The notes beneath the pieces are model-generated. The model saw nothing but the letters and a program-made list of their open reading frames with translations, ran no database searches and was not told the origin of the DNA. Source: Rhizobiales bacterium Y(2018) (GTDB lineage: Bacteria > Pseudomonadota > Alphaproteobacteria > Rhizobiales > Aestuariivirgaceae). Taken from it: a DNA stretch of 64,000 bases. The stretch lies in assembly GCA_005502925.1 (NCBI GenBank), contig SCPD01000008.1, positions 186,001 to 250,000 on the forward strand. The letters are read 5' to 3'. The position numbers and the translations under genes were made by a program. Each line of letters starts with the position of its first letter. Position 1 is the stretch's first letter. Positions 1 to 64,000 of this stretch are shown in pieces.

Positions 1-129
1 AAGAGTGCCAACAGCTGCCGGCTGAGATAGGGCAGAGGGCCCGGAGCGTCAAGGGGAGGGCTTTGAAAATAAGTGGTTACCGATCGGTCACGTTTTGTCC
101 GGGGCCGATGGACGGTCCCCCAGAACAGA

Positions 130-154
130 GAAAGCGGGGAGCCGCCCCGCTTTC
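130..154 (-). terminator. Hairpin downstream of the porin gene
   Basis: A perfect 10-bp inverted repeat (GAAAGCGGGG / CCCCGCTTTC, 5-nt loop) lies about 22 nt past the porin stop codon on the minus strand. There is no strong U-tract, so it may be an inefficient terminator or a transcript-stabilising stem. Confidence 0.55.
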
Positions 155-176
155 CACTCGCTACCGGCCTAGCCGA

Positions 177-881
177 TCAGTTGAAATAGAAACTCACGCC
201 GCCGCGGACGATGAAGGCGTCCTCCAACTCGACTTCTTCACCGGAGTTGCCGAAATCCTCGATACTCTCCTTGTCGTTGAAGAAGTAATAGAGCCCCTCC
301 GCGCGCAGGCGGACCATATCTGTGGCGGCATATTCGAGGCCGCCCCCAACAACGCCCCCGATATCGTCGAAATCGACATCGCCGTCCGAGGGATCAAATC
401 CCGTGTTCTTGACCTCCCAGCTGGCATCGGGGATGGCGATGCCGCCCGTGGCGTACAAAAGCACGTCGTCAAGAGCCACGCCCAGCCTGGCGCGTACTGA
501 CGCAAGGAGATCGACGTCGCCCTTCTGCTCCTCACTTTCGCCAGGGTCCGGCGCACCGGCGGAATCGCTCAGATCCGTGAATGTAACGTCACCTTCGATG
601 CCGAAGACGATATTATCCATCTGCCAGTTGTAACCGGCATGAAGTCCACCAACGATACCTTCGAGATCAAGCTCCTCTGCGTCGAGAACGCTGCTGGAAT
701 CGTTGCAATCATGGCAGCCGCTCATATTGGCCCAGCCGTAGCCCAGGCTGCCGCCGACATAGAAGCCGCTCCAGTCCGTTGCGGCCACCGGTTCAGGCAT
801 GATGTCGGCCGCTTGGGCGGTTGTTCCCAGCGCCAGAAACAGGGCAAGTGCGGTGGTGCTGCCAAGAAGTATCTTTTTCAT
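177..881 (-). CDS. Omp25/Omp31-type outer membrane beta-barrel protein
   Basis: A 234-residue outer-membrane beta-barrel protein of the rhizobial/Brucella Omp25-Omp31 type. The signal peptide is about residues 1-24 (MKKILLG... ending AQA|AD). The mature N-terminus has the family hallmark DWSGFYVGGSLGYGW, followed by alternating amphipathic strands (GLHAGYNWQ, VRARLGVAL, GGGLEYA, FIVRGGVSFYFN). I placed the start at the internal ATG because AGGGGAA precedes it at good spacing and the signal peptide begins there; upstream in-frame residues are not signal-like. Two close cysteines (C56, C59, GCHDC) are unusual for this family and could form an extracellular-loop disulfide. The protein ends in Asn after an aromatic-rich last strand rather than the typical terminal Phe. 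It stands alone with its own downstream hairpin. Confidence 0.85.
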   Translation of the reverse strand: MKKILLGSTTALALFLALGTTAQAADIMPEPVAATDWSGFYVGGSLGYGWANMSGCHDCNDSSSVLDAEELDLEGIVGGLHAGYNWQMDNIVFGIEGDVTFTDLSDSAGAPDPGESEEQKGDVDLLASVRARLGVALDDVLLYATGGIAIPDASWEVKNTGFDPSDGDVDFDDIGGVVGGGLEYAATDMVRLRAEGLYYFFNDKESIEDFGNSGEEVELEDAFIVRGGVSFYFN

Positions 882-1139
882 CGTCGAATTTCCCCTACGA
901 CCCTCGATTCGTAAGCTATTGAATTTCGTTGGGTAAAGCAACTTGGATCAAACTGGCACGCGGGTCACAAAGTGGTTCCGGATAGGCCTGTATAGAATTG
1001 ATCTGATTAAGTTTTTTTATGCCTCAGCGAATGGTGTGCTACTGTTGCATAGTTGTCACAATGGGAAGAAAAATCACCCGACGTTAGCCGCAATGTGGAT
1101 AATCGCCAACAGGCGCGGCGGAAGGTCCAGAGAGCGTTG

Positions 1140-2669
1140 ATGAAGAGCGATAGAGTTGAATCACAGGCCACCAGTCCGCTGCTTGAGGCGCATGCCCGAT
1201 TGCGTGAAGCTGAGAAGCTGAGGCAGGCCAAGGCATTGGATGAGGCACAAGCCATTTGCGCGCAGCTGCTCAAGGCGCATCCGGACTATGTCGGCGCGCT
1301 GCAGACCCTTGGTCTCATCCATGCTGACCGACGTGAGCACGAAGCCGCGCGTCAGCACCTGAGCCGCGCGGCGATGCTCAGTCCCAGGGACTGGAAAATC
1401 CTGACGGCGCTCGCCGGCACCTATCTCAAGCTGGGGGCGCGCGAGATGGCCATGAGGACGCTTGAGCACGCGCAAAAACTCAAGCCGGGCGATGCCAGCG
1501 TCGTCGCGACTCTCGCCGAGATCTACCGCGAGGAGCGCGAATACGAGCTGGCCTGCTCGGCCTATCAGCAGGCCTATGCCCTCGACCCGTCTTTGAAGGC
1601 CATGCGGACAGGCCTCGGTTGGAGCCTGACGCATCTCGGGCGGCTGGACGAGGCGGCGCAAGTATTTCTGTCGCTCGCCCGCGACAATCCGCAAGACCGC
1701 GCGGCGCTGGTGGCGATCAGCCAGTTGCCGGCGAGCATTGTCGATCTGAACGTCCTGGAACGCCTCGATGAGCTTCGTCCTTCCAGCGGAAAGGGAGGCG
1801 AGGAACTGGATGCCACGATCGGCTTTGCGCGCGCCGCGGCCCTCGACCGCGCCGGACGACATCCCGAGGCGTGGAATGCGCTCGAGGAAGCCAATAAGCA
1901 GGTCTCCAGGGCGCTTGCCGACAACGCCAGCAAGGAAGAAGAGTCACGCAGCCGACATCTCGACTACCTGAAGCGGCTGAATGACCAGGCCACCAAGTTG
2001 ATAGCGCGAAAGTCGGCATGCCAGTCTCTGTTCATCCTGGGACCGTCGCGATCAGGCAAGACGACGCTGGAGAGGCTCGTGGCGCTTCTGCCGGGCGCCC
2101 GGCGAGGCTATGAGAATCCGATCGTCGAAAATGCCATTCGCCACACGTTTCAGACCGCCGGCCTCGTGACCCGCCTGCAACTCGTCGAACTGCCGGGCCA
2201 GCTCGACGAGCTCTTTCGCGAGACATATCTTGCCGAGCTCAAGGAACGGGCTGCTGACGCCCAGGTCTTCACCAACACACATCCGGCCCGGATCGTCGAT
2301 GCCTGGCGTCTCGCCATGGCCGTTCCGCAGGCACGTTTTGTCTTCGTTAAGCGCGATGTGCACGATCTGGCGCTGCGCATCTTCATGAAGCATTACAGGT
2401 CCGGCCATCCCTATGCCTATGATCTGGCCGCGATCTACAGATACATCGCGTGGTACCACGCGATGATGGACGAGACTGCCAGGCGCTATCCCGAGATCGT
2501 GCGGATCATTTCCTATGAGGACATGATCGCCGATCCGCGCCGGGTGCTGGCGACGGTCGCCGACCTGTGTGGCCTGACGCGGGCCGAAGGCGCCATTCCA
2601 GCGCTCGGCGATGACCGTGGCGCGGCTGAACCGTATCGCGCAGCCATGAAAAAAAGCTTCAACTCTTGA
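1140..2669 (+). CDS. TPR-repeat sulfotransferase-family protein
   Basis: About 509 residues. The N-terminal half is tetratricopeptide repeats (ADRREHEAARQHLSRAAML, LGAREMAMRTLEHAQKL, YELACSAYQQAYALDPS). The C-terminal half, from about residue 298, has a P-loop FILGPSRSGKTTLERL that resembles the 5'-phosphosulfate loop of PAPS-dependent sulfotransferases, and a later segment ARFVFVKRDVHDLALRIF resembling the 3'-phosphate-binding region. TPR-sulfotransferase fusions of this kind are common in alphaproteobacteria; the acceptor is unknown. An in-frame TTG lies 29 codons upstream, but the ATG at 1140 has a GA-rich upstream stretch (GGAAGG, AGAGAG) and is preferred. The final sulfotransferase part is rather short, so catalytic activity is uncertain. 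Confidence 0.75.
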   Translation: MKSDRVESQATSPLLEAHARLREAEKLRQAKALDEAQAICAQLLKAHPDYVGALQTLGLIHADRREHEAARQHLSRAAMLSPRDWKILTALAGTYLKLGAREMAMRTLEHAQKLKPGDASVVATLAEIYREEREYELACSAYQQAYALDPSLKAMRTGLGWSLTHLGRLDEAAQVFLSLARDNPQDRAALVAISQLPASIVDLNVLERLDELRPSSGKGGEELDATIGFARAAALDRAGRHPEAWNALEEANKQVSRALADNASKEEESRSRHLDYLKRLNDQATKLIARKSACQSLFILGPSRSGKTTLERLVALLPGARRGYENPIVENAIRHTFQTAGLVTRLQLVELPGQLDELFRETYLAELKERAADAQVFTNTHPARIVDAWRLAMAVPQARFVFVKRDVHDLALRIFMKHYRSGHPYAYDLAAIYRYIAWYHAMMDETARRYPEIVRIISYEDMIADPRRVLATVADLCGLTRAEGAIPALGDDRGAAEPYRAAMKKSFNS

Positions 2670-2850
2670 CGCGCCCCAGCGGAGGTCCTGAAATTTGAGC
2701 GTTCCTTGCCGTTCAGAGTGATCATTTCGGCCCCTCTCACCATCTTTTGAGCTGATCCTCTACGACAATGGTCCCATGACGCGACGGGATCGCATCTTGA
2801 GGCTTGTGAAAAATAGTTTCACGAGTCATCGTGGTGTCGGAGGAACCCAA

Positions 2851-3900
2851 TTGGCTCCGACTGTCGGCATCATTGCCAACCCGGTATCGGCACGTGACAT
2901 ACGTCGCGTGATCGCCAACGCGACCAGCCTCCAGATCACCGACCGCGCCAATATCGTGCTCCGGGTGCTCGCCTGCCTGAAGGCTTCTGGCATCGAGCGG
3001 GTGGTGATGATGCCGGACAATGGCGGCATCCGGCATCATGTGCGGCGCGGCGTCGAGCGTTCGCGCAATCTGGGCGAGCATGAATTCCCGGAACTCAGCT
3101 ATCTCGACATGACCGTCACCGGGACGGTCGACGACACGGTGCGGGCCGCCGATCTCATGCGCCAACAAGGTATCGCGGCGATCGTGGTTCTGGGCGGCGA
3201 CGGCACCCATCGCGCCGTCGTCTCGCGCTCGGGCGATATTCCGATCGCCGGTATCTCGACCGGCACCAACAATGCCTTTCCGGAACACCGTGAACCCACC
3301 ATCACTGGGCTCGCCGTCGGGCTCGCAGTGACGGGCCGGGTGCCGGAGGCTGTCGCTTATGCCCCCAACAAGAAGCTCATTGTGCGCATCAATGACCAGG
3401 CGGCCGAGATCGCGCTGGTCGATGTCGCGCTCGTCACCGAGCGGGTGGTGGGGGCGAGGGCCCTGTGGAAGCCCGAGACGTTCCGCGAGCTGTTCGTCAC
3501 CTTCGCCGAGCCCGAGGTCATCGGCATGTCGGCCATCGCCGGGCTGCTCGAGCCGGTGAAGCGCTCCGAGCCTGGCGGCTTGCATGTGCTTTTGGCGCCG
3601 ACGGAAGAGGCGGCCCTCACGCTCAACGTGCCGATCGCGCCAGGTTATATGCGCCCGATCGGCATCGCCCGCTGGCAGAGGCTCAGCGCCGGCAAGGCCC
3701 ATGGGCCGCAGATCACCTCAGGCTCGATCGCCCTCGATGGCGAGCGCGAGCTCTCATTCTCGGAGCGCGACCGGGTTTCGGTCATGCTCGAAGAAAACGC
3801 CTTCCGCACTGTCAATGTCGCCGCCGTCATGGATTACGCGGCGCGCCACGGGCTCATGCGGCAGGCCGGACAAAAGGAACGCCAACGCCAAGTTTCGTGA
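2851..3900 (+). CDS. acoX: AcoX-like NAD kinase-fold protein of the acetoin operon
   Basis: First gene of the acetoin catabolic operon. It has an ATP-NAD kinase/diacylglycerol-kinase fold: the N-terminus reads TVGIIANPVSARDIRR and the nucleotide-binding motif GGDGTHR sits at about residues 115-121, followed by ISTGTNNAFP. AcoX is regularly found beside acoABC, but its biochemical role is not established. I chose the TTG at 2851 because GTCGGAGGA precedes it at 6-nt spacing and conserved sequence begins right there. An in-frame ATG at 2776 would add 25 residues but lacks a ribosome-binding site. The gap to acoA is 12 bp, so the two are co-transcribed. No AcoR-type regulator or obvious sigma-54 promoter is seen upstream. 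Confidence 0.8.
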   Translation: MAPTVGIIANPVSARDIRRVIANATSLQITDRANIVLRVLACLKASGIERVVMMPDNGGIRHHVRRGVERSRNLGEHEFPELSYLDMTVTGTVDDTVRAADLMRQQGIAAIVVLGGDGTHRAVVSRSGDIPIAGISTGTNNAFPEHREPTITGLAVGLAVTGRVPEAVAYAPNKKLIVRINDQAAEIALVDVALVTERVVGARALWKPETFRELFVTFAEPEVIGMSAIAGLLEPVKRSEPGGLHVLLAPTEEAALTLNVPIAPGYMRPIGIARWQRLSAGKAHGPQITSGSIALDGERELSFSERDRVSVMLEENAFRTVNVAAVMDYAARHGLMRQAGQKERQRQVS

Positions 3901-3912
3901 TGGGAGGAGATA

Positions 3913-4896
3913 ATGAGCAAAAATCCATTTCCGCTCGACAAGCAAGGCCTGCTCGAGGCCTACCGGACGATGCGGACGATCCGCGAATTCGAGGAACGGG
4001 TGCACAATGAATTCGCCAAAGGCGACATTCCGGGCTTCGTGCATCTTTATGCCGGCGAGGAAGCCTCCGGCACCGGCATCATGATGCATCTCAACGACCG
4101 CGACCGCATCGCGTCCACGCATAGGGGCCACGGCCATTGCATCGCCAAGGGCGTCGATGTGAAGGAGATGATGGGCGAGATCTATGGCAAGGCCATGGGC
4201 TCGTGCCGCGGCAAGGGCGGCTCGATGCATATCGCCGATCTCTCCAAGGGCATGATGGGCGCCAATGGCATTCTTGGCGCCGGCGCGCCGCTCGCCTGTG
4301 GTGCGGCGCTCGCCGCCAAGTTCCGCGGCGACGGTGGGGTCGGTATCTCCTTCGTCGGCGATGGCGCCTCCAACCAGGGCATGTTCCTCGAAAGCCTCAA
4401 TCTCGCGGCGGTGTGGAACCTGCCGGCGATCTTCGTCGTCGAGAATAACGGCTATGCCGAATCCACTTCGCGCGAATATGCGGTGGCGGTCGACTCGTAT
4501 GTCGATCGCGCGGCGGGCTTTGGCCTTCCGGGCGTTACCGTCGACGGTACTGATTTCTTCGCCGTCTATGAAGCGGCGGGCGAGATCATCAAGCGGGCGC
4601 GCGAAGGCGGCGGCCCGGCGCTGCTCGAATGCAAAATGATTCGCTTCTTCGGCCATTTCGAGGGCGACCAGCAGACCTATCGCGGAAAAGGCGAGGTCGA
4701 GCATATCCGCGCCAATCAGGACTGCATCAAGCTCTTCGCCGACAAGGTGTTGGATGCGGGCGTGATCAAGAGACCTGAGCTCGAGGCGATCGACAAGGTG
4801 ATCGTGAAGCTGATCGACGAGGCGGTGGTCACGGCCAAGGCTGCACCTTTGCCGACGGCCAAGGATCTCATGACCGACGTCTATGTGACTTATTGA
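3913..4896 (+). CDS. acoA: Acetoin dehydrogenase E1 alpha subunit
   Basis: TPP-dependent E1 alpha subunit (327 residues), which with AcoB cleaves acetoin to acetaldehyde and an acetyl group passed to lipoyl-AcoC. The thiamine-diphosphate motif is clear: GDGASNQG at residue 149 through ENN at 177-179, about 30 residues apart. Other family segments are THRGHGHCIAKGVD, GKGGSMHI and FFGHFEGDQQTYR. Pyruvate dehydrogenase E1 alpha is similar in sequence, but the acoX upstream and the short lipoyl-hydrolase acoC downstream point to acetoin dehydrogenase. The start has a strong GGGAGGAGA. acoB follows after 12 bp with another GAGGGGAGGG site. Confidence 0.9.
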   Translation: MSKNPFPLDKQGLLEAYRTMRTIREFEERVHNEFAKGDIPGFVHLYAGEEASGTGIMMHLNDRDRIASTHRGHGHCIAKGVDVKEMMGEIYGKAMGSCRGKGGSMHIADLSKGMMGANGILGAGAPLACGAALAAKFRGDGGVGISFVGDGASNQGMFLESLNLAAVWNLPAIFVVENNGYAESTSREYAVAVDSYVDRAAGFGLPGVTVDGTDFFAVYEAAGEIIKRAREGGGPALLECKMIRFFGHFEGDQQTYRGKGEVEHIRANQDCIKLFADKVLDAGVIKRPELEAIDKVIVKLIDEAVVTAKAAPLPTAKDLMTDVYVTY

Positions 4897-4908
4897 GGGG
4901 AGGGAACA

Positions 4909-5916
4909 ATGGCACGCAAGATCAGCATGCGGCAGGCTCTGAACGAAGCGCTCGACCAGGAGATGGCGCGCGATCCGAGGGTGTTCGTCATGGGCGAGGA
5001 TATCGTCGGCGGCATGGGGGGCGACGGTGAGAAGGACGCCTGGGGTGGCGTGCTCGGCGTCACCAAGGGCCTCTATGCCAAATATGGCGACCGGCTGCTC
5101 GACACGCCGCTCTCCGAATCCGCCTATATCGGCGCCGCCGTGGGAGCTGCCGCCTGCGGCATGCGCCCGGTCGCCGAACTGATGTTCATCGACTTCATGG
5201 GCGTATGCTTCGACGAGATCTTCAACCAGGCCGCCAAGTTCAAATATATGTTCGGCGGCAAGGCCGAGACGCCGGTCGTCATCCGCACCATGATCGGTGG
5301 CGGCTTCCGCGCCGCCGCCCAGCATTCACAAGTGCTGACGCCGCTCTTCACCCATATTCCGGGGCTGAAAGTGGTGGTGCCGTCCAACGCCTATGACGCG
5401 AAGGGCCTGCTCATCCAGTCGATCCGCGACAACGACCCCGTGATCTTCTGTGAGCACAAGAATCTCTACGGGCTCGAGACCGACGTGCCGCAGGAATCCT
5501 ATGCGATCCCCTTCGGCGAGGCGAATGTGGTGCGCGAGGGCAAACACGTGACCATCGTGACCTATGGCATGATGGTGCATCGCGCCTTGGACGCGGCCGC
5601 GGCACTCGCCAAGGACAAGGTCGAATGCGAAGTGATCGATCTCCGGACTCTTTCGCCCATCGATTGGGACACGGTGCTCGAAAGTGTCGAGAACACCGGC
5701 CGACTCGTTTGCGTCGATGAGGCGCACCCGCGCTGCTCGATCGCCAGCGACGTCTCGGCCAAGGTCTCGCAGGAGATCTTCAAGGCGCTGAAGGCGGGCA
5801 TCCAGATGGTGACCTCGCCGCACACGCCGGTGCCGTTCTCGCCCTCGCTCGAAGACATCTATCTGCCGAGCGCCGACAAGATCGCCACCGCTGTCCGCAA
5901 GACCATGGCGAATTGA
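4909..5916 (+). CDS. acoB: Acetoin dehydrogenase E1 beta subunit
   Basis: TPP-dependent E1 beta subunit (335 residues), partner of AcoA in the alpha2-beta2 E1 component. Family segments include MRQALNEALDQEM, VFVMGEDI, DTPLSESAYIGAAVGAA, PVAELMFIDF, the K-binding region VVIRTMIGGGFR, and the C-terminal transketolase domain (VTIVTYGMMVHRALDAA, EVIDLRTLSPID, VCVDEAH). Length matches family members. It is preceded by a GGGGAGGG ribosome-binding site and followed within 10 bp by acoC, so the three subunits form one translation-coupled unit. Confidence 0.9.
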   Translation: MARKISMRQALNEALDQEMARDPRVFVMGEDIVGGMGGDGEKDAWGGVLGVTKGLYAKYGDRLLDTPLSESAYIGAAVGAAACGMRPVAELMFIDFMGVCFDEIFNQAAKFKYMFGGKAETPVVIRTMIGGGFRAAAQHSQVLTPLFTHIPGLKVVVPSNAYDAKGLLIQSIRDNDPVIFCEHKNLYGLETDVPQESYAIPFGEANVVREGKHVTIVTYGMMVHRALDAAAALAKDKVECEVIDLRTLSPIDWDTVLESVENTGRLVCVDEAHPRCSIASDVSAKVSQEIFKALKAGIQMVTSPHTPVPFSPSLEDIYLPSADKIATAVRKTMAN

Positions 5917-5925
5917 GGAGGGGTG

Positions 5926-7041
5926 ATGTCGGAGAAGCGTATCATCCCCATCGTGATGCCGAAATGGGGGCTCTCCATGGCGGAGGGCAAGCTGGCGTCA
6001 TGGCTGATGAAAGACGGCGACAGTGTGAAGGCCGGCGACCAGCTCCTCGAGGTGGAAACCGACAAGATCGCCGGCGCCGTCGAGGCGAGCGAAGGCGGCG
6101 TCCTGCGCCGCCGCATCGGTCAGGAGGACACGATCTATCCGATCAAGACGCTGATCGGCGTCGTGGCGGATGCGGACGTGCCGGATGCCGATATCGACGC
6201 ATTCGTTGGCTCCTATGTGGTGCCGGCGGCCGAAGAGGGCGAAGAGGAGGAGGCGGGTCCGCGTTATGAGTTTGCCGGCACGGCAGCGGGCCGGCTGCGC
6301 TACATCAAACGCGGCAGCGGCGACAATACGGTGCTGTTGATCCATGGCTTCGGCGGCGATCTCGACAACTGGCTGTTCAATGCCGACGCGCTGGCGGAAG
6401 GGGCGACCGTTTATGCGCTCGATCTGCCGGGCCATGGCCAGTCGACCAAGAAGGTGGATGAGCCGACTGTCGCTGGCCTCGCCAAAGCTGTGTTGAGCTT
6501 CATGGATACGGTGAAGATCGACAAGGCGCATCTCGTCGGCCATTCGATGGGCGGCGCCATCGCGATCGAGGTGGCGCGGCAGGCGAAGCCACGGGTGAAA
6601 TCGGTGACGCTGATTTCCTCCGCCGGCCTCGGGCCCGATATCAATATTGACTATATTGACGGCTTCGTCACTTCGGCGTCGCGCCGCGATCTGAAACCGG
6701 TGCTGGAGAATCTTTTCGCCGACAGCGGGCTGGTGAGCCGCCAGATGGTCGACGATCTCCTCAAATACAAAAGGCTCGATGGTGTCGGTGATGCGCTCAC
6801 CGCCTTGAAGAACGGCGTCTTCGCCGGTGGGCGGCAGGCGGCGCTGCTCGCCGATGCGCTCGCCGCCTCAGGCGTGCCGGCCCTCGTCATCTGGGGGGCG
6901 GAGGACAAGATCGTTCCTGCCGCTCATGCGACGGCCGCCAAAGGCGCCAAGGTGGAGATCATCGAAGGTGCCGGCCACATGGTGCAGATGGAGCAGGCGG
7001 GTCGCGTCAACGGGCTCATCAAGGTGATGATCGGAAGCTGA
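5926..7041 (+). CDS. acoC: Acetoin dehydrogenase E2: lipoyl domain plus alpha/beta hydrolase
   Basis: The acetyltransferase component of acetoin dehydrogenase, with the unusual AcoC architecture. An N-terminal lipoyl domain (residues about 1-80) carries the lipoyl-lysine K47 in VETDKIAG. An alpha/beta-hydrolase domain (about 115-370) replaces the usual E2 catalytic domain, with HGFGGDLDNW, nucleophile elbow GHSMGG and a late GAGHMVQ histidine. This arrangement distinguishes AcoC from pyruvate dehydrogenase E2. The start could be GTG 5923 or ATG 5926; I chose the ATG behind GAGGAGGGG. No E3 (dihydrolipoyl dehydrogenase) follows, so the complex must borrow one encoded elsewhere. A strong terminator follows at 7073. 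Confidence 0.88.
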   Translation: MSEKRIIPIVMPKWGLSMAEGKLASWLMKDGDSVKAGDQLLEVETDKIAGAVEASEGGVLRRRIGQEDTIYPIKTLIGVVADADVPDADIDAFVGSYVVPAAEEGEEEEAGPRYEFAGTAAGRLRYIKRGSGDNTVLLIHGFGGDLDNWLFNADALAEGATVYALDLPGHGQSTKKVDEPTVAGLAKAVLSFMDTVKIDKAHLVGHSMGGAIAIEVARQAKPRVKSVTLISSAGLGPDINIDYIDGFVTSASRRDLKPVLENLFADSGLVSRQMVDDLLKYKRLDGVGDALTALKNGVFAGGRQAALLADALAASGVPALVIWGAEDKIVPAAHATAAKGAKVEIIEGAGHMVQMEQAGRVNGLIKVMIGS

Positions 7042-7072
7042 GCGCACTTTCATGACAGAGTTGTAAGCTCGA

Positions 7073-7100
7073 GGGAGTTCCGGAGACGGAGCTCCCTTTT
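7073..7100 (+). terminator. Rho-independent terminator of the aco operon
   Basis: A 10-bp stem (GGGAGTTCCG / CGGAGCTCCC, one G-U pair, GAGA loop) is followed by TTTTCATTTT, 31 nt after the acoC stop. It marks the 3' end of the aco operon. Confidence 0.85.
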
Positions 7101-7213
7101 CATTTTGTGCATTCCGCCCCGGCGACCTGACAAAGGTTTAACCCGCGGCGCGGGGAACAGCCGACGCCGAACAAGTGTTCAGTCCGGGTAACGTTCCACC
7201 AAGGAGTTCTATC

Positions 7214-7513
7214 ATGTTCACTAAGCTCGTTCTCGCGGCTGCCGTCGCTGTTCCTCTCGGCATACTGGGTCTGTCCGGGTCGGCTATGGCCGGCTACAGC
7301 CCGACGTCTCACACGCCTCTTGCCCGCATGGCTTTGCGGTCGATCGGCGCGATGAGCTGCGCCGACGCCCGCCAGTTGCTGCGCGAGGACGGATATCGGA
7401 ATGTCGTGGCGCACGAGTGTGACGCGAGAACCTATGTGTTCGGCGCCACGCGTGGAGGCCGTCACGTGGTCCTGCATGTCAATTCGCGTAATGGGCATGT
7501 CAGGCCTGTCTGA
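7214..7513 (+). CDS. Small secreted protein, paralogue 1
   Basis: A 99-residue protein with a signal peptide (MFTKLVLAAAVAVPLGILGLSGSAMA) and a short mature domain. The mature part includes SCADARQLLREDGYRNVVAHECDARTY and ends HVVLHVNSRNGHVRPV. Its C-terminal strand pattern (a beta strand, then N-x-R-N-G-x-V) recalls PepSY-type small periplasmic domains, but I cannot assign a family. Two cysteines (SCAD, HECD) are conserved in the next gene (SCQA, RDCG) and probably pair. The start has AAGGAG at 8-nt spacing. The gene has its own terminator, so it is monocistronic. It is a tandem paralogue of the gene at 7694. Confidence 0.7.
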   Translation: MFTKLVLAAAVAVPLGILGLSGSAMAGYSPTSHTPLARMALRSIGAMSCADARQLLREDGYRNVVAHECDARTYVFGATRGGRHVVLHVNSRNGHVRPV

Positions 7514-7543
7514 TATCGACGTCACCAGGCGCTGAAAGCGCGC

Positions 7544-7573
7544 GGGGCTCCGGAAGCGGAGCCCCTTCTTTTT
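7544..7573 (+). terminator. Rho-independent terminator after paralogue 1
   Basis: A 9-bp GC stem (GGGGCTCCG / CGGAGCCCC, GAAG loop) followed by TTCTTTTT, about 30 nt after the stop codon. The stem core GGCTCCGG...CGGAGCC recurs in the terminator at 7073 and, weaker, at 8081. Confidence 0.9.
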
Positions 7574-7693
7574 GGCCTCGATCCTTCCCTCACATTTACT
7601 TGATGGACCTAACCGAGGTTTAACCTCCGCATACGGAACATCCATCCGGAATACCTGTTACTTGAGGGTAACAGCTTTGCTGTGGAGGTCATC

Positions 7694-8038
7694 ATGTTCA
7701 GCAAATTTCTTCTCGCAAGTGCAGTCCTCATGCCGCTTGGCGTCGCCAGTCTGTCAGCGTCGGCGATGGCCGAAGACATGTGGAATCCCAATTCGAGCTA
7801 CAACCCGAAATACGACATCAAGATCTATCCGAAGGCGCCGGCCGGGCATGTCCAGGCTCCGATGCATCATGCGATGCTGAGTTGCCAGGCCGCCGGCAGG
7901 ATCGTGCGCCAGGATGGATTCCACAATGTGCGGGCACGTGATTGCGGCGGCCGGGTCGATGTGTTCCGCGCCGAGCGGCACGGCCATCCCGTCCTCGTCG
8001 ACGTCAATCCGCGCAATGGCCATGCCTGGGTTGCCTGA
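7694..8038 (+). CDS. Small secreted protein, paralogue 2
   Basis: A 114-residue secreted protein, tandem paralogue of the gene at 7214. The signal peptide (MFSKFLLASAVLMPLGVASLSASAMA) is closely alike. The mature region shares SCQAAGRIVRQDGFHNVRARDCGGRVDVF and ends VLVDVNPRNGHAWVA, matching C, R-x-D-G, C and N-x-R-N-G positions in paralogue 1. It has an extra N-terminal segment rich in Asn, Tyr and Lys (WNPNSSYNPKYDIKIYPK). The start is ATG 7694 behind GGAGG; GTG 7682 in frame lacks one. Function is unknown; both copies look like small periplasmic or secreted proteins under separate transcription. Confidence 0.7.
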   Translation: MFSKFLLASAVLMPLGVASLSASAMAEDMWNPNSSYNPKYDIKIYPKAPAGHVQAPMHHAMLSCQAAGRIVRQDGFHNVRARDCGGRVDVFRAERHGHPVLVDVNPRNGHAWVA

Positions 8039-8080
8039 TCGGCGTTGGCCCCCGGATTGTGAGTATGGGTGAAGAGCGGT

Positions 8081-8106
8081 GAAGAGCTCCGGCGACGGGG
8101 CTCTTC
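8081..8106 (+). terminator. Hairpin after paralogue 2
   Basis: An 11-bp stem (GAAGAGCTCCG / CGGGGCTCTTC, one G-U pair, GCGA loop) with no clear U-tract. It sits between converging genes and may serve both strands. Confidence 0.6.
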
Positions 8107-8119
8107 ATATTGGCTTCCC

Positions 8120-8905
8120 CTAGCCGAGGCCGAAAGGCTTGAGCCAGCCTAGGCCGTCGCGGGTTCCGGCGCGCGGGCGATATTCGCAGCCGATCCAGCC
8201 GTCATAACCTAATTCGTCGATGAGCCTGAACAGATAAGGCAGGTTGATTTCCTGGCTTTGATCCGGTTCGTTGCGGCCCGGGACGCCGGCGACCTGGATG
8301 TGGCCGATGAGGGGGAAATGCCGGCGCAGCGTGTCGGCGACGGCGCCGCGGCTCATCTGCTGGTGATAGATGTCATATTGCAGTTTCACGTTGGGCAGTG
8401 CCACCGCCGCCAGAATGCCTGCCGCCTGATCGGCCGAATTCAGGAAGTAGCCCGGCATGTCGATCGGGTTGAGCGGCTCGATGAGGAGCGTCAGTCCACG
8501 CGCCTCAGCCAGTTCGCCGGCCCAACGGAGATTCTCGATGAAGCAGGTTTCACAGCTATGGACGTCATCGGCCGGGGCGGGGATTCCGGCCATGACATGA
8601 AGACGCGGATTGGCGAGAGCGCCTGAATAGTCGAGGGCCTGTTCGAATTGCTGCCGGAACAGATCGCGCTTCTGGGGCAGAGCGGCCGAGCCGCGTTCGC
8701 CGGCGGCCCAGTCGCCGGGCGGGGAATTGAACAAAATTTGTGCAAGTCCGGCCGCGGCCCGGCGCCTGACGATCTCGGCTTTGTCGAATTCATAGGGAAA
8801 CAGGAATTCGACGCCCGTGAAGCCCGCTTCGGCGGCGGCGGCGAAACGCTCCAGAAAGGGCATTTCCTGGAACATCATGCTTAAATTCGCGGCAAAGCGC
8901 GGCAT
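8120..8905 (-). CDS. hyi: Hydroxypyruvate isomerase-family TIM-barrel protein
   Basis: A 261-residue xylose-isomerase-like TIM barrel of the hydroxypyruvate isomerase / 2-oxo-tetronate isomerase (Hyi/OtnI) family. It begins MPRFAANLSMMFQEMPFLERFAAAAEAGFTGVEF and contains LLIEPLNPIDMPGYFLNSADQA (metal-ligand Glu), LQYDIYHQQMSRG, HIQVAGVPGRNEPD and GCEYRPRAGTRDGLGW (second Glu). Length and motifs match Hyi, which interconverts hydroxypyruvate and tartronate semialdehyde in the cytoplasm. The ATG at 8905 is preferred over an upstream TTG because GAGG precedes it and family members start there. It is divergent from glgP with a 67-bp shared promoter region, and no gcl or glxR neighbour is present, so an exact substrate is not certain. 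Confidence 0.85.
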   Translation of the reverse strand: MPRFAANLSMMFQEMPFLERFAAAAEAGFTGVEFLFPYEFDKAEIVRRRAAAGLAQILFNSPPGDWAAGERGSAALPQKRDLFRQQFEQALDYSGALANPRLHVMAGIPAPADDVHSCETCFIENLRWAGELAEARGLTLLIEPLNPIDMPGYFLNSADQAAGILAAVALPNVKLQYDIYHQQMSRGAVADTLRRHFPLIGHIQVAGVPGRNEPDQSQEINLPYLFRLIDELGYDGWIGCEYRPRAGTRDGLGWLKPFGLG

Positions 8906-8972
8906 CCTTAACCTCGTCAAATAATCTTGCTGTCCGTGGCATTATACTAGACCATAAACTTATCGAGGGCCC

Positions 8973-11447
8973 ATGGTTCAGACCGTTACGCAAATTCATC
9001 CCGATGCGCCGAAGCCGGCGCCCCGCCGCACCGATGCCGCAACGTTACGGGCCGAGATTCTCGAGAAGCTCGCTTATACAGTAGGCAAGGACCCGCTGGT
9101 GGCGCGCGATCACGACTGGCTGGCGGCAACCATCCATGCGGTGCGCGACCGCGTCATCGACCATTGGATGAACTCGACGCGCGACGCCTATGCCAAGAGC
9201 GCCAAACGCGTTTACTACTTCTCGCTCGAATTCCTCATCGGCCGGCTGTTGCGCGACGCGATGAGCAATCTTGGCTTGGTCGAACCCGTCACCCAGGCGC
9301 TCAAGAGCCTCAATGTCGATCTCGACCTGGTCGAGGCGCTGGAGCCTGACGCGGCGCTCGGCAATGGCGGCCTGGGCCGGCTCGCCGCCTGCTTCATGGA
9401 AAGCATGGCGAGCGTCAATATCCCTGCCTATGGCTATGGCATCCGCTACCAGCACGGGCTGTTCAAGCAGAAGATCAAGGACGGCCAGCAGATCGAGCTG
9501 CCGGAAGACTGGCTCGCCCACGGCAATCCCTGGGAATTCGAGCGCCGCGAAGCCGCCTATGACATCAGCTTTGGCGGCAGTGTCGAAACCGTCGAGAAGG
9601 ACGACAATTCCTTCAAGCATACCTGGCGGCCGAGCGAGACGGTGCAGGCGGTCGCCTTCGATACACCGATCGCCGGATGGCGCGGCAAACGCGTCAACAC
9701 CTTGCGGCTGTGGAGCGCCCAGGCGCTCGACCCGATCCGGCTCGATGCGTTCAATCGCGGCGACCATCTGGGCGCATTGGCCGAGCAGAACCGCGCCGAG
9801 ACGATCACGCAAGTGCTCTATCCTTCCGACAGCACGGAAGCGGGCCAGGAATTGCGGCTGCGCCAGGAATACTTCTTCGTGTCGGCGTCGCTGCAGGACC
9901 TCGTGCGCCGCCATCTGAAGCAGTTCGGCGCGCTCGAGAGCCTGCCCGAGAAAGTGGCGATCCAGCTCAACGACACACACCCGGCGGTGGCCGTCGCCGA
10001 GCTGATGCGTATCCTGGTCGATCTCAACGGGCTCGACTGGGATGCGGCCTGGCGGCTCACCACCGCATCGATCTCCTATACCAATCACACGCTCTTGCCC
10101 GAGGCGCTCGAGACCTGGCCGTTGCATCTCTTCGAGCGGCTGCTGCCCCGGCATATGCAGATCATCTATGCCATCAATGCCAAATTGCTGCAGGAGGCGC
10201 GTGCCCGCTCGGCAAGCGACGCGCAATTGGCCTCCTTGTCGCTCATCGACGAACATGGCGGCCGGCGCGTGCGCATGGGCCAGCTCGCCTTCGCCGGATC
10301 GCACAAGGTCAATGGCGTGTCGGGGCTTCACACCGAGCTCATGAAGACCACCGTCTTCCGCGATCTCAACGATCTGTTCCCCGACCGCATCACCAACAAG
10401 ACGAATGGCATCACGCCGAGGCGCTGGCTGTTCCAGGCCAATGATGGGCTGACCAGGCTCATCACCGACGCCATCGGCGACAAGGTGCTGGACGATCTGG
10501 ATTCACTCACCGAGCTGAACCGGTTCGCCGGCGATGCCGCCTTTCAGCAACGTTTTGCCGAGGTCAAGCGCGCCAACAAGATCAGGCTGGCGCGTGAGAT
10601 CCAGGAGCGCATGGGCCTCAAAGTCGATCCATCCGCGATGTTCGATGTGCAGGTGAAGCGCATCCACGAATATAAGCGCCAGCTGCTCAATATTCTCGAG
10701 GCCATCTCGGTCTATAACCAGATCCGCTCCCATCCGGAGAGGACCTGGGCGCCGCGGGTAAAAATCTTCGGCGGCAAGGCGGCGGCGAGCTACGGGCAGG
10801 CGAAGCTCATCATCCGCCTCGCCAATGACGTGGCCCGCGTGGTCAATGCGGATCCCGCGGTGCGGGGCCTGCTCAAGATTGCCTTCATCCCCAACTACAA
10901 TGTGAGCCTCGCCGAAGTCATCGTGCCGGCCGCCGACCTCTCCGAGCAGATTTCCACGGCGGGCATGGAAGCTTCCGGCACCGGGAATATGAAATTCGCG
11001 CTCAATGGCGCGCTCACCATTGGTACCCTCGATGGTGCCAATGTCGAGATCCGCGACCATGTCGGCGCCGACAATATCGTGATCTTCGGCATGACGGCCG
11101 ACGAAGTCGCACAGCGCCGCGCGCAAGGCTACGACCCACGCAGCGTGATCGAGGCGACGCCGGAGCTGAAAGACGTGCTCGACATGATGCGCGCCGGCGT
11201 CTTCTCGCCGGGCGAGACCGACCGCTATAAGGATCTCATCGATGCTCTCTATGGCAGCGACTGGTTTTTGGTCGCCGCCGATTTTGCCGCCTATACGAAG
11301 GCGCAGCACCAGGTCGATGATCTGTGGAGCGAGCCGCAGCGCTGGCACGACAAGGCGATCCGCAACACGGCCAATATGGCCTGGTTCTCAGCCGACCGGA
11401 CGATCCGCGATTATGCGCGGGAAATCTGGACCGTGCCGTCCATGTGA
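8973..11447 (+). CDS. glgP: Glycogen phosphorylase
   Basis: Pyridoxal-phosphate-dependent phosphorylase (824 residues) that releases glucose-1-phosphate from glycogen ends. Family segments are plain: VYYFSLEFLIGRLLRDAM, ALGNGGLGRLAACFMES, GYGIRYQHGLFKQ, NDTHPAVAVAELMRIL, NKTNGITPRRWL, VQVKRIHEYKRQLLN, and the PLP region EASGTGNMKFALNGA with Schiff-base lysine K674. Length equals the bacterial family norm. It is the first gene of the glycogen operon, and glgB starts 9 bp downstream. It supplies the substrate for Pgm encoded downstream. Confidence 0.95.
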   Translation: MVQTVTQIHPDAPKPAPRRTDAATLRAEILEKLAYTVGKDPLVARDHDWLAATIHAVRDRVIDHWMNSTRDAYAKSAKRVYYFSLEFLIGRLLRDAMSNLGLVEPVTQALKSLNVDLDLVEALEPDAALGNGGLGRLAACFMESMASVNIPAYGYGIRYQHGLFKQKIKDGQQIELPEDWLAHGNPWEFERREAAYDISFGGSVETVEKDDNSFKHTWRPSETVQAVAFDTPIAGWRGKRVNTLRLWSAQALDPIRLDAFNRGDHLGALAEQNRAETITQVLYPSDSTEAGQELRLRQEYFFVSASLQDLVRRHLKQFGALESLPEKVAIQLNDTHPAVAVAELMRILVDLNGLDWDAAWRLTTASISYTNHTLLPEALETWPLHLFERLLPRHMQIIYAINAKLLQEARARSASDAQLASLSLIDEHGGRRVRMGQLAFAGSHKVNGVSGLHTELMKTTVFRDLNDLFPDRITNKTNGITPRRWLFQANDGLTRLITDAIGDKVLDDLDSLTELNRFAGDAAFQQRFAEVKRANKIRLAREIQERMGLKVDPSAMFDVQVKRIHEYKRQLLNILEAISVYNQIRSHPERTWAPRVKIFGGKAAASYGQAKLIIRLANDVARVVNADPAVRGLLKIAFIPNYNVSLAEVIVPAADLSEQISTAGMEASGTGNMKFALNGALTIGTLDGANVEIRDHVGADNIVIFGMTADEVAQRRAQGYDPRSVIEATPELKDVLDMMRAGVFSPGETDRYKDLIDALYGSDWFLVAADFAAYTKAQHQVDDLWSEPQRWHDKAIRNTANMAWFSADRTIRDYAREIWTVPSM

Positions 11448-11456
11448 GAAGCGCCA

Positions 11457-13652
11457 ATGACAGCGGTCTCATGGCAACTTGACCGGGGAGAGATCGCGGC
11501 GCTTGTTGCGGGAAGCCACGGCGATCCGTTTGCGCGGCTCGGTGTTCATGAAGCCGACGGCGCTTTCATCGCCCGCACGGTTATCCCCGGAGCTGATGAG
11601 GTGTCAGCGTTCAGCCTCGATGGCCGGGCGCTTGGCACGCTCAAGCCGGGGGGCGGAGAGGGGTTCTTCGAAGGCCAGATCGCGCTGAAGCGGCAGACGC
11701 CGTTGCGCTATGAAGCGCGCAACGCGCAAGGCCAGTGGTCGCTGATCGATCCTTATTCCTTCGGGCCGGTGATGGGACCGATGGATGACTACTATGCCGC
11801 CCAGGGCACGCATCTCAGACTTTACGACAAGCTCGGCGCCCATGCGATCACTCATGAAGGGGCAACTGGCGTCGCCTTTGCGGTCTGGGCGCCCAATGCC
11901 AAGCGCGTCTCGGTGGTGGGCGACTTCAATCGCTGGGACGGCCGGCGGCATGTGATGCGCCATCGCCATGGTGCGGGCTTCTGGGAAATTTTCATCCCCG
12001 AGCTCGGACCGGGGGCCGTGTATAAATTCGAGATCATTGGCGCCGAAGGCAAGCTCCTGCCGCTCAAGGCCGATCCGTTCGCCTTCCAGTCGGAGTTCAG
12101 ACCCAAGACCGCTTCCGTCGTTGCGAGTCCGGAAGCCTTCACGTGGAGTGATGCGGATTATCTCAAGGCGCGTGCCGAGACGGATCTCAGGCGCAGCCCG
12201 GTCTCGATCTACGAAGTGCATCTGGGCTCCTGGAAGCGTCATGCCGACGGCGCCTATTTCAGTTATCGGGAGCTTGCCGACGAGCTTCTGCCCTATGTCG
12301 CCGACATGGGCTTCACCCACATAGAATTGCTGCCGGTCAGCGAATATCCCTATGACCCGTCCTGGGGTTATCAGCCGACAGGGCTTTATGCGCCGACCGC
12401 GCGTTTCGGCCCTCCCGCCGATTTCGCCCATTTCGTCGACCGCGCCCATGCGCGGGGGCTCGGCGTCATGCTTGACTGGGTGCCGGCACATTTCCCGACC
12501 GACGAGCATGGGCTCGCTCATTTCGACGGCACCAGCCTTTATGAGCATGACGACCCGCGCCGCGGCTTCCACCCCGACTGGAACACCGCCATCTATAATT
12601 TCGGCCGCACCGAGGTGCAGGGTTTCCTGGTCAACAACGCGCTCTACTGGATGGAGCGTTTTCATGCCGACGGCCTGCGCGTCGATGCGGTGGCCTCGAT
12701 GCTCTATCTCGATTATTCGCGCAAAGCCGGCGAATGGATTCCGAATGAAGAGGGCGGGCGCGAGAACAAGGAAGCCATTGCCTTTCTGCGGCGTATGAAT
12801 GCCGCCGCCTATGGCGCGCATCAGGGGATCGCGACGATCGCCGAGGAATCGACCTCCTGGCCCGGCGTGTCGCAGCCCGTCCATGCCGGCGGGCTCGGCT
12901 TCGGCTTCAAGTGGAATATGGGCTTCATGCATGACACGCTCAGCTATATGGCGCGCGAGCCCATCCACCGGAAGCATCATCACAACGACCTGACCTTCGG
13001 TCTACTTTATGCCTTCTCGGAGAATTTCGTGCTGCCGCTGTCGCATGACGAAGTCGTGCATGGCAAAGGCTCGCTCCTCACCAAGATGGCGGGCGACGAC
13101 TGGCAGAAATTCGCGAATTTGCGGGCCTATTACGCCTTCATGTGGGCCTATCCCGGCAAGAAGCTCCTGTTCATGGGGCAGGAATTCGCGCAACGGCGGG
13201 AATGGAGCGAGGCGCGTGGATTGGACTGGGACCTCCTGCAATCTCCCCCGCATGGCGGGGTCAAGGCGTTGCTGCGCGACCTCAACGCGCTCTACCGCGC
13301 CTTGCCGCAGCTACATGCGCGCGACTGCGAGGCGGAGGGTTTCGAGTGGCTGATCGCCGATGACCGCGAGAACTCGGTCTTCGCCTGGATGCGCCGGTCG
13401 GGCGGGAACCATCGCCCGGTGGTCGCCGTTGCCAATCTGACGCCGGTACCGCGCCAGGACTATGTGCTGCCTCTGCCTTTTGCCGGTCCGTGGCGTGAGC
13501 GCATCAATACGGATGCCGCTTTTTATGGCGGTAGCGGCCAGGGCAATTTTGGTGCCATCATGGCCGAGAACCACGCTTCGCATGGACAGCCCGCCAGCGC
13601 GCGACTGACTTTGCCGCCGCTCGCAACACTGATCCTCGAAAGTGAAGGATAG
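11457..13652 (+). CDS. glgB: 1,4-alpha-glucan branching enzyme
   Basis: GH13 branching enzyme (731 residues; E. coli GlgB is 728). An N-terminal CBM48-like half ([22 protein letters not shown]) precedes the catalytic barrel. Nucleophile D410 lies in [16 protein letters not shown], acid/base E463 in [11 protein letters not shown], and the third Asp in [14 protein letters not shown]; the 53-residue D-to-E spacing is the same as in E. coli GlgB. It introduces alpha-1,6 branches during glycogen synthesis. It is tightly packed between glgP and glgC, overlapping the region of the glgC ribosome-binding site. Confidence 0.95.
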
Positions 13653-13662
13653 GGAGGAGAGC

Positions 13663-14925
13663 ATGGGGGAGACGCGCAGACATTCACCACTGGCCCGTGA
13701 CGCCATGGCCTATGTGCTGGCCGGCGGGCGGGGTTCCAGGCTCATGGAATTGACCGCCAAACGCGCCAAGCCCGCGGTCTATTTCGGCGGCAAGACGCGC
13801 ATCATCGACTTTGCCCTCGCCAATGCGATCAATTCCGGCATCCGGCGCTTGGGCGTTGCCACGCAATACAAGGCGCACAGCCTGATCCGTCATCTGCAGC
13901 GTGGCTGGAATTTCCTGCGCCCCGAGCGCAATGAAAGCTTCGACGTTCTGCCGGCGAGCCAGCGCGTCTCGGAAGACCAGTGGTATGCCGGCACCGCCGA
14001 CGCGGTCTACCAGAATCTCGACATCATCGAGAGCTACGGCCCCGAATTCATGATCATCCTGGCGGGCGATCACATCTACAAGATGGATTACGAGCTGATG
14101 CTGCAGCAGCATGTCGACAGTGGCGCCGATGTCACCGTCGGCTGCCTCGAAGTGCCGCGCAAGGAGGCGACGGGCTTCGGGGTGATGCATGTCGACGACA
14201 AAGACAAGATCATCAGCTTTATCGAGAAGCCCAAGGATCCGCCGGGCATGCCGGACAAGCCTGACATGGCCTTGGCTTCGATGGGCATCTATGTGTTCAA
14301 GACGTCCTTCCTCTGCGAGCAACTGCGCCGCGATGCGGCGGAAAAGGGGTCGGAGCGTGATTTCGGCAAAAATCTCATTCCCTATATTGTCAAGCACGGC
14401 AAAGCCGTGGCGCATCGCTTCACCCGTTCCTGCGTGCGCTCGGAAAACGAAAGCCAGTCCTATTGGCGCGATGTCGGGACCGTCGATGCCTATTGGGAGG
14501 CCAATATCGATTTGACCGATGTGGTGCCGGCGCTCGATCTCTATGACCGCAACTGGCCGATCTGGACCTATTCGGAGCTGGTGCCGCCGGCGAAGTTCGT
14601 CCATGACGAGGATGGCAGACGCGGCAAGGCGGTGAGCTCGCTGGTGTCGGGCGGCTGCATCATCTCGGGCGCCGGGGTGAAGAACTCGCTGCTCTTCACC
14701 GGGGTGAGGGTGAACTCCTATTCGCGCCTCGAACAGGCGGTGGTGCTGCCGCATGTCAATATCGCCCGCAGCGCCAGGCTCAAGCGGGTCGTCATCGATC
14801 GCGGTGTCGAGATTCCGGAGGGACTGGTGGTCGGCGATGATCCCGAACTCGACGCCAAGCGCTTCCGGCGCACCGACAGCGGCATCTGCCTCATCACCCA
14901 GCCGATGATCGACAAGCTCGTATGA
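13663..14925 (+). CDS. glgC: Glucose-1-phosphate adenylyltransferase
   Basis: ADP-glucose pyrophosphorylase (420 residues), the committed step of glycogen synthesis. The N-terminal nucleotidyltransferase domain contains [60 protein letters not shown] and [12 protein letters not shown]-terminal left-handed beta-helix follows ([21 protein letters not shown]). I chose ATG 13663 behind GGGAGGAG; an in-frame GTG at 13642 would overlap glgB by 11 bp and has no ribosome-binding site. It overlaps glgA by 4 bp (ATGA), indicating translational coupling of substrate and polymerase synthesis. Confidence 0.95.
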
Positions 14926-16367
14926 TGAATGTCCTGGCCGTCTCCTCGGAAGTGTTTCCGCTGGTCAAGACCGGCGGGCTCGCCGATGTCGCGGGTGCCT
15001 TGCCTGCCGCGCTCAAGCATCATGGCATCGAGATGCGGGTGATGCTGCCGGGTTATCCTGCCGTGATGGCGGCGCTCAAGGACGCCAAGCCGGTCAAAGC
15101 CTATGGCGAGCTTTTCGGCGGCAAAGGGCGAATTCTGGCCGGGCGCGCGCAGGGGCTCGATCTCCTGGTGGTCGAGGCAGCGCATCTCTTCGACCGTCCG
15201 GGCAATCCCTATCTCGGTCCCGACGGCAAGGACTGGCCCGACAACTGGAAACGTTTCGCGGCACTCTCTTTTGCCGCCGCAGATGTGGGCAAAGGCGAGA
15301 TCACGGCCTTCAGGCCGGAGATCGTGCATGCGCATGACTGGCAGTCGGCATTGACGCCGGCCTACTTGCATTTCGCCACAGGGCCAGCCGCGCGGACCGT
15401 CATGACCGTGCACAATCTCGCTTTCCAGGGACAGTATCCGGCCGGCATCTTCGCGCAATTGAAGCTGCCGGCCTCGGCCTTCGCGATCAACGGTGTCGAA
15501 TATTATGGCGGCGTCGGCTATCTCAAGGCTGGGCTCCATTATGCCGATGCGATCACCACGGTCAGCCCCAGCTATGCCGATGAGATCACCACGCAAGCCG
15601 ATGGCATGGGCCTCGACGGGTTGTTGCGCTTGCGACGTGACCGCCTGACCGGAATCGTCAACGGCATCGACACGGATATCTGGAACCCGGCGAGCGATGC
15701 GCATCTGGCGCAATCCTATGTGCCGCGCAATTTCGTTCAGCGCCGCGAAGCGAATAAACGCGAGGTCGAGCGGCGTTTCGGCCTCGACCAGGATGATGGG
15801 CTGCTGTTCTGCGTGGTGAGCCGTCTCACCTGGCAGAAGGGCATGGACCTGCTCGTGCAATGCCTCGACGACCTCGTCGGGCAGGGCGCCAGGCTGGCGA
15901 TGCTGGGGGCAGGCGACGCGCAGCTCGAAGCCGACTTCGCCAAAGCGGCGACGCGCCACAAAGGCCGCATCGGCACGGTGATCGGTTATGACGAGACGAT
16001 CTCGCATCTCCTGCAAGGCGGCGCCGATGCCATTCTCATTCCGTCGCGTTTCGAGCCTTGTGGCCTGACCCAGCTCTATGGCTTACGTTATGGCTGCGTG
16101 CCGGTCGTCTCGCATGTCGGCGGACTTGCCGATACGATCGTCGATGCGAATGAGGCGGCGTTGGAGCAGGCGAGCGCCACCGGTATCCAGTTCGCGCCCG
16201 TCGATGTACCCTCGCTCACCCGCGCGATCGAACGTTCGGTAAGGCTTTATGCCGACCGCAAAGCCTGGAACGGGCTTCAAAAAGCCGGCATGAAGACCGA
16301 TGTATCCTGGGAGAAGAGTGCGGCGCGCTACGCGTTGCTCTATAAGAACCTGCTGCACAGATCCTGA
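14922..16367 (+). CDS. glgA: Glycogen synthase (ADP-glucose dependent)
   Basis: GT5 glycogen synthase (481 residues; E. coli 477). It begins [28 protein letters not shown] with the ADP-glucose-binding KTGGL (K16). It also has [53 protein letters not shown] and the C-terminal retaining-GT motif [24 protein letters not shown]. The start overlaps the glgC stop by 4 bp. It elongates alpha-1,4-glucan that GlgB branches. Confidence 0.96.
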
Positions 16368-16370
16368 TAG

Positions 16371-21669
<5,299 letters not shown>

Positions 21670-22257
21670 GTGCCTTTTGTCCCTAAGATCGTCATCGCCT
21701 CGGCGGAGCTCGTCTATTCCGGCTGGGCGAAGCTCACGCGCTACACGCTCGATATCGAGCGGCTGGATGGCAGCATGATGCGGGCGGTGCGCGAGATCCA
21801 TGATCATGGTCATGGCGCGGCGGTTCTCCCATTCGACAAAACGCGCGGCACCGTGCTGCTGGTGCGGCAGTTCCGGCTGCCGCCGCATCTCACCGGCGGC
21901 AATGGCATGATGATCGAAGCCTGCGCCGGTCTGCTCGACGGCGACGCGCCGGAGGTCTGCGCCGCGCGCGAGGCGGAGGAGGAACTCGGCTATCGGATTC
22001 ACAACCTCAAATCCGAAGGCCGCGTCTGGGGCTCGCCGGGGGCGATCACTGAAAGTATCTGGCTCTTTCTCGCGGAGTATGAGGCGAGCGACCGGATCTA
22101 CAAGGGCGGCGGCAAGGACGGCGAGGACGAGGACATCGAGATCCTTGAAATGCCGCTTGTCGACGCGATGGATCTCGTCGCCAGGAATGAAATTGCAGAT
22201 GCAAAAACCATCGTTCTGTTGCAGCATCTGTGGATCATAAGGCAAGGGCGGGGCTGA
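21670..22257 (+). CDS. nudK: Nudix hydrolase, NudK-like
   Basis: A 195-residue Nudix pyrophosphohydrolase closest in pattern to E. coli NudK (191 residues, GDP-mannose/ADP-sugar hydrolase). The Nudix box is GLLDGDAPEVCAAREAEEELGY. Downstream segments are also NudK-like: GSPGAITESIWLFLAEYEA, GGGKDGEDEDIEILEMP and AKTIVLLQHLWI. It starts with GTG directly after the glgX-malQ stop. In this operon it might hydrolyse sugar nucleotides such as ADP-glucose, but that is only an inference from position. It overlaps the next gene by one base (TGATG). Confidence 0.85.
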   Translation: MPFVPKIVIASAELVYSGWAKLTRYTLDIERLDGSMMRAVREIHDHGHGAAVLPFDKTRGTVLLVRQFRLPPHLTGGNGMMIEACAGLLDGDAPEVCAAREAEEELGYRIHNLKSEGRVWGSPGAITESIWLFLAEYEASDRIYKGGGKDGEDEDIEILEMPLVDAMDLVARNEIADAKTIVLLQHLWIIRQGRG

Positions 22258-23411
22258 TGGCTGACATGGTGAAAAGACCGATCCGCTGGGGCATGGTCGG
22301 CGGCGGCATTGGCGGCTTCATCGGCGAGTCGCATCGCATGGCGGCGCGGCTCGACGGGAAGTTCGAGCTTGTCGCCGGGGCGCTGTCGTCCGATCCGGAA
22401 CGGGCGCGCCAGTCGGCGGCGCAATGTTTCATCGCGCCCGACCGCAGCTATGCCGACTATCGCGAGATGGCGAAGGCCGAAGCCGCGCGTCCCGACGGCA
22501 TCGAAGTGGTGAGCGTCGTGACGCCCAATGCGTCCCATCATGCGATCGTCTCGGCGTTCCTGGAGCAGGGCATCGCGGTCATTTGCGACAAGCCGCTCGC
22601 CACCAGCCTTGCCGATGCCGAGGACCTCGTGGCGCGCGCGGCGGAAGCGCAGCGGCTGCTGGGCGTCACCTATAATTATTCCGGCTATCCGATGATCCGC
22701 CATGCGCGCGGTCTCATCGCCGAAGGCATCATCGGCGAGGTCAGGCTGGTGCAGGCGGAATTCGCGCTCGGCTGGCTGTCGGTGCCGCTCGAGCAGGAGG
22801 GCGTCAAACAGGCATGGCGCACCGATCCCAATAGCGCAGGGCCGAGCGGCGTCGTCGCCGATATCGGCACGCATGCCTATCATCTCCTGCGCTTCGTGAC
22901 CGGCCTCGAAGTGCAGACGCTGGCCGCCGATCTCTCCACCATGGTTGCGGGCCGCAAGCTCGAGGACAATGCCAATATTCTCCTACGCTTCAAGGATGGC
23001 GCGCGCGGCATCCTGTGGGCGAGCATGGTGGCGGCGGGCGAGAGCGTCGGCTTCCGCCTGCGCGTCTATGGTGTGACCGGCCATATCGCCTGGGACGAGG
23101 CTTTCCCCGACCAGCTTCATCTCCGGCTTCTCGACGGCACCGACCAGACGCTGCATCGCGGCGGCAAGCTGTCGCCGCTCGCCAAGTCGGCGACGCGTCT
23201 CGTCTCCGGCCTGCCGGAAGGTTTCATCGAGGCCTTCGCCAATCTCTATGGCGACTACGCCGAGCAGATCATCGCCAGGCGCGAGAAGCGGGCGCCCGAT
23301 CCGTTGAGCCTGCTCGCTCCCACGGGTGCCGATGGCGTCGATGCGCTCGCTTTCGTTGAGGCGGTGCTGCAGTCGGGCCGCGCCGATGCCAGCTGGGTGG
23401 CGGTCGGCTGA
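22257..23411 (+). CDS. Gfo/Idh/MocA-family oxidoreductase
   Basis: A 384-residue NAD(P)-dependent dehydrogenase of the Gfo/Idh/MocA family. An N-terminal Rossmann fold (IRWGMVGGGIGGFIGESHRMAA) contains VSVVTPNASHHAIV and the dinucleotide/catalytic EKP-like CDKPLATSLADAEDLV. The C-terminal alpha/beta domain includes GVTYNYSGYPMIRHARGLI and VVADIGTHAYHLLRFVTG (D-x-G-x-H catalytic region). I chose ATG 22257, overlapping the nudK stop (TGATG), over an upstream GTG. It is the last gene of the glycogen operon, and its substrate is unknown. Confidence 0.85.
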   Translation: MADMVKRPIRWGMVGGGIGGFIGESHRMAARLDGKFELVAGALSSDPERARQSAAQCFIAPDRSYADYREMAKAEAARPDGIEVVSVVTPNASHHAIVSAFLEQGIAVICDKPLATSLADAEDLVARAAEAQRLLGVTYNYSGYPMIRHARGLIAEGIIGEVRLVQAEFALGWLSVPLEQEGVKQAWRTDPNSAGPSGVVADIGTHAYHLLRFVTGLEVQTLAADLSTMVAGRKLEDNANILLRFKDGARGILWASMVAAGESVGFRLRVYGVTGHIAWDEAFPDQLHLRLLDGTDQTLHRGGKLSPLAKSATRLVSGLPEGFIEAFANLYGDYAEQIIARREKRAPDPLSLLAPTGADGVDALAFVEAVLQSGRADASWVAVG

Positions 23412-23432
23412 TCCGCTGTACTTCCGCTGCAA

Positions 23433-23507
23433 ACAACAGCGGAATTTGCAGCGGATTAGCAGGGGATCTGCAGGGATTTACAGGGGATTGCGTTTTTCCG
23501 CTGTTGT
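23433..23507. repeat. Inverted repeat enclosing degenerate ~11-bp tandem repeats
   Basis: A perfect 12-bp inverted repeat, ACAACAGCGGAA (23433-23444) and TTCCGCTGTTGT (23496-23507), encloses four imperfect copies of an ATTTGCAGGGG-like unit (aatttgcagcgg, attagcagggg, atctgcaggg, atttacagggg). A further hairpin, TTCCGCTG (23422-23429) / CAGCGGAA (23437-23444), competes with the first. It lies between the end of the glycogen operon and the sulfatase gene. Alternative stem formation could terminate or regulate, but the repeats may simply be slipped-strand expansion. Confidence 0.55.
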
Positions 23508-23635
23508 CGGCCGATGTGAGCATCGCCCGAACATGCCCATCGTTTCAAGATCATTTCCCTTTGGTCCAACTTGAAGGAAGAACATTAACCGGAAAAAATG
23601 CCCGCTCATATCAGCCATCCTTTGAGGAGCGTGGC

Positions 23636-25225
23636 ATGAGTGAGACGCGCACGTCGAATACCGCCGAAGTGTCTTCCGTCAGTCGGCGCAATCTGCTCCT
23701 AGGCACCCCGTCGCTCGCACTGGTCGCCGTGGCTGCCGCTGCCGCACCGGCAAAAGCTCAGCAAGCCGGGAAACCGAATATCCTCGTCATCATGGGCGAT
23801 GACATAGGATGGTTCAATCCGAGCATCTATCATCGCGGCATGATGGGCTACAAAACACCCAATATCGACCGTATCGGAAATGAAGGAGCGATGTTCACCG
23901 ACTGGTATGGCGAGCAGAGCTGCACGGCCGGCCGAGCTGCTTTCATTACCGGCCAATCCCCAATCCGGACGGGCCTGACGAAAGTAGGCTTGCCCGGCGC
24001 CAATGTGGGACTTCAGCCAGAAGACCCGACGGTCGCAGAACTTCTAAAATCGCTCGGCTATGTAACCGGCCAATTCGGCAAGAACCACCTTGGAGACAAG
24101 GACGAGTTCCTTCCAACCAATCACGGCTTCGATGAATTCTTCGGCAATCTCTATCATCTCAATGCCGAGGAGGAACCTGAGAATCCCGATTACCCCAAGA
24201 GTCCCGAATTCAAGAAGCGCTTCGGCCCCCGTGGCGTGATCCACTCCTATGCCGACGGCAAGATCGAGGACACAGGGCCCCTGACCAAGAAGCGCATGGA
24301 GACCGTGGACCAGGAGTTTCTCGCCGCCGCACTCGATTTCATCGACCGGCAGCACAAGCAGGACAAGCCAGTCTTCTGCTACTTCAATTCAACCCGCATG
24401 CATGTGAACACTCATCTCAAACCCGACAGCGCCGGCAAGACAGGCTTGGGCGTCTATCCCGATGGAATGGTCGAGCATGACGGCATGGTCGGCGATCTCC
24501 TCAGGAAGCTCGATGACCTCGGCATCGCCGACAACACCATCGTCGTCTACACGACGGACAATGGCGCTGAGGTGATGACCTGGCCCGATGGAGGCAATAC
24601 GCCCTTCCGGGGAGAGAAGGCGACGAATTGGGAAGGCGGCTTCCGCGTACCGACCCTGATACGGTGGCCAGGGACAATAAAGCCAAACACCGTCGTCAAT
24701 GAAATAATCTCTCACTACGACTTGATCCCGACTTTCTGCGCGGCGGCCGGTGAGCCGGACATCGTCGCGAAATGCAAGACAGGCTATGCTGCCGGTAGCA
24801 AGACCTTCAAGGTGCATCTCGACGGATACAATCTCATTCCGCTTTTAAAAGGTGATGCTCAGGAGGCACCGCGCAAGGAGTTCCTCTACTGGAATGATGA
24901 CGGCGAGCTGGTGGCTATCCGGTATACGGATTTGAAGGTCGTCTTTAAAGAGCAGGAGCACGAGGGAATTGATGTCTGGCGCAAGGAGTTCACGAATTTA
25001 CGGGTTCCCAAGTTCTTCAATCTGCGCTCCGATCCATTTGAACGTGGCGACAGTTCATTTGAATATGAGAAATGGATGTTTGATCGCGCATTTTTCGCCG
25101 TTCCCACCCAGGTGCTTGTGGCGAACTGGCTAGAGAGCTTCAAAGAGTTCCCCATCCGCCAGAAACCGGATTCTTTCAATCTCGACCGGGTGATGGAACA
25201 GCTTTCCAGTTCGGGAAGCAAATGA
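23636..25225 (+). CDS. Tat-exported arylsulfatase-family hydrolase
   Basis: A 529-residue sulfatase. The N-terminus has a twin-arginine signal (SRRNLLLGTPSLALVAVAAAAAP, RR at 17-18), so it is exported folded to the periplasm. Metal-binding and catalytic segments are present: NILVIMGDDIGWF, then the formylglycine site C96 in EQSCTAGRAAFITGQ, GKNHLGD, and TTDNGAEVMTWPDGGNTPFRGEK. The modification motif reads C-T-A-G-R rather than the usual C-x-P-x-R. The start ATG 23636 has GAGGAGCG upstream; longer in-frame sequence precedes it but is not protein-like. It is followed by a good terminator, so it is monocistronic. The substrate is unknown and no sulfatase-maturing enzyme is nearby. Confidence 0.88.
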   Translation: MSETRTSNTAEVSSVSRRNLLLGTPSLALVAVAAAAAPAKAQQAGKPNILVIMGDDIGWFNPSIYHRGMMGYKTPNIDRIGNEGAMFTDWYGEQSCTAGRAAFITGQSPIRTGLTKVGLPGANVGLQPEDPTVAELLKSLGYVTGQFGKNHLGDKDEFLPTNHGFDEFFGNLYHLNAEEEPENPDYPKSPEFKKRFGPRGVIHSYADGKIEDTGPLTKKRMETVDQEFLAAALDFIDRQHKQDKPVFCYFNSTRMHVNTHLKPDSAGKTGLGVYPDGMVEHDGMVGDLLRKLDDLGIADNTIVVYTTDNGAEVMTWPDGGNTPFRGEKATNWEGGFRVPTLIRWPGTIKPNTVVNEIISHYDLIPTFCAAAGEPDIVAKCKTGYAAGSKTFKVHLDGYNLIPLLKGDAQEAPRKEFLYWNDDGELVAIRYTDLKVVFKEQEHEGIDVWRKEFTNLRVPKFFNLRSDPFERGDSSFEYEKWMFDRAFFAVPTQVLVANWLESFKEFPIRQKPDSFNLDRVMEQLSSSGSK

Positions 25226-25235
25226 TGGAGAACAC

Positions 25236-25265
25236 ACGGGCGACGTGCCTCTCGCCCGTTTCTTT
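25236..25265 (+). terminator. Rho-independent terminator of the sulfatase gene
   Basis: An 8-bp stem (ACGGGCGA / TCGCCCGT, 8-nt loop) followed by TTCTTTT, 11 nt after the sulfatase stop. Confidence 0.85.
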
Positions 25266-25296
25266 TCAATTGGGCAAGCGCTAGGTCGAGCCGGTC

Positions 25297-26088
25297 CTAC
25301 TGTTGAAAATAGACGACCATCTTGAGATGACGGTATTCGTCCACCGTCAGCATCTCATGAGCGAATTCACGGCGTGTGCCGTCTGAATCGAGGATGGTGC
25401 CGACGCCGCGCGCATAGAGGTCCATGTCCGGTTGCTCGAACCAGCGGCGGAAATCGGGGGAGAGCTTCCTCATGTCGTCGACGAGAGCCAGCATGGCCGG
25501 ATCGTCGGGGGTGGCCGCCAGATCGCAGCGAAATTGCGACAGCACATTCGGGGCTTCGTCGCGCCAGCTTGGGCAACGCCGGCGGAAGTCCGGATCGGCG
25601 AAGATCAAGCGGATCATATTGCGGTTGGGTTGCGCGCGGTCCGAGAAGCCGAACAACTGATCGGCCGCCTCATTCCAGGCCACGATATCCCAGCGCAAAT
25701 TGGCGACATAAGCGGGCCGGGTCACGAGATCTTCGAGCAAGGTCTGGATGAGGGGGCCGACCGACGGCCACTGATAGGCTTCGGCCGGCGGCGCCCGTCG
25801 GTGCGCCAGCAGGAAGAGGTGGCTGCATTCGGCGTCGTCCAGCTTCAGCGCCTTCGCCACCTTGAGCAGGAAGCTCTCCGAGACCTGGATGTCCCGGCCT
25901 TGCTCGAACCAGGTGTACCAGGTGAGGCCGATACCGGCGAGGGCGGCCACTTCCTCACGCCTGAGGCCAGGCGTGCGGCGGCGTCCGGCCGATGGCAAGC
26001 CCGCCTCGACAGGTGTCAGCTTTTTCCGGCGGCGGATCAGGAAGTCGGAAAGATCGGTTCGGCTGCGGGCGAGGCTGCGGTCAGGCAA
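25297..26088 (-). CDS. XRE-family regulator with MmyB-like ligand-binding domain
   Basis: A 263-residue regulator. An N-terminal helix-turn-helix (about 35-90) contains RRTPGLRREEVAALAGIGLTWYTWFEQGRDIQVSES. A C-terminal MmyB-type PAS-like domain (about 115-260) contains RPAYVANLRWDIVAWNEAADQLFGF and ends REFAHEMLTVDEYRHLKMVVYF. Family members with this layout repress an adjacent efflux or oxidoreductase gene. It is divergent from the MFS exporter at 26175. The start is the TTG at 26088; no in-frame ATG or GTG exists before conserved sequence. A better-looking ATG at 26122 is out of frame and would give a 13-codon peptide ending at the TTG, so this start should be treated as uncertain. Confidence 0.8.
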   Translation of the reverse strand: MPDRSLARSRTDLSDFLIRRRKKLTPVEAGLPSAGRRRTPGLRREEVAALAGIGLTWYTWFEQGRDIQVSESFLLKVAKALKLDDAECSHLFLLAHRRAPPAEAYQWPSVGPLIQTLLEDLVTRPAYVANLRWDIVAWNEAADQLFGFSDRAQPNRNMIRLIFADPDFRRRCPSWRDEAPNVLSQFRCDLAATPDDPAMLALVDDMRKLSPDFRRWFEQPDMDLYARGVGTILDSDGTRREFAHEMLTVDEYRHLKMVVYFQQ

Positions 26089-26101
26089 GAATGTTGCTTT
26101 C

Positions 26102-26139
26102 AGTAACAGGATAATTTCTCATATAGTAACAGGATAATT
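26102..26139. promoter_or_regulatory. Direct-repeat operator between MmyB-type regulator and MFS gene
   Basis: Two exact copies of AGTAACAGGATAATT (26102-26116 and 26125-26139) are 23 bp apart start to start, about two helical turns. They lie in the 86-bp divergent promoter region and are the most probable binding sites of the adjacent regulator. TATAGT at 26122-26127 lies between them. Confidence 0.65.
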
Positions 26140-26174
26140 CTGCCTCGAAAGTCCGCCTCCCGCAAGGAGGCAGC

Positions 26175-27734
26175 ATGACTTCTCAGGACCATCTCGAACT
26201 TTCCCATTCAAGACCGGCGAACGCCGCGGCAGGCGTCCGCGCATGGCTGGGGCTGGCGCTGCTCGCCTTGCCGACCATGTTGCTCGGTCTCGATCTCACG
26301 CTGCTGCATCTGGCGCTTCCAGCACTCGCCGCCGATCTGCGGCCGACCAGCCTGGAGGCGCTGTGGATCATGGACGCCTATGGCTTCATGATCGCGGGTT
26401 TCCTCATCACCATGGGGACGCTCGGCGACCGTATCGGCCGCCGCAAGCTGCTGATGATGGGCGCCGCCGCTTTCGCTGTCGCCTCGGTGCTCGCGGCTTT
26501 CTCGACCAGCGCCCTGATGCTGATCGCGGCCCGGGCACTGCTCGGGATCGCCGGCGCGACCCTGATGCCCTCGACGCTGGCGCTCATCACCAACATGTTC
26601 GCCGAACCGCGGCAGCGGGCTCTTGGTTTCGGCATATGGGCCACCATGTTCGCGTTCGGCATGGCGACGGGGCCGGTCGTGGGCGGTGTGCTGCTCGAGC
26701 ACTTTTGGTGGGGTGCCGCTTTTCTCATCGCGGTGCCGGTTCTCGGCCTGCTGCTTCTGCTGGCGCCGGTGCTGCTGCCGGAATACCGCGCCTCACAAGC
26801 CGGCAGGATCGACCTTACCAGCGTCGGGCTCTCGCTCGCCGCGATGCTGCCGGTGATCTATGGCATCAAGCAGGTCGCCAAGGATGGTTTCGGATGGCAG
26901 CCCCTGGGGCTGATTGCGGTGGGCCTCATCTTCGCCGCGGTGTTCGTCGGCCGGCAGCGGCGGCTCGCCGATCCGTTGCTCGATATGTCGTTGTTTGCCA
27001 ACAGGGCTTTCAGCATCGCGCTGATCATATTGCTCTTCGGCCTCGTCGCCGTCGGCGGCACGATGCTGCTGGTCACGCAATATCTGCAGCTGGTGGCCGG
27101 ACTGTCGCCGCTCGTCGCGGGCCTCTGGATGGGACCGCCGGCGCTTGCCATGGTCGCTGCCGGCGTTGCAGCACCGCTCATTGGGCGGTGGGTACGGCCG
27201 GGCTTCATCGTGGCCGGTGCGCTGGGCCTGTCGGCGGTGGGGTATCTCATGCTGACCCAACTCGACAATGGTGCGACCGGTGTCGTCCTTGTCGTCGCCG
27301 GCTTCTCCCTGGCCTATTTCGGGCTCGGCACCATCGCCGCGCTGGGGACGGATCTCGTGGTCGGATCGGCGCCTGCCGACAAGGCCGGCTCGGCCTCGGC
27401 GATGTCGGAAACGGTGCAGGACCTTGGCGTCTCGCTCGGCATCGCCGTGCTCGGCAGCCTCGCCACCGCCCTCTATCGCGGGCAGATGCTGGAGCGCATC
27501 CCTGAAGGTCTTGGTCCTGAAGCGCGGGAGGCTGTCGGCGACAGCCTGTGGGCGGTGTCTTCGGTTGCAGCCGACTTGCCTGCCGGCCTCATCGACGAGG
27601 CGCGAGCGGCATTCACGGGAGGGTTCAGCGCTGCGGCCATGGTCAGTGCCGTGGGCGTCGCCGTTCTCGCCCTCCTTGCCGCCGTCGCGTTGCGGCATGT
27701 AGGGGTTAGTGGTGCCGCTCGGCCGCGCCAGTGA
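26175..27734 (+). CDS. MFS drug exporter, DHA2 (14-TMS) family
   Basis: A 519-residue inner-membrane proton-coupled exporter of the DHA2/QacA-SmvA type with about 14 hydrophobic segments. Motifs are LLGLDLTLLHLALPAL (the D-x-T of TM1 drug:H+ antiporters), the loop 2-3 motif GTLGDRIGRRKLLMMG, and the antiporter motif C-like ALLGIAGATLMPSTLALI. The ATG has GGAGG at good spacing. It sits divergent from an MmyB-type repressor with a direct-repeat operator, so expression is probably induced by a ligand that is also a transport substrate. The substrate itself is unknown, but SmvA-like relatives export cationic biocides. Confidence 0.88.
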   Translation: MTSQDHLELSHSRPANAAAGVRAWLGLALLALPTMLLGLDLTLLHLALPALAADLRPTSLEALWIMDAYGFMIAGFLITMGTLGDRIGRRKLLMMGAAAFAVASVLAAFSTSALMLIAARALLGIAGATLMPSTLALITNMFAEPRQRALGFGIWATMFAFGMATGPVVGGVLLEHFWWGAAFLIAVPVLGLLLLLAPVLLPEYRASQAGRIDLTSVGLSLAAMLPVIYGIKQVAKDGFGWQPLGLIAVGLIFAAVFVGRQRRLADPLLDMSLFANRAFSIALIILLFGLVAVGGTMLLVTQYLQLVAGLSPLVAGLWMGPPALAMVAAGVAAPLIGRWVRPGFIVAGALGLSAVGYLMLTQLDNGATGVVLVVAGFSLAYFGLGTIAALGTDLVVGSAPADKAGSASAMSETVQDLGVSLGIAVLGSLATALYRGQMLERIPEGLGPEAREAVGDSLWAVSSVAADLPAGLIDEARAAFTGGFSAAAMVSAVGVAVLALLAAVALRHVGVSGAARPRQ

Positions 27735-27785
27735 AGCGAACCGTTTGGAGTTTCCCGGTCACGCGGGAATTGCGGGCTGGAAGCT

Positions 27786-28013
27786 CTAGAATGCTCTCGG
27801 CCCGCGGAGAAACTCAGGCTCTCGCAGGTCATCAAATCGTTCGGTTATGTAGACATCGTCTGTGACGTGACGAATGCTGTCCAGTGATATGCGTCGGCAG
27901 GGAAAATGCGTTATGATCTCTGCGTCGGTTACCCGTTCGACATATCCAATCAGCCGTCCATCTGCAGTTATCACCTGCATATGCGCCTCAATTCGATCTT
28001 TTTGCGGGAGCAT
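27786..28013 (-). CDS. DUF2171-family small protein
   Basis: A 75-residue soluble protein with the DUF2171 pattern: RIEAHMQVITADGRLIGYVERVTDAEI (a PRC-barrel-like beta fold), then a middle strand and a conserved acidic C-terminus. Related proteins occur in stress-responsive clusters of rhizobia. The ATG has AAGGA at 6-nt spacing. It converges on the MFS gene with about 50 bp between them. Confidence 0.6.
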   Translation of the reverse strand: MLPQKDRIEAHMQVITADGRLIGYVERVTDAEIITHFPCRRISLDSIRHVTDDVYITERFDDLREPEFLRGPRAF

Positions 28014-28088
28014 CGCGCATCCTTTTCGACCTCTATAGGGACGGGTGATCAGAAAAGGCCGCTTGGAAGTCTCGGTCTTTCGTCGCGA

Positions 28089-28262
28089 TTACGGCTTTTT
28101 CTGATATCTTCGCGGCCTCGATAGCTTCTGCTTTTCCTGGCAGATGTCCGCATGGATCAAGTACAAATCTGCGATAGGGTCCTCAGATATCTTGGCGAGT
28201 TCCTTCGCTCGCTGGATCATATTCTCAAAATGGTCGGTTTTCTTGCACAGGCGCTTTTGCAT
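28089..28262 (-). CDS. Hypothetical 57-residue protein
   Basis: A short basic protein, MQKRLCKKTDHFENMIQRAKE..., predicted mostly alpha-helical. The start is chosen at 28262 because GGGGAG lies 5-6 nt upstream and a GGAAC-N16-TGTT promoter-like site precedes it. Sequence upstream of this Met (reading toward 28349) looks non-coding. I do not recognise a family. Confidence 0.5.
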   Translation of the reverse strand: MQKRLCKKTDHFENMIQRAKELAKISEDPIADLYLIHADICQEKQKLSRPRRYQKKP

Positions 28263-28290
28263 ATAAACTCCCCGCCCCCGGGAGTACCCA

Positions 28291-28315
28291 AACACGGCAA
28301 GGGCGCAAAGGTTCC
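28291..28315 (-). promoter_or_regulatory. Candidate EcfG-type promoter
   Basis: On the minus strand, GGAAC (28315-28311), 16 nt, then TGTT (28294-28291), one mismatch to GGAAC-N16-CGTT. It lies about 30 bp before the 28262 start codon. Confidence 0.4.
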
Positions 28316-28464
28316 ACGAAACGCAAAGAAATCGGAAGGGGCCGGGCACATATTGCGTTTCGACTGGAGAACGCCAAGTGCGGGAAAGGCACTGCGAGGC
28401 GGCCAGATCATAGGTCCAGCGAAGGAAGAGCCCTTAGGAACAATGAAATTCCTTAGCCGCTGAC

Positions 28465-28653
28465 TTAAAGTTTCCCGCCATCCTGAGCGAAAGCCGCTGA
28501 GTTCAGAGTCTCCCAATTCGTGCCGTGCTCACTCACCAGCTCTTCTGCCCGTTCTCGCGTGACACCTTCTTGCAGCAAAGCCTCAACGGCTTCCTCTTCA
28601 CTGTGATCCACGGTAGGAGAAGCCATGCGGGCCGGTTGTTGACCTTCGATCAT
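28465..28653 (-). CDS. Hypothetical 62-residue acidic protein
   Basis: A small acidic protein with a central helix-turn-helix-like segment EEEAVEALLQEGVTRERAEELVSEHGTNWETL. This pattern (a short UBA-like helical bundle) resembles the gene at 29630 (ISREDACELIDAVGT), suggesting the two are distant relatives. The start may be 28653 or the in-frame ATG at 28626; neither has a strong ribosome-binding site. Function unknown. Confidence 0.5.
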   Translation of the reverse strand: MIEGQQPARMASPTVDHSEEEAVEALLQEGVTRERAEELVSEHGTNWETLNSAAFAQDGGKL

Positions 28654-28680
28654 CGAAGAGTTGTCCGCATTTTCGATCCG

Positions 28681-28836
28681 TTACTCGGCGCTCTCGTCTT
28701 TCTTGCGATCCGCCTGGTGCTCACGCGCCATCCTTTGAGCCTCCAAGGGGTCGGGAGGACGGCCCGTGCGTGGGTCGCGGCTGGCATCATAATTGTCGCT
28801 CGCGCTGGGAATATCGGTTTTGGGGTGGTCGGACAT
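28681..28836 (-). CDS. Hypothetical 51-residue polar protein
   Basis: MSDHPKTDIPSASDNYDAS... with a polar, disordered composition and a basic/acidic tail RKKDESAE. The start is chosen at 28836, preceded by TTGGAG at 9-nt spacing. It lies between the YciF gene and the 62-residue gene on the same strand, in a block of small stress-type genes. No family recognised. Confidence 0.55.
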   Translation of the reverse strand: MSDHPKTDIPSASDNYDASRDPRTGRPPDPLEAQRMAREHQADRKKDESAE

Positions 28837-28916
28837 GGTGAAAACTCCAATTAGTTTTGTGGCACTTGCTCGTGGCTCTTGCCTCGGACGGCGACCCCAA
28901 GCGCGAAAGCTCAAAG

Positions 28917-28944
28917 AAAAAACCCGCCAGTTATCTGGCGGGTT
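28917..28944 (-). terminator. Rho-independent terminator of yciF
   Basis: On the minus strand a perfect 10-bp stem (AACCCGCCAG / CTGGCGGGTT, ATAA loop) runs into TTTTTTCTTT, 10 nt after the YciF stop codon. Confidence 0.92.
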
Positions 28945-28953
28945 AATCGGTGG

Positions 28954-29454
28954 CTATGCGGCCTCTTTTCGCGCGGCTGCGGGATTGACGCTTTCGGCCA
29001 ATCCACTCAGTTTTTCGTCGGCCGCCTTTTCCTCTTCAAGGCTTTCCGTAAGCAGATCCGCGGCTTCCGTCATGTCGAGCTGATTTGCCCAGGCGATGAG
29101 AGCGCCGTAACGGGCGATCTCATAGTGCTCGACAGCCTGAGCCGTGGCTATGAGGCCGGCATCCATCACGCCGTCGTCTTCCGCCTCTTCCATGACGTGG
29201 TCGCCTTCGGCCGACAGACCCTCAATCGCCTCGCACTTCTTCGCCTTGGGGGTCTTTTCCATCAGTCCAAACACCTTCTCAAGGCGCGCGACCTGGCCGG
29301 CGGTTTCTTCAGCATGCGATGTAAAAGCCTCAGCCAGCTCCTCCGTCGTGGCCTTTTTAGCCATTTTCGGCAGTATCTTGGTGAGCTTCTTCTCGGCGTA
29401 ATACATGTCACGAAGAGTGTCTTCGAACAGGGCCTCAAGTGAATTCATGGCCAT
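28954..29454 (-). CDS. yciF: YciE/YciF-type ferritin-like protein (DUF892)
   Basis: A 166-residue four-helix ferritin-like protein, the same length as E. coli YciF. It starts MNSLEALFEDTLRDMYYAEKKLTKILPKMA with the family's first metal-ligand helix (E, Y-x-AE). Other segments are HAEETAGQVARLEKVF, GLIATAQAVEHYEIARYGALI (E-H-Y-E) and LLTESLEEEKAADEKLSGLA. DUF892 proteins are cytosolic and induced by general stress in many alphaproteobacteria; the enzymatic role is unknown. The start ATG has AAGGAA 8 nt upstream and a GGAAC-N16-CATT promoter-like site. A textbook terminator follows. Confidence 0.88.
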   Translation of the reverse strand: MAMNSLEALFEDTLRDMYYAEKKLTKILPKMAKKATTEELAEAFTSHAEETAGQVARLEKVFGLMEKTPKAKKCEAIEGLSAEGDHVMEEAEDDGVMDAGLIATAQAVEHYEIARYGALIAWANQLDMTEAADLLTESLEEEKAADEKLSGLAESVNPAAARKEAA

Positions 29455-29489
29455 GACAGCAGTTCCTTATTTGGGGGTTGTTCAATGGG

Positions 29490-29514
29490 AATGGCCGCCA
29501 GGCAGATTCGTTCC
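29490..29514 (-). promoter_or_regulatory. Candidate EcfG-type promoter of yciF
   Basis: On the minus strand, GGAAC (29514-29510), 16 nt, then CATT (29493-29490), one mismatch to GGAAC-N16-CGTT. It is about 35 bp upstream of the yciF start. Confidence 0.5.
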
Positions 29515-29575
29515 AAATACTCACCGACGTCCGATCGTGGAGCGACAACAATTGCTCGGGCTATGCGCGGTTTGG

Positions 29576-29600
29576 GGAACACAGGGAGTATCGAATGGTT
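29576..29600 (+). promoter_or_regulatory. Candidate EcfG-type promoter of the 29630 gene
   Basis: GGAAC (29576-29580), 16 nt, then GGTT (29597-29600), one mismatch to GGAAC-N16-CGTT. The start codon of the next gene is 30 bp downstream. It is divergent from the yciF site. Confidence 0.5.
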
Positions 29601-29629
29601 GACCCCTCCGAAGTGTTTCGAAGGAAAGA

Positions 29630-29875
29630 ATGATGAGCATGATCCCGGATGTCCCTGAAGCGGCCCTCACTGCTTTGATAATGAAGGGTATCTCCCGCGA
29701 GGATGCTTGCGAGCTTATAGACGCAGTCGGGACGCCATCGGCCGAGGATAATCTGGAGGAGTGGGCTGAGCGCGTTTCAGGCCGACTGCCATCGAAAGAA
29801 CGACGCAAGCAGATACTGACCGAACATCACGAGAAGGGCTTGCCCCCTCTCGAGCCGCCTCCACTCGCGGATTGA
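29630..29875 (+). CDS. Hypothetical 81-residue protein
   Basis: A small acidic, helical protein: MIPDVPEAALTALIMKGISREDACELIDAV..., ending in a Pro-rich tail LPPLEPPPLAD. The segment ISREDACELIDAVGTPSAEDNLEEW resembles VTRERAEELVSEHGTNWETL of the gene at 28465. The start ATG has AAGGAA and follows a candidate stress promoter. Function unknown. Confidence 0.6.
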   Translation: MMSMIPDVPEAALTALIMKGISREDACELIDAVGTPSAEDNLEEWAERVSGRLPSKERRKQILTEHHEKGLPPLEPPPLAD

Positions 29876-29912
29876 CGGCGAGCATCGCCGACGGGCGCCG
29901 GTTCTTTGGTGT

Positions 29913-30935
29913 ATGGTGCCGTATGAAACAGCGGAACTTTTGCGGGGAATGTTCCTGGACTTCCATCAGCCGCAACCCGTTCGACCAAGGCCGGACGTAT
30001 CGTTTGAGGATGGGGCCTTGAGAGGAGCCTCGCTCTTGCAAAAGCCGAAAGCCCGGAACGCTGTGCCACGCGAGGTCAGAACGCCTCAGATATGGTGGTC
30101 CATATGGCGAGATGCTGCGGCAGGGTGGGTGTCACATGGTGCCGGACAGCTGGGCGCGTCTCTCGCCTATTACTCCATATTCGCGATCGGGCCTCTGCTG
30201 ATCATCGCCATAGCCATCTCATCCCTGATATTCGATGAAATGGAAGTCCGCGGTAGAATAAGCGGGCAGATTTCCGGCCTGATTGGTGTGGGGGCGGCAG
30301 ATGGCATAGACAGGCTCCTCACCGGCGCCGGATCACATTCACAAGGCGTATTCGCGTCAGTCTTCGGCGTGGCAATTCTGCTGGTCGGAGCGCTTGGCGT
30401 CGTGGTTCAGCTGAGGAGCGCATTGAATACAGTGTTTGAAGTGCCCGCACCGCCAAGCCCGGGCGTCTGGACGTTCATTCGAATCTACGTCGTTTCGCTT
30501 GCCGTCGTGCTGGCAACCGGCTTCCTTCTGCTCGTGTCGCTGCTCATCTCGACAATCCTCTCATCCGCGGGAAATCTCCTGGCGCCCTACATATTGCCCG
30601 CCGTGCTCCAAGGCGGAAATGTCGTCATTTCTTTCTTTGTGTCGACCGCGATATTTTTTTCGATGTTCAAATGGCTGCCGGATATCGACCTTGGATGGAG
30701 GTCGATTCTGCCGGGCGCCTTCCTCACTGCCGCGTTGTTTGATATCGGGCGCTTCCTGATCGGTCTCTACATTGGAAGGCAGGCGCTTGAATCAACATAT
30801 GGCGCCGCGGGCTCGCTCGTGGCTATCCTCATCTGGGTCTACTATTCATCTCAGATCGTTCTGTTTGGAGCGGAGTTCATTCGGGCCTATGCGAAGGATT
30901 CCGATTCTCGACGGAAGGATCTCGGCCACCGGTAG
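29913..30935 (+). CDS. YihY/BrkB-family inner-membrane protein
   Basis: A polytopic inner-membrane protein (up to 340 residues) of the YihY/virulence factor BrkB family. The family entry segment is WWSIWRDAAAGWVSHGAGQLGASLAYYSIFAIGPLLIIAIAI; later transmembrane segments include SVFGVAILLVGALGVV, VVSLAVVLATGFLLLVSLLIS and YGAAGSLVAILIWVYYSSQIVLFGAEF. About six TM helices; function is not established. The start is uncertain. ATG 29913 has no ribosome-binding site; TTG 30036 has AGAGGAG at 8 nt and would still retain the whole family domain. It lies next to stress-type genes. Confidence 0.8.
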   Translation: MVPYETAELLRGMFLDFHQPQPVRPRPDVSFEDGALRGASLLQKPKARNAVPREVRTPQIWWSIWRDAAAGWVSHGAGQLGASLAYYSIFAIGPLLIIAIAISSLIFDEMEVRGRISGQISGLIGVGAADGIDRLLTGAGSHSQGVFASVFGVAILLVGALGVVVQLRSALNTVFEVPAPPSPGVWTFIRIYVVSLAVVLATGFLLLVSLLISTILSSAGNLLAPYILPAVLQGGNVVISFFVSTAIFFSMFKWLPDIDLGWRSILPGAFLTAALFDIGRFLIGLYIGRQALESTYGAAGSLVAILIWVYYSSQIVLFGAEFIRAYAKDSDSRRKDLGHR

Positions 30936-31034
30936 AAATTCTGCGTTCGTTTCGAGCCGCGGAACTTTTGCGCTCCCCTGGAATTTCCGAGAGGCGACAT
31001 TTGTGAACGCCTGTTCTTGTCGGAGTGTATTACC

Positions 31035-31211
31035 GTGAACTATAAGCCGGAGGAATTGGACCTTCTCGCATCCGTGCTCGACCGCGCTTTTGATGAAAAG
31101 CCGATGCATTTGAGCCGGGAGTTGATGACCAGCAGGCTGTTGTGGATGGCGAGGAGAGGGGAGCGTGACCCCGATCTGCTGCTCAAGCATGCTTTGGGTA
31201 ACCCCGCGTAG
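31035..31211 (+). CDS. Hypothetical 58-residue protein
   Basis: A small protein beginning with GTG: (M)NYKPEELDLLASVLDRAFDEKP..., amphipathic helices with a basic patch (LWMARRGERDP). CGGAG lies about 9 nt upstream. Its helix pattern matches small rhizobial proteins of unknown function. A TTG at 31017 is in frame but less likely. Confidence 0.5.
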   Translation: MNYKPEELDLLASVLDRAFDEKPMHLSRELMTSRLLWMARRGERDPDLLLKHALGNPA

Positions 31212-31357
31212 GGCACGCATATATGCTTCTGTTGGCCGGACCGTGCGCGCTCCTCACGCCTCTCCGGATGAGCCGACTGCTCTTGCCACGAAAGTTCGCC
31301 CCGCCCTGGTCATCCCTAAGCTCCGCTGAATTAATGCAGATCGGTCTTCAAAACATA

Positions 31358-31387
31358 TTGACTAACTAGTTAGTAATAATTATTACT
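31358..31387 (+). promoter_or_regulatory. Promoter with two overlapping palindromic operators
   Basis: TTGACT (31358-31363), 17 nt, TATTAC (31381-31386) form a sigma70-like promoter 110 bp before the binding-protein gene. It is covered by two perfect palindromes, ACTAACTAGTTAGT (31361-31374) and AGTAATAATTATTACT (31372-31387). The AT-rich palindromes stand out from the GC-rich surroundings and suit a TetR-type repressor, plausibly the one at 34243. Confidence 0.6.
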
Positions 31388-31496
31388 GCCGATGCCAAAA
31401 TAGTCAGATCACGCCTGAAATCGATGCAATCTCCGGCGGCTTTCCTGCTGTCGCCGGTGCGTGTCGTCATAACCAAAAAGATCATGGGAGAAGAGA

Positions 31497-32531
31497 ATGA
31501 ACTGGAAGACAACCGCGACGGCCGTGGGGCTGGCGCTTATCGCCGCGACGGGACCGGCCCGCGCCGAAGGGGAGCTCCACATCTACAATTGGGGCAACTA
31601 CACGAGTCCTGAGCTCATCAAGAAATTCGAGCAGACACATAATATCAAGGTCACCGTAACCGATTTCGATTCCAACGACACTGCGCTCGCCAAGGTGCGC
31701 CAGGGAGGCGCTGGCTTCGACATCGTCGTGCCTTCGGCCAGTGTCGTGCCCATCTGGATAAGCGAGGGGCTTCTGCTTGAAACACGCCCCGACCAGATGA
31801 CGAACTTCAAGAATGTCGACCCCAAGTGGGTGGACGTTCCCTTCGATCCGGGCCGCAGATATACCGTGCCGTGGCAATGGGGTACGACCGGCATGTCGGT
31901 GAACCGGTCGGTCTATGCGGGCGATATCAATACGTCCGCGATTTTCCTCGACCCGCCGCCCGAACTGGTCGGCAAGATCAATGTCGTGCCCGAAATGGGC
32001 GATGTCCTGTATTTCGCCATCACCTATCTCGGTGGAGAGTACTGCACTGACGACAAGGCGCTGCTCAAGAAGGTGCGCTACAAGCTGGTCGAGGCCAAGG
32101 CGAAGTGGCTATCCCTCGACTATGGCGCCGTCGACGGACTGGCCAAGGGTGAGGTCGCTGCCGGCGTCAACTGGAACGGTATTTCGCTGCGGCAGCGATT
32201 GAGGAACGACAAGATCGTCTATGGCTATCCGAAGGAAGGCTATCCGATATTCATGGACAATGTCGCCGTCCTGAAAGACGCCAAGAATGTCGAGAACGCC
32301 AAGTTGTTCCAGAATTTCATCATGGACCCGGAAAACGCGGCCATGATTTCCGCCTTCGCCCGCTACTCGAACGCTATCAAGGGATCAGAGGCCTACATGC
32401 CGGAAGACATGAAGGCCGCGCCGGAAGTGAACATTCCCACCGACCTCGTCGACAAAGGCAAATTCATGCCCACCTGTCCACCGGAAGTGCAGACGATCTA
32501 CACCAAAATCTGGACGGACATTCAGAAGTAG
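31497..32531 (+). CDS. Periplasmic binding protein, polyamine-type (PotD/PotF-like)
   Basis: A 344-residue ABC-transporter substrate-binding protein. The signal peptide is about residues 1-23 (MNWKTTATAVGLALIAATGPARA). The mature N-terminus ELHIYNWGNYTSPELIKKFEQ is the hallmark of the spermidine/putrescine group, with YTVPWQWGTTGMSVNRS and PEMGDVLYFAITYLGGEY following. No permease or ATPase is adjacent, so it must work with a transporter encoded elsewhere or act as an accessory receptor. It is followed after 106 bp by an amidase gene, which suggests uptake and hydrolysis of an amide-bearing cation. The start has GGGAG upstream and a palindrome-covered promoter. Confidence 0.85.
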   Translation: MNWKTTATAVGLALIAATGPARAEGELHIYNWGNYTSPELIKKFEQTHNIKVTVTDFDSNDTALAKVRQGGAGFDIVVPSASVVPIWISEGLLLETRPDQMTNFKNVDPKWVDVPFDPGRRYTVPWQWGTTGMSVNRSVYAGDINTSAIFLDPPPELVGKINVVPEMGDVLYFAITYLGGEYCTDDKALLKKVRYKLVEAKAKWLSLDYGAVDGLAKGEVAAGVNWNGISLRQRLRNDKIVYGYPKEGYPIFMDNVAVLKDAKNVENAKLFQNFIMDPENAAMISAFARYSNAIKGSEAYMPEDMKAAPEVNIPTDLVDKGKFMPTCPPEVQTIYTKIWTDIQK

Positions 32532-32637
32532 CGCCGTCCTCCCGACCAAGTGAGAACACCGGGCCGCGATACACGCGGCCCGGCGGACTTGCAACGCAAT
32601 CAGCAGATGGCAGGCCGCCGACCGCAGGAGACTATCC

Positions 32638-34065
32638 GTGACCAATCTCGACCTTTGTTACATGCCGGCCAGCCAGGCATTGCAATTATTCAAAGCCAGG
32701 AAACTTTCGCCCGTCGAGCTGATGCAAGCTGTCATAGAACGCGCCGAAGCCACAGAACCGACGATCAATTGCCTCACCTTCAAGTACTTCGACGAAGCGA
32801 TGGAACTGGCCCGGAAAGCCGAAGCCAGATATGCGAAGGGTGGCAAGACGCGGGCTCTCGAGGGACTGCCGATCGGCATCAAGGATGAGAGCTACATCGA
32901 GGGAAAGCCAACCTCGCATGGCTCGCTGCTGACGAGAGACGCCATCGGCAAGCACACATCGCCCGTCAATGAGCGCATCATGAGAGCGGGGGGCATTGTG
33001 CATGCGCGGACATCCACCCCCGAATTCTGTTGCGCCGGCTATACCTGGTCGAAACGCTGGGGTGTCACGCGCAATCCCTGGAACCAGGCCTTTACACCCG
33101 GCGGTTCGTCCGGCGGCGCCGCGGCAACACTCGCGGCGGGCACGTCCGCTATTGCGACGGGCTCGGATATCGCCGGATCGATCCGCATCCCGGCATCGGC
33201 ATGCGGCCTTGTCGGCTTCAAGCCGCCTTACGGGCGCAATCCCGACGAGCCGCCCTTCAACCTGGACTTCTACTGTCATACCGGCCCGCTGGCGCGGAAT
33301 GTCCGGGATGCGATTCTGCTGCAGAACGTCATGGCTGGGCCGAGTCCGTTCGACATAGCCACGCTTCGCCCCAAGTTGCGATTGCCCCTCGATTACAAGC
33401 CGATCAATGGCTGGAAGATCGGTTTTTCCATGGACCTCGGCTCGTTCGAGGTGAGCCCGGAAGTGCGCCAGAACACGTTGATGGCCTGCGACGTGTTCAG
33501 GTCTCTGGGCGCCACAGTCGAAGAGGTGGATTTGAGTTGGGATGGCCGGGTTTTGAAAGCCGGCATGGCCTATCTGGAGCATATCTTCGGAGCGTCACTG
33601 TCAGAACTGCTCGATGAACATGGTGATGAGATGACGAGTTATGCGCGGCAATTCGCGGAAGACGGACGGAAATCCGGGGCGGCTGCGTTTGTGGGCACTC
33701 TTGAAGTGGCGGCAGCGATGTATCGGACACTGGGACCGCTGCTGGAGAAATATGATGTGCTCGTCTGTCCCACCAATGCGATCGCGGCGGTTCCGGCGGA
33801 GTTCGATCACTCCAAGGACACAATCGAGATCAATGGCAGGAGCGTGAATCCCTCCCTTGGCTGGGTCATGACGACCCCTTTCAATATGATGAGCCGTTGC
33901 CCGGTTCTCTCAGTCCCCTCGGGTCTCACTCCCGATGGCGTGCCCACGGGAATCCAAATTGTGGGCCGCACCTATTGTGACGCGGATGTTTTCTGCGCCG
34001 CGCTGGCGTTCGAAACAGCGCGGGGCCAATGGTATATTGACCCGCAGACACGGCCTGCACTCTAG
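32638..34065 (+). CDS. Amidase-signature-family hydrolase
   Basis: A 475-residue amidase of the AS family (GatA/FAAH fold). The Ser-cisSer-Lys triad is complete: K82 in LPIGIKDES, S157 in TPGGSSGGAA and S181 in GSDIAGSIRIPAS; the K-S and S-S spacings (75 and 24) equal those of fatty-acid amide hydrolase. The other hallmark is HARTSTPEF. It starts with GTG behind AGGAGA. It is probably co-transcribed with the polyamine-type binding protein and thus may hydrolyse an imported amide. It is not part of a gatCAB set, so a role in tRNA amidation is unlikely. Confidence 0.88.
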   Translation: MTNLDLCYMPASQALQLFKARKLSPVELMQAVIERAEATEPTINCLTFKYFDEAMELARKAEARYAKGGKTRALEGLPIGIKDESYIEGKPTSHGSLLTRDAIGKHTSPVNERIMRAGGIVHARTSTPEFCCAGYTWSKRWGVTRNPWNQAFTPGGSSGGAAATLAAGTSAIATGSDIAGSIRIPASACGLVGFKPPYGRNPDEPPFNLDFYCHTGPLARNVRDAILLQNVMAGPSPFDIATLRPKLRLPLDYKPINGWKIGFSMDLGSFEVSPEVRQNTLMACDVFRSLGATVEEVDLSWDGRVLKAGMAYLEHIFGASLSELLDEHGDEMTSYARQFAEDGRKSGAAAFVGTLEVAAAMYRTLGPLLEKYDVLVCPTNAIAAVPAEFDHSKDTIEINGRSVNPSLGWVMTTPFNMMSRCPVLSVPSGLTPDGVPTGIQIVGRTYCDADVFCAALAFETARGQWYIDPQTRPAL

Positions 34066-34112
34066 AGCGCTTCCCGCCAAAGTTGCTCGACTTTGGCGAT
34101 AAGGAAGCGCTC
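34065..34112. repeat. Large intergenic palindrome 1 (terminator-like)
   Basis: A two-part stem: outer GAGCGCTTCC / GGAAGCGCTC, inner CGCCAAAGT / ACTTTGGCG, 6-nt loop, with a 4-nt bulge. It starts at the amidase stop codon. Probably a rhizobial-type repetitive palindrome that can also end transcription. Confidence 0.7.
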
Positions 34113-34128
34113 CAGAGAATATGTATTC

Positions 34129-34186
34129 GAGCCCTTTTTCCCGTTTTGATCGAATCGGAACGATTCGATCAAAACGGGAAGGGCTC
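34129..34186. repeat. Large intergenic palindrome 2
   Basis: A perfect 18-bp stem, CCCGTTTTGATCGAATCG with its complement, 3-nt loop GAA (34140-34178), extended by GAGCCC / GGGCTC (34129-34134, 34181-34186). It lies immediately upstream of the TetR gene, 16 bp after palindrome 1. Confidence 0.75.
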
Positions 34187-34242
34187 TAAGCTGGAAGTCG
34201 GCCATTTCTGTTGTTAGTTTTGGCCTTGGAGAGCGGGAAAAA

Positions 34243-34911
34243 ATGGCCGAACGCAAAGCGACAGCGACGAACAAGAAGGCAATGTCCCGACGGGGTTCCA
34301 AGGATGGCCGGCGCGAGCGCGGAGAAGCAAGCATTCAGCGTATCATCGACGCGGCAATCGAGCTGATTGCGGAGGAGGGGCTTGCGCGCCTTACAATGCA
34401 AAGAATTGCCACGCATGCCGGTTCATCCAATGCATTGGTGGTTTTCCATTTTCAGAACAAGGAGAACCTTTTTCGTGCCGTTCTCCAGTATTTGAGCGAT
34501 CAATATGACCGGCTTTGGACAAAGCTGGTGCGCGCATCCGACCTGTCGCCCGTCCAGCGCCTGAGTGGAGCGGTCGAGTGCGGGCAGATATTCTCGCGGC
34601 TGCATCCGAAATGGGTTTCAGTGTTCGTGGTGTTCTCGAGCGACCGCAAGAGCATGCAGATGTATAAGGCGATAAGCTTACCCAGTGACTTGAGGTACAA
34701 CGCGGAGTCGCGCGCGTTGATCGCGGAAATCGCCCGTATTGGCAAATACAGCACTGTCGATCCGGGCGCACTGAGCGAGAGCCTCAATTATCTCGTTCAG
34801 GGCGCGTGGTTCTGGGATCATTTGAACCCCTCCGAGGACCGGTCCGATGTCCTGCGACGGACGACGTCCGTACTCTTGCATCAAGCTTTCCCTCGGCATT
34901 TTGAGCTGTAG
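34243..34911 (+). CDS. TetR/AcrR-family regulator (BetI-like)
   Basis: A 222-residue TetR-family repressor. The DNA-binding domain is ASIQRIIDAAIELIAEEGLARLTMQRIATHAGSSNALVVFHFQNKENLFRAVL (about residues 29-82). A C-terminal ligand domain resembles BetI (FSRLHPKWVSVFVVFSSD). The Lys/Arg-rich N-terminal tail (about 28 residues) is unusual. It lies downstream of the polyamine-type binding protein and amidase and probably controls them through the palindromes at 31361-31387, since no other regulator is near. It is separated from the amidase by two large palindromes, so it has its own promoter. Confidence 0.85.
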   Translation: MAERKATATNKKAMSRRGSKDGRRERGEASIQRIIDAAIELIAEEGLARLTMQRIATHAGSSNALVVFHFQNKENLFRAVLQYLSDQYDRLWTKLVRASDLSPVQRLSGAVECGQIFSRLHPKWVSVFVVFSSDRKSMQMYKAISLPSDLRYNAESRALIAEIARIGKYSTVDPGALSESLNYLVQGAWFWDHLNPSEDRSDVLRRTTSVLLHQAFPRHFEL

Positions 34912-34948
34912 TATCACCTTATATGCGGTCCGACCTCTGGAACCTAAA

Positions 34949-35548
34949 ATGGCAAATCTTCGCCTCGCGTTCCTTGCATCAAACGCTGGAACCGCCTTTC
35001 GGGCCATCTCGGAAGAAATTCGCAATGGGAATTTGGATGCTACCGCCGTTGTGGTTGTAAGTAATAGACCAAGCGCCGGCGCGCTTATCTATGCGCGAGA
35101 ATGCAACATTCCAAACATGCACATGCCAACTAAAGATGTTGAAGAAGAAGCTGACGGGAGGCTTTATGATGTCCTTACGAAAGCCGGCGCGGAACTTGTA
35201 GTTCTCTCGGGGTACCTGAGGAAACTCGGACCGCGCACCTTGGCGGCCTTCGAGGGGCGGATCTTGAATGTTCACCCGGCGCTGCTGCCCGGATATGGCG
35301 GGAAGGGCATGTACGGGCGTAACGTGCACCAAGCGGTATTGAACAACCGGGAGCGGGTGACGGGTGCCACCATTCATTTGGTGGATGCCGAATATGACCA
35401 CGGCCGCACCATCGCTACAGCAGAAGTCCCTATTGAGACTTCCGACGATGTCATATCTGTCGAGCGTCGTGTGATGCAGGCCGAATGTACGCTGTTTGTC
35501 GAGACAATACGGAAGATAACAACAGGCGCGCTTCCTTTGCCGCTGTAG
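34949..35548 (+). CDS. PurN-like formyltransferase-family protein
   Basis: A 199-residue protein of the phosphoribosylglycinamide formyltransferase (PurN) family. The N-terminus is LRLAFLASNAGTAFRAI. Catalytic segments are ILNVHPALLPGYGGKGMYG (N and H of the N-x-HP-x-LLP motif) and GATIHLVDAEYDHGRTIATAEVP (Asp region). It differs from housekeeping PurN in lacking a purM neighbour, and the GMYGRNVHQAV loop is variant, so it may be a secondary paralogue with another formyl acceptor. The start ATG has only a weak ribosome-binding site. It follows the TetR gene after 37 bp and may be in the same transcript. Confidence 0.8.
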   Translation: MANLRLAFLASNAGTAFRAISEEIRNGNLDATAVVVVSNRPSAGALIYARECNIPNMHMPTKDVEEEADGRLYDVLTKAGAELVVLSGYLRKLGPRTLAAFEGRILNVHPALLPGYGGKGMYGRNVHQAVLNNRERVTGATIHLVDAEYDHGRTIATAEVPIETSDDVISVERRVMQAECTLFVETIRKITTGALPLPL

Positions 35549-35596
35549 TCGCGAAATTCCTGGCATGCGCGCCTTGGGCCGCCCGCGGGATGCCGT

Positions 35597-35896
35597 CTAC
35601 TCGGTGTTGCCCAAGTCGCGCTGGCACTGTGGACAGGTGGAGCTGCGTTTGAACAGGTTTCCCAGATCCGGGCGCACCATGCCGACCGGGTCGAACAGCC
35701 CGCAGAACGGACAGCGGATGTCCTTCGAGATCCCATGAAGTACATAACCAAACAGGAGGACCGCGCCGATAAAGAAAAGCAGATTGGCGGTCAGGCCGGC
35801 CCCGGACATGAACAGCAACAAGCCGGCAATGAGAGTGACCATCCATTTACGGGATTTTTGCCTGAGCTTGTCGAGCGGGGAAGGCAAGTGATTCAT
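35597..35896 (-). CDS. Small membrane protein with C-terminal zinc ribbon
   Basis: A 99-residue protein. Two hydrophobic segments (MVTLIAGLLLFMSGAGL and LLFFIGAVLLFGYVLHG) are followed by a four-cysteine zinc ribbon, CPFCGLFDPVG...CPQCQRDLG (C-x2-C...C-x2-C). The cytosolic zinc ribbon suggests a protein-protein or nucleic-acid contact role. Function unknown. It is convergent with the PurN-like gene. Confidence 0.7.
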   Translation of the reverse strand: MNHLPSPLDKLRQKSRKWMVTLIAGLLLFMSGAGLTANLLFFIGAVLLFGYVLHGISKDIRCPFCGLFDPVGMVRPDLGNLFKRSSTCPQCQRDLGNTE

Positions 35897-36167
35897 CCCT
35901 TGGTGCCTACGATCTGTAGCGTATTCAGCTCGTGGCGACAGGGCAATTCCTGGTCACGGGAAACTGCAAGCCATATTCGATCCTGTCCGTCACAACACTA
36001 TATGGCATCCTTGTAAGCCAATCTTCGGGAACAACCTGAGACAACCCTTGGACGGCCGGCCGATCTATCAGTACCCAGGCACAGCAAGAATCCTCAAGAT
36101 GCCGTCCTGCATGACCCCTTACAAGCGGAAGCGGCATTTTGTACAATGACCGCGGGAGGCATGCCGG

Positions 36168-36506
36168 ATGAAAATCAAGCCGAACGTGTTGCAGGGAGCT
36201 TTCTTTTGGCTGTTTGGCGCCGGCGCGGCGACAGCATGCGGCTTGATGCTGTTGCCCGTCATGATTTTCTTCGCGCCTGCGAAGGCGGATTATGGTGATT
36301 TTCCAGAATATCCCATCAGCAACGTGGTCGGGTTGACAGTGCTTGTGTCGTCTTTTGTCGCCTGGACAGCAGCCTATGTGACCATGCGACACCGAATGCA
36401 CATGACCTTGCCGACGGGTACCAAGGCATCGTTGTTTGCGCTGGGGATGCTGGTCAACAACAGCATTGGCCTTGTCACATATTTCTGGGCCCGTGCCGTC
36501 CTTTAG
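36168..36506 (+). CDS. Hypothetical inner-membrane protein
   Basis: A 112-residue protein with three hydrophobic segments (GAFFWLFGAGAATACGLMLLPVMIFF, ISNVVGLTVLVSSFVAWTAAYV, FALGMLVNNSIGLVTYFWA) and a basic loop (MRHRMHM). GGGAGG is 8 nt before the ATG. No family recognised. Confidence 0.6.
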   Translation: MKIKPNVLQGAFFWLFGAGAATACGLMLLPVMIFFAPAKADYGDFPEYPISNVVGLTVLVSSFVAWTAAYVTMRHRMHMTLPTGTKASLFALGMLVNNSIGLVTYFWARAVL

Positions 36507-36583
36507 AAGAGCGCCCGAAGCCTGCAAACAGCTCTCAAACGCGGTATGCTGGTGGATCAATACGTGATTGGAGATGGTAAGGA

Positions 36584-36754
36584 ATGAGCCGCCGTCCGCT
36601 TTGGAAGTCGAGAGCCCTGGCAATTTGCATCTGCGGGGGCGTCCTGGTCGGCTCTTTGAACTGGATGATGCCTGGCTATACGGGAGTCATCATCTTCTGT
36701 GGGCTCATCGCGACGATATATGTCGGCCGGCGCCATTGCATCGGCGCCGCCTGA
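36584..36754 (+). CDS. Small membrane protein, 56 residues
   Basis: Starts MSRRPLWKSRALAICICGGVL, then a second hydrophobic stretch GYTGVIIFCGLIATIYVG and a basic end RRHCIGAA. AAGGA immediately precedes the ATG at good spacing. Basic N-terminus and two short hydrophobic segments suggest a tiny inner-membrane protein. The GNAT gene begins 16 bp downstream. Confidence 0.5.
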   Translation: MSRRPLWKSRALAICICGGVLVGSLNWMMPGYTGVIIFCGLIATIYVGRRHCIGAA

Positions 36755-36770
36755 GGTCGAATATGCCGTC

Positions 36771-37352
36771 ATGAAGGCAGTTCGTTTTCCGAAGCTCGTG
36801 ACACCACGCCTCTTGCTTCACGCGCCGAGCGAACGGGATATTCCGGCATGGTTTGCGCGTGCGACGGATGTCGAAGCCGCATCCCTCGCCGGCGACCCAG
36901 TTCCCGACGATATAAGCTCAGGCGAGCGATGGCTGGCCCGTTCGCGTCAGAGGTTCGCTGACGGTCAGGCAATCCAGTGGTCCATAGACCGCACAAAAAT
37001 ATCTGACGCGATCGGGACAATAACTCTGTCCTTCAGCGCAACCGACGCCAACGCAGCCGCGTTGGGATTTGTGCTGGCGCGTGCGCATTGGGGGCTCGGA
37101 CTGGGCAGCGAGGCGGCGCGCGAAATCCTCCGTTACGGGTTTGAAATTCTGGCGCTTGAACAGGTGGAGGCCGAGGCGGCGGCGCGTAATTCCGCTTCGC
37201 TTCGGATATTGGTGAAGCTCGGCTTCAGACATATCGGGAGTTTCATCGATGAGTCTGACGGCGAGCCTTGCGAGCGTTTTGTCCTCGTCGGCGGAAAATG
37301 GCGGAGAGACCGGGATTCGAACCCGGACGGCCTTTCGGCCTCGGCGCTCTGA
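36771..37352 (+). CDS. GNAT acetyltransferase whose 3' end runs into a tRNA relic
   Basis: A 193-residue GNAT N-acetyltransferase of the RimJ/RimL type: VTPRLLLHAPSERDIPAWF, ALGFVLARAHWGLGLGSEAAREILRYGF (acetyl-CoA loop), ARNSASLRILVKLGFRHIG. The last residues (about WRRDRDSNPDGLSASAL) are encoded by the antisense of the tRNA-like sequence at 37299-37371. The normal C-terminus probably ended near this point, so the gene has probably been fused to, or truncated by, the end of the tRNA array. The start is ATG 36771; an upstream in-frame start at 36699 overlaps another small gene and is less likely. Target unknown. Confidence 0.8.
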   Translation: MKAVRFPKLVTPRLLLHAPSERDIPAWFARATDVEAASLAGDPVPDDISSGERWLARSRQRFADGQAIQWSIDRTKISDAIGTITLSFSATDANAAALGFVLARAHWGLGLGSEAAREILRYGFEILALEQVEAEAAARNSASLRILVKLGFRHIGSFIDESDGEPCERFVLVGGKWRRDRDSNPDGLSASAL

Positions 37353-37371
37353 TCCGCTGAGCTACGAGGAC
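37299..37371 (-). pseudogene. Chimeric tRNA relic (5' Arg-like, 3' Ser-like)
   Basis: The 5' part, GTCCTCGTAGCTCAG through GAGC, resembles the acceptor strand and D arm of an alphaproteobacterial tRNA-Arg(CCU). The 3' part, a GGCCGAAAGGCC variable-arm hairpin, a T arm (CCGGG TTCGAAT CCCGG) and acceptor TCTCTCCGCCA, is tRNA-Ser-like. The two acceptor strands do not pair and only 19 nt lie between D and T arms, so there is no anticodon arm. This is a recombined, non-functional relic at the left boundary of the array. The antisense strand encodes the GNAT C-terminus. Confidence 0.7.
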
Positions 37372-37382
37372 GCGGGGCAGGC

Positions 37383-37456
37383 TGGAGGTGTGGAGGCGAG
37401 TCGAACGCCTCTTCATGGCTTTGCAGGCCAGCCCGTAACCGCTCCGGCACCACACC
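37383..37456 (-). tRNA. tRNA-Cys (GCA)
   Basis: Acceptor GGTGTGG pairs CCACACC, discriminator U, CCA encoded. The anticodon loop CTGCAAA gives GCA. The D arm (GCCGGAGCGGTTACGGG) is Cys-like. It is separated from the relic by 11 bp. Confidence 0.9.
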
Positions 37457-37864
37457 TTGGAACTATTTCGTAGAAAAAAATCGTCTCGAGAGGGAACCAG
37501 TCGCGCTTTCGGAAGTTGGGTTCATACAGCTGGACGCAAGGAAGCAATTCAATGCAACCAGCAGTGTGGAAAGCCCTGATTGAAAAATCGGGGCTTTCTG
37601 CGTTGGGCATCATTCAGCACAAGAAAACGGCGGCGCATGCAAGGCCGCGCGGACAGTACAAGGGCTCGGCTACCATTTCGTTGGTCAAAGCGGGAAATCG
37701 GAAAAACCGCATTGTTCCCCCTCCTGTCGTGTCCGATTGACACGCGTCAGCCTTGCAGTCGTCAACGTGTCCACTCGACGGGAGGTTCCTGAAAGTTGCG
37801 CAAGCGCCTTTCGGCGCTTGCGCATGCTGCCGGTACATCCGCGGTCGGCACTATTGTTGCTGGA
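37457..37864. other. Gene-free 408-bp spacer with two strong hairpins
   Basis: No convincing coding sequence. It contains an 11-bp stem with one G-U pair and a GAAA tetraloop (37571-37596, AAGCCCTGATT / AATCGGGGCTT) and the 11-bp hairpin at 37798. It separates tRNA-Cys from the HNH gene inside the tRNA array. Confidence 0.5.
37798..37823 (-). terminator. Hairpin downstream of the HNH gene
   Basis: A perfect 11-bp stem, GCGCAAGCGCC / GGCGCTTGCGC, with a GAAA tetraloop on the minus strand, about 40 nt after the HNH stop. There is no U-tract, so it could be a terminator or an RNA-processing/stability element. Confidence 0.45.
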
Positions 37865-38401
37865 TCAAGTCTCCAATTCTACGTCCCAATAGAGATAGTC
37901 GTTCCAGCTCTCATGCAGGTAGTTGGGTGGGAACGACCGCTTGGCGGCGAGGAGCTCATGCGGGGACGGTTCACGCGGTGGCGTGACCGGACGCATGGCG
38001 GAGAACTTGTCCTTGGCCTGGTTGCAGGGCGAGCAGGCCGCGACGATGTTCTCCCAGGAGGTGACGCCACCGCGGCAGCGCGGCAGGACGTGGTCGAAGG
38101 TCAGATCGGCCGCCGCGAACTTGCCACCGCAATATTGGCACTTGAAGCGGTCGCGGAGAAAGACGTTGAAGCGCGTAAAGGCCACGCGTTGCGCCAAGGG
38201 TTGATAGTGCCGCAGCGCCACGACCGAAGGCAGGCGGATCTCGGTCGAGGGGCTACGCGCGACGGCATCATACTCGGCCACGACCGAGAGCTTCTCCGAC
38301 AGGACGGCGCTCACCGCGTCCTGCCAGGGCAGAAGCGAGAGCGGAAAGTAACTCAACGGCCGGAAGTCCGCGTTGAGCACGAGGGCAGGGTGGTCTTGCA
38401 T
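37865..38401 (-). CDS. HNH endonuclease
   Basis: A 178-residue HNH nuclease. The N-terminal domain begins MQDHPALVLNADFRPLSYFPLSLLPWQDAVSAV. The HNH core has a zinc ribbon and catalytic residues: CQYCGGKF, DLTFDHVLPRCRGG (D-H), SWENIVAACSPCN (N, C-x2-C). This type is widespread in alphaproteobacteria. Here it lies between tRNA-Cys and a CAU tRNA, on the same strand as the tRNAs; HNH genes are a reported companion of bacterial tRNA arrays. The ATG has GGAG at 7 nt. Confidence 0.88.
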   Translation of the reverse strand: MQDHPALVLNADFRPLSYFPLSLLPWQDAVSAVLSEKLSVVAEYDAVARSPSTEIRLPSVVALRHYQPLAQRVAFTRFNVFLRDRFKCQYCGGKFAAADLTFDHVLPRCRGGVTSWENIVAACSPCNQAKDKFSAMRPVTPPREPSPHELLAAKRSFPPNYLHESWNDYLYWDVELET

Positions 38402-38425
38402 GGCGAACTCCGGGTTGAATGACGG

Positions 38426-38497
38426 TGCGCGCCCCCGGATTTGAACCGGGACCGAGGCGGTTATGAGCCGCCGGCTCTGCCGTTAAGCTAGACGCGC
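38426..38497 (-). tRNA. tRNA with CAU anticodon (Met or Ile2)
   Basis: Acceptor GCGCGTC pairs GGCGCGC (one G-U); anticodon stem GGCGG/CCGCC with loop CTCATAA; T arm CCCGG TTCAAAT CCGGG. The next three bases are CCG, so CCA is not encoded. The D arm and G1-C72 pair rule out initiator tRNA. Whether it is elongator Met or lysidine-modified Ile is not decided. Confidence 0.85.
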
Positions 38498-38504
38498 CGG
38501 TGAA

Positions 38505-38579
38505 TGGCGATCCTTGCGGGACTCGAACCCGCGACCAACGCATCGACAGTGCGCTGCTCTACCCCTGAGCTAAAGGACC
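38505..38579 (-). tRNA. tRNA-Asp (GTC)
   Basis: Acceptor GGTCCTT pairs AAGGATC (one G-U), discriminator G, CCA encoded. Anticodon loop CTGTCGA. Canonical class I. Only 7 bp from the tRNAs on both sides. Confidence 0.92.
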
Positions 38580-38586
38580 TATAGTT

Positions 38587-38672
38587 TGGAAGACCAGGTG
38601 AGACTCGAACTCACGAAGGCTTTCGCCGGCGGTTTAAGAGACCGCTCCCTTTGCCACTCGGGGCACTGGTCT
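38587..38672 (-). tRNA. Class II tRNA with Lys anticodon CTT (non-canonical)
   Basis: Acceptor AGACCAG pairs perfectly with CTGGTCT; discriminator U; CCA encoded. The anticodon stem GCGGT/ACCGC has loop CTCTTAA, anticodon CUU (Lys AAG). A 14-nt variable region (CGGCGAAAGCCTTC) forms a GGC-GAAA-GCC arm, and the D arm has the Ser-like GAGTGG. A long variable arm is a Ser/Leu(/Tyr) feature, so body and anticodon disagree. All stems pair, so it is not simply degraded. Confidence 0.8.
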
Positions 38673-38677
38673 GGGAT

Positions 38678-38767
38678 TGGGGGACCGGGCAGGAGTCAAA
38701 CCTGCGTTGTGGCTTGCGCCAACCTGATTAAAAGTCAGGGCCGTTCGGTCACTACGGTAACCGGTCC
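38678..38767 (-). tRNA. Class II tRNA with Lys anticodon TTT (non-canonical)
   Basis: Acceptor GGACCGG pairs perfectly with CCGGTCC; discriminator C; CCA encoded. The anticodon arm CCTGA CTTTTAA TCAGG is a typical tRNA-Lys(UUU) arm. The variable region is 17 nt with a TGGC-GCAA-GCCA arm, so the body is class II. The T loop is TTTGACT rather than TTCGANT, i.e. C56 is replaced by U. It is 5 bp from the CUU tRNA. Confidence 0.8.
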
Positions 38768-38790
38768 GAGATTTGGGACGCATTCCAATT

Positions 38791-38816
38791 CCCTTCTCCC
38801 GCAGGCGGGAGAAGGG
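38791..38816. repeat. 12-bp intergenic hairpin
   Basis: CCCTTCTCCCGC / GCGGGAGAAGGG with a 2-nt loop, between the caspase-TPR gene (stop 30 bp away) and the Lys(UUU) tRNA. A typical alphaproteobacterial intergenic palindrome that could terminate the caspase transcript. Confidence 0.7.
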
Positions 38817-38845
38817 AAATCCTGGTGTGCGCGGTTCGACGAAGT

Positions 38846-41818
38846 TCAGCGCAATCCGTTCATGCGCGCCAGGATATGGTCCTTGGTTGCGGCATAGACG
38901 GACTTGTCCTCGGTGCGGGACGCCGCCTTCTCGATCAGGTCCAAGGCGATCTGGTAGGCTTCCAGCGCGCTCTTGCGATCATTGTTGGCCTCCCAGACAT
39001 AGGCCGACTCGACATGTGCATTGGCGATGTCCGACATGAATTCCGGATTGCCGGGCTCGATGGCCGCGGCCTGCTCGGCGAAGCTCCGGGCGGATTTATA
39101 GAGATCGAGCGCGCGGTTGGGATCGTTCTTGGCCCAGGAGCTGCCGACCTTCATGTAATTCTTGTAGACGTCCTTGAGGGCCCAGGGCCTTTTGGGAAAA
39201 CGCTGCTCATTGGCGAGCGCCACTTCGAGCTGCTTGTCATTGGCGGCCCAATAGGACTTGTAGTCCTTCTTCACCCAATAGACGCGGGCGATGCGGTCGA
39301 GCATCACCTGGGCGTCCTGCCAGTAGATCTCCTGCTCGGGATGGGCGGCCGTCAGCTTCGCCGCGTAGCTAAGCCCTTCCTGCTCGGATTTGAGAGCGTC
39401 GTCATAACGCTTCAGTTGGATATAGGATTCCGAAATCTTGGCATAATAACCCCAGGCCTTGCGCTGCCAGTCGACATTTTTGGGGTCGAGGGCGGCGAGC
39501 TGCAGAGCGGAGGCGTGCGCCTTCTTGGTGTAATCGAGCGCCGCCTGCTCGTCGGGCACGAAAGCGTAGTAGGTCGAGAGATTGGCATAGGATGCGGTCA
39601 AGTCGCCGATCCAGAGCTTGTTGGTGGGATCGGACTTGGCCAGCGCCTCACGGATGGCGATCGTCTCATTGTGGTCGGCCAGCACCTTGTCGAAATCGAT
39701 ATTGGCCTGGTTGCCGAACCGGACCGCGAAGGCGCGGCCTTCCAACGCGCCGGCGAGGGCGCGCTGATAGGCGGTGTTCTTCGGGTCCGCCGCCACCAGG
39801 CGACGCAGGATCTCGGCCGACGACTGGTAGGAGGCAATGGCCAGCCGGTCGCGCTCTTCCTTGTTGCCCGGCGCATCGAAGATGCGACTGACCCCGCCCA
39901 CCGCCGCATAGGCGTTGGACAAAGCAAATTGGCGCTGCGGATCGTCGGGCCTGGCTTCGGCCAGCTGCTGCGCCAGTGCCAGGCCGGATTGGGCGGACTG
40001 GCCTGCCTCGGCGAGTTTCTTCGCAGCCTGCTGGACTTCGCTCATCAGGAGGAAGGTGCGCGCCATCGCCACCTTGGGCCCATCGACCGCCGGGTCGCGC
40101 TCGACGAGCTTCGCGATGACACCGCGGGCGTCCTCATAGGCCTGCAATGATTTTTCGTTGTCGCCCTGGAGCTTGTGCAGCGCGCCGATCTGCAGATAGG
40201 CGGCGGCCTCGAGCTCCAGCGCCTTGCCATCCTGTGCATTGGCCTTGGCGATCGCCTTGCGGATGGCGAGGCCCTCTTCGTAAGCGCCCAATGCTGAGGT
40301 CGAGTCGCCCTGGTCGCGCAGCACGTCGCCGAGCTTCAGCCGGCTCGCCGCGACATTGGCCTGCCACAGCGCATTGTCCGGTTCCTTACCGGTCAAGACT
40401 TGAGCGATGGCATATTGGCGCTCATAGGCCTTGCGGCCTTCGGCCAGATTGCCGACGGTCAGATAAAGATCGCCGAGGGTTTCGAGCGAGGCGAGCTGCT
40501 GCGCGCGCTGGTCGGCGGGCAGGGGATCAGCGCCAAGCTCGGCATAAAGAGCGGCCGCCTGCTCATAGCTGCCGATGGCGAGATCATATTTGAGGTCGGC
40601 GCGCGAAGCGCCGCCGCTCAGCACATGGGTCGCGGCCTCCGACAAAGTGCGCTCGAGGAAGTTCGTCTTGAGCGCGCTGCGCGAGGTGGAATCGATAGTG
40701 GCCGCCTCGGCGAGCTTGCCGCGCGCCGTGTCGAAGGCGCCCAGCGCCAGCTGCTGCTCGGCCTCCTGGCGCAGCTTCGTCACCTGCGGATCGTTGGAAG
40801 ACAAAGCGCGCATCTGGCTGCGTGTCGTCACGAAGGCGTCGGCGGCGTCGGTGAGCCGCCTGGTGCGCTGCTCGAGCGTCAGATCCTTGGCGTCGGATGA
40901 AATGAGCGCGCCGTAAAGCGGCGCCAGCGGCATGTCCTTCTCCTTGGCCAGCCGCTCGACCTCGTCGCGCAGACCGGTGGTGACATCCGCCATGGCGAGC
41001 AGCAGGCGCTCGCGTTCGGGGAGTTTTTCGACGGTCGTCGCGGCGAAGAACAGCGTGGGCAGGCCGTTCTCGATATAGGGCAGCTGGTTGCCGCGCGACT
41101 GGTCGTAGACTTCCTGCTGGACGAGGGTGAGGGCGGAGCGGATTTCGAGACCGTCGGTGCCGAGATATTTCGACAGCGCCGCGGTGAAGGGCGAATTGGG
41201 ACCCTGGCCGTCGGACGCCGTGGCGCCCGGAGCGGCGGAAAAGGCGAAGAGCACATTCTCGGCATTGCCCATGCGGCCAAGGCCGGGCCTGATGTCGAGC
41301 GGCATCTCCGGCTCTTCGGCGACGGTCGCGGCGCGGGTCGTTCCATCGCCACCGCCGCCGCCACCGAATGGATCATTGCGGCAGGCATCGAGCATGATGA
41401 GGCCGACCTTGCCGACTTCCGCGATGGTGGCGCGGATCTCATCGAGCGGCATGGCCGAGGTCTTCAGAAGATCGGCGCTGTCCGCCTTGGCGTCGGTGGG
41501 CAGCAGGAAGTTTTGCCCTGCGATCTCGACGCCATGGCCGGCGAAGAACACCAGCGCCACATCGGCGCCCGCCGCATCCTCGCGGAAGTCCTCGAGTGCC
41601 CGGCGCATGCGTTTTAGATCGCGGTTCGATTCGAGCGTCACCTCGAAGCCGAGCTTCTCCAGCGTCTTCTCGATCGCCATCGCGTCATTGACGGCGTTGG
41701 AAAGGGGGCGGATGGTCTTGTAGTCGTCGGCCCCCATCACGAGGGCGACCCGCTTTTCGGCGAGCGCATGGAGCGGAGTCACAATGATGAAGAAGGCGGT
41801 CGCAGCGATGCGCAGCAC
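38846..41818 (-). CDS. Caspase-like (peptidase C14) protein with C-terminal TPR repeats
   Basis: A 990-residue exported or membrane-anchored caspase-family protein. After a GTG start (GGGAG 9 nt upstream) comes a signal-like segment LRIAATAFFIIVTPLHALA. The caspase p20 domain follows: KRVALVMGADDYKTIRPLSNAVNDA, catalytic H95 in LVFFAGHGVEI, catalytic C146 in IMLDACRNDPF. About residues 380-990 are helical TPR-like repeats (YELAIG-type units, e.g. LETLGDLYLTVGNLAEGRKAYERQYAIA). In-frame sequence runs upstream to 41971, but that part is antisense-free leader and tRNA-His, so it is not coding. It lies inside the tRNA array on the tRNA strand. Possible roles are regulated proteolysis or defence; neither is proven. 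Confidence 0.85.
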   Translation of the reverse strand: MLRIAATAFFIIVTPLHALAEKRVALVMGADDYKTIRPLSNAVNDAMAIEKTLEKLGFEVTLESNRDLKRMRRALEDFREDAAGADVALVFFAGHGVEIAGQNFLLPTDAKADSADLLKTSAMPLDEIRATIAEVGKVGLIMLDACRNDPFGGGGGGDGTTRAATVAEEPEMPLDIRPGLGRMGNAENVLFAFSAAPGATASDGQGPNSPFTAALSKYLGTDGLEIRSALTLVQQEVYDQSRGNQLPYIENGLPTLFFAATTVEKLPERERLLLAMADVTTGLRDEVERLAKEKDMPLAPLYGALISSDAKDLTLEQRTRRLTDAADAFVTTRSQMRALSSNDPQVTKLRQEAEQQLALGAFDTARGKLAEAATIDSTSRSALKTNFLERTLSEAATHVLSGGASRADLKYDLAIGSYEQAAALYAELGADPLPADQRAQQLASLETLGDLYLTVGNLAEGRKAYERQYAIAQVLTGKEPDNALWQANVAASRLKLGDVLRDQGDSTSALGAYEEGLAIRKAIAKANAQDGKALELEAAAYLQIGALHKLQGDNEKSLQAYEDARGVIAKLVERDPAVDGPKVAMARTFLLMSEVQQAAKKLAEAGQSAQSGLALAQQLAEARPDDPQRQFALSNAYAAVGGVSRIFDAPGNKEERDRLAIASYQSSAEILRRLVAADPKNTAYQRALAGALEGRAFAVRFGNQANIDFDKVLADHNETIAIREALAKSDPTNKLWIGDLTASYANLSTYYAFVPDEQAALDYTKKAHASALQLAALDPKNVDWQRKAWGYYAKISESYIQLKRYDDALKSEQEGLSYAAKLTAAHPEQEIYWQDAQVMLDRIARVYWVKKDYKSYWAANDKQLEVALANEQRFPKRPWALKDVYKNYMKVGSSWAKNDPNRALDLYKSARSFAEQAAAIEPGNPEFMSDIANAHVESAYVWEANNDRKSALEAYQIALDLIEKAASRTEDKSVYAATKDHILARMNGLR

Positions 41819-41927
41819 GTCAGAAATCTCCCGGTCAGGTCGAGCGGCAAGACACCACGTCAATATGGCAACCGCAAGCCTGATTTTGTGCGCTCCGATG
41901 GCCAGATTTTGACCAAGGGGAAATGAT

Positions 41928-42003
41928 TGGGCCTGGCTTGAGGGCTCGAACCTCATTCTCGCGGTCCACAACCGCGCGCTCTCACCTGTTGAGCTAAACC
42001 AGG
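41928..42003 (-). tRNA. tRNA-His (GTG), lacking encoded G-1
   Basis: Acceptor CCTGGTT pairs AGCCAGG (one G-U); discriminator C; CCA encoded. Anticodon arm CGCGG TTGTGGA CCGCG. The base before position 1 is C, so the universal G-1:C73 pair of tRNA-His is not encoded (C-1 opposite C73). Confidence 0.88.
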
Positions 42004-42009
42004 GAAACT

Positions 42010-42084
42010 TGGTCCCGGCGGTCCGGATCGAACGGACGACCTACGGGTTATGATCCCGCCCCTCTACCGCTGAGCTACACCGGG
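42010..42084 (-). tRNA. tRNA with CAU anticodon (second copy, Met or Ile2)
   Basis: Acceptor CCCGGTG pairs CGCCGGG (one G-U); discriminator A; CCA encoded. Anticodon loop ATCATAA with stem GCGGG/CCCGT. The D stem has a G-G mismatch at its outer pair. The body differs from the CAU tRNA at 38426, so the two are not recent duplicates. Confidence 0.85.
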
Positions 42085-42101
42085 GAATTGGAACGCGAAG
42101 A

Positions 42102-42176
42102 TGGATCTCCCTCCTGGGTTCGAACCAGGCCGGACGGGACCAAAGCCCGTTGCCCTACCTGCTAGGCGAAGGGAGA
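42102..42176 (-). tRNA. tRNA-Gln (TTG)
   Basis: Acceptor TCTCCCT pairs perfectly with AGGGAGA; discriminator U; CCA encoded. Anticodon arm ACGGG CTTTGGT CCCGT. The 199 bp upstream of it (42177-42375) hold no feature I can support. Confidence 0.9.
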
Positions 42177-42375
42177 GGGGTCGCACGAAAATGACTCAGG
42201 CCTCGCCGGCGAATCCGTCCGATCCGCCGACTTCTCGAACCCCCTGATAGCGGCCTGCGGACTATCAGCGACCGATGGTGGCCGATCGCTTCGGGATTCA
42301 CTCCGGTCCTTCCCGAAATCCTTGGCTGAAGTCTCGGGAGTGACGTGGATTGGTATCGCCAGCTGGCGACAGTGG

Positions 42376-42459
42376 TGGCTCCTGGGGCAGGACTCGAACC
42401 TGCAAACCTTGCGGCGCCTGATTAACAGTCAGGTGCGTTTGCCATTCCGCCACCCAGGA
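42376..42459 (-). tRNA. Class II tRNA with Asn anticodon GTT (non-canonical)
   Basis: Acceptor TCCTGGG pairs perfectly with CCCAGGA; discriminator G; CCA encoded. The anticodon arm CCTGA CTGTTAA TCAGG is Asn-type and differs from that of the Lys(UUU) tRNA at 38678 by a single base. The 13-nt variable arm (GCC-GCAA-GGT) and the D arm TGGCGGAATGGC are Leu-like. Body and anticodon therefore disagree. Confidence 0.82.
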
Positions 42460-42516
42460 ATAATATTTGAAGGAGATGCGGGAGAGTGACCTCTCCAACG
42501 ACCATCTCGTAAGAAT

Positions 42517-42592
42517 TGGTGCCAGGAGTCCGTTTCGAGCGGACCTCTTCGCGGCTTCAGCGCGATGCTTTCACCAGATTAGCTATCCTGGC
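42517..42592 (-). tRNA. tRNA-Phe (GAA)
   Basis: Acceptor GCCAGGA pairs perfectly with TCCTGGC; discriminator A; CCA encoded. Anticodon arm TCGCG CTGAAGC CGCGA. The T loop is CTCGAAA instead of TTCGANT (C54), which is atypical. Confidence 0.85.
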
Positions 42593-42594
42593 TC

Positions 42595-42668
42595 TGGTGC
42601 GGATTAGCGGAATCGAACCGCTATCATCGGAGTGGCGTTCCGAGGCCCAGCCAATAGACCAAATCCGC
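42595..42668 (-). tRNA. tRNA-Gly (GCC) with C33
   Basis: Acceptor GCGGATT pairs perfectly with AATCCGC; discriminator A; CCA encoded. Anticodon arm TCGGA ACGCCAC TCCGA. Position 33 is C instead of the near-universal U. Only 2 bp separate its 3' CCA from the 5' end of tRNA-Phe. Confidence 0.82.
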
Positions 42669-42816
42669 TTGATTTTTCGATATGAAGTGGTGGACCGGTG
42701 AGGATGAAATTGAGCACCGCTATGTCACTACGAGGCCTTCATAATTTTTAGCCACATGGAACGTGCGCTACCATATCCGGTATTCTGGATGCGCAAGTCG
42801 GCTGCGGGAGCAAAGA

Positions 42817-44130
42817 ATGAAGATTTGTATCTATTGCGGCTGCGAAAAGCCGGATGAAGAGTTTTCCGATGAGCACATATGGCCAGACGCTCTGGGCGGC
42901 GACTTCCTTCCGCGCGACGTTTGGCGGACGGACGATGTTTGCCAAAAGTGCAACAGTATTTCCGGCTTGTTCGTTGACGGGGCTTTCATCCGCAGCTGGA
43001 TCGGGCAGGCAGAGCGATCGAGCGATTCTCACGAATACCTCGCCGGCAGGGGCAAGCCGGCGGCGATACCGCTCCACTATCTAGGACCGATCATGGACGT
43101 ATCGCTTCCTGCCGGTCACGTGGCCGACTTCTGGGTAGGGCCTTGTGGAGCCAACATTGTTCATATCCGACCTGACGACGGGGATGAGCAATGGACCACC
43201 TACGCGGGAGGCGACCCGCGTGGGAAGAAGTCCAAAGCGGGGCGGGCCTATATGGCCTTTACATCCGAAGATGACTTCTGGATCGCCGTCAGCCTCTTGT
43301 CGTTCCACCGCCATTTCGGACGTGCTGAGCGATTCGTGGTCAACATGGAGATTCCTGCCAACTGGCCGTTCAAAGAGCCGAACAGGTCCGATGCCGTTCA
43401 AGCCGAGGACATGAAGGTAGTCGATGCTGTGACCGGGGCCAGCCGCGCCGGGAAACAAATACACTTGCAGCCGTTGATCTCGTTGGACGTGGGCAATCGG
43501 ATGCTTGCAAAGCTCGGGCTCGCGGTCGGTTACAAGCTGCTAGGTGCCTCGTTCCTTGAAACGGAACACGGAAAAAATTTGCGCGCAGGAATGCGAGAGG
43601 CGAATTTCGAGAAACGGCAAGACATCGCCGTACGTGGCTCCGGGTTGTTCGGTCAGGCAGGCCTTGAAGCCGCGAAGGACGTCTTGGCATGGCCAGGAGG
43701 GTGGGTGCTGTTGGTCAGCGTTGTGCAGGACAGCCTCTTCCTCGGTGTGGTCGTACCCTCGGGGAAGTCAATGACCGTCTTGATCTCAGACGAAGCGGCG
43801 TTAGTGGCGACCGTTGACCCAAAGTACAAAGATGGCGCGATCTGGGTTACGGTGCCGGCGGCAGGGGAAGCGGCTGGACCTGTATTGCTCCCCGAGTACT
43901 TGGCTCATCAAACTGGGGTGAGCGCGCTGCCGGTCTTGACGACGCTGGCCTCCAAGCGAGCGGACCGGACCAATCTCCCGCCTTGTCGGCCGACCGACGA
44001 TTCGACGGCTTCCTCTTGGGGGGGCTCGAATAGTTCAATTAATGCGTGCCTTCGTCCGGTGGGTCTCGGCCAGCATTTCCCGAACGCGCGCGTGATGTTG
44101 TCCGTCGCCTTCATCGCTGCGCAGAAATGA
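42817..44130 (+). CDS. HNH-type endonuclease-domain protein
   Basis: A 437-residue protein on the strand opposite to the surrounding tRNAs. The N-terminus has an HNH/zinc module: CIYCGCEKPDEEFSDEHIWPDALGG (C-x2-C, E-H) then DVCQKCNSISG (C-x2-C, N). The remaining 370 residues are not recognised; they contain SEDDFWIAVSLLSFHRHFGRAERFVVNM and VLLVSVVQDSLFLGVVVPSGKS. The start ATG 42817 has GGGAG 7 nt upstream. It is the second HNH protein in the tRNA array. Its lower GC and different codon feel suggest acquisition. A tRNA- or DNA-directed nuclease is possible, but the target is unknown. Confidence 0.75.
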   Translation: MKICIYCGCEKPDEEFSDEHIWPDALGGDFLPRDVWRTDDVCQKCNSISGLFVDGAFIRSWIGQAERSSDSHEYLAGRGKPAAIPLHYLGPIMDVSLPAGHVADFWVGPCGANIVHIRPDDGDEQWTTYAGGDPRGKKSKAGRAYMAFTSEDDFWIAVSLLSFHRHFGRAERFVVNMEIPANWPFKEPNRSDAVQAEDMKVVDAVTGASRAGKQIHLQPLISLDVGNRMLAKLGLAVGYKLLGASFLETEHGKNLRAGMREANFEKRQDIAVRGSGLFGQAGLEAAKDVLAWPGGWVLLVSVVQDSLFLGVVVPSGKSMTVLISDEAALVATVDPKYKDGAIWVTVPAAGEAAGPVLLPEYLAHQTGVSALPVLTTLASKRADRTNLPPCRPTDDSTASSWGGSNSSINACLRPVGLGQHFPNARVMLSVAFIAAQK

Positions 44131-44176
44131 CTCGTCTGTGACTAGGGCCAGTGCGTCATATCATAGCAATTGGAAA

Positions 44177-44253
44177 TGGTGCGCCGAGCAGGATTCGAAC
44201 CCGCACTGAACTGCTTCTAAGGCAGTCGCCTCCTACCGTTGGGCTACCGGCGC
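44177..44253 (-). tRNA. Class I tRNA with Leu anticodon TAG (non-canonical)
   Basis: Acceptor GCGCCGG pairs TCGGCGC (one G-U); discriminator A; CCA encoded. Anticodon arm ACTGC CTTAGAA GCAGT gives UAG, which reads CUA (Leu). The variable loop is short, so the body is class I, while genuine tRNA-Leu is class II. The first (5'-most) tRNA of the array in transcription order. Confidence 0.8.
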
Positions 44254-44978
44254 CTGAGTAAAGGAAATTCGAACGCCCGAGAGCGGGCGCTCAAAAGTTT
44301 CAAACGGCCGACGGCTCCATTCCAGGTTTGCGGCATGGATGGTCCGTTGTCCGGAACGCAGCCCGTCATCGGGCATGGCGTCGCCGGCCAATAGGTGAAT
44401 GTTCACAATGTCAAAGAGCGGGTCATTGCTGACCGGAAGGCACGTCGAGAGAAAACGCTCGCGATGCTTTCTGTTGCGCAGAAAACACACGATCGCTCTA
44501 CGCATGCGAGGTCGCGCATGCGCTGCTTCAAGGCCGAGGCCATGAAGAAACGATGACGCCCATGGCTCCAAAGGAGTCTGGCGACGATGAGTAATGGGAT
44601 GTCTTGAGTCTATTGGGCCATCTGTGGTCCCTCTGCCTGGTGGCGGAGGGAATGGCCCTGCCGCCGGTTTAGTTGAGATTTCCGGTATGTTGCGTGAGGA
44701 GGTAATCCTTTGAAATCACGCACATAGACGAACGTCCGCATCTGCCCTGCCGTTCGAATGGCAGCGCATTGGCGGCGCTCAGCGCGATTATCATATGTGA
44801 TGCCTTGCGGGTCATCGGCGGATTAAACTCGTCCTAGTACAGATCAATTGCAGGCGATCGTATCTCACGACTCACGCTCGCGCGCAACCGTTTTTCGGTC
44901 ACGCGCGTGAAATATCACAGCGATGTCGCATTTTGACCACAGAGGCGGCGTGACCGCGGCGACGCCAGTGGACGCCGG
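44254..44978. other. 725-bp region without a supportable gene
   Basis: Only short reading frames occur here; one at 44233-44571 (minus) runs into the tRNA and lacks a ribosome-binding site. A T-arm-like CTGCC-GTTCGAAT-GGCAG at about 44744-44764 may be a tRNA fragment. This would be the upstream side of the array, where its promoter should lie. Confidence 0.4.
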
Positions 44979-45365
44979 TCAGCGACGGCTGAGTCTGGTG
45001 ACCGTCGCTTCGGCGGCGCGGCGGAAACGGTCGCCCAGGCCTTCGGCTGCTTCATATTGGAGTGCGGACTCGGCGCCCTCGCTGATCAGGATCAACAGCT
45101 CCGCCGCGATATCGGGCTCGGAAAGACGGGCGCGCCGGCAAAGCCCTACCATCTCGTCGTCATCCATTCTCGCATGCTCGTGGTCGCGAGTGTGGCCGCC
45201 GGCGCTTATCCGCTCAGCCGTTTGATCGATCCAGGCCTGGAGCTGCGCCTTGGGATCGCCCGGATGCAAAACTTCCAGAGCATTCGCAAACGGGGCAGGG
45301 GATCCGGCCAATCGTCCCGAAAAGCAACCGGCCGTCTTGTCGTGAAAAGGAAGTTCCTGTGTCAT
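44979..45365 (-). pseudogene. TetR-family regulator remnant (ligand domain only)
   Basis: A 128-codon frame whose C-terminal part reads like the ligand domain of an AcrR-type regulator: DPKAQLQAWIDQTAERI, EMVGLCRRARLSEPDIAAELLILISEGAESALQYEAA, RFRRAAEATVTRLSRR. The N-terminal helix-turn-helix is absent and a central stretch appears deleted. Probably a decayed gene beside the intact TetR gene at 45564. Confidence 0.5.
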
Positions 45366-45510
45366 GGCCCGCTCTCATATTTTCAGTTGAACCTGCTCTC
45401 CTGCCGCCGGGGTGAGCTGTGCTTCAGTTCACAATAACTCAGTGCGGCACACGGTAATGGCAGGAGCCTCACACCCTTGTTCTCGATTCCGCTTTGGCGT
45501 AAGAGGAGGA

Positions 45511-45542
45511 TGTCTCCGGATAATATACGGAGGCTGTCTCCG
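45511..45542. promoter_or_regulatory. Candidate operator upstream of the TetR gene
   Basis: TGTCTCCG (45511-45518) is repeated directly at 45535-45542, and CGGAG (45528-45532) lies between as the inverse of CTCCG. This gives TCTCCG-N9-CGGAG, a palindromic site about 20-50 bp before the TetR start and suggestive of autoregulation. Confidence 0.5.
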
Positions 45543-45563
45543 TTTAGCAAGAGGTTTTTGATA

Positions 45564-46145
45564 ATGGACAAAGGCGGCCCTGCCGCGACCCGCAAGCCCC
45601 GGGCAGATGCGGTGCGCAACCGCCTGCGGCTGCTGGCGACGGCCAAGGCCGTATTCGCGGCAAAAGGATCGGAGGCCAGCCTGGACGAGATCGCGCAGAT
45701 CGCCGGCGTCGGGGCAGGCACCCTCTACCGCCATTTTCCAACCCGGGACGCGCTCGTCACGGCCGTCTTCCGCAATGAAACCGAGCAACTGGTAGCAGCC
45801 GCGGATGACTTTGCGCGGACACGGGCGCCTCTCGAGGCTTTCCGCGAATGGCTGCTGCTGTTCTTCAATTTCGTCGCCACCAAGCACAGCATGATGGAAC
45901 TGCTCAATTCGATCCTCGGCGGGACGGATGAGCTTAAGACGGAGACGATGAATCAGATCGATGGGGCGGTCGCCAAGCTCGTCCAAGGCGCGATCGCCAG
46001 TGGTGCTGTCCGCCCCGATATAGAGCCTAAGGATCTGATGCTGGCGCTGGCCGGCGCCGCAAAGTTCAGCCCGGCATCCGATCGGGAGCAAACAGCGAAG
46101 CGGCTGGTCGACATTCTGATCGCCGGTATTCAAGCCAAGGCATGA
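45564..46145 (+). CDS. TetR/AcrR-family regulator
   Basis: A 193-residue TetR-family regulator. The DNA-binding domain is RLRLLATAKAVFAAKGSEASLDEIAQIAGVGAGTLYRHFPTRDALVTAVF (about residues 20-70), followed by a helical ligand domain with AFREWLLLFFNFVATKHSM and a C-terminal KRLVDILIAGIQA helix. ATG 45564 is preferred (AGAGG upstream); an earlier in-frame start has no such site. A palindromic site precedes it. Its old target may have been the neighbouring dioxygenase, now a pseudogene, whose 3' end overlaps it tail to tail. Confidence 0.85.
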   Translation: MDKGGPAATRKPRADAVRNRLRLLATAKAVFAAKGSEASLDEIAQIAGVGAGTLYRHFPTRDALVTAVFRNETEQLVAAADDFARTRAPLEAFREWLLLFFNFVATKHSMMELLNSILGGTDELKTETMNQIDGAVAKLVQGAIASGAVRPDIEPKDLMLALAGAAKFSPASDREQTAKRLVDILIAGIQAKA

Positions 46146-46801
46146 GGCGCCGGCTTCTGTTCGAGATACCCTCACCGATCCACACCCCGGACCAGTGTCG
46201 CGAAATTGCGATCCGCCGCCACGCCGCGGTTCTCAGGCGTGACATAGATGACGGCAAGCCCGATACGCGCCGCAGCGGAGCGGCTGGGCGAGGAGCCATG
46301 CAGGACATGGCCGTGATGGAAGCAAGCCTGGCCGGGCGACAGCTCCACCGGCACGGCGTCACGCCCGATCCCGGCCAGATCCATGTCCGTGCTCTTATGT
46401 GACCCGGCAAGAAAGCGGACGCAGCCATTGGCGCGCGTCACGGGCGTGAGGGCAATCCAGCCGGTGACATAACCTCGAGCTTCCGGGCCCAGATGCGGCA
46501 GGTCGCGGTGCCAGGGGATTTCGCGGCCGACATGCGGCTCCTTGGCGAAGAGGGCCGTTACCTAGATCATGATATCAGGGCCGATCAGCGCTTCCGCCGT
46601 GTCGAGCATCCGTGGATGGACGGCAAGATCATAAGCAAGCTTCATCCGCAGATGGGGATCGGCGGGACTTCCGGCTTCCACCGGTTGTTTGAGATCGAGG
46701 AGTGCCGTGCAGCAGCGCGAGGCTTCCGCGGCCGGGACGACATCGACCGGATGATAGAAGCCGTTCTCTTCAAAAATCGTCTTTGTATCCTTGAAGCCCA
46801 T
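46130..46801 (-). pseudogene. Phytanoyl-CoA dioxygenase (PhyH) pseudogene with two nonsense codons
   Basis: One continuous minus-strand frame encodes a PhyH-like Fe(II)/2-oxoglutarate dioxygenase: FEENGFYHPVDVVPAAEA, ALIGPDIMI, then in-frame TAG (46559-46561), VTALFAKEPHVGREIPWHRDLPHLG (H-x-D iron ligands), GCVRFLAGSHKSTDMD, SPGQACFHHGHVLHGSS (distal His), NFATLVRGVDR, in-frame TGA (46172-46174), GYLEQKPAPHALA. The stops fall where a Trp is expected in the family (DIM-I-W-V and DR-W-G-Y), so both look like TGG-to-stop changes. Otherwise the frame is intact, so decay is recent. It lies downstream of the 2-hydroxyacid dehydrogenase on the same strand. Confidence 0.75.
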
Positions 46802-46821
46802 GGGGCCAGGCCCGGATCGGT

Positions 46822-47793
46822 TCAGGAAAATCTCTGCCGATAATGCGCCACGACGGACGGGTTGACCAGATTGACCGGCAGGTCGCCCTTCAGTACCCGC
46901 AAGGTTTCTTCGATGGCGCCGACGCCCATCCGTTCCATGCTCTCCTCGGTGATGCCGGCGAGATGGGGCGTGAGGATCACATTGTCGAAGCCGAAAAACG
47001 GGTGATCGGCGGGAAGCGGCTGCTCGGCGAAGACATCGATGGCGGCACCGCCGAGATGACCGCTTTTGAGCGCGGCGACGATATCGTCCTCGACCGTCAC
47101 GGCGCCGCGCGCGACATTGATGAGGATGGAGCCCTTCGGCATCAGCGCCAGCTCACGGGCGCCGATCGAGCCGCGGGTCTCAGGCGAGAGTGGGCAGGCG
47201 AGCACGACATAGTCGCTCTGTTTCAGGAGCTCGTCGCGCGTGACCGCTTCGACACCTTCGGGGAAGCCAGTGTTGCGGCGTGTGTGACCGAGCACGCGCA
47301 TGCCGAAGCCACCCATGGCAATGGCGGCAATGGCCTTGCCCAGATGGCCCATGCCGATGATGCCCAGCGTGGCGCCGTCGAGCTCGCGGGCGCTCAAGGC
47401 GTGGGCGCGGCCGGCGAGCCAGCCCTTGTGGCGCAGGTCGCCATCGATGGCGCGGAAACGCCGGGCGAGGGCGAGTGCCACAAAGATCACGTGCTCGGCG
47501 ACGGAGCGGGCGTTGACGCCCGGCACATTGGCGACGAGCACGCCGGCGGCGGTCGCCGCTTCGACCGGGATCATGTCGAGGCCGGCGCCATGGCGGATGG
47601 CGGCCTTGAGTTTCGGCGCGCCGGCGAAGAGGGCGTCCGGCAGATTGGCGCGCACGATGACGATGTCGGCGGATTGCGCTTCGCGGGCGAGGGTGTCGGG
47701 TGTCAAGTCGGAGGCGACGATGAGATCCGCATGGCCGTCGAGCAGGCGGGCGGCGTTGGGGTGGAGAGGATGGGTCGAGTAGACGATGGGCAT
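46822..47793 (-). CDS. D-isomer-specific 2-hydroxyacid dehydrogenase
   Basis: A 323-residue NAD(P)-dependent dehydrogenase related to SerA/GhrB. Segments: HGAGLDMIPVEAATAAGVLVANVPGVNARSVAEH, Rossmann loop LGIIGMGHLGKAIAAIAM, catalytic Arg in INVARGAVT, Glu in DVFAEQPLPADHP and His in VILTPHLAGITEE. The ATG at 47793 is preferred because GGAAG precedes it at 6 nt. Last intact gene of the minus-strand sugar-acid operon; it may reduce a 2-keto acid from the dehydratase encoded upstream. Substrate unknown. Confidence 0.88.
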   Translation of the reverse strand: MPIVYSTHPLHPNAARLLDGHADLIVASDLTPDTLAREAQSADIVIVRANLPDALFAGAPKLKAAIRHGAGLDMIPVEAATAAGVLVANVPGVNARSVAEHVIFVALALARRFRAIDGDLRHKGWLAGRAHALSARELDGATLGIIGMGHLGKAIAAIAMGGFGMRVLGHTRRNTGFPEGVEAVTRDELLKQSDYVVLACPLSPETRGSIGARELALMPKGSILINVARGAVTVEDDIVAALKSGHLGGAAIDVFAEQPLPADHPFFGFDNVILTPHLAGITEESMERMGVGAIEETLRVLKGDLPVNLVNPSVVAHYRQRFS

Positions 47794-47832
47794 GGTCGCT
47801 TCCATGAGCAATGTGCCGGTTGGCGCGAGTTT

Positions 47833-47859
47833 AATGGGTCCCGGCTTTCGCCGGGATGG
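47833..47859. repeat. REP-like palindrome (CCCGGCTTTCGCCGGG core)
   Basis: ATGGGTCCCGGC-TTTC-GCCGGGATGGC lies between the FadR-type regulator and the dehydrogenase gene. The same element occurs at 53815-53843 and 58441-58469. Confidence 0.8.
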
Positions 47860-47871
47860 CAGTTTGAACCA

Positions 47872-48609
47872 TCAGCTCGAAATATGCCTGAGCCAGGCGG
47901 CTTCCGGCTGCTGCTTCTCGAGCGACTGCGGTTTGTCGAGGAGGCCGGTCCAGTAGCTTTCGACACCCTTCAGATGCGCGTCCATCAGGCCCATGGCCTC
48001 GACCGCGTCGCGTCGCGCGATCGCCTCGAAGATGCGGATATGCTCATTGTGGGATTCGCGGCAGCGGTCGGGGCGCTGGAAATAGATGCGCCGGCGCTCC
48101 GCGGTCATCAGGTAGAAAATGCGCACGATGCGGTAGAAGATATTGTTCTGCGTGGCGTTGATGATCTCGAGATGGAAGTCGCGATCCTCGAGGTCGATCG
48201 GCTCACCGGCATCGATGCGTTTCATCGAGGTGGCGAGCACCGCGCGCATGCGGTCGAAATTTTCGAGCGTGGCGCGCTCGCAGGCGAGGCGCACGGCGGT
48301 GATCTCATGGATGCGGCGCATCTCGTTCGACTGGCGCACTTCCTCGGCCTGGAGGGGCACGCCGATCTGGGCGAAGAGGGCCAGCGCCTCGACGCTCGCC
48401 GTATCATTCGACATATAGATGCCGGACTTGGCCTTGCGGTCGATGACGCGCAAGGCTTCGAGATAGGCCAAGGCCTCGCGGATGAGGCCACGGCCGGCCT
48501 TGAACCGTTCGGCGAGCTCGCGTTCGGAAGGGACGCGCTCGCCCGGCTCGTATTTGCGCTGCAGGAAAAACAGCGCCAATTCGGAGACGAGGTCGCGGTG
48601 CTCGATCAT
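47872..48609 (-). CDS. GntR-family regulator, FadR/FCD subfamily
   Basis: A 245-residue FadR-type regulator. The winged helix (about residues 1-70) reads YEPGERVPSERELAERFKAGRGLIREALAYLEALRVI; the C-terminal FCD domain (about 95-225) has metal-type residues in HEITAVRLACERA, EDRDFHLEIINAT and ESHNEHIRIFEAIARRDA. Its start overlaps the upstream dehydratase stop by 4 bp. It probably senses a pathway intermediate and controls both divergent units, through TGGT-N3-ACCA palindromes at 50757 and 50885 that match the operator shape of FadR-subfamily regulators. Confidence 0.9.
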   Translation of the reverse strand: MIEHRDLVSELALFFLQRKYEPGERVPSERELAERFKAGRGLIREALAYLEALRVIDRKAKSGIYMSNDTASVEALALFAQIGVPLQAEEVRQSNEMRRIHEITAVRLACERATLENFDRMRAVLATSMKRIDAGEPIDLEDRDFHLEIINATQNNIFYRIVRIFYLMTAERRRIYFQRPDRCRESHNEHIRIFEAIARRDAVEAMGLMDAHLKGVESYWTGLLDKPQSLEKQQPEAAWLRHISS

Positions 48610-49778
48610 TGCAGTTTCACCGCGTGCGTGGCCAGCATGTCCTCGCGCATCGTGATGCCGAGGCCCGGCCGGTCGGGAATGGCGATCATGCCGTCGGTGA
48701 CGCTCACATCCTCTTCGATCAGATCATGCAGCATCGGATTGGCGCCCAGCGAATATTCGAGAATATAGCTCGACGGGCTGGCGGCGGCGAGATGCAGGCC
48801 GGCAAAGAAGGCAGGCGCTCCGGCCCAGAGATGGGGCGCGAGGCGCAGATTGAAGGAGGCGGCCAGCGCATCGATGCGGCGGGCCTCGGTGATGCCGCCG
48901 CAGATGGCAAGGTCCGGCTGCAAAATGTCGACGGCGCGCTGGGTGATCAGATCGCGGAAATCGAAGCGGGTGAATTCGCTCTCGCCGGCGGCGATCGGGA
49001 TCATGGCCGAGGCGCGCACCTCGGCGATGCCGACCTTGTCGTCGGCGGTGACCGGTTCCTCGAACCAGGCGAGATTGCAGTCGCGGACGAGGTGAGCGAA
49101 ACGCTTGGCCTCGGCCACCGTGAAGGTGCCGTGCGAATCGACCATGATCTCGATATCGGGACCGAGCGCGGCGCGCGCCGCCTTGACCCGCTCGGCGCTG
49201 ACATGCGGCGCGCCGTCCATGGCGCCGACCCGCATCTTCACAGCCTTGAAGCCGCCTTGCTTCACATAACCCGACAATTGATCACCGATCGTCTTCGCAT
49301 CGGCCCAGCCGCCCGACGCATAGGCCGGCATATGTTCGGCCTTGCGGCCGCCGAGCAGGCGCCAGACCGGCACGCCCAAGGACTTGCCGGCGATGTCCCA
49401 GAGCGCGATGTCGATGGCGCTGATCGCGGCGATGGTCTGGCCGCGGCGCGCCATGTCGGGCATTGCGTGGCCACGCGCTGTCGCGTGATGAGCGCGCACG
49501 CCGTTATAGAGCGAGTCCCAGATGACGGAGATGTCGCGGGCGTCCTTGCCGATCAGGCGCGGCGCGAATTCCTTGTTGATGAGGGTGACGAGGGCGGCAT
49601 AGGTGCCGGCGCTGCCGGCGGCGTTCTTGCCTTCGCCCCAGCCGGTGATCCCCGCATCGGTGTCGATACGGACGATGGCCGCGTCGAATGTCCGGATCTG
49701 GCCGAAGTCGCTCTTATGCTGGCGTTCGGCGGCAATGGGGATGGATACCCAGGTGGCTTCGATCCGTTCGATCTTCAT
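48606..49778 (-). CDS. Enolase-superfamily dehydratase (mandelate racemase/muconate lactonizing type)
   Basis: A 390-residue enolase-superfamily enzyme, typically a Mg-dependent sugar-acid dehydratase or racemase. The N-terminal capping domain is MKIERIEATWVSIPIAAERQHKSDFGQIRTF. The barrel carries KMRVG (base region), metal ligands in IMVDSHGTF, WFEEPV and AAGESEFTR, and LAPHLWAG near the end. It is in an operon with a TIM-barrel isomerase upstream and a FadR-type regulator downstream, consistent with sugar-acid catabolism. The exact acid cannot be read from sequence alone. Confidence 0.87.
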   Translation of the reverse strand: MKIERIEATWVSIPIAAERQHKSDFGQIRTFDAAIVRIDTDAGITGWGEGKNAAGSAGTYAALVTLINKEFAPRLIGKDARDISVIWDSLYNGVRAHHATARGHAMPDMARRGQTIAAISAIDIALWDIAGKSLGVPVWRLLGGRKAEHMPAYASGGWADAKTIGDQLSGYVKQGGFKAVKMRVGAMDGAPHVSAERVKAARAALGPDIEIMVDSHGTFTVAEAKRFAHLVRDCNLAWFEEPVTADDKVGIAEVRASAMIPIAAGESEFTRFDFRDLITQRAVDILQPDLAICGGITEARRIDALAASFNLRLAPHLWAGAPAFFAGLHLAAASPSSYILEYSLGANPMLHDLIEEDVSVTDGMIAIPDRPGLGITMREDMLATHAVKLQ

Positions 49779-49833
49779 TGTGTTCTCCCGGCCAGAACGG
49801 GCAGGGCCGTCGGGTGACGGCCCGCCCGGCCGG

Positions 49834-50721
49834 TCACTTGATCAACGGCAGGATGGTATCGGCCGATTTCTTCACGAGCATCGAATAGAATTCCTCGCTC
49901 AGGAGGCTCGAGCCGTGATCCTGAATGAACTTCAATTGCTCGGGCGAGATATCGACGGGATTCTTCTCGATGGCATTCGGATATTGCGAAGCCGGGGTGC
50001 GGTCCACCGGCGCCACGAATTCGACGGTGAGCGCGCCATCATATCCGGTTTCCTTCAGCGTCTGGACGATCTTCTTCCAGTCGAGGGCGCCCTGGCCGGC
50101 GGCCATGCGGTTGTTGTCGGCGACATGGAAGTCATAGAGACGCTTGCCGGCCTTCCTGATCGAGGCATACATGTCGGCATCCTCGATATTGAGATGGAAG
50201 GCGTCGATGCAGACGCCGCAATCGGGTGCTATGGCTTCGGCAAGCGCAATCGCCTGGTCGGCGCGGTTGAGGAGATAGGTCTCGAAGCGGTTCAACGGCT
50301 CGATGGCGATGCGCACGCCTTTTTTCTTGCCGTGATTGTAACATTCGGTGACGCCCTCGATGAGCCACTGCCATTCTTCCTCGGGCGTGCCGTCGGGATG
50401 GATCTTGCCGACGGTGACGGGGACGAGGGTGATGATCTCGCCGTCGAGCTCGTTCACCATGGTGATGACGCTCTTCATGTAATCGATGGTCTTGGCGCGC
50501 TGGCCTTCGTCCTTGGAGGCGAGGTTGCGGTCGGCGAGGGTGAGGGTGACCGAGCCCCAGCAGCGGATGCCGTATTGCTTCAGCAGCTTGCGGGTGTCGT
50601 TGACATTATATTGGGTCGGCTCGCCGGAGATCTCGATGCTCTCATAGCCAAACTTCTTGATGCGGGCCAAAGTCGTCTCGAGCGGCTCGGCGCGCATCCA
50701 GTTATGTGTCGAAAGATGCAT
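49834..50721 (-). CDS. Sugar phosphate isomerase/epimerase-like TIM-barrel protein
   Basis: A 295-residue xylose-isomerase-like (AP endonuclease family 2) protein: MHLSTHNWMRAEPLETTLARIKKFGYESIEISGEP, IAIEPLNRFETYLLNRADQAIALAEAI (metal Glu), GVCIDAFHLNIEDADMYASI (Asp, His), FHVADNNRMAAGQGALDW and LTVEFVAP (Glu). This set is that of metal-dependent ketose 3-epimerases/isomerases (D-tagatose 3-epimerase-like). The start ATG 50721 has GGGAGG at 7 nt; longer in-frame sequence upstream is promoter DNA. First gene of the minus-strand catabolic operon. Confidence 0.87.
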   Translation of the reverse strand: MHLSTHNWMRAEPLETTLARIKKFGYESIEISGEPTQYNVNDTRKLLKQYGIRCWGSVTLTLADRNLASKDEGQRAKTIDYMKSVITMVNELDGEIITLVPVTVGKIHPDGTPEEEWQWLIEGVTECYNHGKKKGVRIAIEPLNRFETYLLNRADQAIALAEAIAPDCGVCIDAFHLNIEDADMYASIRKAGKRLYDFHVADNNRMAAGQGALDWKKIVQTLKETGYDGALTVEFVAPVDRTPASQYPNAIEKNPVDISPEQLKFIQDHGSSLLSEEFYSMLVKKSADTILPLIK

Positions 50722-50756
50722 GTGGTTCCTCCCTGATGTTTCTGGGCCGACCATTT

Positions 50757-50895
50757 TGGTCCGACCAATTTCTGTTTCTTTACGCATAGAACAGAGAGAT
50801 TTTCCCCGCAAGAGGCGCAATTCGCACGTGCAGCACCACTTTTGCAATGCAGGTTCAACAGAAAGTCTTGCGCTCAGATCAATTTGGTACTACCA
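50757..50895. promoter_or_regulatory. Divergent regulatory region with two FadR-type operators
   Basis: Two palindromes of the form TGGT-N3-ACCA lie in the 278-bp divergent region: TTGGTCCGACCAA (50756-50768) and TGGTACTACCA (50885-50895). A half-site GGCCGACCA precedes the first at 50745. They are placed one near each promoter (isomerase operon, ABC operon). The shape matches the core operator of FadR-subfamily GntR regulators, such as the protein at 47872. Confidence 0.7.
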
Positions 50896-50999
50896 GTTTG
50901 ATCAAGAATAAAACGCGGAAAAACAGCGTGTAACCGGGAGGATTCAGCGTCGATGATCCATCATTGGCCCAGCATGACTCTCTCTTTGTGAGGGGGCAC

Positions 51000-52094
51000 G
51001 TGGCATCATCCAATAACAAGCCGCCGGCGGTCAGCCTCGACAATGTCTCGAAGGCCTATGGGCGCGTGCGGGCCCTGAAGAATTTGAGTTTTTCGGTCGG
51101 CGAAGGCCAGTTCTTCGCACTGTTCGGGCCGAGCTCGGTCGGCAAGACGACCACCTTGCGGATGATCTCCGGCCTGGTGATCCCGGATGAGGGGCGTGTG
51201 GCGCTGCATGGGGCGGATGTGACCCATGCGCCGATCAAGTCGCGCGGCGTTTCAATGGTGTTCCAGTCCTTCGCGCTCTATCCGCATCTCACGGTTTATG
51301 AAAACTTCGCCTATCCGCTGCGCGAGGCGAAGGTCGGCTCGGCCGAGATCGACAAGCGGGTCAAGGAAACCGCCTCGATGCTGAAGCTCGGCCACCGGCT
51401 CGAGCGCAAGCCCAACACGCTGTCGGGCGGCGAGCAGCAGCGCGTGGCGCTCGGCCGCTCGCTGATCAGGCGGCCCAATATCCTCTTGCTCGACGAGCCT
51501 CTGACCAATCTCGACGCCAAATTGCGCCATGACATGCGGGCCGAGCTCAAGCGCCTGCACCGCCAGTTTGGCATGACCATCATCTATGCGACGCCGGACG
51601 AGCTCGAAGCCCTGTCGATGGGCGAGGAGATCGCGGTGATGCGCGATGGCGCCGTGGTGCAGAAGGGGACGCCGGACGAGCTCTATGAACGGCCTATCGA
51701 TACCTATGTCGCGGCCAAGATCGGGGCACCGCATATCAATCTGCTGCAGGCGACGGTCGCCGAGAACGGCCAGAGCCTGAAGACCGGCTTCGGCAGTTTC
51801 GCGCTCGGCCGTAAGCTTGGCGCCAAGGCCGGCGACAAGGTTTTCATGGGCGTGCGCCCAGCCGATCTCGAAATCGCTTCGCCGCAGTCGGCCGATCTTT
51901 CGGCGCCGGTGCAGTTGCTCGAGCCCCTGGGCGACGTCACTGTCGTCTCGCTCGGCGAAAAGTCCGATAATCTGCGTATCGTGCTGCCTGAATCGCGCGC
52001 CAGCGAGATCAAGCTCGGCGACCGGCTGCCGATCAAGATCGATACTCACAAGATCCATGTCTTCAGCGCCGCGGATGGTCTCGCTTTGCGATGA
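51000..52094 (+). CDS. ABC sugar importer ATPase A (H-loop His replaced by Pro)
   Basis: A 364-residue MalK/UgpC-type ATPase. Walker A is GPSSVGKTT (K49), Q-loop VFQSFALYPHL, signature LSGGEQQR (L141-G144), Walker B ILLLDEPLTNLD, then a C-terminal TOBE-type regulatory domain (VFMGVRPADLEI). The switch (H-loop) region reads YATPDELEAL, so the catalytic His of the usual TH(D) is Pro199. Thus its own ATP site is probably degenerate, whereas its signature is intact and can complete the partner's site. The start is GTG 51000 behind GTGAGGGGGC; TTG 50964 is longer but worse. First gene of the importer operon. Confidence 0.88.
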   Translation: MASSNNKPPAVSLDNVSKAYGRVRALKNLSFSVGEGQFFALFGPSSVGKTTTLRMISGLVIPDEGRVALHGADVTHAPIKSRGVSMVFQSFALYPHLTVYENFAYPLREAKVGSAEIDKRVKETASMLKLGHRLERKPNTLSGGEQQRVALGRSLIRRPNILLLDEPLTNLDAKLRHDMRAELKRLHRQFGMTIIYATPDELEALSMGEEIAVMRDGAVVQKGTPDELYERPIDTYVAAKIGAPHINLLQATVAENGQSLKTGFGSFALGRKLGAKAGDKVFMGVRPADLEIASPQSADLSAPVQLLEPLGDVTVVSLGEKSDNLRIVLPESRASEIKLGDRLPIKIDTHKIHVFSAADGLALR

Positions 52095-52194
52095 CCGGCC
52101 TGCGGCGCGAAGGAAGTTGAAGTGCCTAGACACGTCTTTCCGGAAGGTCGCAATGCCTCTTTCCGGACCATGCTTTAGGGAGGAGAACCAGGAC

Positions 52195-53631
52195 ATGAGT
52201 TGGCAGTATAAGTTGACGTCCTTCGCAGGCGCGGCCGCGGTCGCGACCATGATGAGTGGCACGTTCCTCACGCCCGCTACGGCTGAGGAAATCGTGCTCA
52301 AGATGGCGGTGCCGGACTGGCCGCCGACCCGCATCATGAAGGACATGTTCGACAAGCAGTACAAGGCTCCGTCGGGCAATACGGTGAAGCTCGATATCGA
52401 CTTCATCCCGTGGCCGGACTACTACACCCGCCTCAATGCCTCGCTCACCTCGGGCGAGCAGAAATACAATATGGCGGTGTCGGACTCGCAGTGGCTCGGC
52501 GCCTTCGTGGAAGGTGGCTACTACAAGAAACTCAACGAGTTCATTGATGCCGATCCCGGCCTGAAGGCGGCGATGGACGACATGCATCCGGCCCCGCTCA
52601 ACGCCTATGCAACCTATCCGCACAAGACACAGAATTACTACGGCTTCCCGCAATTCCCCGACGTGCTCGTCACCTTCGCGCGCAAGGACATTCTCTGCAA
52701 CGAGGAAGAGCAGAAGAATTTCCAGGCCAAGTTCAGCAAGAAGCTGCCCTGCGCGCCGGAAGAGCTCGACGACATGGACTGGGAGATGTTCGAGAATATC
52801 GGCCAGTTCTTCCAGCGCAAGAAGGGCGAGAACCTCGCCGGCAAACCGGCCGATGACGACTTCTACGGCATCGCTTATCAGGCCGGCAAAGGCTACGACT
52901 TCTCCTCGATGCAGATCAACGGCTTCATCTGGCAGTATGGCGGCAATACCTGGGATGAAACCCAGGCGCCGAAGGGCCAGGCGGAAGGCGTGGTCAATTC
53001 GCCGGAAGCGGTCAAGGCGCTCGACCACTATCTGAAGCTCATCCAGTATATGCCGCCCGTCGCCAAGACCGGCACGATGGACATCTTCAAGTCCGACGAG
53101 CTGTTCCGCGAAGGCAAGGTCGCGTTGAATATCGACTGGATCGGCCTCGGCGAAGCCTCGCTCAATCCCGAAACGTCGAAAGTCTCGGACAAGATCGCCT
53201 TCGGTCTCATGCCGGGTCTGCGCGGCGCCGACGGCAAGATCATCCGCTGGTCGAATATCGGCGGTCAGCCCTTCGTGCTGATGACGTGGAACACCGATGC
53301 ACAGACCAAGGAAGCGCTCGACTTCGTGAAGTGGTGGCTGTCGAAGCCGGTGCAGACCGAATACGCTTCGAAGGGCGGCCAGTCGGCGATGAAGTCGGTC
53401 TATAGCGATCCGGCCTATGTCACATTCCGGCCGTGGAATCGCGCCTGGGCGCCGAGCCTCGACTGGCAGAAGGACGTGTGGCACGTGCCGCAGTTCTTCG
53501 AACTGCTCACCCAGCAGCAGGATCAGTTCGATCTCGCCATCACCGGCAAGCAGGACGGCAAGACGACGCTCGACAACGTCGCCAAGTTCCAGCAGAACCT
53601 GCTCTCCGAAGCGGGCCTGATCGCGCCGTAA
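52195..53631 (+). CDS. ABC sugar importer substrate-binding protein
   Basis: A 478-residue periplasmic binding protein, family 1 (CUT1-type). The signal peptide is about residues 1-30 (SFAGAAAVATMMSGTFLTPATA). The mature part has VLKMAVPDWPPTRIMKDMFDKQY, IPWPDYYTRLNASLTSGEQKYNMAVSDSQWL, and later DNA- and metal-free CUT1-like segments such as NGFIWQYGGNTWDE and WLSKPVQTEYASKGGQSAM. Two Cys (C228-type in ILCNEEEQ and KLPCAPEEL) are present. It lies between ATPase A and the permeases. A strong terminator directly follows, so it is probably expressed at higher level than the downstream permease genes. Confidence 0.88.
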   Translation: MSWQYKLTSFAGAAAVATMMSGTFLTPATAEEIVLKMAVPDWPPTRIMKDMFDKQYKAPSGNTVKLDIDFIPWPDYYTRLNASLTSGEQKYNMAVSDSQWLGAFVEGGYYKKLNEFIDADPGLKAAMDDMHPAPLNAYATYPHKTQNYYGFPQFPDVLVTFARKDILCNEEEQKNFQAKFSKKLPCAPEELDDMDWEMFENIGQFFQRKKGENLAGKPADDDFYGIAYQAGKGYDFSSMQINGFIWQYGGNTWDETQAPKGQAEGVVNSPEAVKALDHYLKLIQYMPPVAKTGTMDIFKSDELFREGKVALNIDWIGLGEASLNPETSKVSDKIAFGLMPGLRGADGKIIRWSNIGGQPFVLMTWNTDAQTKEALDFVKWWLSKPVQTEYASKGGQSAMKSVYSDPAYVTFRPWNRAWAPSLDWQKDVWHVPQFFELLTQQQDQFDLAITGKQDGKTTLDNVAKFQQNLLSEAGLIAP

Positions 53632-53644
53632 CAGACAGAAAGCC

Positions 53645-53680
53645 GAGGACGCCCGAAACACAAACGGGCGTCCTCTTTGT
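53645..53680 (+). terminator. Rho-independent terminator/attenuator after the binding protein
   Basis: A perfect 11-bp stem (GAGGACGCCCG / CGGGCGTCCTC, 9-nt loop) followed by TTTGT, 13 nt after the stop. Because the permease genes lie downstream on the same strand, it probably attenuates rather than ends the operon. Confidence 0.88.
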
Positions 53681-53740
53681 CTCTGCCTTGAGGATTTCGC
53701 TCTCGTGCCCGGTATCATGGAAGTCGCTTCATCATATCTC

Positions 53741-53843
53741 CGTCACTTCGACGAAAGTCGGGGCCTATTAAATTCGTGCAACGCGGGCAGCGTCAGTCGT
53801 GCGGAGAGGCTTTTATGGATCCCGGCTTTCGCCGGGATGACGA
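53741..53843. repeat. Paired REP-like palindromes (BIME-like)
   Basis: A degenerate GACGAAAGTCG element at 53741-53765, followed after a ~50-bp spacer by the palindrome ATGGATCCCGGC-TTTC-GCCGGGATGACG at 53815-53843. The same pair, in the same order and with a similar TAAATTC-containing spacer, occurs at 58381-58469. Confidence 0.7.
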
Positions 53844-53862
53844 AATGGGGGAGGGCGTCCAA

Positions 53863-54924
53863 ATGACGAGCGTCGCTCTTTCACCGCCGGCACCCGACTT
53901 CAAGACCATCGCGCCCGACAATTGGAAGCTCGCCATCGCCGTCGGTCTCGTCGTGTCGGTCCTCGCCACGCTGATCCTGCCGGCCAATGCCGCCTTCTGG
54001 GTGGTCGGCGCCATGGCGGCCATGGTGGCGGCCAGCTTCGTCGTCAATGCCTATCGCCGCCATTATTATGGCGGGCTGCTCGTCTCGCCGGCGATCGCGG
54101 TGCTGTTCGTGATGAACATTTTTCCGCTGCTCTGGTCGCTGGGCCTTTCCTTCTTCGCCTATCAGAGCAACCAGCAGACGATCCGCTTCGTGGGCCTCAG
54201 GAACTATCAGCAACTGCTGACGAACGATCTCAAGGCGCCGGAGCTGTGGGCCAATCTCACCAATACCGCGCTGTTCGTGGTGCTGACCGTCACCGCGCAG
54301 ATGATCGTCGGCTTCCTGCTGGCGGTGCTGTTCGCCAAGCAGTTCCCGTTGCGCAAATATCTGCTCATCCTGGTGCTGACGCCGATGATGCTGTCGGTGG
54401 TCGCGGTGGGGGTGTTCTTCTCCTATTACTACGACCCGACCTTCGGGCTCCTGAGCCAGGTGATCAAGGCCTGGGGCGGCGAACAGTTCATCCTGATGTC
54501 GAGCAAGACCGGCGCCGTCGCCGGCATCGTTTTCGCCGATGCCTGGATGTGGTCGCCTTTCGTGATGCTGCTGGTGTTGGCCGGGCTCGTCTCGGTGCCG
54601 AAATATCTCTATGAGGCGGCGGCGATCGACCGCGTCTCGGGCTGGCGGCGCTTCTGGACCATCACCTTTCCCTATATTCGCGGCCTTCTGATGCTGGCGC
54701 TTCTGTTCCGCACCATCGAGGCCTTCAAGATGGCCGATCTCGTGATCCTGCTGACCAAAGGCGGCAATGACACGATGACCATCTCCTATCACGTGATCCG
54801 TATCGCCAATGAGCAGAACAAGACGAGCGAGGGTGCTGCACTCTCCTATCTTCTGCTGTTCGTGGTGATCGTGCTCACCAATCTCTATCTCTATATCGCC
54901 AACCGGCGCAGCCAGGGGGCCTGA
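53863..54924 (+). CDS. ABC sugar importer permease 1 (MalF/UgpA-like)
   Basis: A 353-residue inner-membrane permease with eight predicted TM helices. The extra N-terminal pair (LAIAVGLVVSVLATLILP, AAFWVVGAMAAMVAASFVV) makes it longer than usual. The canonical core begins LLVSPAIAVLFVMNIFPLLWSLGLSFFAY and ends with the EAA-loop YEAAAIDRVSGWRRFWTITFPYIRG and NLYLYIANRRS. ATG 53863 has GGAGGGCG upstream and lies just 20 bp after the REP element. Pairs with permease 2; gap 3 bp. Confidence 0.9.
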   Translation: MTSVALSPPAPDFKTIAPDNWKLAIAVGLVVSVLATLILPANAAFWVVGAMAAMVAASFVVNAYRRHYYGGLLVSPAIAVLFVMNIFPLLWSLGLSFFAYQSNQQTIRFVGLRNYQQLLTNDLKAPELWANLTNTALFVVLTVTAQMIVGFLLAVLFAKQFPLRKYLLILVLTPMMLSVVAVGVFFSYYYDPTFGLLSQVIKAWGGEQFILMSSKTGAVAGIVFADAWMWSPFVMLLVLAGLVSVPKYLYEAAAIDRVSGWRRFWTITFPYIRGLLMLALLFRTIEAFKMADLVILLTKGGNDTMTISYHVIRIANEQNKTSEGAALSYLLLFVVIVLTNLYLYIANRRSQGA

Positions 54925-54927
54925 GCG

Positions 54928-55872
54928 ATGGCCGACACGAGATCCATCTGGGAAAAACTGGGCTTCCGCAAGGCGTCCGGCGTCGGCGAGGCGGGCTGGG
55001 GCCATACGCTCTTCGCCGCCATCATCAGCCTCATCTACTTCCTGCCCGTGCTGATCATCATCTTGACCTCGTTCAAGCTGCAGACGGAAGCGCTGGCGGT
55101 GCCGCCGAAGCTTCTGCCCACGACCTTGTTCGGGCTCATCCCCGAGCAATATGTCTTCTCGCCGACATTGGAGAACTTCACCTCGGTGTTCTCCCGCGCC
55201 TATGTCGCTGGCGGCGCGGCGGAGAGCACCGGCTTCGACCGCTTCTTCTTCAACTCGATATTCATCGCCAGCACCTCGGTGCTGCTCGCTCTGGTGATCG
55301 GCACGCTCGCCGCCTATGGCTTTTCGCGCTATGCGCTGAAGGGCAACGACACCTATCTCTTCATCATTCTCACCACCCGCATGCTGCCGGCCATCGTGGT
55401 GATCATCCCGGTCATCCTGATGTTCCGCATCTCGGGGCTGTCGGGGTCGTATCTCGGCATCATCCTGCTCTACACGGCCTTCAACCTGCCCTTCACCATC
55501 TGGATGATGAAGAGCTTCTTCGATGAGCTGTCGCCCGATGTCGAGGATGCGGCGCGCCTCGACGGGTCGAGCGAAATCAAGGTGTTCCGCAAGATCTGCC
55601 TGCCGCAGGTGCTGGCCGGCCTCGCCGCCACCTTCGTCTTCGGCCTCATCCTGACCTGGAACGAGTTCCTGTTCGCGCTGCTCCTCACCGGCGTTGACAC
55701 CCGCACCGTGCCGGTCGCCATGAACCAGGCGGTGGGCGGCGGCGGCATCGGCGTGTTGTGGGGTCTGCTCGCGGCCATCGAGACGCTGTTCCTGATCCCC
55801 GTTTTCCTGGTGACCTTCTTCCTGCAGGACCATCTGCTGCGGGGCGTCACCTTCGGCACCGTGAAGAGATAA
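54928..55872 (+). CDS. ABC sugar importer permease 2 (MalG/UgpE-like)
   Basis: A 314-residue permease with six TM helices. The N-terminal helix is GHTLFAAIISLIYFLPVLIIILTSFKL; the EAA-type loop is VEDAARLDGSSEIKVFRKICLPQVLAG; the TM helices around it read STSVLLALVIGTLAAYGFSRYAL and LGIILLYTAFNLPFTIWMM. It forms the heterodimeric channel with permease 1. It is translationally coupled to ATPase B, whose ATG follows the stop by 1 bp. Confidence 0.92.
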   Translation: MADTRSIWEKLGFRKASGVGEAGWGHTLFAAIISLIYFLPVLIIILTSFKLQTEALAVPPKLLPTTLFGLIPEQYVFSPTLENFTSVFSRAYVAGGAAESTGFDRFFFNSIFIASTSVLLALVIGTLAAYGFSRYALKGNDTYLFIILTTRMLPAIVVIIPVILMFRISGLSGSYLGIILLYTAFNLPFTIWMMKSFFDELSPDVEDAARLDGSSEIKVFRKICLPQVLAGLAATFVFGLILTWNEFLFALLLTGVDTRTVPVAMNQAVGGGGIGVLWGLLAAIETLFLIPVFLVTFFLQDHLLRGVTFGTVKR

Positions 55873-55873
55873 G

Positions 55874-56962
55874 ATGTCGACCATCGAAGCCCGCAAGATC
55901 ACCAAGAGATTCGGCGATTTCGTCGCCGTGAAGGATGCCGATCTGTCGGTCGCCGCCGGCGAAGTCGTATGTCTCCTGGGCCCCTCGGGCTGCGGCAAGA
56001 CGACGACGCTGCGGATGATCGCCGGGCTCGAAAGGGTGACATCGGGCGATATCATCATCGGCGGCAAGCGCATGAACGAACTGAGCCCAGAGAAGCGCGA
56101 CATCGCCATGGTGTTCCAGTTCTATGCGCTCTATCCGGCGCTCAGCGTTGGCGAGAACATCGCCATGCCGCTGCATTACGAGAAGATCTCCAAGCCCGAC
56201 CGCGACAGACGCGTGCGGCGGGTGGCGGAAATCCTGCATCTGACCGAGGTGCTTGACCGCATGCCGGGGCAGGTGTCGGAAGGGGAGAAGCAGCGCATTG
56301 CCGTCGCCCGCGCCATCGTGCGTGAGCCCAATTGCTTCCTGTTCGACGAGCCCCTGTCGCGCCTCGATGTCGAATTGCGCCATTCGATGCGCGGCCAGAT
56401 CAAGGAAGTGCTGTCAAACCTCTCCAAGGCGACGGTGATCGTGACGCATGACCAGCTCGAGGCGCTGACCATGGCTGATCGCATCGCCATCATGCGCGAC
56501 GGCATCATCGAGCAGATCGGCACGCCGCATCAGGTCTTCGCCAAACCCGCCAATGTCTTCGTGGCGAGCTTCATCGGCACGCCGCAGATGAACCTGGTCA
56601 AGGGCAAGCTCGAAAAGGTGAGCGGTGCCAAGGCAACGATCCAGTTCGGCGGTGAACGGGTGGAGCTCGAGGTCAATCCGGCGGTGAGCAGCCTTAAGCC
56701 CTCGGAAGTTACATTGGGCATCAGACCCCGCGCCTTTACCCCGGTCGGCGCCGGGGCCAAGGACACGATCCTCGCGACCGCCGAACTCATCGAGCCGATG
56801 GGGGCGGAGACGCTGGTGCATGCGCGCACGCCCGATGAGTCCGACATCCGCGTGGTGGTGCCGCGCGACGTCAAATTCAAGATCGGCGAGAAGCTGCATC
56901 TGCGCGCCGATCCGAGCCAGACGCATATATTCGGGGAAGACGGAAAGGCGGTGCGGGCATGA
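55874..56962 (+). CDS. ABC sugar importer ATPase B (degenerate signature motif)
   Basis: A 362-residue MalK-type ATPase. Walker A GPSGCGKTTT (K42), Q-loop VFQFYALYPAL, Walker B CFLFDEPLSRLD and H-loop IVTHDQLEAL (H192) are intact. The ABC signature reads VSEGEKQR (134-141) instead of LSGGQ, so it is degenerate. This is the mirror image of ATPase A (intact signature, lost H-loop His). It predicts an A-B heterodimer with one working and one degenerate ATP site. A TOBE domain follows (VTLGIRPRAFTP). Overlaps the next gene by 4 bp. Confidence 0.9.
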   Translation: MSTIEARKITKRFGDFVAVKDADLSVAAGEVVCLLGPSGCGKTTTLRMIAGLERVTSGDIIIGGKRMNELSPEKRDIAMVFQFYALYPALSVGENIAMPLHYEKISKPDRDRRVRRVAEILHLTEVLDRMPGQVSEGEKQRIAVARAIVREPNCFLFDEPLSRLDVELRHSMRGQIKEVLSNLSKATVIVTHDQLEALTMADRIAIMRDGIIEQIGTPHQVFAKPANVFVASFIGTPQMNLVKGKLEKVSGAKATIQFGGERVELEVNPAVSSLKPSEVTLGIRPRAFTPVGAGAKDTILATAELIEPMGAETLVHARTPDESDIRVVVPRDVKFKIGEKLHLRADPSQTHIFGEDGKAVRA

Positions 56963-57396
56963 GCGAAGGGCCGGCAAAAGGTTTGACGCCGCAGGGCGCG
57001 CTCCGCCTCGAAGGCTTCATCATTGGCCTCGGCATTTTAGCGCTGCTGCTGATCTTCCAGCCCTTCAGCCTGACGCTTTTCGCCGTGGGCTCCGGCCTCG
57101 TGGTGCTGGCTGGCCTCGTCAACAATCTGCTGCCTTTGGCGCGGCCGGGCGTGAGTGTCCGCAGCATCGTCACGGTGGCGCTTGTCGTGGCGATGATCTT
57201 CTGCTGTGTGCTGTTGATCTCGATCGCCGCCGCGCATCTCTATGGCGTCTTCTTCCTGAAACCGCCCGATCCTGCCACCACGGCCGGCAAGGTGCAGCTC
57301 GCGACACCGGCTTTCTATCTGCAGCCCTTGGTCTGGGCGCTCGCCGTCGCGGCAGCGGGCTTCGCCGCGGCTGTCACCTATCTTTCCAAGAAATAG
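56959..57396 (+). CDS. Small membrane protein of the importer operon
   Basis: A 145-residue integral membrane protein with four hydrophobic helices (LEGFIIGLGILALLLIF, LTLFAVGSGLVVLAGLVNNLL, IVTVALVVAMIFCCVLLISIAAAHL, LVWALAVAAAGFAAAVTYL). It overlaps ATPase B by 4 bp, so it belongs to the transporter unit. Rhizobial glycerol importer operons with two ATPases also encode a small membrane protein, but no homology is claimed. An accessory subunit role is inferred. Confidence 0.7.
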   Translation: MSEGPAKGLTPQGALRLEGFIIGLGILALLLIFQPFSLTLFAVGSGLVVLAGLVNNLLPLARPGVSVRSIVTVALVVAMIFCCVLLISIAAAHLYGVFFLKPPDPATTAGKVQLATPAFYLQPLVWALAVAAAGFAAAVTYLSKK

Positions 57397-57412
57397 ACAG
57401 AACTTTTTCCTC

Positions 57413-58357
57413 ATGCGCTACGACGTCTCCGTCATCGGCCTCTTTATTCTTGACGTGCTGGGCCGGCCCGTCACCCGCATTCCTGAGCGCGGCAATGTCG
57501 ACTTCATCGAAGAGATAAGGCTCACCGTCGCCGGCACGGCGGGCGGCACCGTTGTCGATACGGCGAAGCTCGGCCTCAAAAGTCTCGCCGTGGGGGCGGT
57601 CGGTGACGACGAGAAGGCCGACTGGGTGCTGCTGACGCTCGCGAAGCACGGCATCGACACGTCGGCGATGCAGCGGCTCAAGGGTGTGCCGACCTCGGCG
57701 ACCATCCTCAATGTCAGGCCCGATGGCGACCGGCCGGCGCTGCATGTGCGCGGCGCCTCCGATCATTTCGACGTGCCGGCGTCGGCCTATGATCAGGTGT
57801 TCGACGCGCCGATCATCCATCTGGGCGGCACCGGACTGCTCAAGCGGCTCGATGGGCCGGCGAGCGTGACCTTGCTGAAGGAGGCCAAGAAGCGCGGCCG
57901 TATCGTCGCCTTCGATCTCATCGGAGCGAGCGCCGAGACGCTCGGCATTGTCGAGCCGCTGTTGCCCTATATCGACTACTTCATGCCGTCGATCGAGGAG
58001 GCGCGCGACATGTCGGGAAAGTCCACGCCGGATGATTGCGCCAGATTCTATCTCGACCGGGGCGCCACGTGCTGCGTGTTTACACTGGGGGGTGACGGGG
58101 CCTTCTATGCGCATAAGGACGGCACAAGGCTGAAGTCGCCGGCCTATGAGGTCCAGGTGGTGGACACGACAGGGTGTGGCGACGCCTTCGATGCGGGCTT
58201 CATCGCCGCACTCCACCATAAGATGGATGTCGAGACGTCGTTGCGGTTCGCGCAGGCTTCGGCGGGGCTCGTCGCGACCGGCCTCGGCTCGGATGCGGGG
58301 ATCAGGTCCTTCGAGGATACGCTGAAGGTGATGAAGGAATGGAAGATCAAGGGGTAG
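57413..58357 (+). CDS. PfkB-family carbohydrate kinase
   Basis: A 314-residue ribokinase-fold kinase. The substrate-binding N-terminus includes VIGLFILDVLGRPV and the GG motif VAGTAGGTVVDTAKLGLKSLAVGAVGDDEKADW; the ATP/anion-hole motif is VVDTTGCGDAFDAGF, whose usual GAGD is here GCGD. C-terminal region: FAQASAGLVATGLGSDAGI. It phosphorylates the imported or isomerised sugar. Last gene of the ABC operon, 16 bp after the membrane-protein gene. No transcription terminator is clear; a REP pair follows. Confidence 0.88.
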   Translation: MRYDVSVIGLFILDVLGRPVTRIPERGNVDFIEEIRLTVAGTAGGTVVDTAKLGLKSLAVGAVGDDEKADWVLLTLAKHGIDTSAMQRLKGVPTSATILNVRPDGDRPALHVRGASDHFDVPASAYDQVFDAPIIHLGGTGLLKRLDGPASVTLLKEAKKRGRIVAFDLIGASAETLGIVEPLLPYIDYFMPSIEEARDMSGKSTPDDCARFYLDRGATCCVFTLGGDGAFYAHKDGTRLKSPAYEVQVVDTTGCGDAFDAGFIAALHHKMDVETSLRFAQASAGLVATGLGSDAGIRSFEDTLKVMKEWKIKG

Positions 58358-58380
58358 GCGCTTGCGCTAACCCCTCAACC

Positions 58381-58469
58381 GTCATCCCGACGAAAGTCGG
58401 GATCCACTAAATTCCGTCCACCACCCGCGTGCTCTTATTCAATGGGTCCCGGCTTTCGCCGGGATGATG
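58381..58469. repeat. Paired REP-like palindromes (BIME-like), second copy
   Basis: GTCATCCCGACGAAAGTCGGGATCC (split: 58381-58405) and, 35 bp later, AATGGGTCCCGGC-TTTC-GCCGGGATGATG at 58441-58469. They lie between converging genes and correspond to the pair at 53741-53843. Confidence 0.8.
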
Positions 58470-58476
58470 TGTCGCG

Positions 58477-59229
58477 TTATTTCACCAGCTGTTTCACCAG
58501 CGCCTCGACCATACGCGGCAGGTCATAGGGGAAACGTGCGGTGATGAGATTGCCGTCGACCACCACCGGTTCGTCGATGACGGTGGCGCCGGCATTTTCG
58601 AGATCGATGTGAATGTTCCACACTGCGGTGGCATTCTTGCCTTTGAGCAATCTCGCGCTGATCAGCACCCAGGGTCCGTGGCAGATGCCGCAGACCGGCT
58701 TGCCCGCCTTGTACATGTCCTGCACGAAAGCGATGGCGTTCTTGTCGGCGCGCAGGAAATCCGGATTCCAGCAGCCGCCCGGCAGGATGATGGCGTCATA
58801 ATCCGACGCCTTGGCGGTTTCGAGATACTGGTCGATCTTGAGCCAGCCGCCATTCTCCATCAAGCGGATCGCCAGCACATGGGTCTCTGCGATGGGCGGC
58901 ATCTTCACGCCATAAGAGGGCGGCAAGGGGCCGGCCTTGGGCGCCACGACATGGACGGTGGCGCCATGCTCGCTCAACCAGCGGTGGGCACCGAGAATTT
59001 CCACCTCTTCCACGCCGTTGGTGCAGCAGATGGCGATCTTTTTGCCTTTGAGCAGATTGGGATCGGAGGGCGGATCGAAGAGGAAATGATTGAGCTCGCG
59101 ATTGAGGTCGCCGTCGGCGGTGGCGAGCATCTGAGTCGAGAGCAGCGGCACGCCGGCCGGGCTTTCGAATTGCTGGATGCGGACGACGCCAGCGTCGCCG
59201 GCGGGGGCTGGATGGACAGGCTTGTTCAT
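58477..59229 (-). CDS. DJ-1/PfpI-family protein
   Basis: A 250-residue DJ-1/PfpI superfamily protein with an N-terminal extension of about 60 residues. The core begins KKIAICCTNGVEEVEILGAHRWL, and contains VHVVAPKAGPLPPSY, DAIILPGGCWNPDFLRAD and the nucleophile Cys in VCGICHGPWVLISARLL. It ends NLITARFPYDLPRMVEAL. The Glu of GVEEVE and the Cys-His pair match the active-site set of PfpI-like deglycase/chaperone proteins. Exact activity is not predictable. It stands alone, convergent with the kinase gene. Confidence 0.85.
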   Translation of the reverse strand: MNKPVHPAPAGDAGVVRIQQFESPAGVPLLSTQMLATADGDLNRELNHFLFDPPSDPNLLKGKKIAICCTNGVEEVEILGAHRWLSEHGATVHVVAPKAGPLPPSYGVKMPPIAETHVLAIRLMENGGWLKIDQYLETAKASDYDAIILPGGCWNPDFLRADKNAIAFVQDMYKAGKPVCGICHGPWVLISARLLKGKNATAVWNIHIDLENAGATVIDEPVVVDGNLITARFPYDLPRMVEALVKQLVK

Positions 59230-59362
59230 GCGTTTCTCCCAATTGTCATACTTTTCAACAGTGTCGCATATTCCGAAATGGCGGTCACGCGTTTAATGGC
59301 TTGCACTTAAGCCTTTCGCGTGAAATGGTCCGGCCGATTTCGACCTAAGACAGAGGGATAAC

Positions 59363-60112
59363 ATGCAGTTTGCCGGAAGGTTCAAAGGACGCGTCGCGGT
59401 GGTCACCGGAGGAGCCTCGGGGATCGGCTTCGCCATATCGGAGCGCATCGTCGCGGAGGGTGGATCGGTCGCGATCTGGGACGTCGATGCGGGTGCCGGA
59501 ACCAAGGCCGCGGGCAAGATCGGTGCTCAGGCGCTTGGCGTCGCCGTCGATGTCGCCCAAGAAGAGAGTGTCACGGCCGCCGTCGCCGAGACGGTGAAGA
59601 AGTTCGGCCGCATTGACGTGCTGGTGACGAGTGCGGCCATCACCGGTCCCAATGCCACGACCTGGGATTATCCTTCAGACAAATGGCGCCAGGTCATCGA
59701 CATCAATGTGAACGGCGTCTTCTATTGCTGCCGCAATATCGTGCCGGTGATGCAGAAGAACGATTACGGCCGCATCGTCAATATCGCCTCGATCGCGGGC
59801 AAGGAAGGCAATCCGAATGCTCCGGCCTATTCGACCTCCAAGGCGGCGGTCATCGGCCTCACCAAGTCGCTGGGCAAGGAGCTCGCAAAAGGCAAGATCA
59901 CCGTCAATTGCGTGACGCCGGCGGCGGTCAAGACGCCTATCTTCGATCAGATGACGCAGGCCCATATCGATTTCATGCTGTCGAAGATTCCGATGGGGCG
60001 TTTCGGCCAGGTCGATGAAGTGGCGAGCCTCGTCACCTTCCTCGCGAGCGAGGAATGCTCGTTCTCGACGGGCGCGGTGTTCGACGTGTCGGGCGGACGC
60101 GCGACCTATTGA
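59363..60112 (+). CDS. Short-chain dehydrogenase/reductase (SDR)
   Basis: A 249-residue classical SDR. The cofactor motif is VAVVTGGASGIGFAISE, with the acidic end of beta-2 VAIWDVDAG favouring NAD. Catalytic residues: S in VNIASIAGKEG, then Y and K in APAYSTSKAAVIGLTK; the NNAG-equivalent is VTSAAITG. Ends FSTGAVFDVSGGRATY, as in FabG-like polyol dehydrogenases. It may oxidise a sugar or polyol of the nearby catabolic locus; this is inferred from position. A large palindrome overlaps its stop codon. Confidence 0.88.
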   Translation: MQFAGRFKGRVAVVTGGASGIGFAISERIVAEGGSVAIWDVDAGAGTKAAGKIGAQALGVAVDVAQEESVTAAVAETVKKFGRIDVLVTSAAITGPNATTWDYPSDKWRQVIDINVNGVFYCCRNIVPVMQKNDYGRIVNIASIAGKEGNPNAPAYSTSKAAVIGLTKSLGKELAKGKITVNCVTPAAVKTPIFDQMTQAHIDFMLSKIPMGRFGQVDEVASLVTFLASEECSFSTGAVFDVSGGRATY

Positions 60113-60170
60113 AGAGCGCGTGATCGGGAAAAGTGGGTACCGCTTTTCCGTCCGATCACGCGCGACTCTT
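60112..60170. repeat. Large rhizobial-type intergenic palindrome
   Basis: Stem parts CGCGTGATCGG / CCGATCACGCG and GGAAAAG / CTTTTCC, with outer AAGAG / CTCTT. It lies at the SDR stop codon, between converging genes, and resembles a repeat family I know from many Rhizobiales genomes. Confidence 0.75.
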
Positions 60171-60194
60171 ACAAGTCGAGCTTGTGGCGAACAG

Positions 60195-61712
60195 TCATCG
60201 GTCGCTGCCTTCTGGCGGATTGTAATACTTGTTGACGACCTCATGTTCCCTCAACGCCGAGGGACGATAGAGGCGATCCTCACCGTAGATGCTGACCGTT
60301 TTCTCATCGAACCTTGCTTTGACCGAAGGGTGTAACGTCGCGGTGGTGATTGGATTGCGCGGCTTCTCGCGCCACCTGAAACGAAATCCCAACAGGGGAA
60401 TGCCGGTTCGGCACTCATCATGCTGGACGCCCGAATGATGGCCGAACAGATTGAGATAGCGGCGGTCGATCAGCATTCCGGCTTTGACGGCTTCGCGCGC
60501 CATCCAATCCAAAGTGATGTCGGAAAGACGCGATTCGTTCTCCGGATAGCTGCCGCCGATATCGGAATGATTACCGGCAAACCATAACTGCTTGAACCAG
60601 GCACCTTCCGCGATTTCTCTGCCTGGGGGCTCACCCTCGTTCTTCCAAGGCACGCGATCGAAGTCGGCGCGATTCTCATCGATTGCGAGGGCATGTCTGG
60701 CGTAGCGGACATTGGGATTGAGACTGCGGTCGAAGAAAGTCATCTTGAAACTGGTCAGGTGGATGGTCTGGTACCACTTGAAACCTGGTAGGCCGGTCGC
60801 CCAGCGCAGCCGCAACAAATAGTAGAATCCCACGCCGGCCAAGCCGACGAGGCCCAGGATGGCAAGGAAGCTGGTCCGGAAGGTGGGCTGGCCAAGAGGC
60901 GTACCGGCCCAGGCGACGAGAAAGCTGATCGCGGCGAGTAAAGCGACCGCCCCAAGCGCCAGGCGCCAGGCCGCCGGCGGTGTCAGGCCGACAGCCGCGA
61001 CCGTATCCCATACGCCGATGAAGTGCGGTACAATGTTTGGTCCAAGGGGGCCTTCCGAGCCATATTTGGCGCGAAACTGCCGTCCCAGGGCCTCACGTTG
61101 CGCCTTGAGTTTCTGGTGATGGATCCGTCCCGCGTCGGACCGGTCAGCGCCGCTCGTGCCGGTGCCATGGCTGTAAACTCTCTTGACGGCCTCTATCGCG
61201 ATCCTGCGCAATGTTGCGTCGTCGCGGCTGATGGGTTCGCCATTCTCCGTGATCGGAATGCCGCAGAGCCCCAGAACTCCGCCGAGGCAACGTACCGTAT
61301 AGGCGCCACGGCTGAAGCCGAACAGGAAAATCCTGTCGCCCGGCCGCCAGTATTTGATCAGCGCTGCACAGCAGTCGATGATATTTTCGGTAATGCCGAG
61401 CCCCGTGGCGCTGCTGAGCATGTTGTAGAACCGGCGCAGGAAGCCCAGCCGGATGTTCTCGCCGGCCAGCTTCGATCCGAGACCCGGATCATAAATGGCC
61501 AGTTGCCTGTTGGGATTTATGTCACAATCGGGTCCGCAACGAGTGGCTCGATAAAGTTTGTAAACATTGGTGCGGAATTCATCGAGCTGAAGGCCTCCGG
61601 CCTGTCCCGTACCGTCCGAAAAGACCAAGATGTTTCGCCCCTCGAACGGGGGCATCTGATATTGCGGCTCATCAGCCGGGTGGATCGCGGAGGCTTGCTC
61701 GAGAGGGCACAT
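60195..61712 (-). CDS. DUF2235 (T6SS Tle1-like) alpha/beta-hydrolase-domain protein
   Basis: About 504 residues. The DUF2235 domain begins GRNILVFSDGTGQAGGLQLDEFRTNVYKLYRA and has nucleophile S134 in RIFLFGFSRGAYTVR. Other family segments: FIGVWDTVAAVGL and AFKQLWFAGNHSDIGGSYPE (Asp/His region). Two or three hydrophobic helices follow the first domain (LALGAVALLAAISFLVAWAG, TSFLAILGLVGLAGVGFYYL), suggesting membrane anchoring. Tle1-type phospholipase effectors share this domain, but no T6SS genes are present, so a housekeeping hydrolase is more likely. The start is uncertain: 61712 lacks a clear ribosome-binding site, but longer forms read through upstream DNA. Confidence 0.8.
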   Translation of the reverse strand: MCPLEQASAIHPADEPQYQMPPFEGRNILVFSDGTGQAGGLQLDEFRTNVYKLYRATRCGPDCDINPNRQLAIYDPGLGSKLAGENIRLGFLRRFYNMLSSATGLGITENIIDCCAALIKYWRPGDRIFLFGFSRGAYTVRCLGGVLGLCGIPITENGEPISRDDATLRRIAIEAVKRVYSHGTGTSGADRSDAGRIHHQKLKAQREALGRQFRAKYGSEGPLGPNIVPHFIGVWDTVAAVGLTPPAAWRLALGAVALLAAISFLVAWAGTPLGQPTFRTSFLAILGLVGLAGVGFYYLLRLRWATGLPGFKWYQTIHLTSFKMTFFDRSLNPNVRYARHALAIDENRADFDRVPWKNEGEPPGREIAEGAWFKQLWFAGNHSDIGGSYPENESRLSDITLDWMAREAVKAGMLIDRRYLNLFGHHSGVQHDECRTGIPLLGFRFRWREKPRNPITTATLHPSVKARFDEKTVSIYGEDRLYRPSALREHEVVNKYYNPPEGSDR

Positions 61713-61873
61713 TTCGGGCGCTGAATCAGAGTGTAAGCCCCCGTATTTCCTTACAAGGCGGTGGCGCCTCGGCGGATCCCTGTCGTTATTTTTACGTAAG
61801 GTAGCATGTGGGTGGCAAAATCGCAACAGGGTAATGGTGCAGCGCGGCAGAGCCTGGCCGGCAGACTCGCGGA

Positions 61874-62863
61874 TCACGCCGCCGGCGTCACCGCGAAGCG
61901 CTTGCGGTAGTCGCCGGGCTTCAGCCCGATCAGCTTGTGGAAGGTCTTGCGGAACGAGCCCGGGTCGTCATAACCCACCGCCCAGGCCACCTGATCGATC
62001 GTGCGGTTGGTGAGCTCCAAAAGCTCGCGCGCTTTGCCGATGCGCAGGCGCTGGCTATATTCGGTGGGATTGAGGCCGGTCGCCTTGCGGAAGCGGCGCA
62101 GGAAGGTGCGCTCCTCGAGCCCGGCATGCAGCGCCATTGCCGCGAGCGTTGCCTGATGGCCGTCCTCCTTCTGCAGCCAATGCTGAACTTTGAGCACCGC
62201 TTCGTCGCCATGGTCGAGCTTGGGGGAGAAGGTGCTGTAGAAACGCTGCTCGCGTCCGGCCGTATCGATAAGGAAGAACCGCGCGGTGGCGAGCATCACC
62301 GCCGAGCCGAGAAAGCGGTCGATCAGCTTCAGGCCGACATCGGTCCAGGACATGATGCCGCCGCTCGAGATGATGTCGCCGTCCTCGACGATGAGCTTGT
62401 CGCCATCGACATGGATGTCGGGATAGAGCCGCGCCAGCTCCTCGGCATAACCCCAATGCGTGGTCGCCGCGCGGTTGCTCAGGAGGCCACTTTCGGCGAG
62501 CACAAAGGTGCCGCCGCAGATCGAGCAGAGCGTCGCGCCCTTGTCATGACGTTCACGCATCCATTGGGCGAAAGGGCGGATCGTTTCGGGGATTGGCGGT
62601 CCGGCGAGGGTCGGGGGTGCGATGATGACAGTGGGCCGGCTCGCCTGACCGGGATGGGTATCGAAGCTGAGCTCCAGGCCCGATCCGTCGCCCGCCGGGC
62701 GCCAATGGGTGACGCGCAAAGTGGAGGCCTTGGAGTCCTCAGCGAGGCGGTGGGAAATCCGGCTCGCTTCGACGAACAGGTCGGTCAGGCCGTGGATCGC
62801 GGCGGACTGGGCGCGGGGATAGGCCAGGATGGCGATTTCGGTCGGGTGGCCCCCGGCGCTCAT
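61874..62863 (-). CDS. GlxA-type transcriptional regulator (DJ-1-like domain plus AraC HTH)
   Basis: A 329-residue regulator. The N-terminal DJ-1/PfpI-like domain (about 1-190) has EIAILAYPRAQSAAIHGLTDLF and the sensor Cys in ATLCSICGGTFVLAESGLLSNRAATTHW. The C-terminal AraC/XylS double HTH (about 220-325) has AAMALHAGLEERTFLRRFRKATGLNPTEYSQRLRIGKA and VAWAVGYDDPGSFRKTFHKLIGLKPGDYRKRF. Members usually activate the divergent gene; here the neighbour is the chloroperoxidase-like hydrolase at 62980, 116 bp away. Confidence 0.9.
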   Translation of the reverse strand: MSAGGHPTEIAILAYPRAQSAAIHGLTDLFVEASRISHRLAEDSKASTLRVTHWRPAGDGSGLELSFDTHPGQASRPTVIIAPPTLAGPPIPETIRPFAQWMRERHDKGATLCSICGGTFVLAESGLLSNRAATTHWGYAEELARLYPDIHVDGDKLIVEDGDIISSGGIMSWTDVGLKLIDRFLGSAVMLATARFFLIDTAGREQRFYSTFSPKLDHGDEAVLKVQHWLQKEDGHQATLAAMALHAGLEERTFLRRFRKATGLNPTEYSQRLRIGKARELLELTNRTIDQVAWAVGYDDPGSFRKTFHKLIGLKPGDYRKRFAVTPAA

Positions 62864-62979
62864 GTCAGTTTTGCCCTGAAGAATGTCAGTTTTGCCAATC
62901 CGTATGATGCCTCGGTCCAGCTATCTTTGCCACGTCAAAACCGCTTAGCCTCGCAAAATTCAACGAAAGGACCACGCAA

Positions 62980-63804
62980 ATGCCGACCGTCAAGACCAAG
63001 GATGGCGTCGAAATCTTCTACAAGGACTGGGGCAAGGGACAGCCCATCGTGTTCAGCCATGGCTGGCCGCTCTCCGCGGACGACTGGGACGCCCAGATGA
63101 TGTTCTTCCTCAACAAGGGCTTTCGCGTCATCGCCCATGACCGGCGCGGCCATGGCCGCTCGAGTCAGACGGCGGACGGTCACGACATGGATCATTATGC
63201 CGACGATCTGGCGGCCCTCACCGCCCATCTTGATCTCAAGGACGCGATCCATGTCGGCCATTCGACCGGCGGCGGCGAAGTGGTGCATTATCTCGCCCGT
63301 CATGGTGAGGCCCGCGTGGCCAAGGCGGCGATCATCGCCGCGGTGCCGCCTTTGATGGTCAAGACGCCTGGCAATCCGGGCGGGCTGCCCAAGGAAGTAT
63401 TCGACGGCTTCCAGGAGCAGGTCGCCACCAACCGCGCGCAGTTCTATTACGACGTGCCGGCCGGACCCTTCTATGGCTACAACCGGCCGGGCGCCAAGCC
63501 GCAGCCGGGCGTCATCTGGAACTGGTGGCGGCAGGGCATGATGGGCGGCGCCAAGGCGCATTATGACGGCATCGTCGCCTTCTCGCAGACCGACTTCACC
63601 GAGGATCTCAAGAAGATCAATGTGCCGGTGCTGGTGATGCATGGCGACGACGACCAGATCGTGCCCTATGCCGACTCCGCGCCGTTGTCCGCCAAGCTTC
63701 TGAAGAACGGCGCGCTCAAGACCTATAAGGGTTTCCCGCATGGCATGCCGACGACACACGCCGCCACGATCAATGCCGATCTGTTGAGCTTCATCAAGGG
63801 CTGA
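62980..63804 (+). CDS. Chloroperoxidase-like alpha/beta hydrolase
   Basis: A 274-residue cofactor-free haloperoxidase/esterase-type hydrolase. Segments: [60 protein letters not shown], nucleophile S95 in [11 protein letters not shown], acid in [11 protein letters not shown] (D223-D225), catalytic H254 in [10 protein letters not shown]. It starts behind AAAGGA. Divergent from the GlxA-type regulator, which may control it. In vitro, relatives form peracids or hydrolyse esters; the physiological substrate is unknown. A stem-loop follows the stop. Confidence 0.92.
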
Positions 63805-63824
63805 TATCACAAGACGACGAGGAC

Positions 63825-63850
63825 ATGCGGCTCCCGAGAGGGGGCCGCAT
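63825..63850 (+). terminator. Hairpin after the hydrolase gene
   Basis: ATGCGGC (63825-63831) pairs GCCGCAT (63844-63850), extended internally by CCC/GGG pairs. No U-tract follows, so its efficiency is unclear. Confidence 0.5.
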
Positions 63851-63904
63851 TGCCGACAAGCGGGCTTGCCATACAGATGTCGTGTGGATGGATGAGGCCA
63901 GCAT

Positions 63905-64000
63905 TTAGCTGTTCGACGCAGCTGCTTGTCGCAGGACGCGCTGGAAGCTGTAGCTTATATAATTCCGCTTGATGAGGCCGATGGCCTCCGCGTCGTTCTC
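63905..64000 (-). CDS. C-terminal end of a gene running off the window
   Basis: An open minus-strand frame of 31 codons to a TAA: ENDAEAIGLIKRNYISYSF..., ending RVLRQAAASNS. The amino-acid mix is protein-like and converges on the chloroperoxidase gene. The rest lies beyond the right edge, so no function can be given. Confidence 0.4.
   Translation of the reverse strand, partial: ENDAEAIGLIKRNYISYSFQRVLRQAAASNS

Follow-up and report, generated by a model that had tools for sequence, protein, structure and literature searches.

A chromosomal array of supplementary, class-swapped tRNAs of likely phage-type origin, conserved in part of a bacterial genus

We describe a chromosomal array of twelve intact tRNA genes, four of which pair their anticodon with a body of the other structural class: Lys(UUU), Lys(CUU) and Asn(GUU) are class II, and Leu(UAG) - a converse swap absent from the initial annotation of this DNA - has a class I body. 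These tRNAs are intact, supplementary to the host's own set and conserved in structure between species; close kin of the swapped Lys and Asn tRNAs are found in phages but hardly ever in the cellular genomes that were scanned. On balance, we lean towards reading the locus as a domesticated phage-type array of spare tRNAs that the host can charge, kept by selection at one chromosomal site in part of the genus (probably Taklimakanibacter, of the Hyphomicrobiales), and perhaps shaped to survive tRNA-cutting nucleases.

All twelve genes were found by ARAGORN on the minus strand of the window (the whole stretch of 64,000 nucleotides analysed here), between 37383 and 44253 (Table 1), with 2, 5, 6, 7 and 7 nt as the smallest intergenic gaps. 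The Rfam tRNA model called 11 of the 12 in a run on the window and, in a run on the organism's own genome, placed all 12 above its cut-off of 29 bits, the lowest scores being those of Lys(UUU) (37.9 bits) and Lys(CUU) (44.7 bits). ARAGORN drew 7/5 acceptor/T stems for 12/12, and CCA is encoded in all but the Met gene at 38424 (11/12). The picture first drawn from the sequence, of twelve intact tRNAs and one relic on a single strand, some only 2-7 nt apart and mostly with encoded CCA, is upheld, as are the three class II Lys and Asn tRNAs with 13-17-nt variable arms and the single-base difference between the Lys(UUU) and Asn(GUU) anticodon arms. That the genes are pseudogenes is rejected on the Rfam scores and the conserved stems. 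The relic appears, from our reading of the alignment with a congener (G003), to join the 5' part of an Arg(UCU) gene with the 3' part of an interrupted neighbouring Ser(GCU)-like gene: 159 nt of G003 are missing at the junction (alignment with L062 8330-8720), and the Arg(UCU) counterpart is intact in G003. ARAGORN made no call for the Ser(GCU)-like gene.

Table 1. Features of the array and its immediate surroundings (positions in the window)
Feature	Position	Strand	Evidence
tRNA relic: Arg(UCU) 5' part and Ser(GCU)-like 3' part (variable arm, T arm, CCA)	37298..37374	-	Alignment with congener
tRNA-Cys(GCA), class I	37383..37456	-	ARAGORN, Rfam; 100% identity to G003 copy
HNH endonuclease gene, 178 aa, within array	37865..38401	-	Pfam HNH
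tRNA-Met(CAU), sole array tRNA without encoded CCA	38424..38497	-	ARAGORN, Rfam
tRNA-Asp(GUC)	38505..38579	-	ARAGORN, Rfam; 100% identity to G003 copy
tRNA-Lys(CUU), class II, 14-nt variable arm, U73	38587..38672	-	ARAGORN, Rfam own-genome run
tRNA-Lys(UUU), class II, 17-nt variable arm, C73, U56	38678..38767	-	ARAGORN, Rfam
Caspase-domain protein, 1041 aa, separates two array halves	38846..41971	-	Pfam Peptidase_C14 E 9e-40
tRNA-His(GUG)	41928..42003	-	ARAGORN, Rfam
tRNA-Met(CAU), GGG:CCC initiator-like anticodon stem, yet C1-G72 paired	42010..42084	-	ARAGORN, Rfam
tRNA-Gln(UUG)	42102..42176	-	ARAGORN, Rfam; one compensatory pair vs G003
tRNA-Asn(GUU), class II, 13-nt variable arm, G73, Leu-like body	42376..42459	-	ARAGORN, Rfam
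tRNA-Phe(GAA)	42517..42592	-	ARAGORN, Rfam
tRNA-Gly(GCC)	42595..42668	-	ARAGORN, Rfam; 3 compensatory stem pairs vs G001
HNH_5 protein, 455 aa, opposite strand	42763..44130	+	Pfam
tRNA-Leu(UAG), class I body, 77 nt, 5-nt variable loop, A73	44177..44253	-	ARAGORN, Rfam

The array is supplementary, because ordinary copies of all four swapped tRNAs - class I Lys(UUU), Lys(CUU) and Asn(GUU), and class II Leu(UAG) - exist elsewhere in the host genome; comparison with the chromosomal tRNAs thus bears out the supplementary set first proposed, and these separate native genes rule out that the array holds the sole copies of its Lys and Asn tRNAs. Two congeners (G003 and G001) share it, and a third (G002) has an empty site, its flanks lying 1.6 kb apart with no tRNA between them. 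The G001 array has the same flanks as the window; in G003 the array lies at the end of contig C7 and its Leu near the end of contig C4, two contigs that presumably join at the array. A search for synteny in related genomes, suggested at the outset, finds the array in two of them, the flanking pieces being 73-95% identical among congeners.

Across 14 ortholog comparisons (ten with G003, four with G001), 228 of 238 stem pairs are unchanged, seven changes are compensatory, three are one-sided and none is newly broken, a count that takes in acceptor, anticodon and T stems and leaves out D stems, scores as unchanged a mismatched Cys anticodon-stem pair that is the same in both species, and omits the strongly divergent G001 Cys, Gln and Asp (taken as other genes), Pro, Arg, Trp and Glu (no counterpart gene) and Met(42010), which is in neither ARAGORN list. 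Outside the stems, 24 of 633 positions differ. Lys(CUU) shows two compensatory anticodon-stem changes relative to G003; Lys(UUU) is 100% identical to its ortholog in G003 and 94.4% in G001; Asn(GUU) is identical in G003 and across the 83 called bases in G001; and Leu(UAG) has its identical copy at the C4 end. The caspase-domain gene is present in the G003 array and unmatched in that of G001, and the HNH_5 protein gene has no blastn match within the compared G003 and G001 stretches. Promoter-like matches in the array are near chance (3 found, 1.7 expected). We regard it as almost certain that the array tRNAs are supplementary and under selection.

Where such tRNAs occur elsewhere was addressed with pattern scans that accept only an identical anticodon arm (GACTTTTAATC or GACTGTTAATC) together with some of the T arm, so that their counts are lower bounds. 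In viral contigs, the class II Lys(UUU) scan returned at least 120 stretches, with 114 of 120 loci confirmed by ARAGORN, and the class II Asn(GUU) scan at least 120, with 116 of 119 new loci confirmed. Any-class scans (at least 120 stretches each) gave class II bodies in 6/80 for Lys and 9/80 for Asn among the rows listed, all 15 confirmed by ARAGORN. Among cellular genomes, the Lys scan covered all 84,980 species and found 48 matches to the class II pattern, 14 of them confirmed; the Asn scan covered a sample of 385 genomes of the host's class, in which class II Lys and class II Asn each occur in 1/385, the window's own, though the any-class Lys pattern is present in 51 of 86. A pattern specific for the array Lys(UUU) had no match in viral contigs, and on the Asp/Lys(CUU)/Met side the listed phage blastn matches seemed to reflect the usual resemblance among tRNAs.

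The bodies themselves point the same way. In comparisons that masked the anticodon arm, viral class II Lys/Asn tRNAs came out closest to Lys(UUU), Lys(CUU) and Asn - with the same anticodon for Lys(UUU) and Asn - and a class I viral Leu(UAA) came out closest to Leu. The comparison set was itself collected through Lys/Asn patterns, and phage kinship is less firmly drawn for Leu and Lys(CUU). Unmasked, the array Leu is nearest to a class I viral Leu(UAG) (80.5%) and the array Asn is 94% identical to a tRNA on phage contig L263; phage contigs L167 and L175 also carry adjacent class II Lys(UUU)-Lys(CUU). The closest relatives found are thus phage class II Lys/Asn and class I Leu tRNAs. Since the masked Lys(UUU) and Asn bodies still match same-anticodon viral tRNAs, an exchange of anticodon arms on Ser/Leu-like bodies, as initially imagined, is unnecessary, and the match suggests that these bodies stem from old phage lineages rather than from a local swap. 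We consider a phage-type origin of the array very probable, which gives the proposed link to mobile DNA a definite form, namely phages; because these tRNAs are rare in cells, transfer would have run from phage to bacterium. Our full-text literature searches yielded no paper that we recognised as describing such class swaps in phages.

How common are these swaps among viral tRNAs at large? We took 451 loci fetched by Lys or Asn pattern match, 416 of them with tRNAs (4,265 in total, 32 dropped for an anticodon not of three letters, 3,916 unique), and assigned class by variable length, with tRNAs of odd variable length (20 Gly and 16 Ile among them) tallied separately and not entering the fractions; in this set the class fractions of Lys(UUU) and Asn(GUU) are meaningless, the loci having been selected by those patterns. 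Class II bodies are rare for Arg (2/266), Ala (2/136), Gly (2/158) and Val (2/134), intermediate for Pro (6/174), Glu (6/185), Gln (5/161), Asp (5/151), Phe (4/111), His (5/109) and Ile (13/186), and frequent for Cys (19/100), Trp (9/110) and Lys(CUU) (14/110), and class I bodies occur in 109/296 Leu, 3/215 Ser and 2/121 Tyr. Thr(UGU) is class II in 24/149 against 1/64 for Thr(GGU) and Thr(CGU) together (Fisher p 0.0018); 15 of these 24 also show a predicted arm stem, and requiring it gives 15/140 against 1/64 (p 0.024), these sequences being related and phylogenetically non-independent and all p-values here indicative only. Swaps in viral tRNAs cluster in particular isoacceptors, and for the most part the discriminator base goes with the anticodon.

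Several known systems invite comparison. Phage phiPsa374 and the Brevundimonas phages Kabachok and Bajun resemble the array in carrying tRNA clusters, each with a class II Asn(GUU), and phiPsa374, whose record marks its Asn 'Pseudo', shares the class I Leu(UAG); unlike phage tRNA-rich regions, however, the array is chromosomal, syntenic in congeners and without a phage structural gene among the neighbours examined. The tRNA array units of Mycobacterium and other bacteria (Tran; Morgado and Vicente) are likewise dense, supplementary, redundant with the native set and interrupted by HNH genes. Their definition, in the extract of PMC5966550 used here, is at least 20 tRNA genes at no fewer than two per kb, and the present locus has 12 intact genes over 6,871 bp (1.75 per kb), together with the frequent but non-defining traits of an embedded HNH gene and anticodons redundant with the native set; the available extracts on those units, unlike our locus, mention no class-swapped tRNAs. 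Allo-tRNAs (Mukai 2017) are also class II with non-Ser anticodons, as far as the extract goes, but have 8/4 or 9/3 acceptor/T branches (PMC7609411); because the array stems are 7/5, the array tRNAs do not belong to that family. Nor is there a uniform Ser identity among them, Lys having U73 or C73 and Asn having G73 together with C2-G71.

Two further homes for the array were considered and rejected. Among the neighbours examined (sulfatase, MFS, BrkB, solute-binding, amidase, TetR, formyl transferase, GNAT and GFO/IDH), there is no sign of a prophage: PHROGs on 10 neighbouring proteins gave no convincing structural phage gene, and a weak tail-fibre match (L062:59-2761) is an autotransporter by Pfam. 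A plasmid array was discarded in turn, 8/8 megablast records matching GNAT or caspase DNA only; in a distant search, the 20 listed of 41 records matched the HNH gene, the GNAT gene or an sRNA region. The caspase gene also matches the PADLOC 'caspase' model (E 4e-10). A Septu system was set aside, as the PADLOC match of the array HNH to PtuB (E 2.7e-7) covers little beyond the HNH domain.

Could the tRNAs be mere leftovers, travelling with homing-type HNH genes at no benefit to the host? The embedded HNH gene is an extra paralog of the array-bearing congeners (two copies in G000, G001 and G003, one in G002 and G004), the window shows gene loss and a relic, and HNH genes also lie within Mycobacterium tRNA arrays (PMC12803027, PMC5966550, both in extract); yet no stem pair is newly broken and the compensatory changes speak of constraint, and in G001 the HNH match contains a stop while the four compared orthologous tRNAs are sound, all of which makes this reading very unlikely. 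Less probable still, to the point of being remote, is that the tRNAs bring Ser, Leu or Tyr to Lys and Asn codons, as proposed for allo-tRNAs. The nearest of 13 compared native tRNAs are indeed Leu(CAA) for Asn (72%) and Tyr for Lys(CUU) (67%), a viral Tyr ranks second for Lys(CUU) when the anticodon arm is masked, and A73, kept by 48 of the 70 viral class II Lys(UUU), is compatible with LeuRS or TyrRS. Against this stand the array's own discriminators, U73 and C73 in Lys and G73 with C2-G71 in Asn - that pair being an antideterminant against SerRS in E. coli tRNA-Leu (PMC9976931, in extract) - and the excess of non-A73 in class II over class I viral Lys(UUU) (22/70 vs 6/94, p 3.7e-5); recoding would also be unlikely to spare Arg, Ala, Gly and Val anticodons. 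Codon reassignment, raised in the initial annotation, is unsupported.

Instead, the array tRNAs would be made and would receive the amino acid that their anticodon calls for: Lys through the anticodon by a class I LysRS, Asn through G73 and GUU, and Leu through A73. Among CCA-ending viral tRNAs, class II Asn has G73 in 46/46 and class I Leu has A73 in 57/57 across three anticodons. All five congeners have a class I LysRS, a call that rests on its strong score (about 440 bits over positions 1-359 of 360) and, in the window's genome, on the lysine--tRNA ligase label from NF001968 and TIGR00467 lysS_arch, because the PF01921 control also matches genomes such as E. coli. According to the extract of PMC9976931, LysRS-1 uses A73 only marginally and recognises a G2-U71 pair as an identity element in Borrelia; this pair is absent from the array Lys tRNAs and from native Lys(CUU), and present in native Lys(UUU). 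As viral discriminators mostly follow the anticodon, and given the array's own discriminators and the host's class I LysRS, cognate charging is probable; of the two outcomes originally predicted, charging by LysRS and AsnRS is favoured and misacylation by SerRS or LeuRS disfavoured. What survives of the earlier interpretation, then, is a sound, supplementary set with unusual pairings of body and anticodon and a mobile link, without allo-tRNAs, codon reassignment or arm exchange.

As to what the tRNAs are for, replenishment after nuclease attack is possible. Neither PF13166 nor PF14491, which we take to represent the PrrC and AriB families, has a match over cut-off in the five congeners; one sub-threshold PF13166 match occurs in G001. 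Insofar as these families represent them, self-immunity to the host's own PrrC or AriB is rejected, and replenishment would concern foreign or other nucleases. Phage tRNAs are known to rescue from PARIS AriB, PrrC and Septu/retron-Eco7, with Lys(UUU) and Asn(GUU), two isoacceptors that the array also carries, among the AriB rescuers; AriB cuts Lys(UUU), Thr(UGU) and Asn(GUU) (PMC12409363, in extract). The array may be a reserve poorly recognised by foreign tRNA-targeting nucleases, because its bodies differ from those of host tRNAs and four belong to the other structural class; that this is its main benefit is plausible, if somewhat short of an even chance. The AriB site sequence UAAUC|A is kept in the array Lys(UUU) and Asn, so that any resistance would have to come from the tRNA body. 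In tRNA-Tyr the variable loop is where the cut falls, and one Septu system cut host and phage tRNA-Tyr alike (PMC13096335, in extract).

For phages, one could posit that the two-way class swap is a structural defence against tRNA-cutting immunity. Isoacceptors attacked in the anticodon stem, namely the AriB targets Lys(UUU), Asn(GUU) and Thr(UGU), would gain a long variable arm, and Leu would lose its own, which would be the sort of site that Septu-type nucleases cleave in tRNA-Tyr; the swap would be favoured only if the host synthetase does not read the arm, and some bacteria would adopt the array as a standing reserve. We hold this to be rather unlikely. Viral Cys, Trp, CAU and Ile tRNAs change class as well, which takes the swap beyond the AriB targets, and the phage escapes covered by the extracts at hand are base changes, a different variable loop or dose, with no change of structural class among them. 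Somewhat doubtful too, though to be taken seriously, is relaxed constraint, whereby spare tRNAs supply codons or just persist and swaps drift near-neutrally. Synthetases indifferent to the arm (Lys, Asn, Thr, Cys, Trp, Leu) would be the main ones to tolerate a swap, which would be disfavoured if the arm is read (Ser, Tyr) or, presumably, clashes with the enzyme (Arg, Ala, Gly, Val). The amino-acid pattern of the viral swaps fits, and the long arm is dispensable for E. coli LeuRS (PMC9976931, in extract); yet Thr(UGU) swaps exceed those of Thr(GGU) and Thr(CGU) despite their shared synthetase, in sequences that are not phylogenetically independent, and the Asn sequence is the same in three species despite 5-27% divergence in their flanks.

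It has long been asked why phages carry tRNAs. A recurrent, two-way change of structural class, concentrated in certain isoacceptors and very rare in the scanned cells for Lys(UUU) and Asn(GUU), is a pattern that can be tested with known tRNA nucleases, and this locus shows that phage-type tRNAs can persist under selection with no recognisable phage nearby.

Twelve tRNA genes are placed by ARAGORN on the minus strand of the window, and the Rfam tRNA model scores 11 of them above its gathering score in a run on the window and all 12 in a run on the own genome, so the initial annotation's count of twelve on one strand stands. It had also described class II bodies, i.e. with a long variable arm, for Lys(UUU), Lys(CUU) and Asn(GUU), and these arms indeed measure 17, 14 and 13 nt; CCA is encoded by 11/12 genes, and a single base separates the UUU from the GUU anticodon arm, both as first reported. 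In addition to what was first reported, the array Leu(UAG), an anticodon normally found on class II bodies, is class I (5-nt variable loop, A73), and swaps therefore run both ways in one array. Acceptor and T stems are 7/5 in 12/12 genes (ARAGORN drawings), unlike the stem lengths of allo-tRNAs, and the array tRNAs do not belong to this class II group, which the initial annotation had cited. In Mycobacterium, in the portions available of PMC5966550 and PMC12803027, there are likewise tRNA arrays with an HNH gene within them, whereas the window array falls below the formal size and density given for tRNA arrays in the same portion of PMC5966550.

The array was also claimed to be supplementary, and comparison with the chromosomal set agrees: the own genome has 56 tRNA matches (Rfam), 12 within the array, and those outside include Lys(UUU), Lys(CUU) and Asn(GUU) on their usual class I bodies, as well as a class II Leu(UAG). 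Queried against 150 relatives, its Met-Asp-Lys-Lys stretch matched 127, nearly all at no more than 72.5 bits, as tRNAs in general resemble one another; the standouts were two congener genomes, G003 (96% over 187 bp, plus two more pieces) and G001 (94% over 90 bp). Array synteny, which the initial annotation had suggested searching for, is present in both: G003 has 11 tRNAs close to the start of contig C7 and Leu close to the end of C4, with caspase and HNH genes in the same array places as in the window, and in G001 the flanks known from the window enclose ten tRNAs. In a further congener, G002, these flanks lie ~1.6 kb apart with no tRNA between them, and G004 (87% complete) gave no match to the Met-Asp-Lys-Lys query. 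The array HNH gene is an additional paralog, with two copies each in G000, G001 and G003 and one in G002 and G004.

Features of the array and of related stretches
Feature	Stretch	Position	Remark
Relic	window	37298-37374	broken tRNA gene at Cys end of array
tRNA array	window	37383-44253	minus strand
Atu_At1 sRNA (Rfam)	window	37646-37752	88.4 bits; between Cys tRNA and HNH gene
Atu_At1 counterpart	L062 (G003)	11046-11238	outside array
Caspase/TPR protein gene	window	38846-41971	divides array in window and G003; PADLOC 'caspase' model, E 4e-10
His tRNA	window	41928-42003	no G at -1; C73 (A73 in G003)
CAU tRNA	window	42010-42084	initiator-type GGG:CCC anticodon stem, but position 1-72 paired; candidate Met, initiator or Ile tRNA
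HNH_5 gene	window	42763-44130	455 aa, opposite strand; unmatched in congener stretches compared; corresponding side in G003 holds 900-aa autotransporter gene
Array flanks	window	23423 and 46789
Palindromic repeat	L062 (G003)	8548-8578	in anticodon loop of Ser(GCU)-like gene
AbiE-type toxin-antitoxin pair	L327 (Thalassospira xianhensis)	2536-4128	AbiEii E 1e-42; antitoxin match slightly below cut-off
Class II Thr(UGU) and Thr(CGU)	L110 (viral contig)	312-824	near-identical bodies; Thr(GGU) class I

Across 14 ortholog comparisons, 228 of 238 pairs in the acceptor, T and anticodon stems are unchanged, seven compensatory, three one-sided and none newly broken, and 24/633 non-stem positions differ; the Asn tRNA has the same sequence in three species (83/83 called bases in G001). 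The array tRNAs are very probably under selection. The gene content of the array also changes between genomes: Pro and Arg genes of G003 are missing from the window, whose Phe and second Met G003 lacks in turn; G001 carries Trp and Glu genes of its own, and its Cys, Gln and Asp are dissimilar to the window's. We read the relic as the putative 5' part of a G003-type Arg gene joined to the 3' part of the adjacent Ser(GCU)-like gene. In G003, the latter gene is broken in its anticodon loop by what looks like an inserted palindromic repeat; this repeat family occupies 8 places in G000, 8 in G003 and 10 in G002, and none in G001 or G004, at ≤3 mismatches over 31 nt.

The class-swapped Lys and Asn tRNAs have close viral kin. 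By blastn against phages, annotated tRNA-Asn genes of Pseudomonas and Brevundimonas phages are among the best 20 of 32 records; all tRNA-Asn genes retrieved from these matches are class II, and phage phiPsa374 additionally encodes Leu(UAG) on a class I body. The array Asn resembles that of viral contig L263 (199,865 bp; 94% identity) more than any of 13 host tRNAs compared (72% at best), and has a further close relative on viral contig L593, beside genes including those for an AAA ATPase, a DNA methylase and a GIY-YIG endonuclease. Class II patterns recovered at least 120 stretches each for Lys(UUU) and Asn(GUU) in IMG/VR, with 114/120 and 116/119 (new) loci respectively confirmed as class II by ARAGORN; with patterns admitting both classes, 6/80 Lys and 9/80 Asn viral matches among those listed were class II, all confirmed by ARAGORN. 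In 84,980 prokaryote species, the class II Lys pattern hit 48 stretches, of which ARAGORN confirmed 14: two are congeners, ten carry at least nine tRNAs within the stretch retrieved, and several of the 14 may in fact belong to phages. Within the taxonomic class, class II Lys and class II Asn were each found in 1/385 sampled genomes, the window's own both times, and an any-class Lys pattern was found in 51/86 genomes, 50 of them class I. Full-text searches of open-access papers brought up none that, judged by title and abstract opening, was recognisable as describing such swaps (class II Lys/Asn, class I Leu) in phage tRNAs. A missing G-1 together with A73 in tRNA-His is an alphaproteobacterial trait, and the array His tRNA would be in keeping with a source that had adapted to alphaproteobacteria. 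A tRNA cluster of Thalassospira xianhensis has 88-nt Lys(UUU) and Lys(CUU) genes beside an AbiE-type pair; relatives of AbiEii include tRNA nucleotidyltransferase toxins.

Among 3,916 unique tRNAs from 451 viral loci, which were chosen via Lys/Asn patterns so that the Lys(UUU) and Asn(GUU) fractions are not interpretable, class II bodies occur in Cys (19/100), Lys(CUU) (14/110), Thr (25/213), Trp (9/110), CAU (19/250) and Ile (13/186), in 3-5% of Pro, Glu, Gln, Asp, Phe and His, and in two each of Arg (266), Ala (136), Gly (158) and Val (134). Conversely, 109/296 Leu are class I, versus 3/215 Ser and 2/121 Tyr. Thr(UGU) is class II more often than Thr(GGU) and Thr(CGU) together (24/149 versus 1/64, p 0.0018; p 0.024 under a stricter count), although one synthetase serves all three.

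How would such tRNAs be charged? Counting only viral tRNAs ending in CCA, G73 is found in 46/46 class II Asn and A73 in 57/57 class I Leu (UAG, UAA, CAA), the discriminator mostly going with the anticodon, as expected if swapped tRNAs must keep correct charging. The long arm is not needed by E. coli LeuRS (available text of PMC9976931) and is read by SerRS (excerpt of PMC7609411). Viral Lys(UUU) departs from A73 more often in class II (22/70) than in class I (6/94, p 3.7e-5), and the array Lys tRNAs do likewise, with C73 and U73. All five congeners encode a class I LysRS (~440 bits to PF01921), the window genome's copy being also confirmed by NCBIfam. A73 counts only marginally for this enzyme class, whereas a G2-U71 pair is important to it in Borrelia, according to the same part of PMC9976931; the pair is present in the native Lys(UUU) and absent from the array Lys tRNAs.

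As to function, phage tRNAs restore translation against tRNA-cutting defences, as the accessible parts of PMC12409363 and PMC11555353 describe: AriB of PARIS cleaves Lys(UUU), Thr(UGU) and Asn(GUU) between positions 40 and 41, with a predicted D-loop contact supported by mutations (PMC12409363), and PrrC targets tRNA-Lys, for which a phage tRNA-Lys gives rescue (PMC11555353). A change of class remodels the variable arm and, in the array's swapped tRNAs, the D arm too. In favour of evasion, the excess of class II bodies among viral Thr tRNAs lies in Thr(UGU), the AriB target. Against evasion, however, the AriB site sequence is intact in the array Lys(UUU) and Asn; Cys, Trp and other viral tRNAs swap class too; and PF13166 (PrrC) and PF14491 (AriB) are absent over cut-off from all five congeners. 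Weighing these points, we still hold nuclease evasion to be the best, though unproven, reason for the array, which would likely provide its hosts with spare tRNAs charged with their cognate amino acids.
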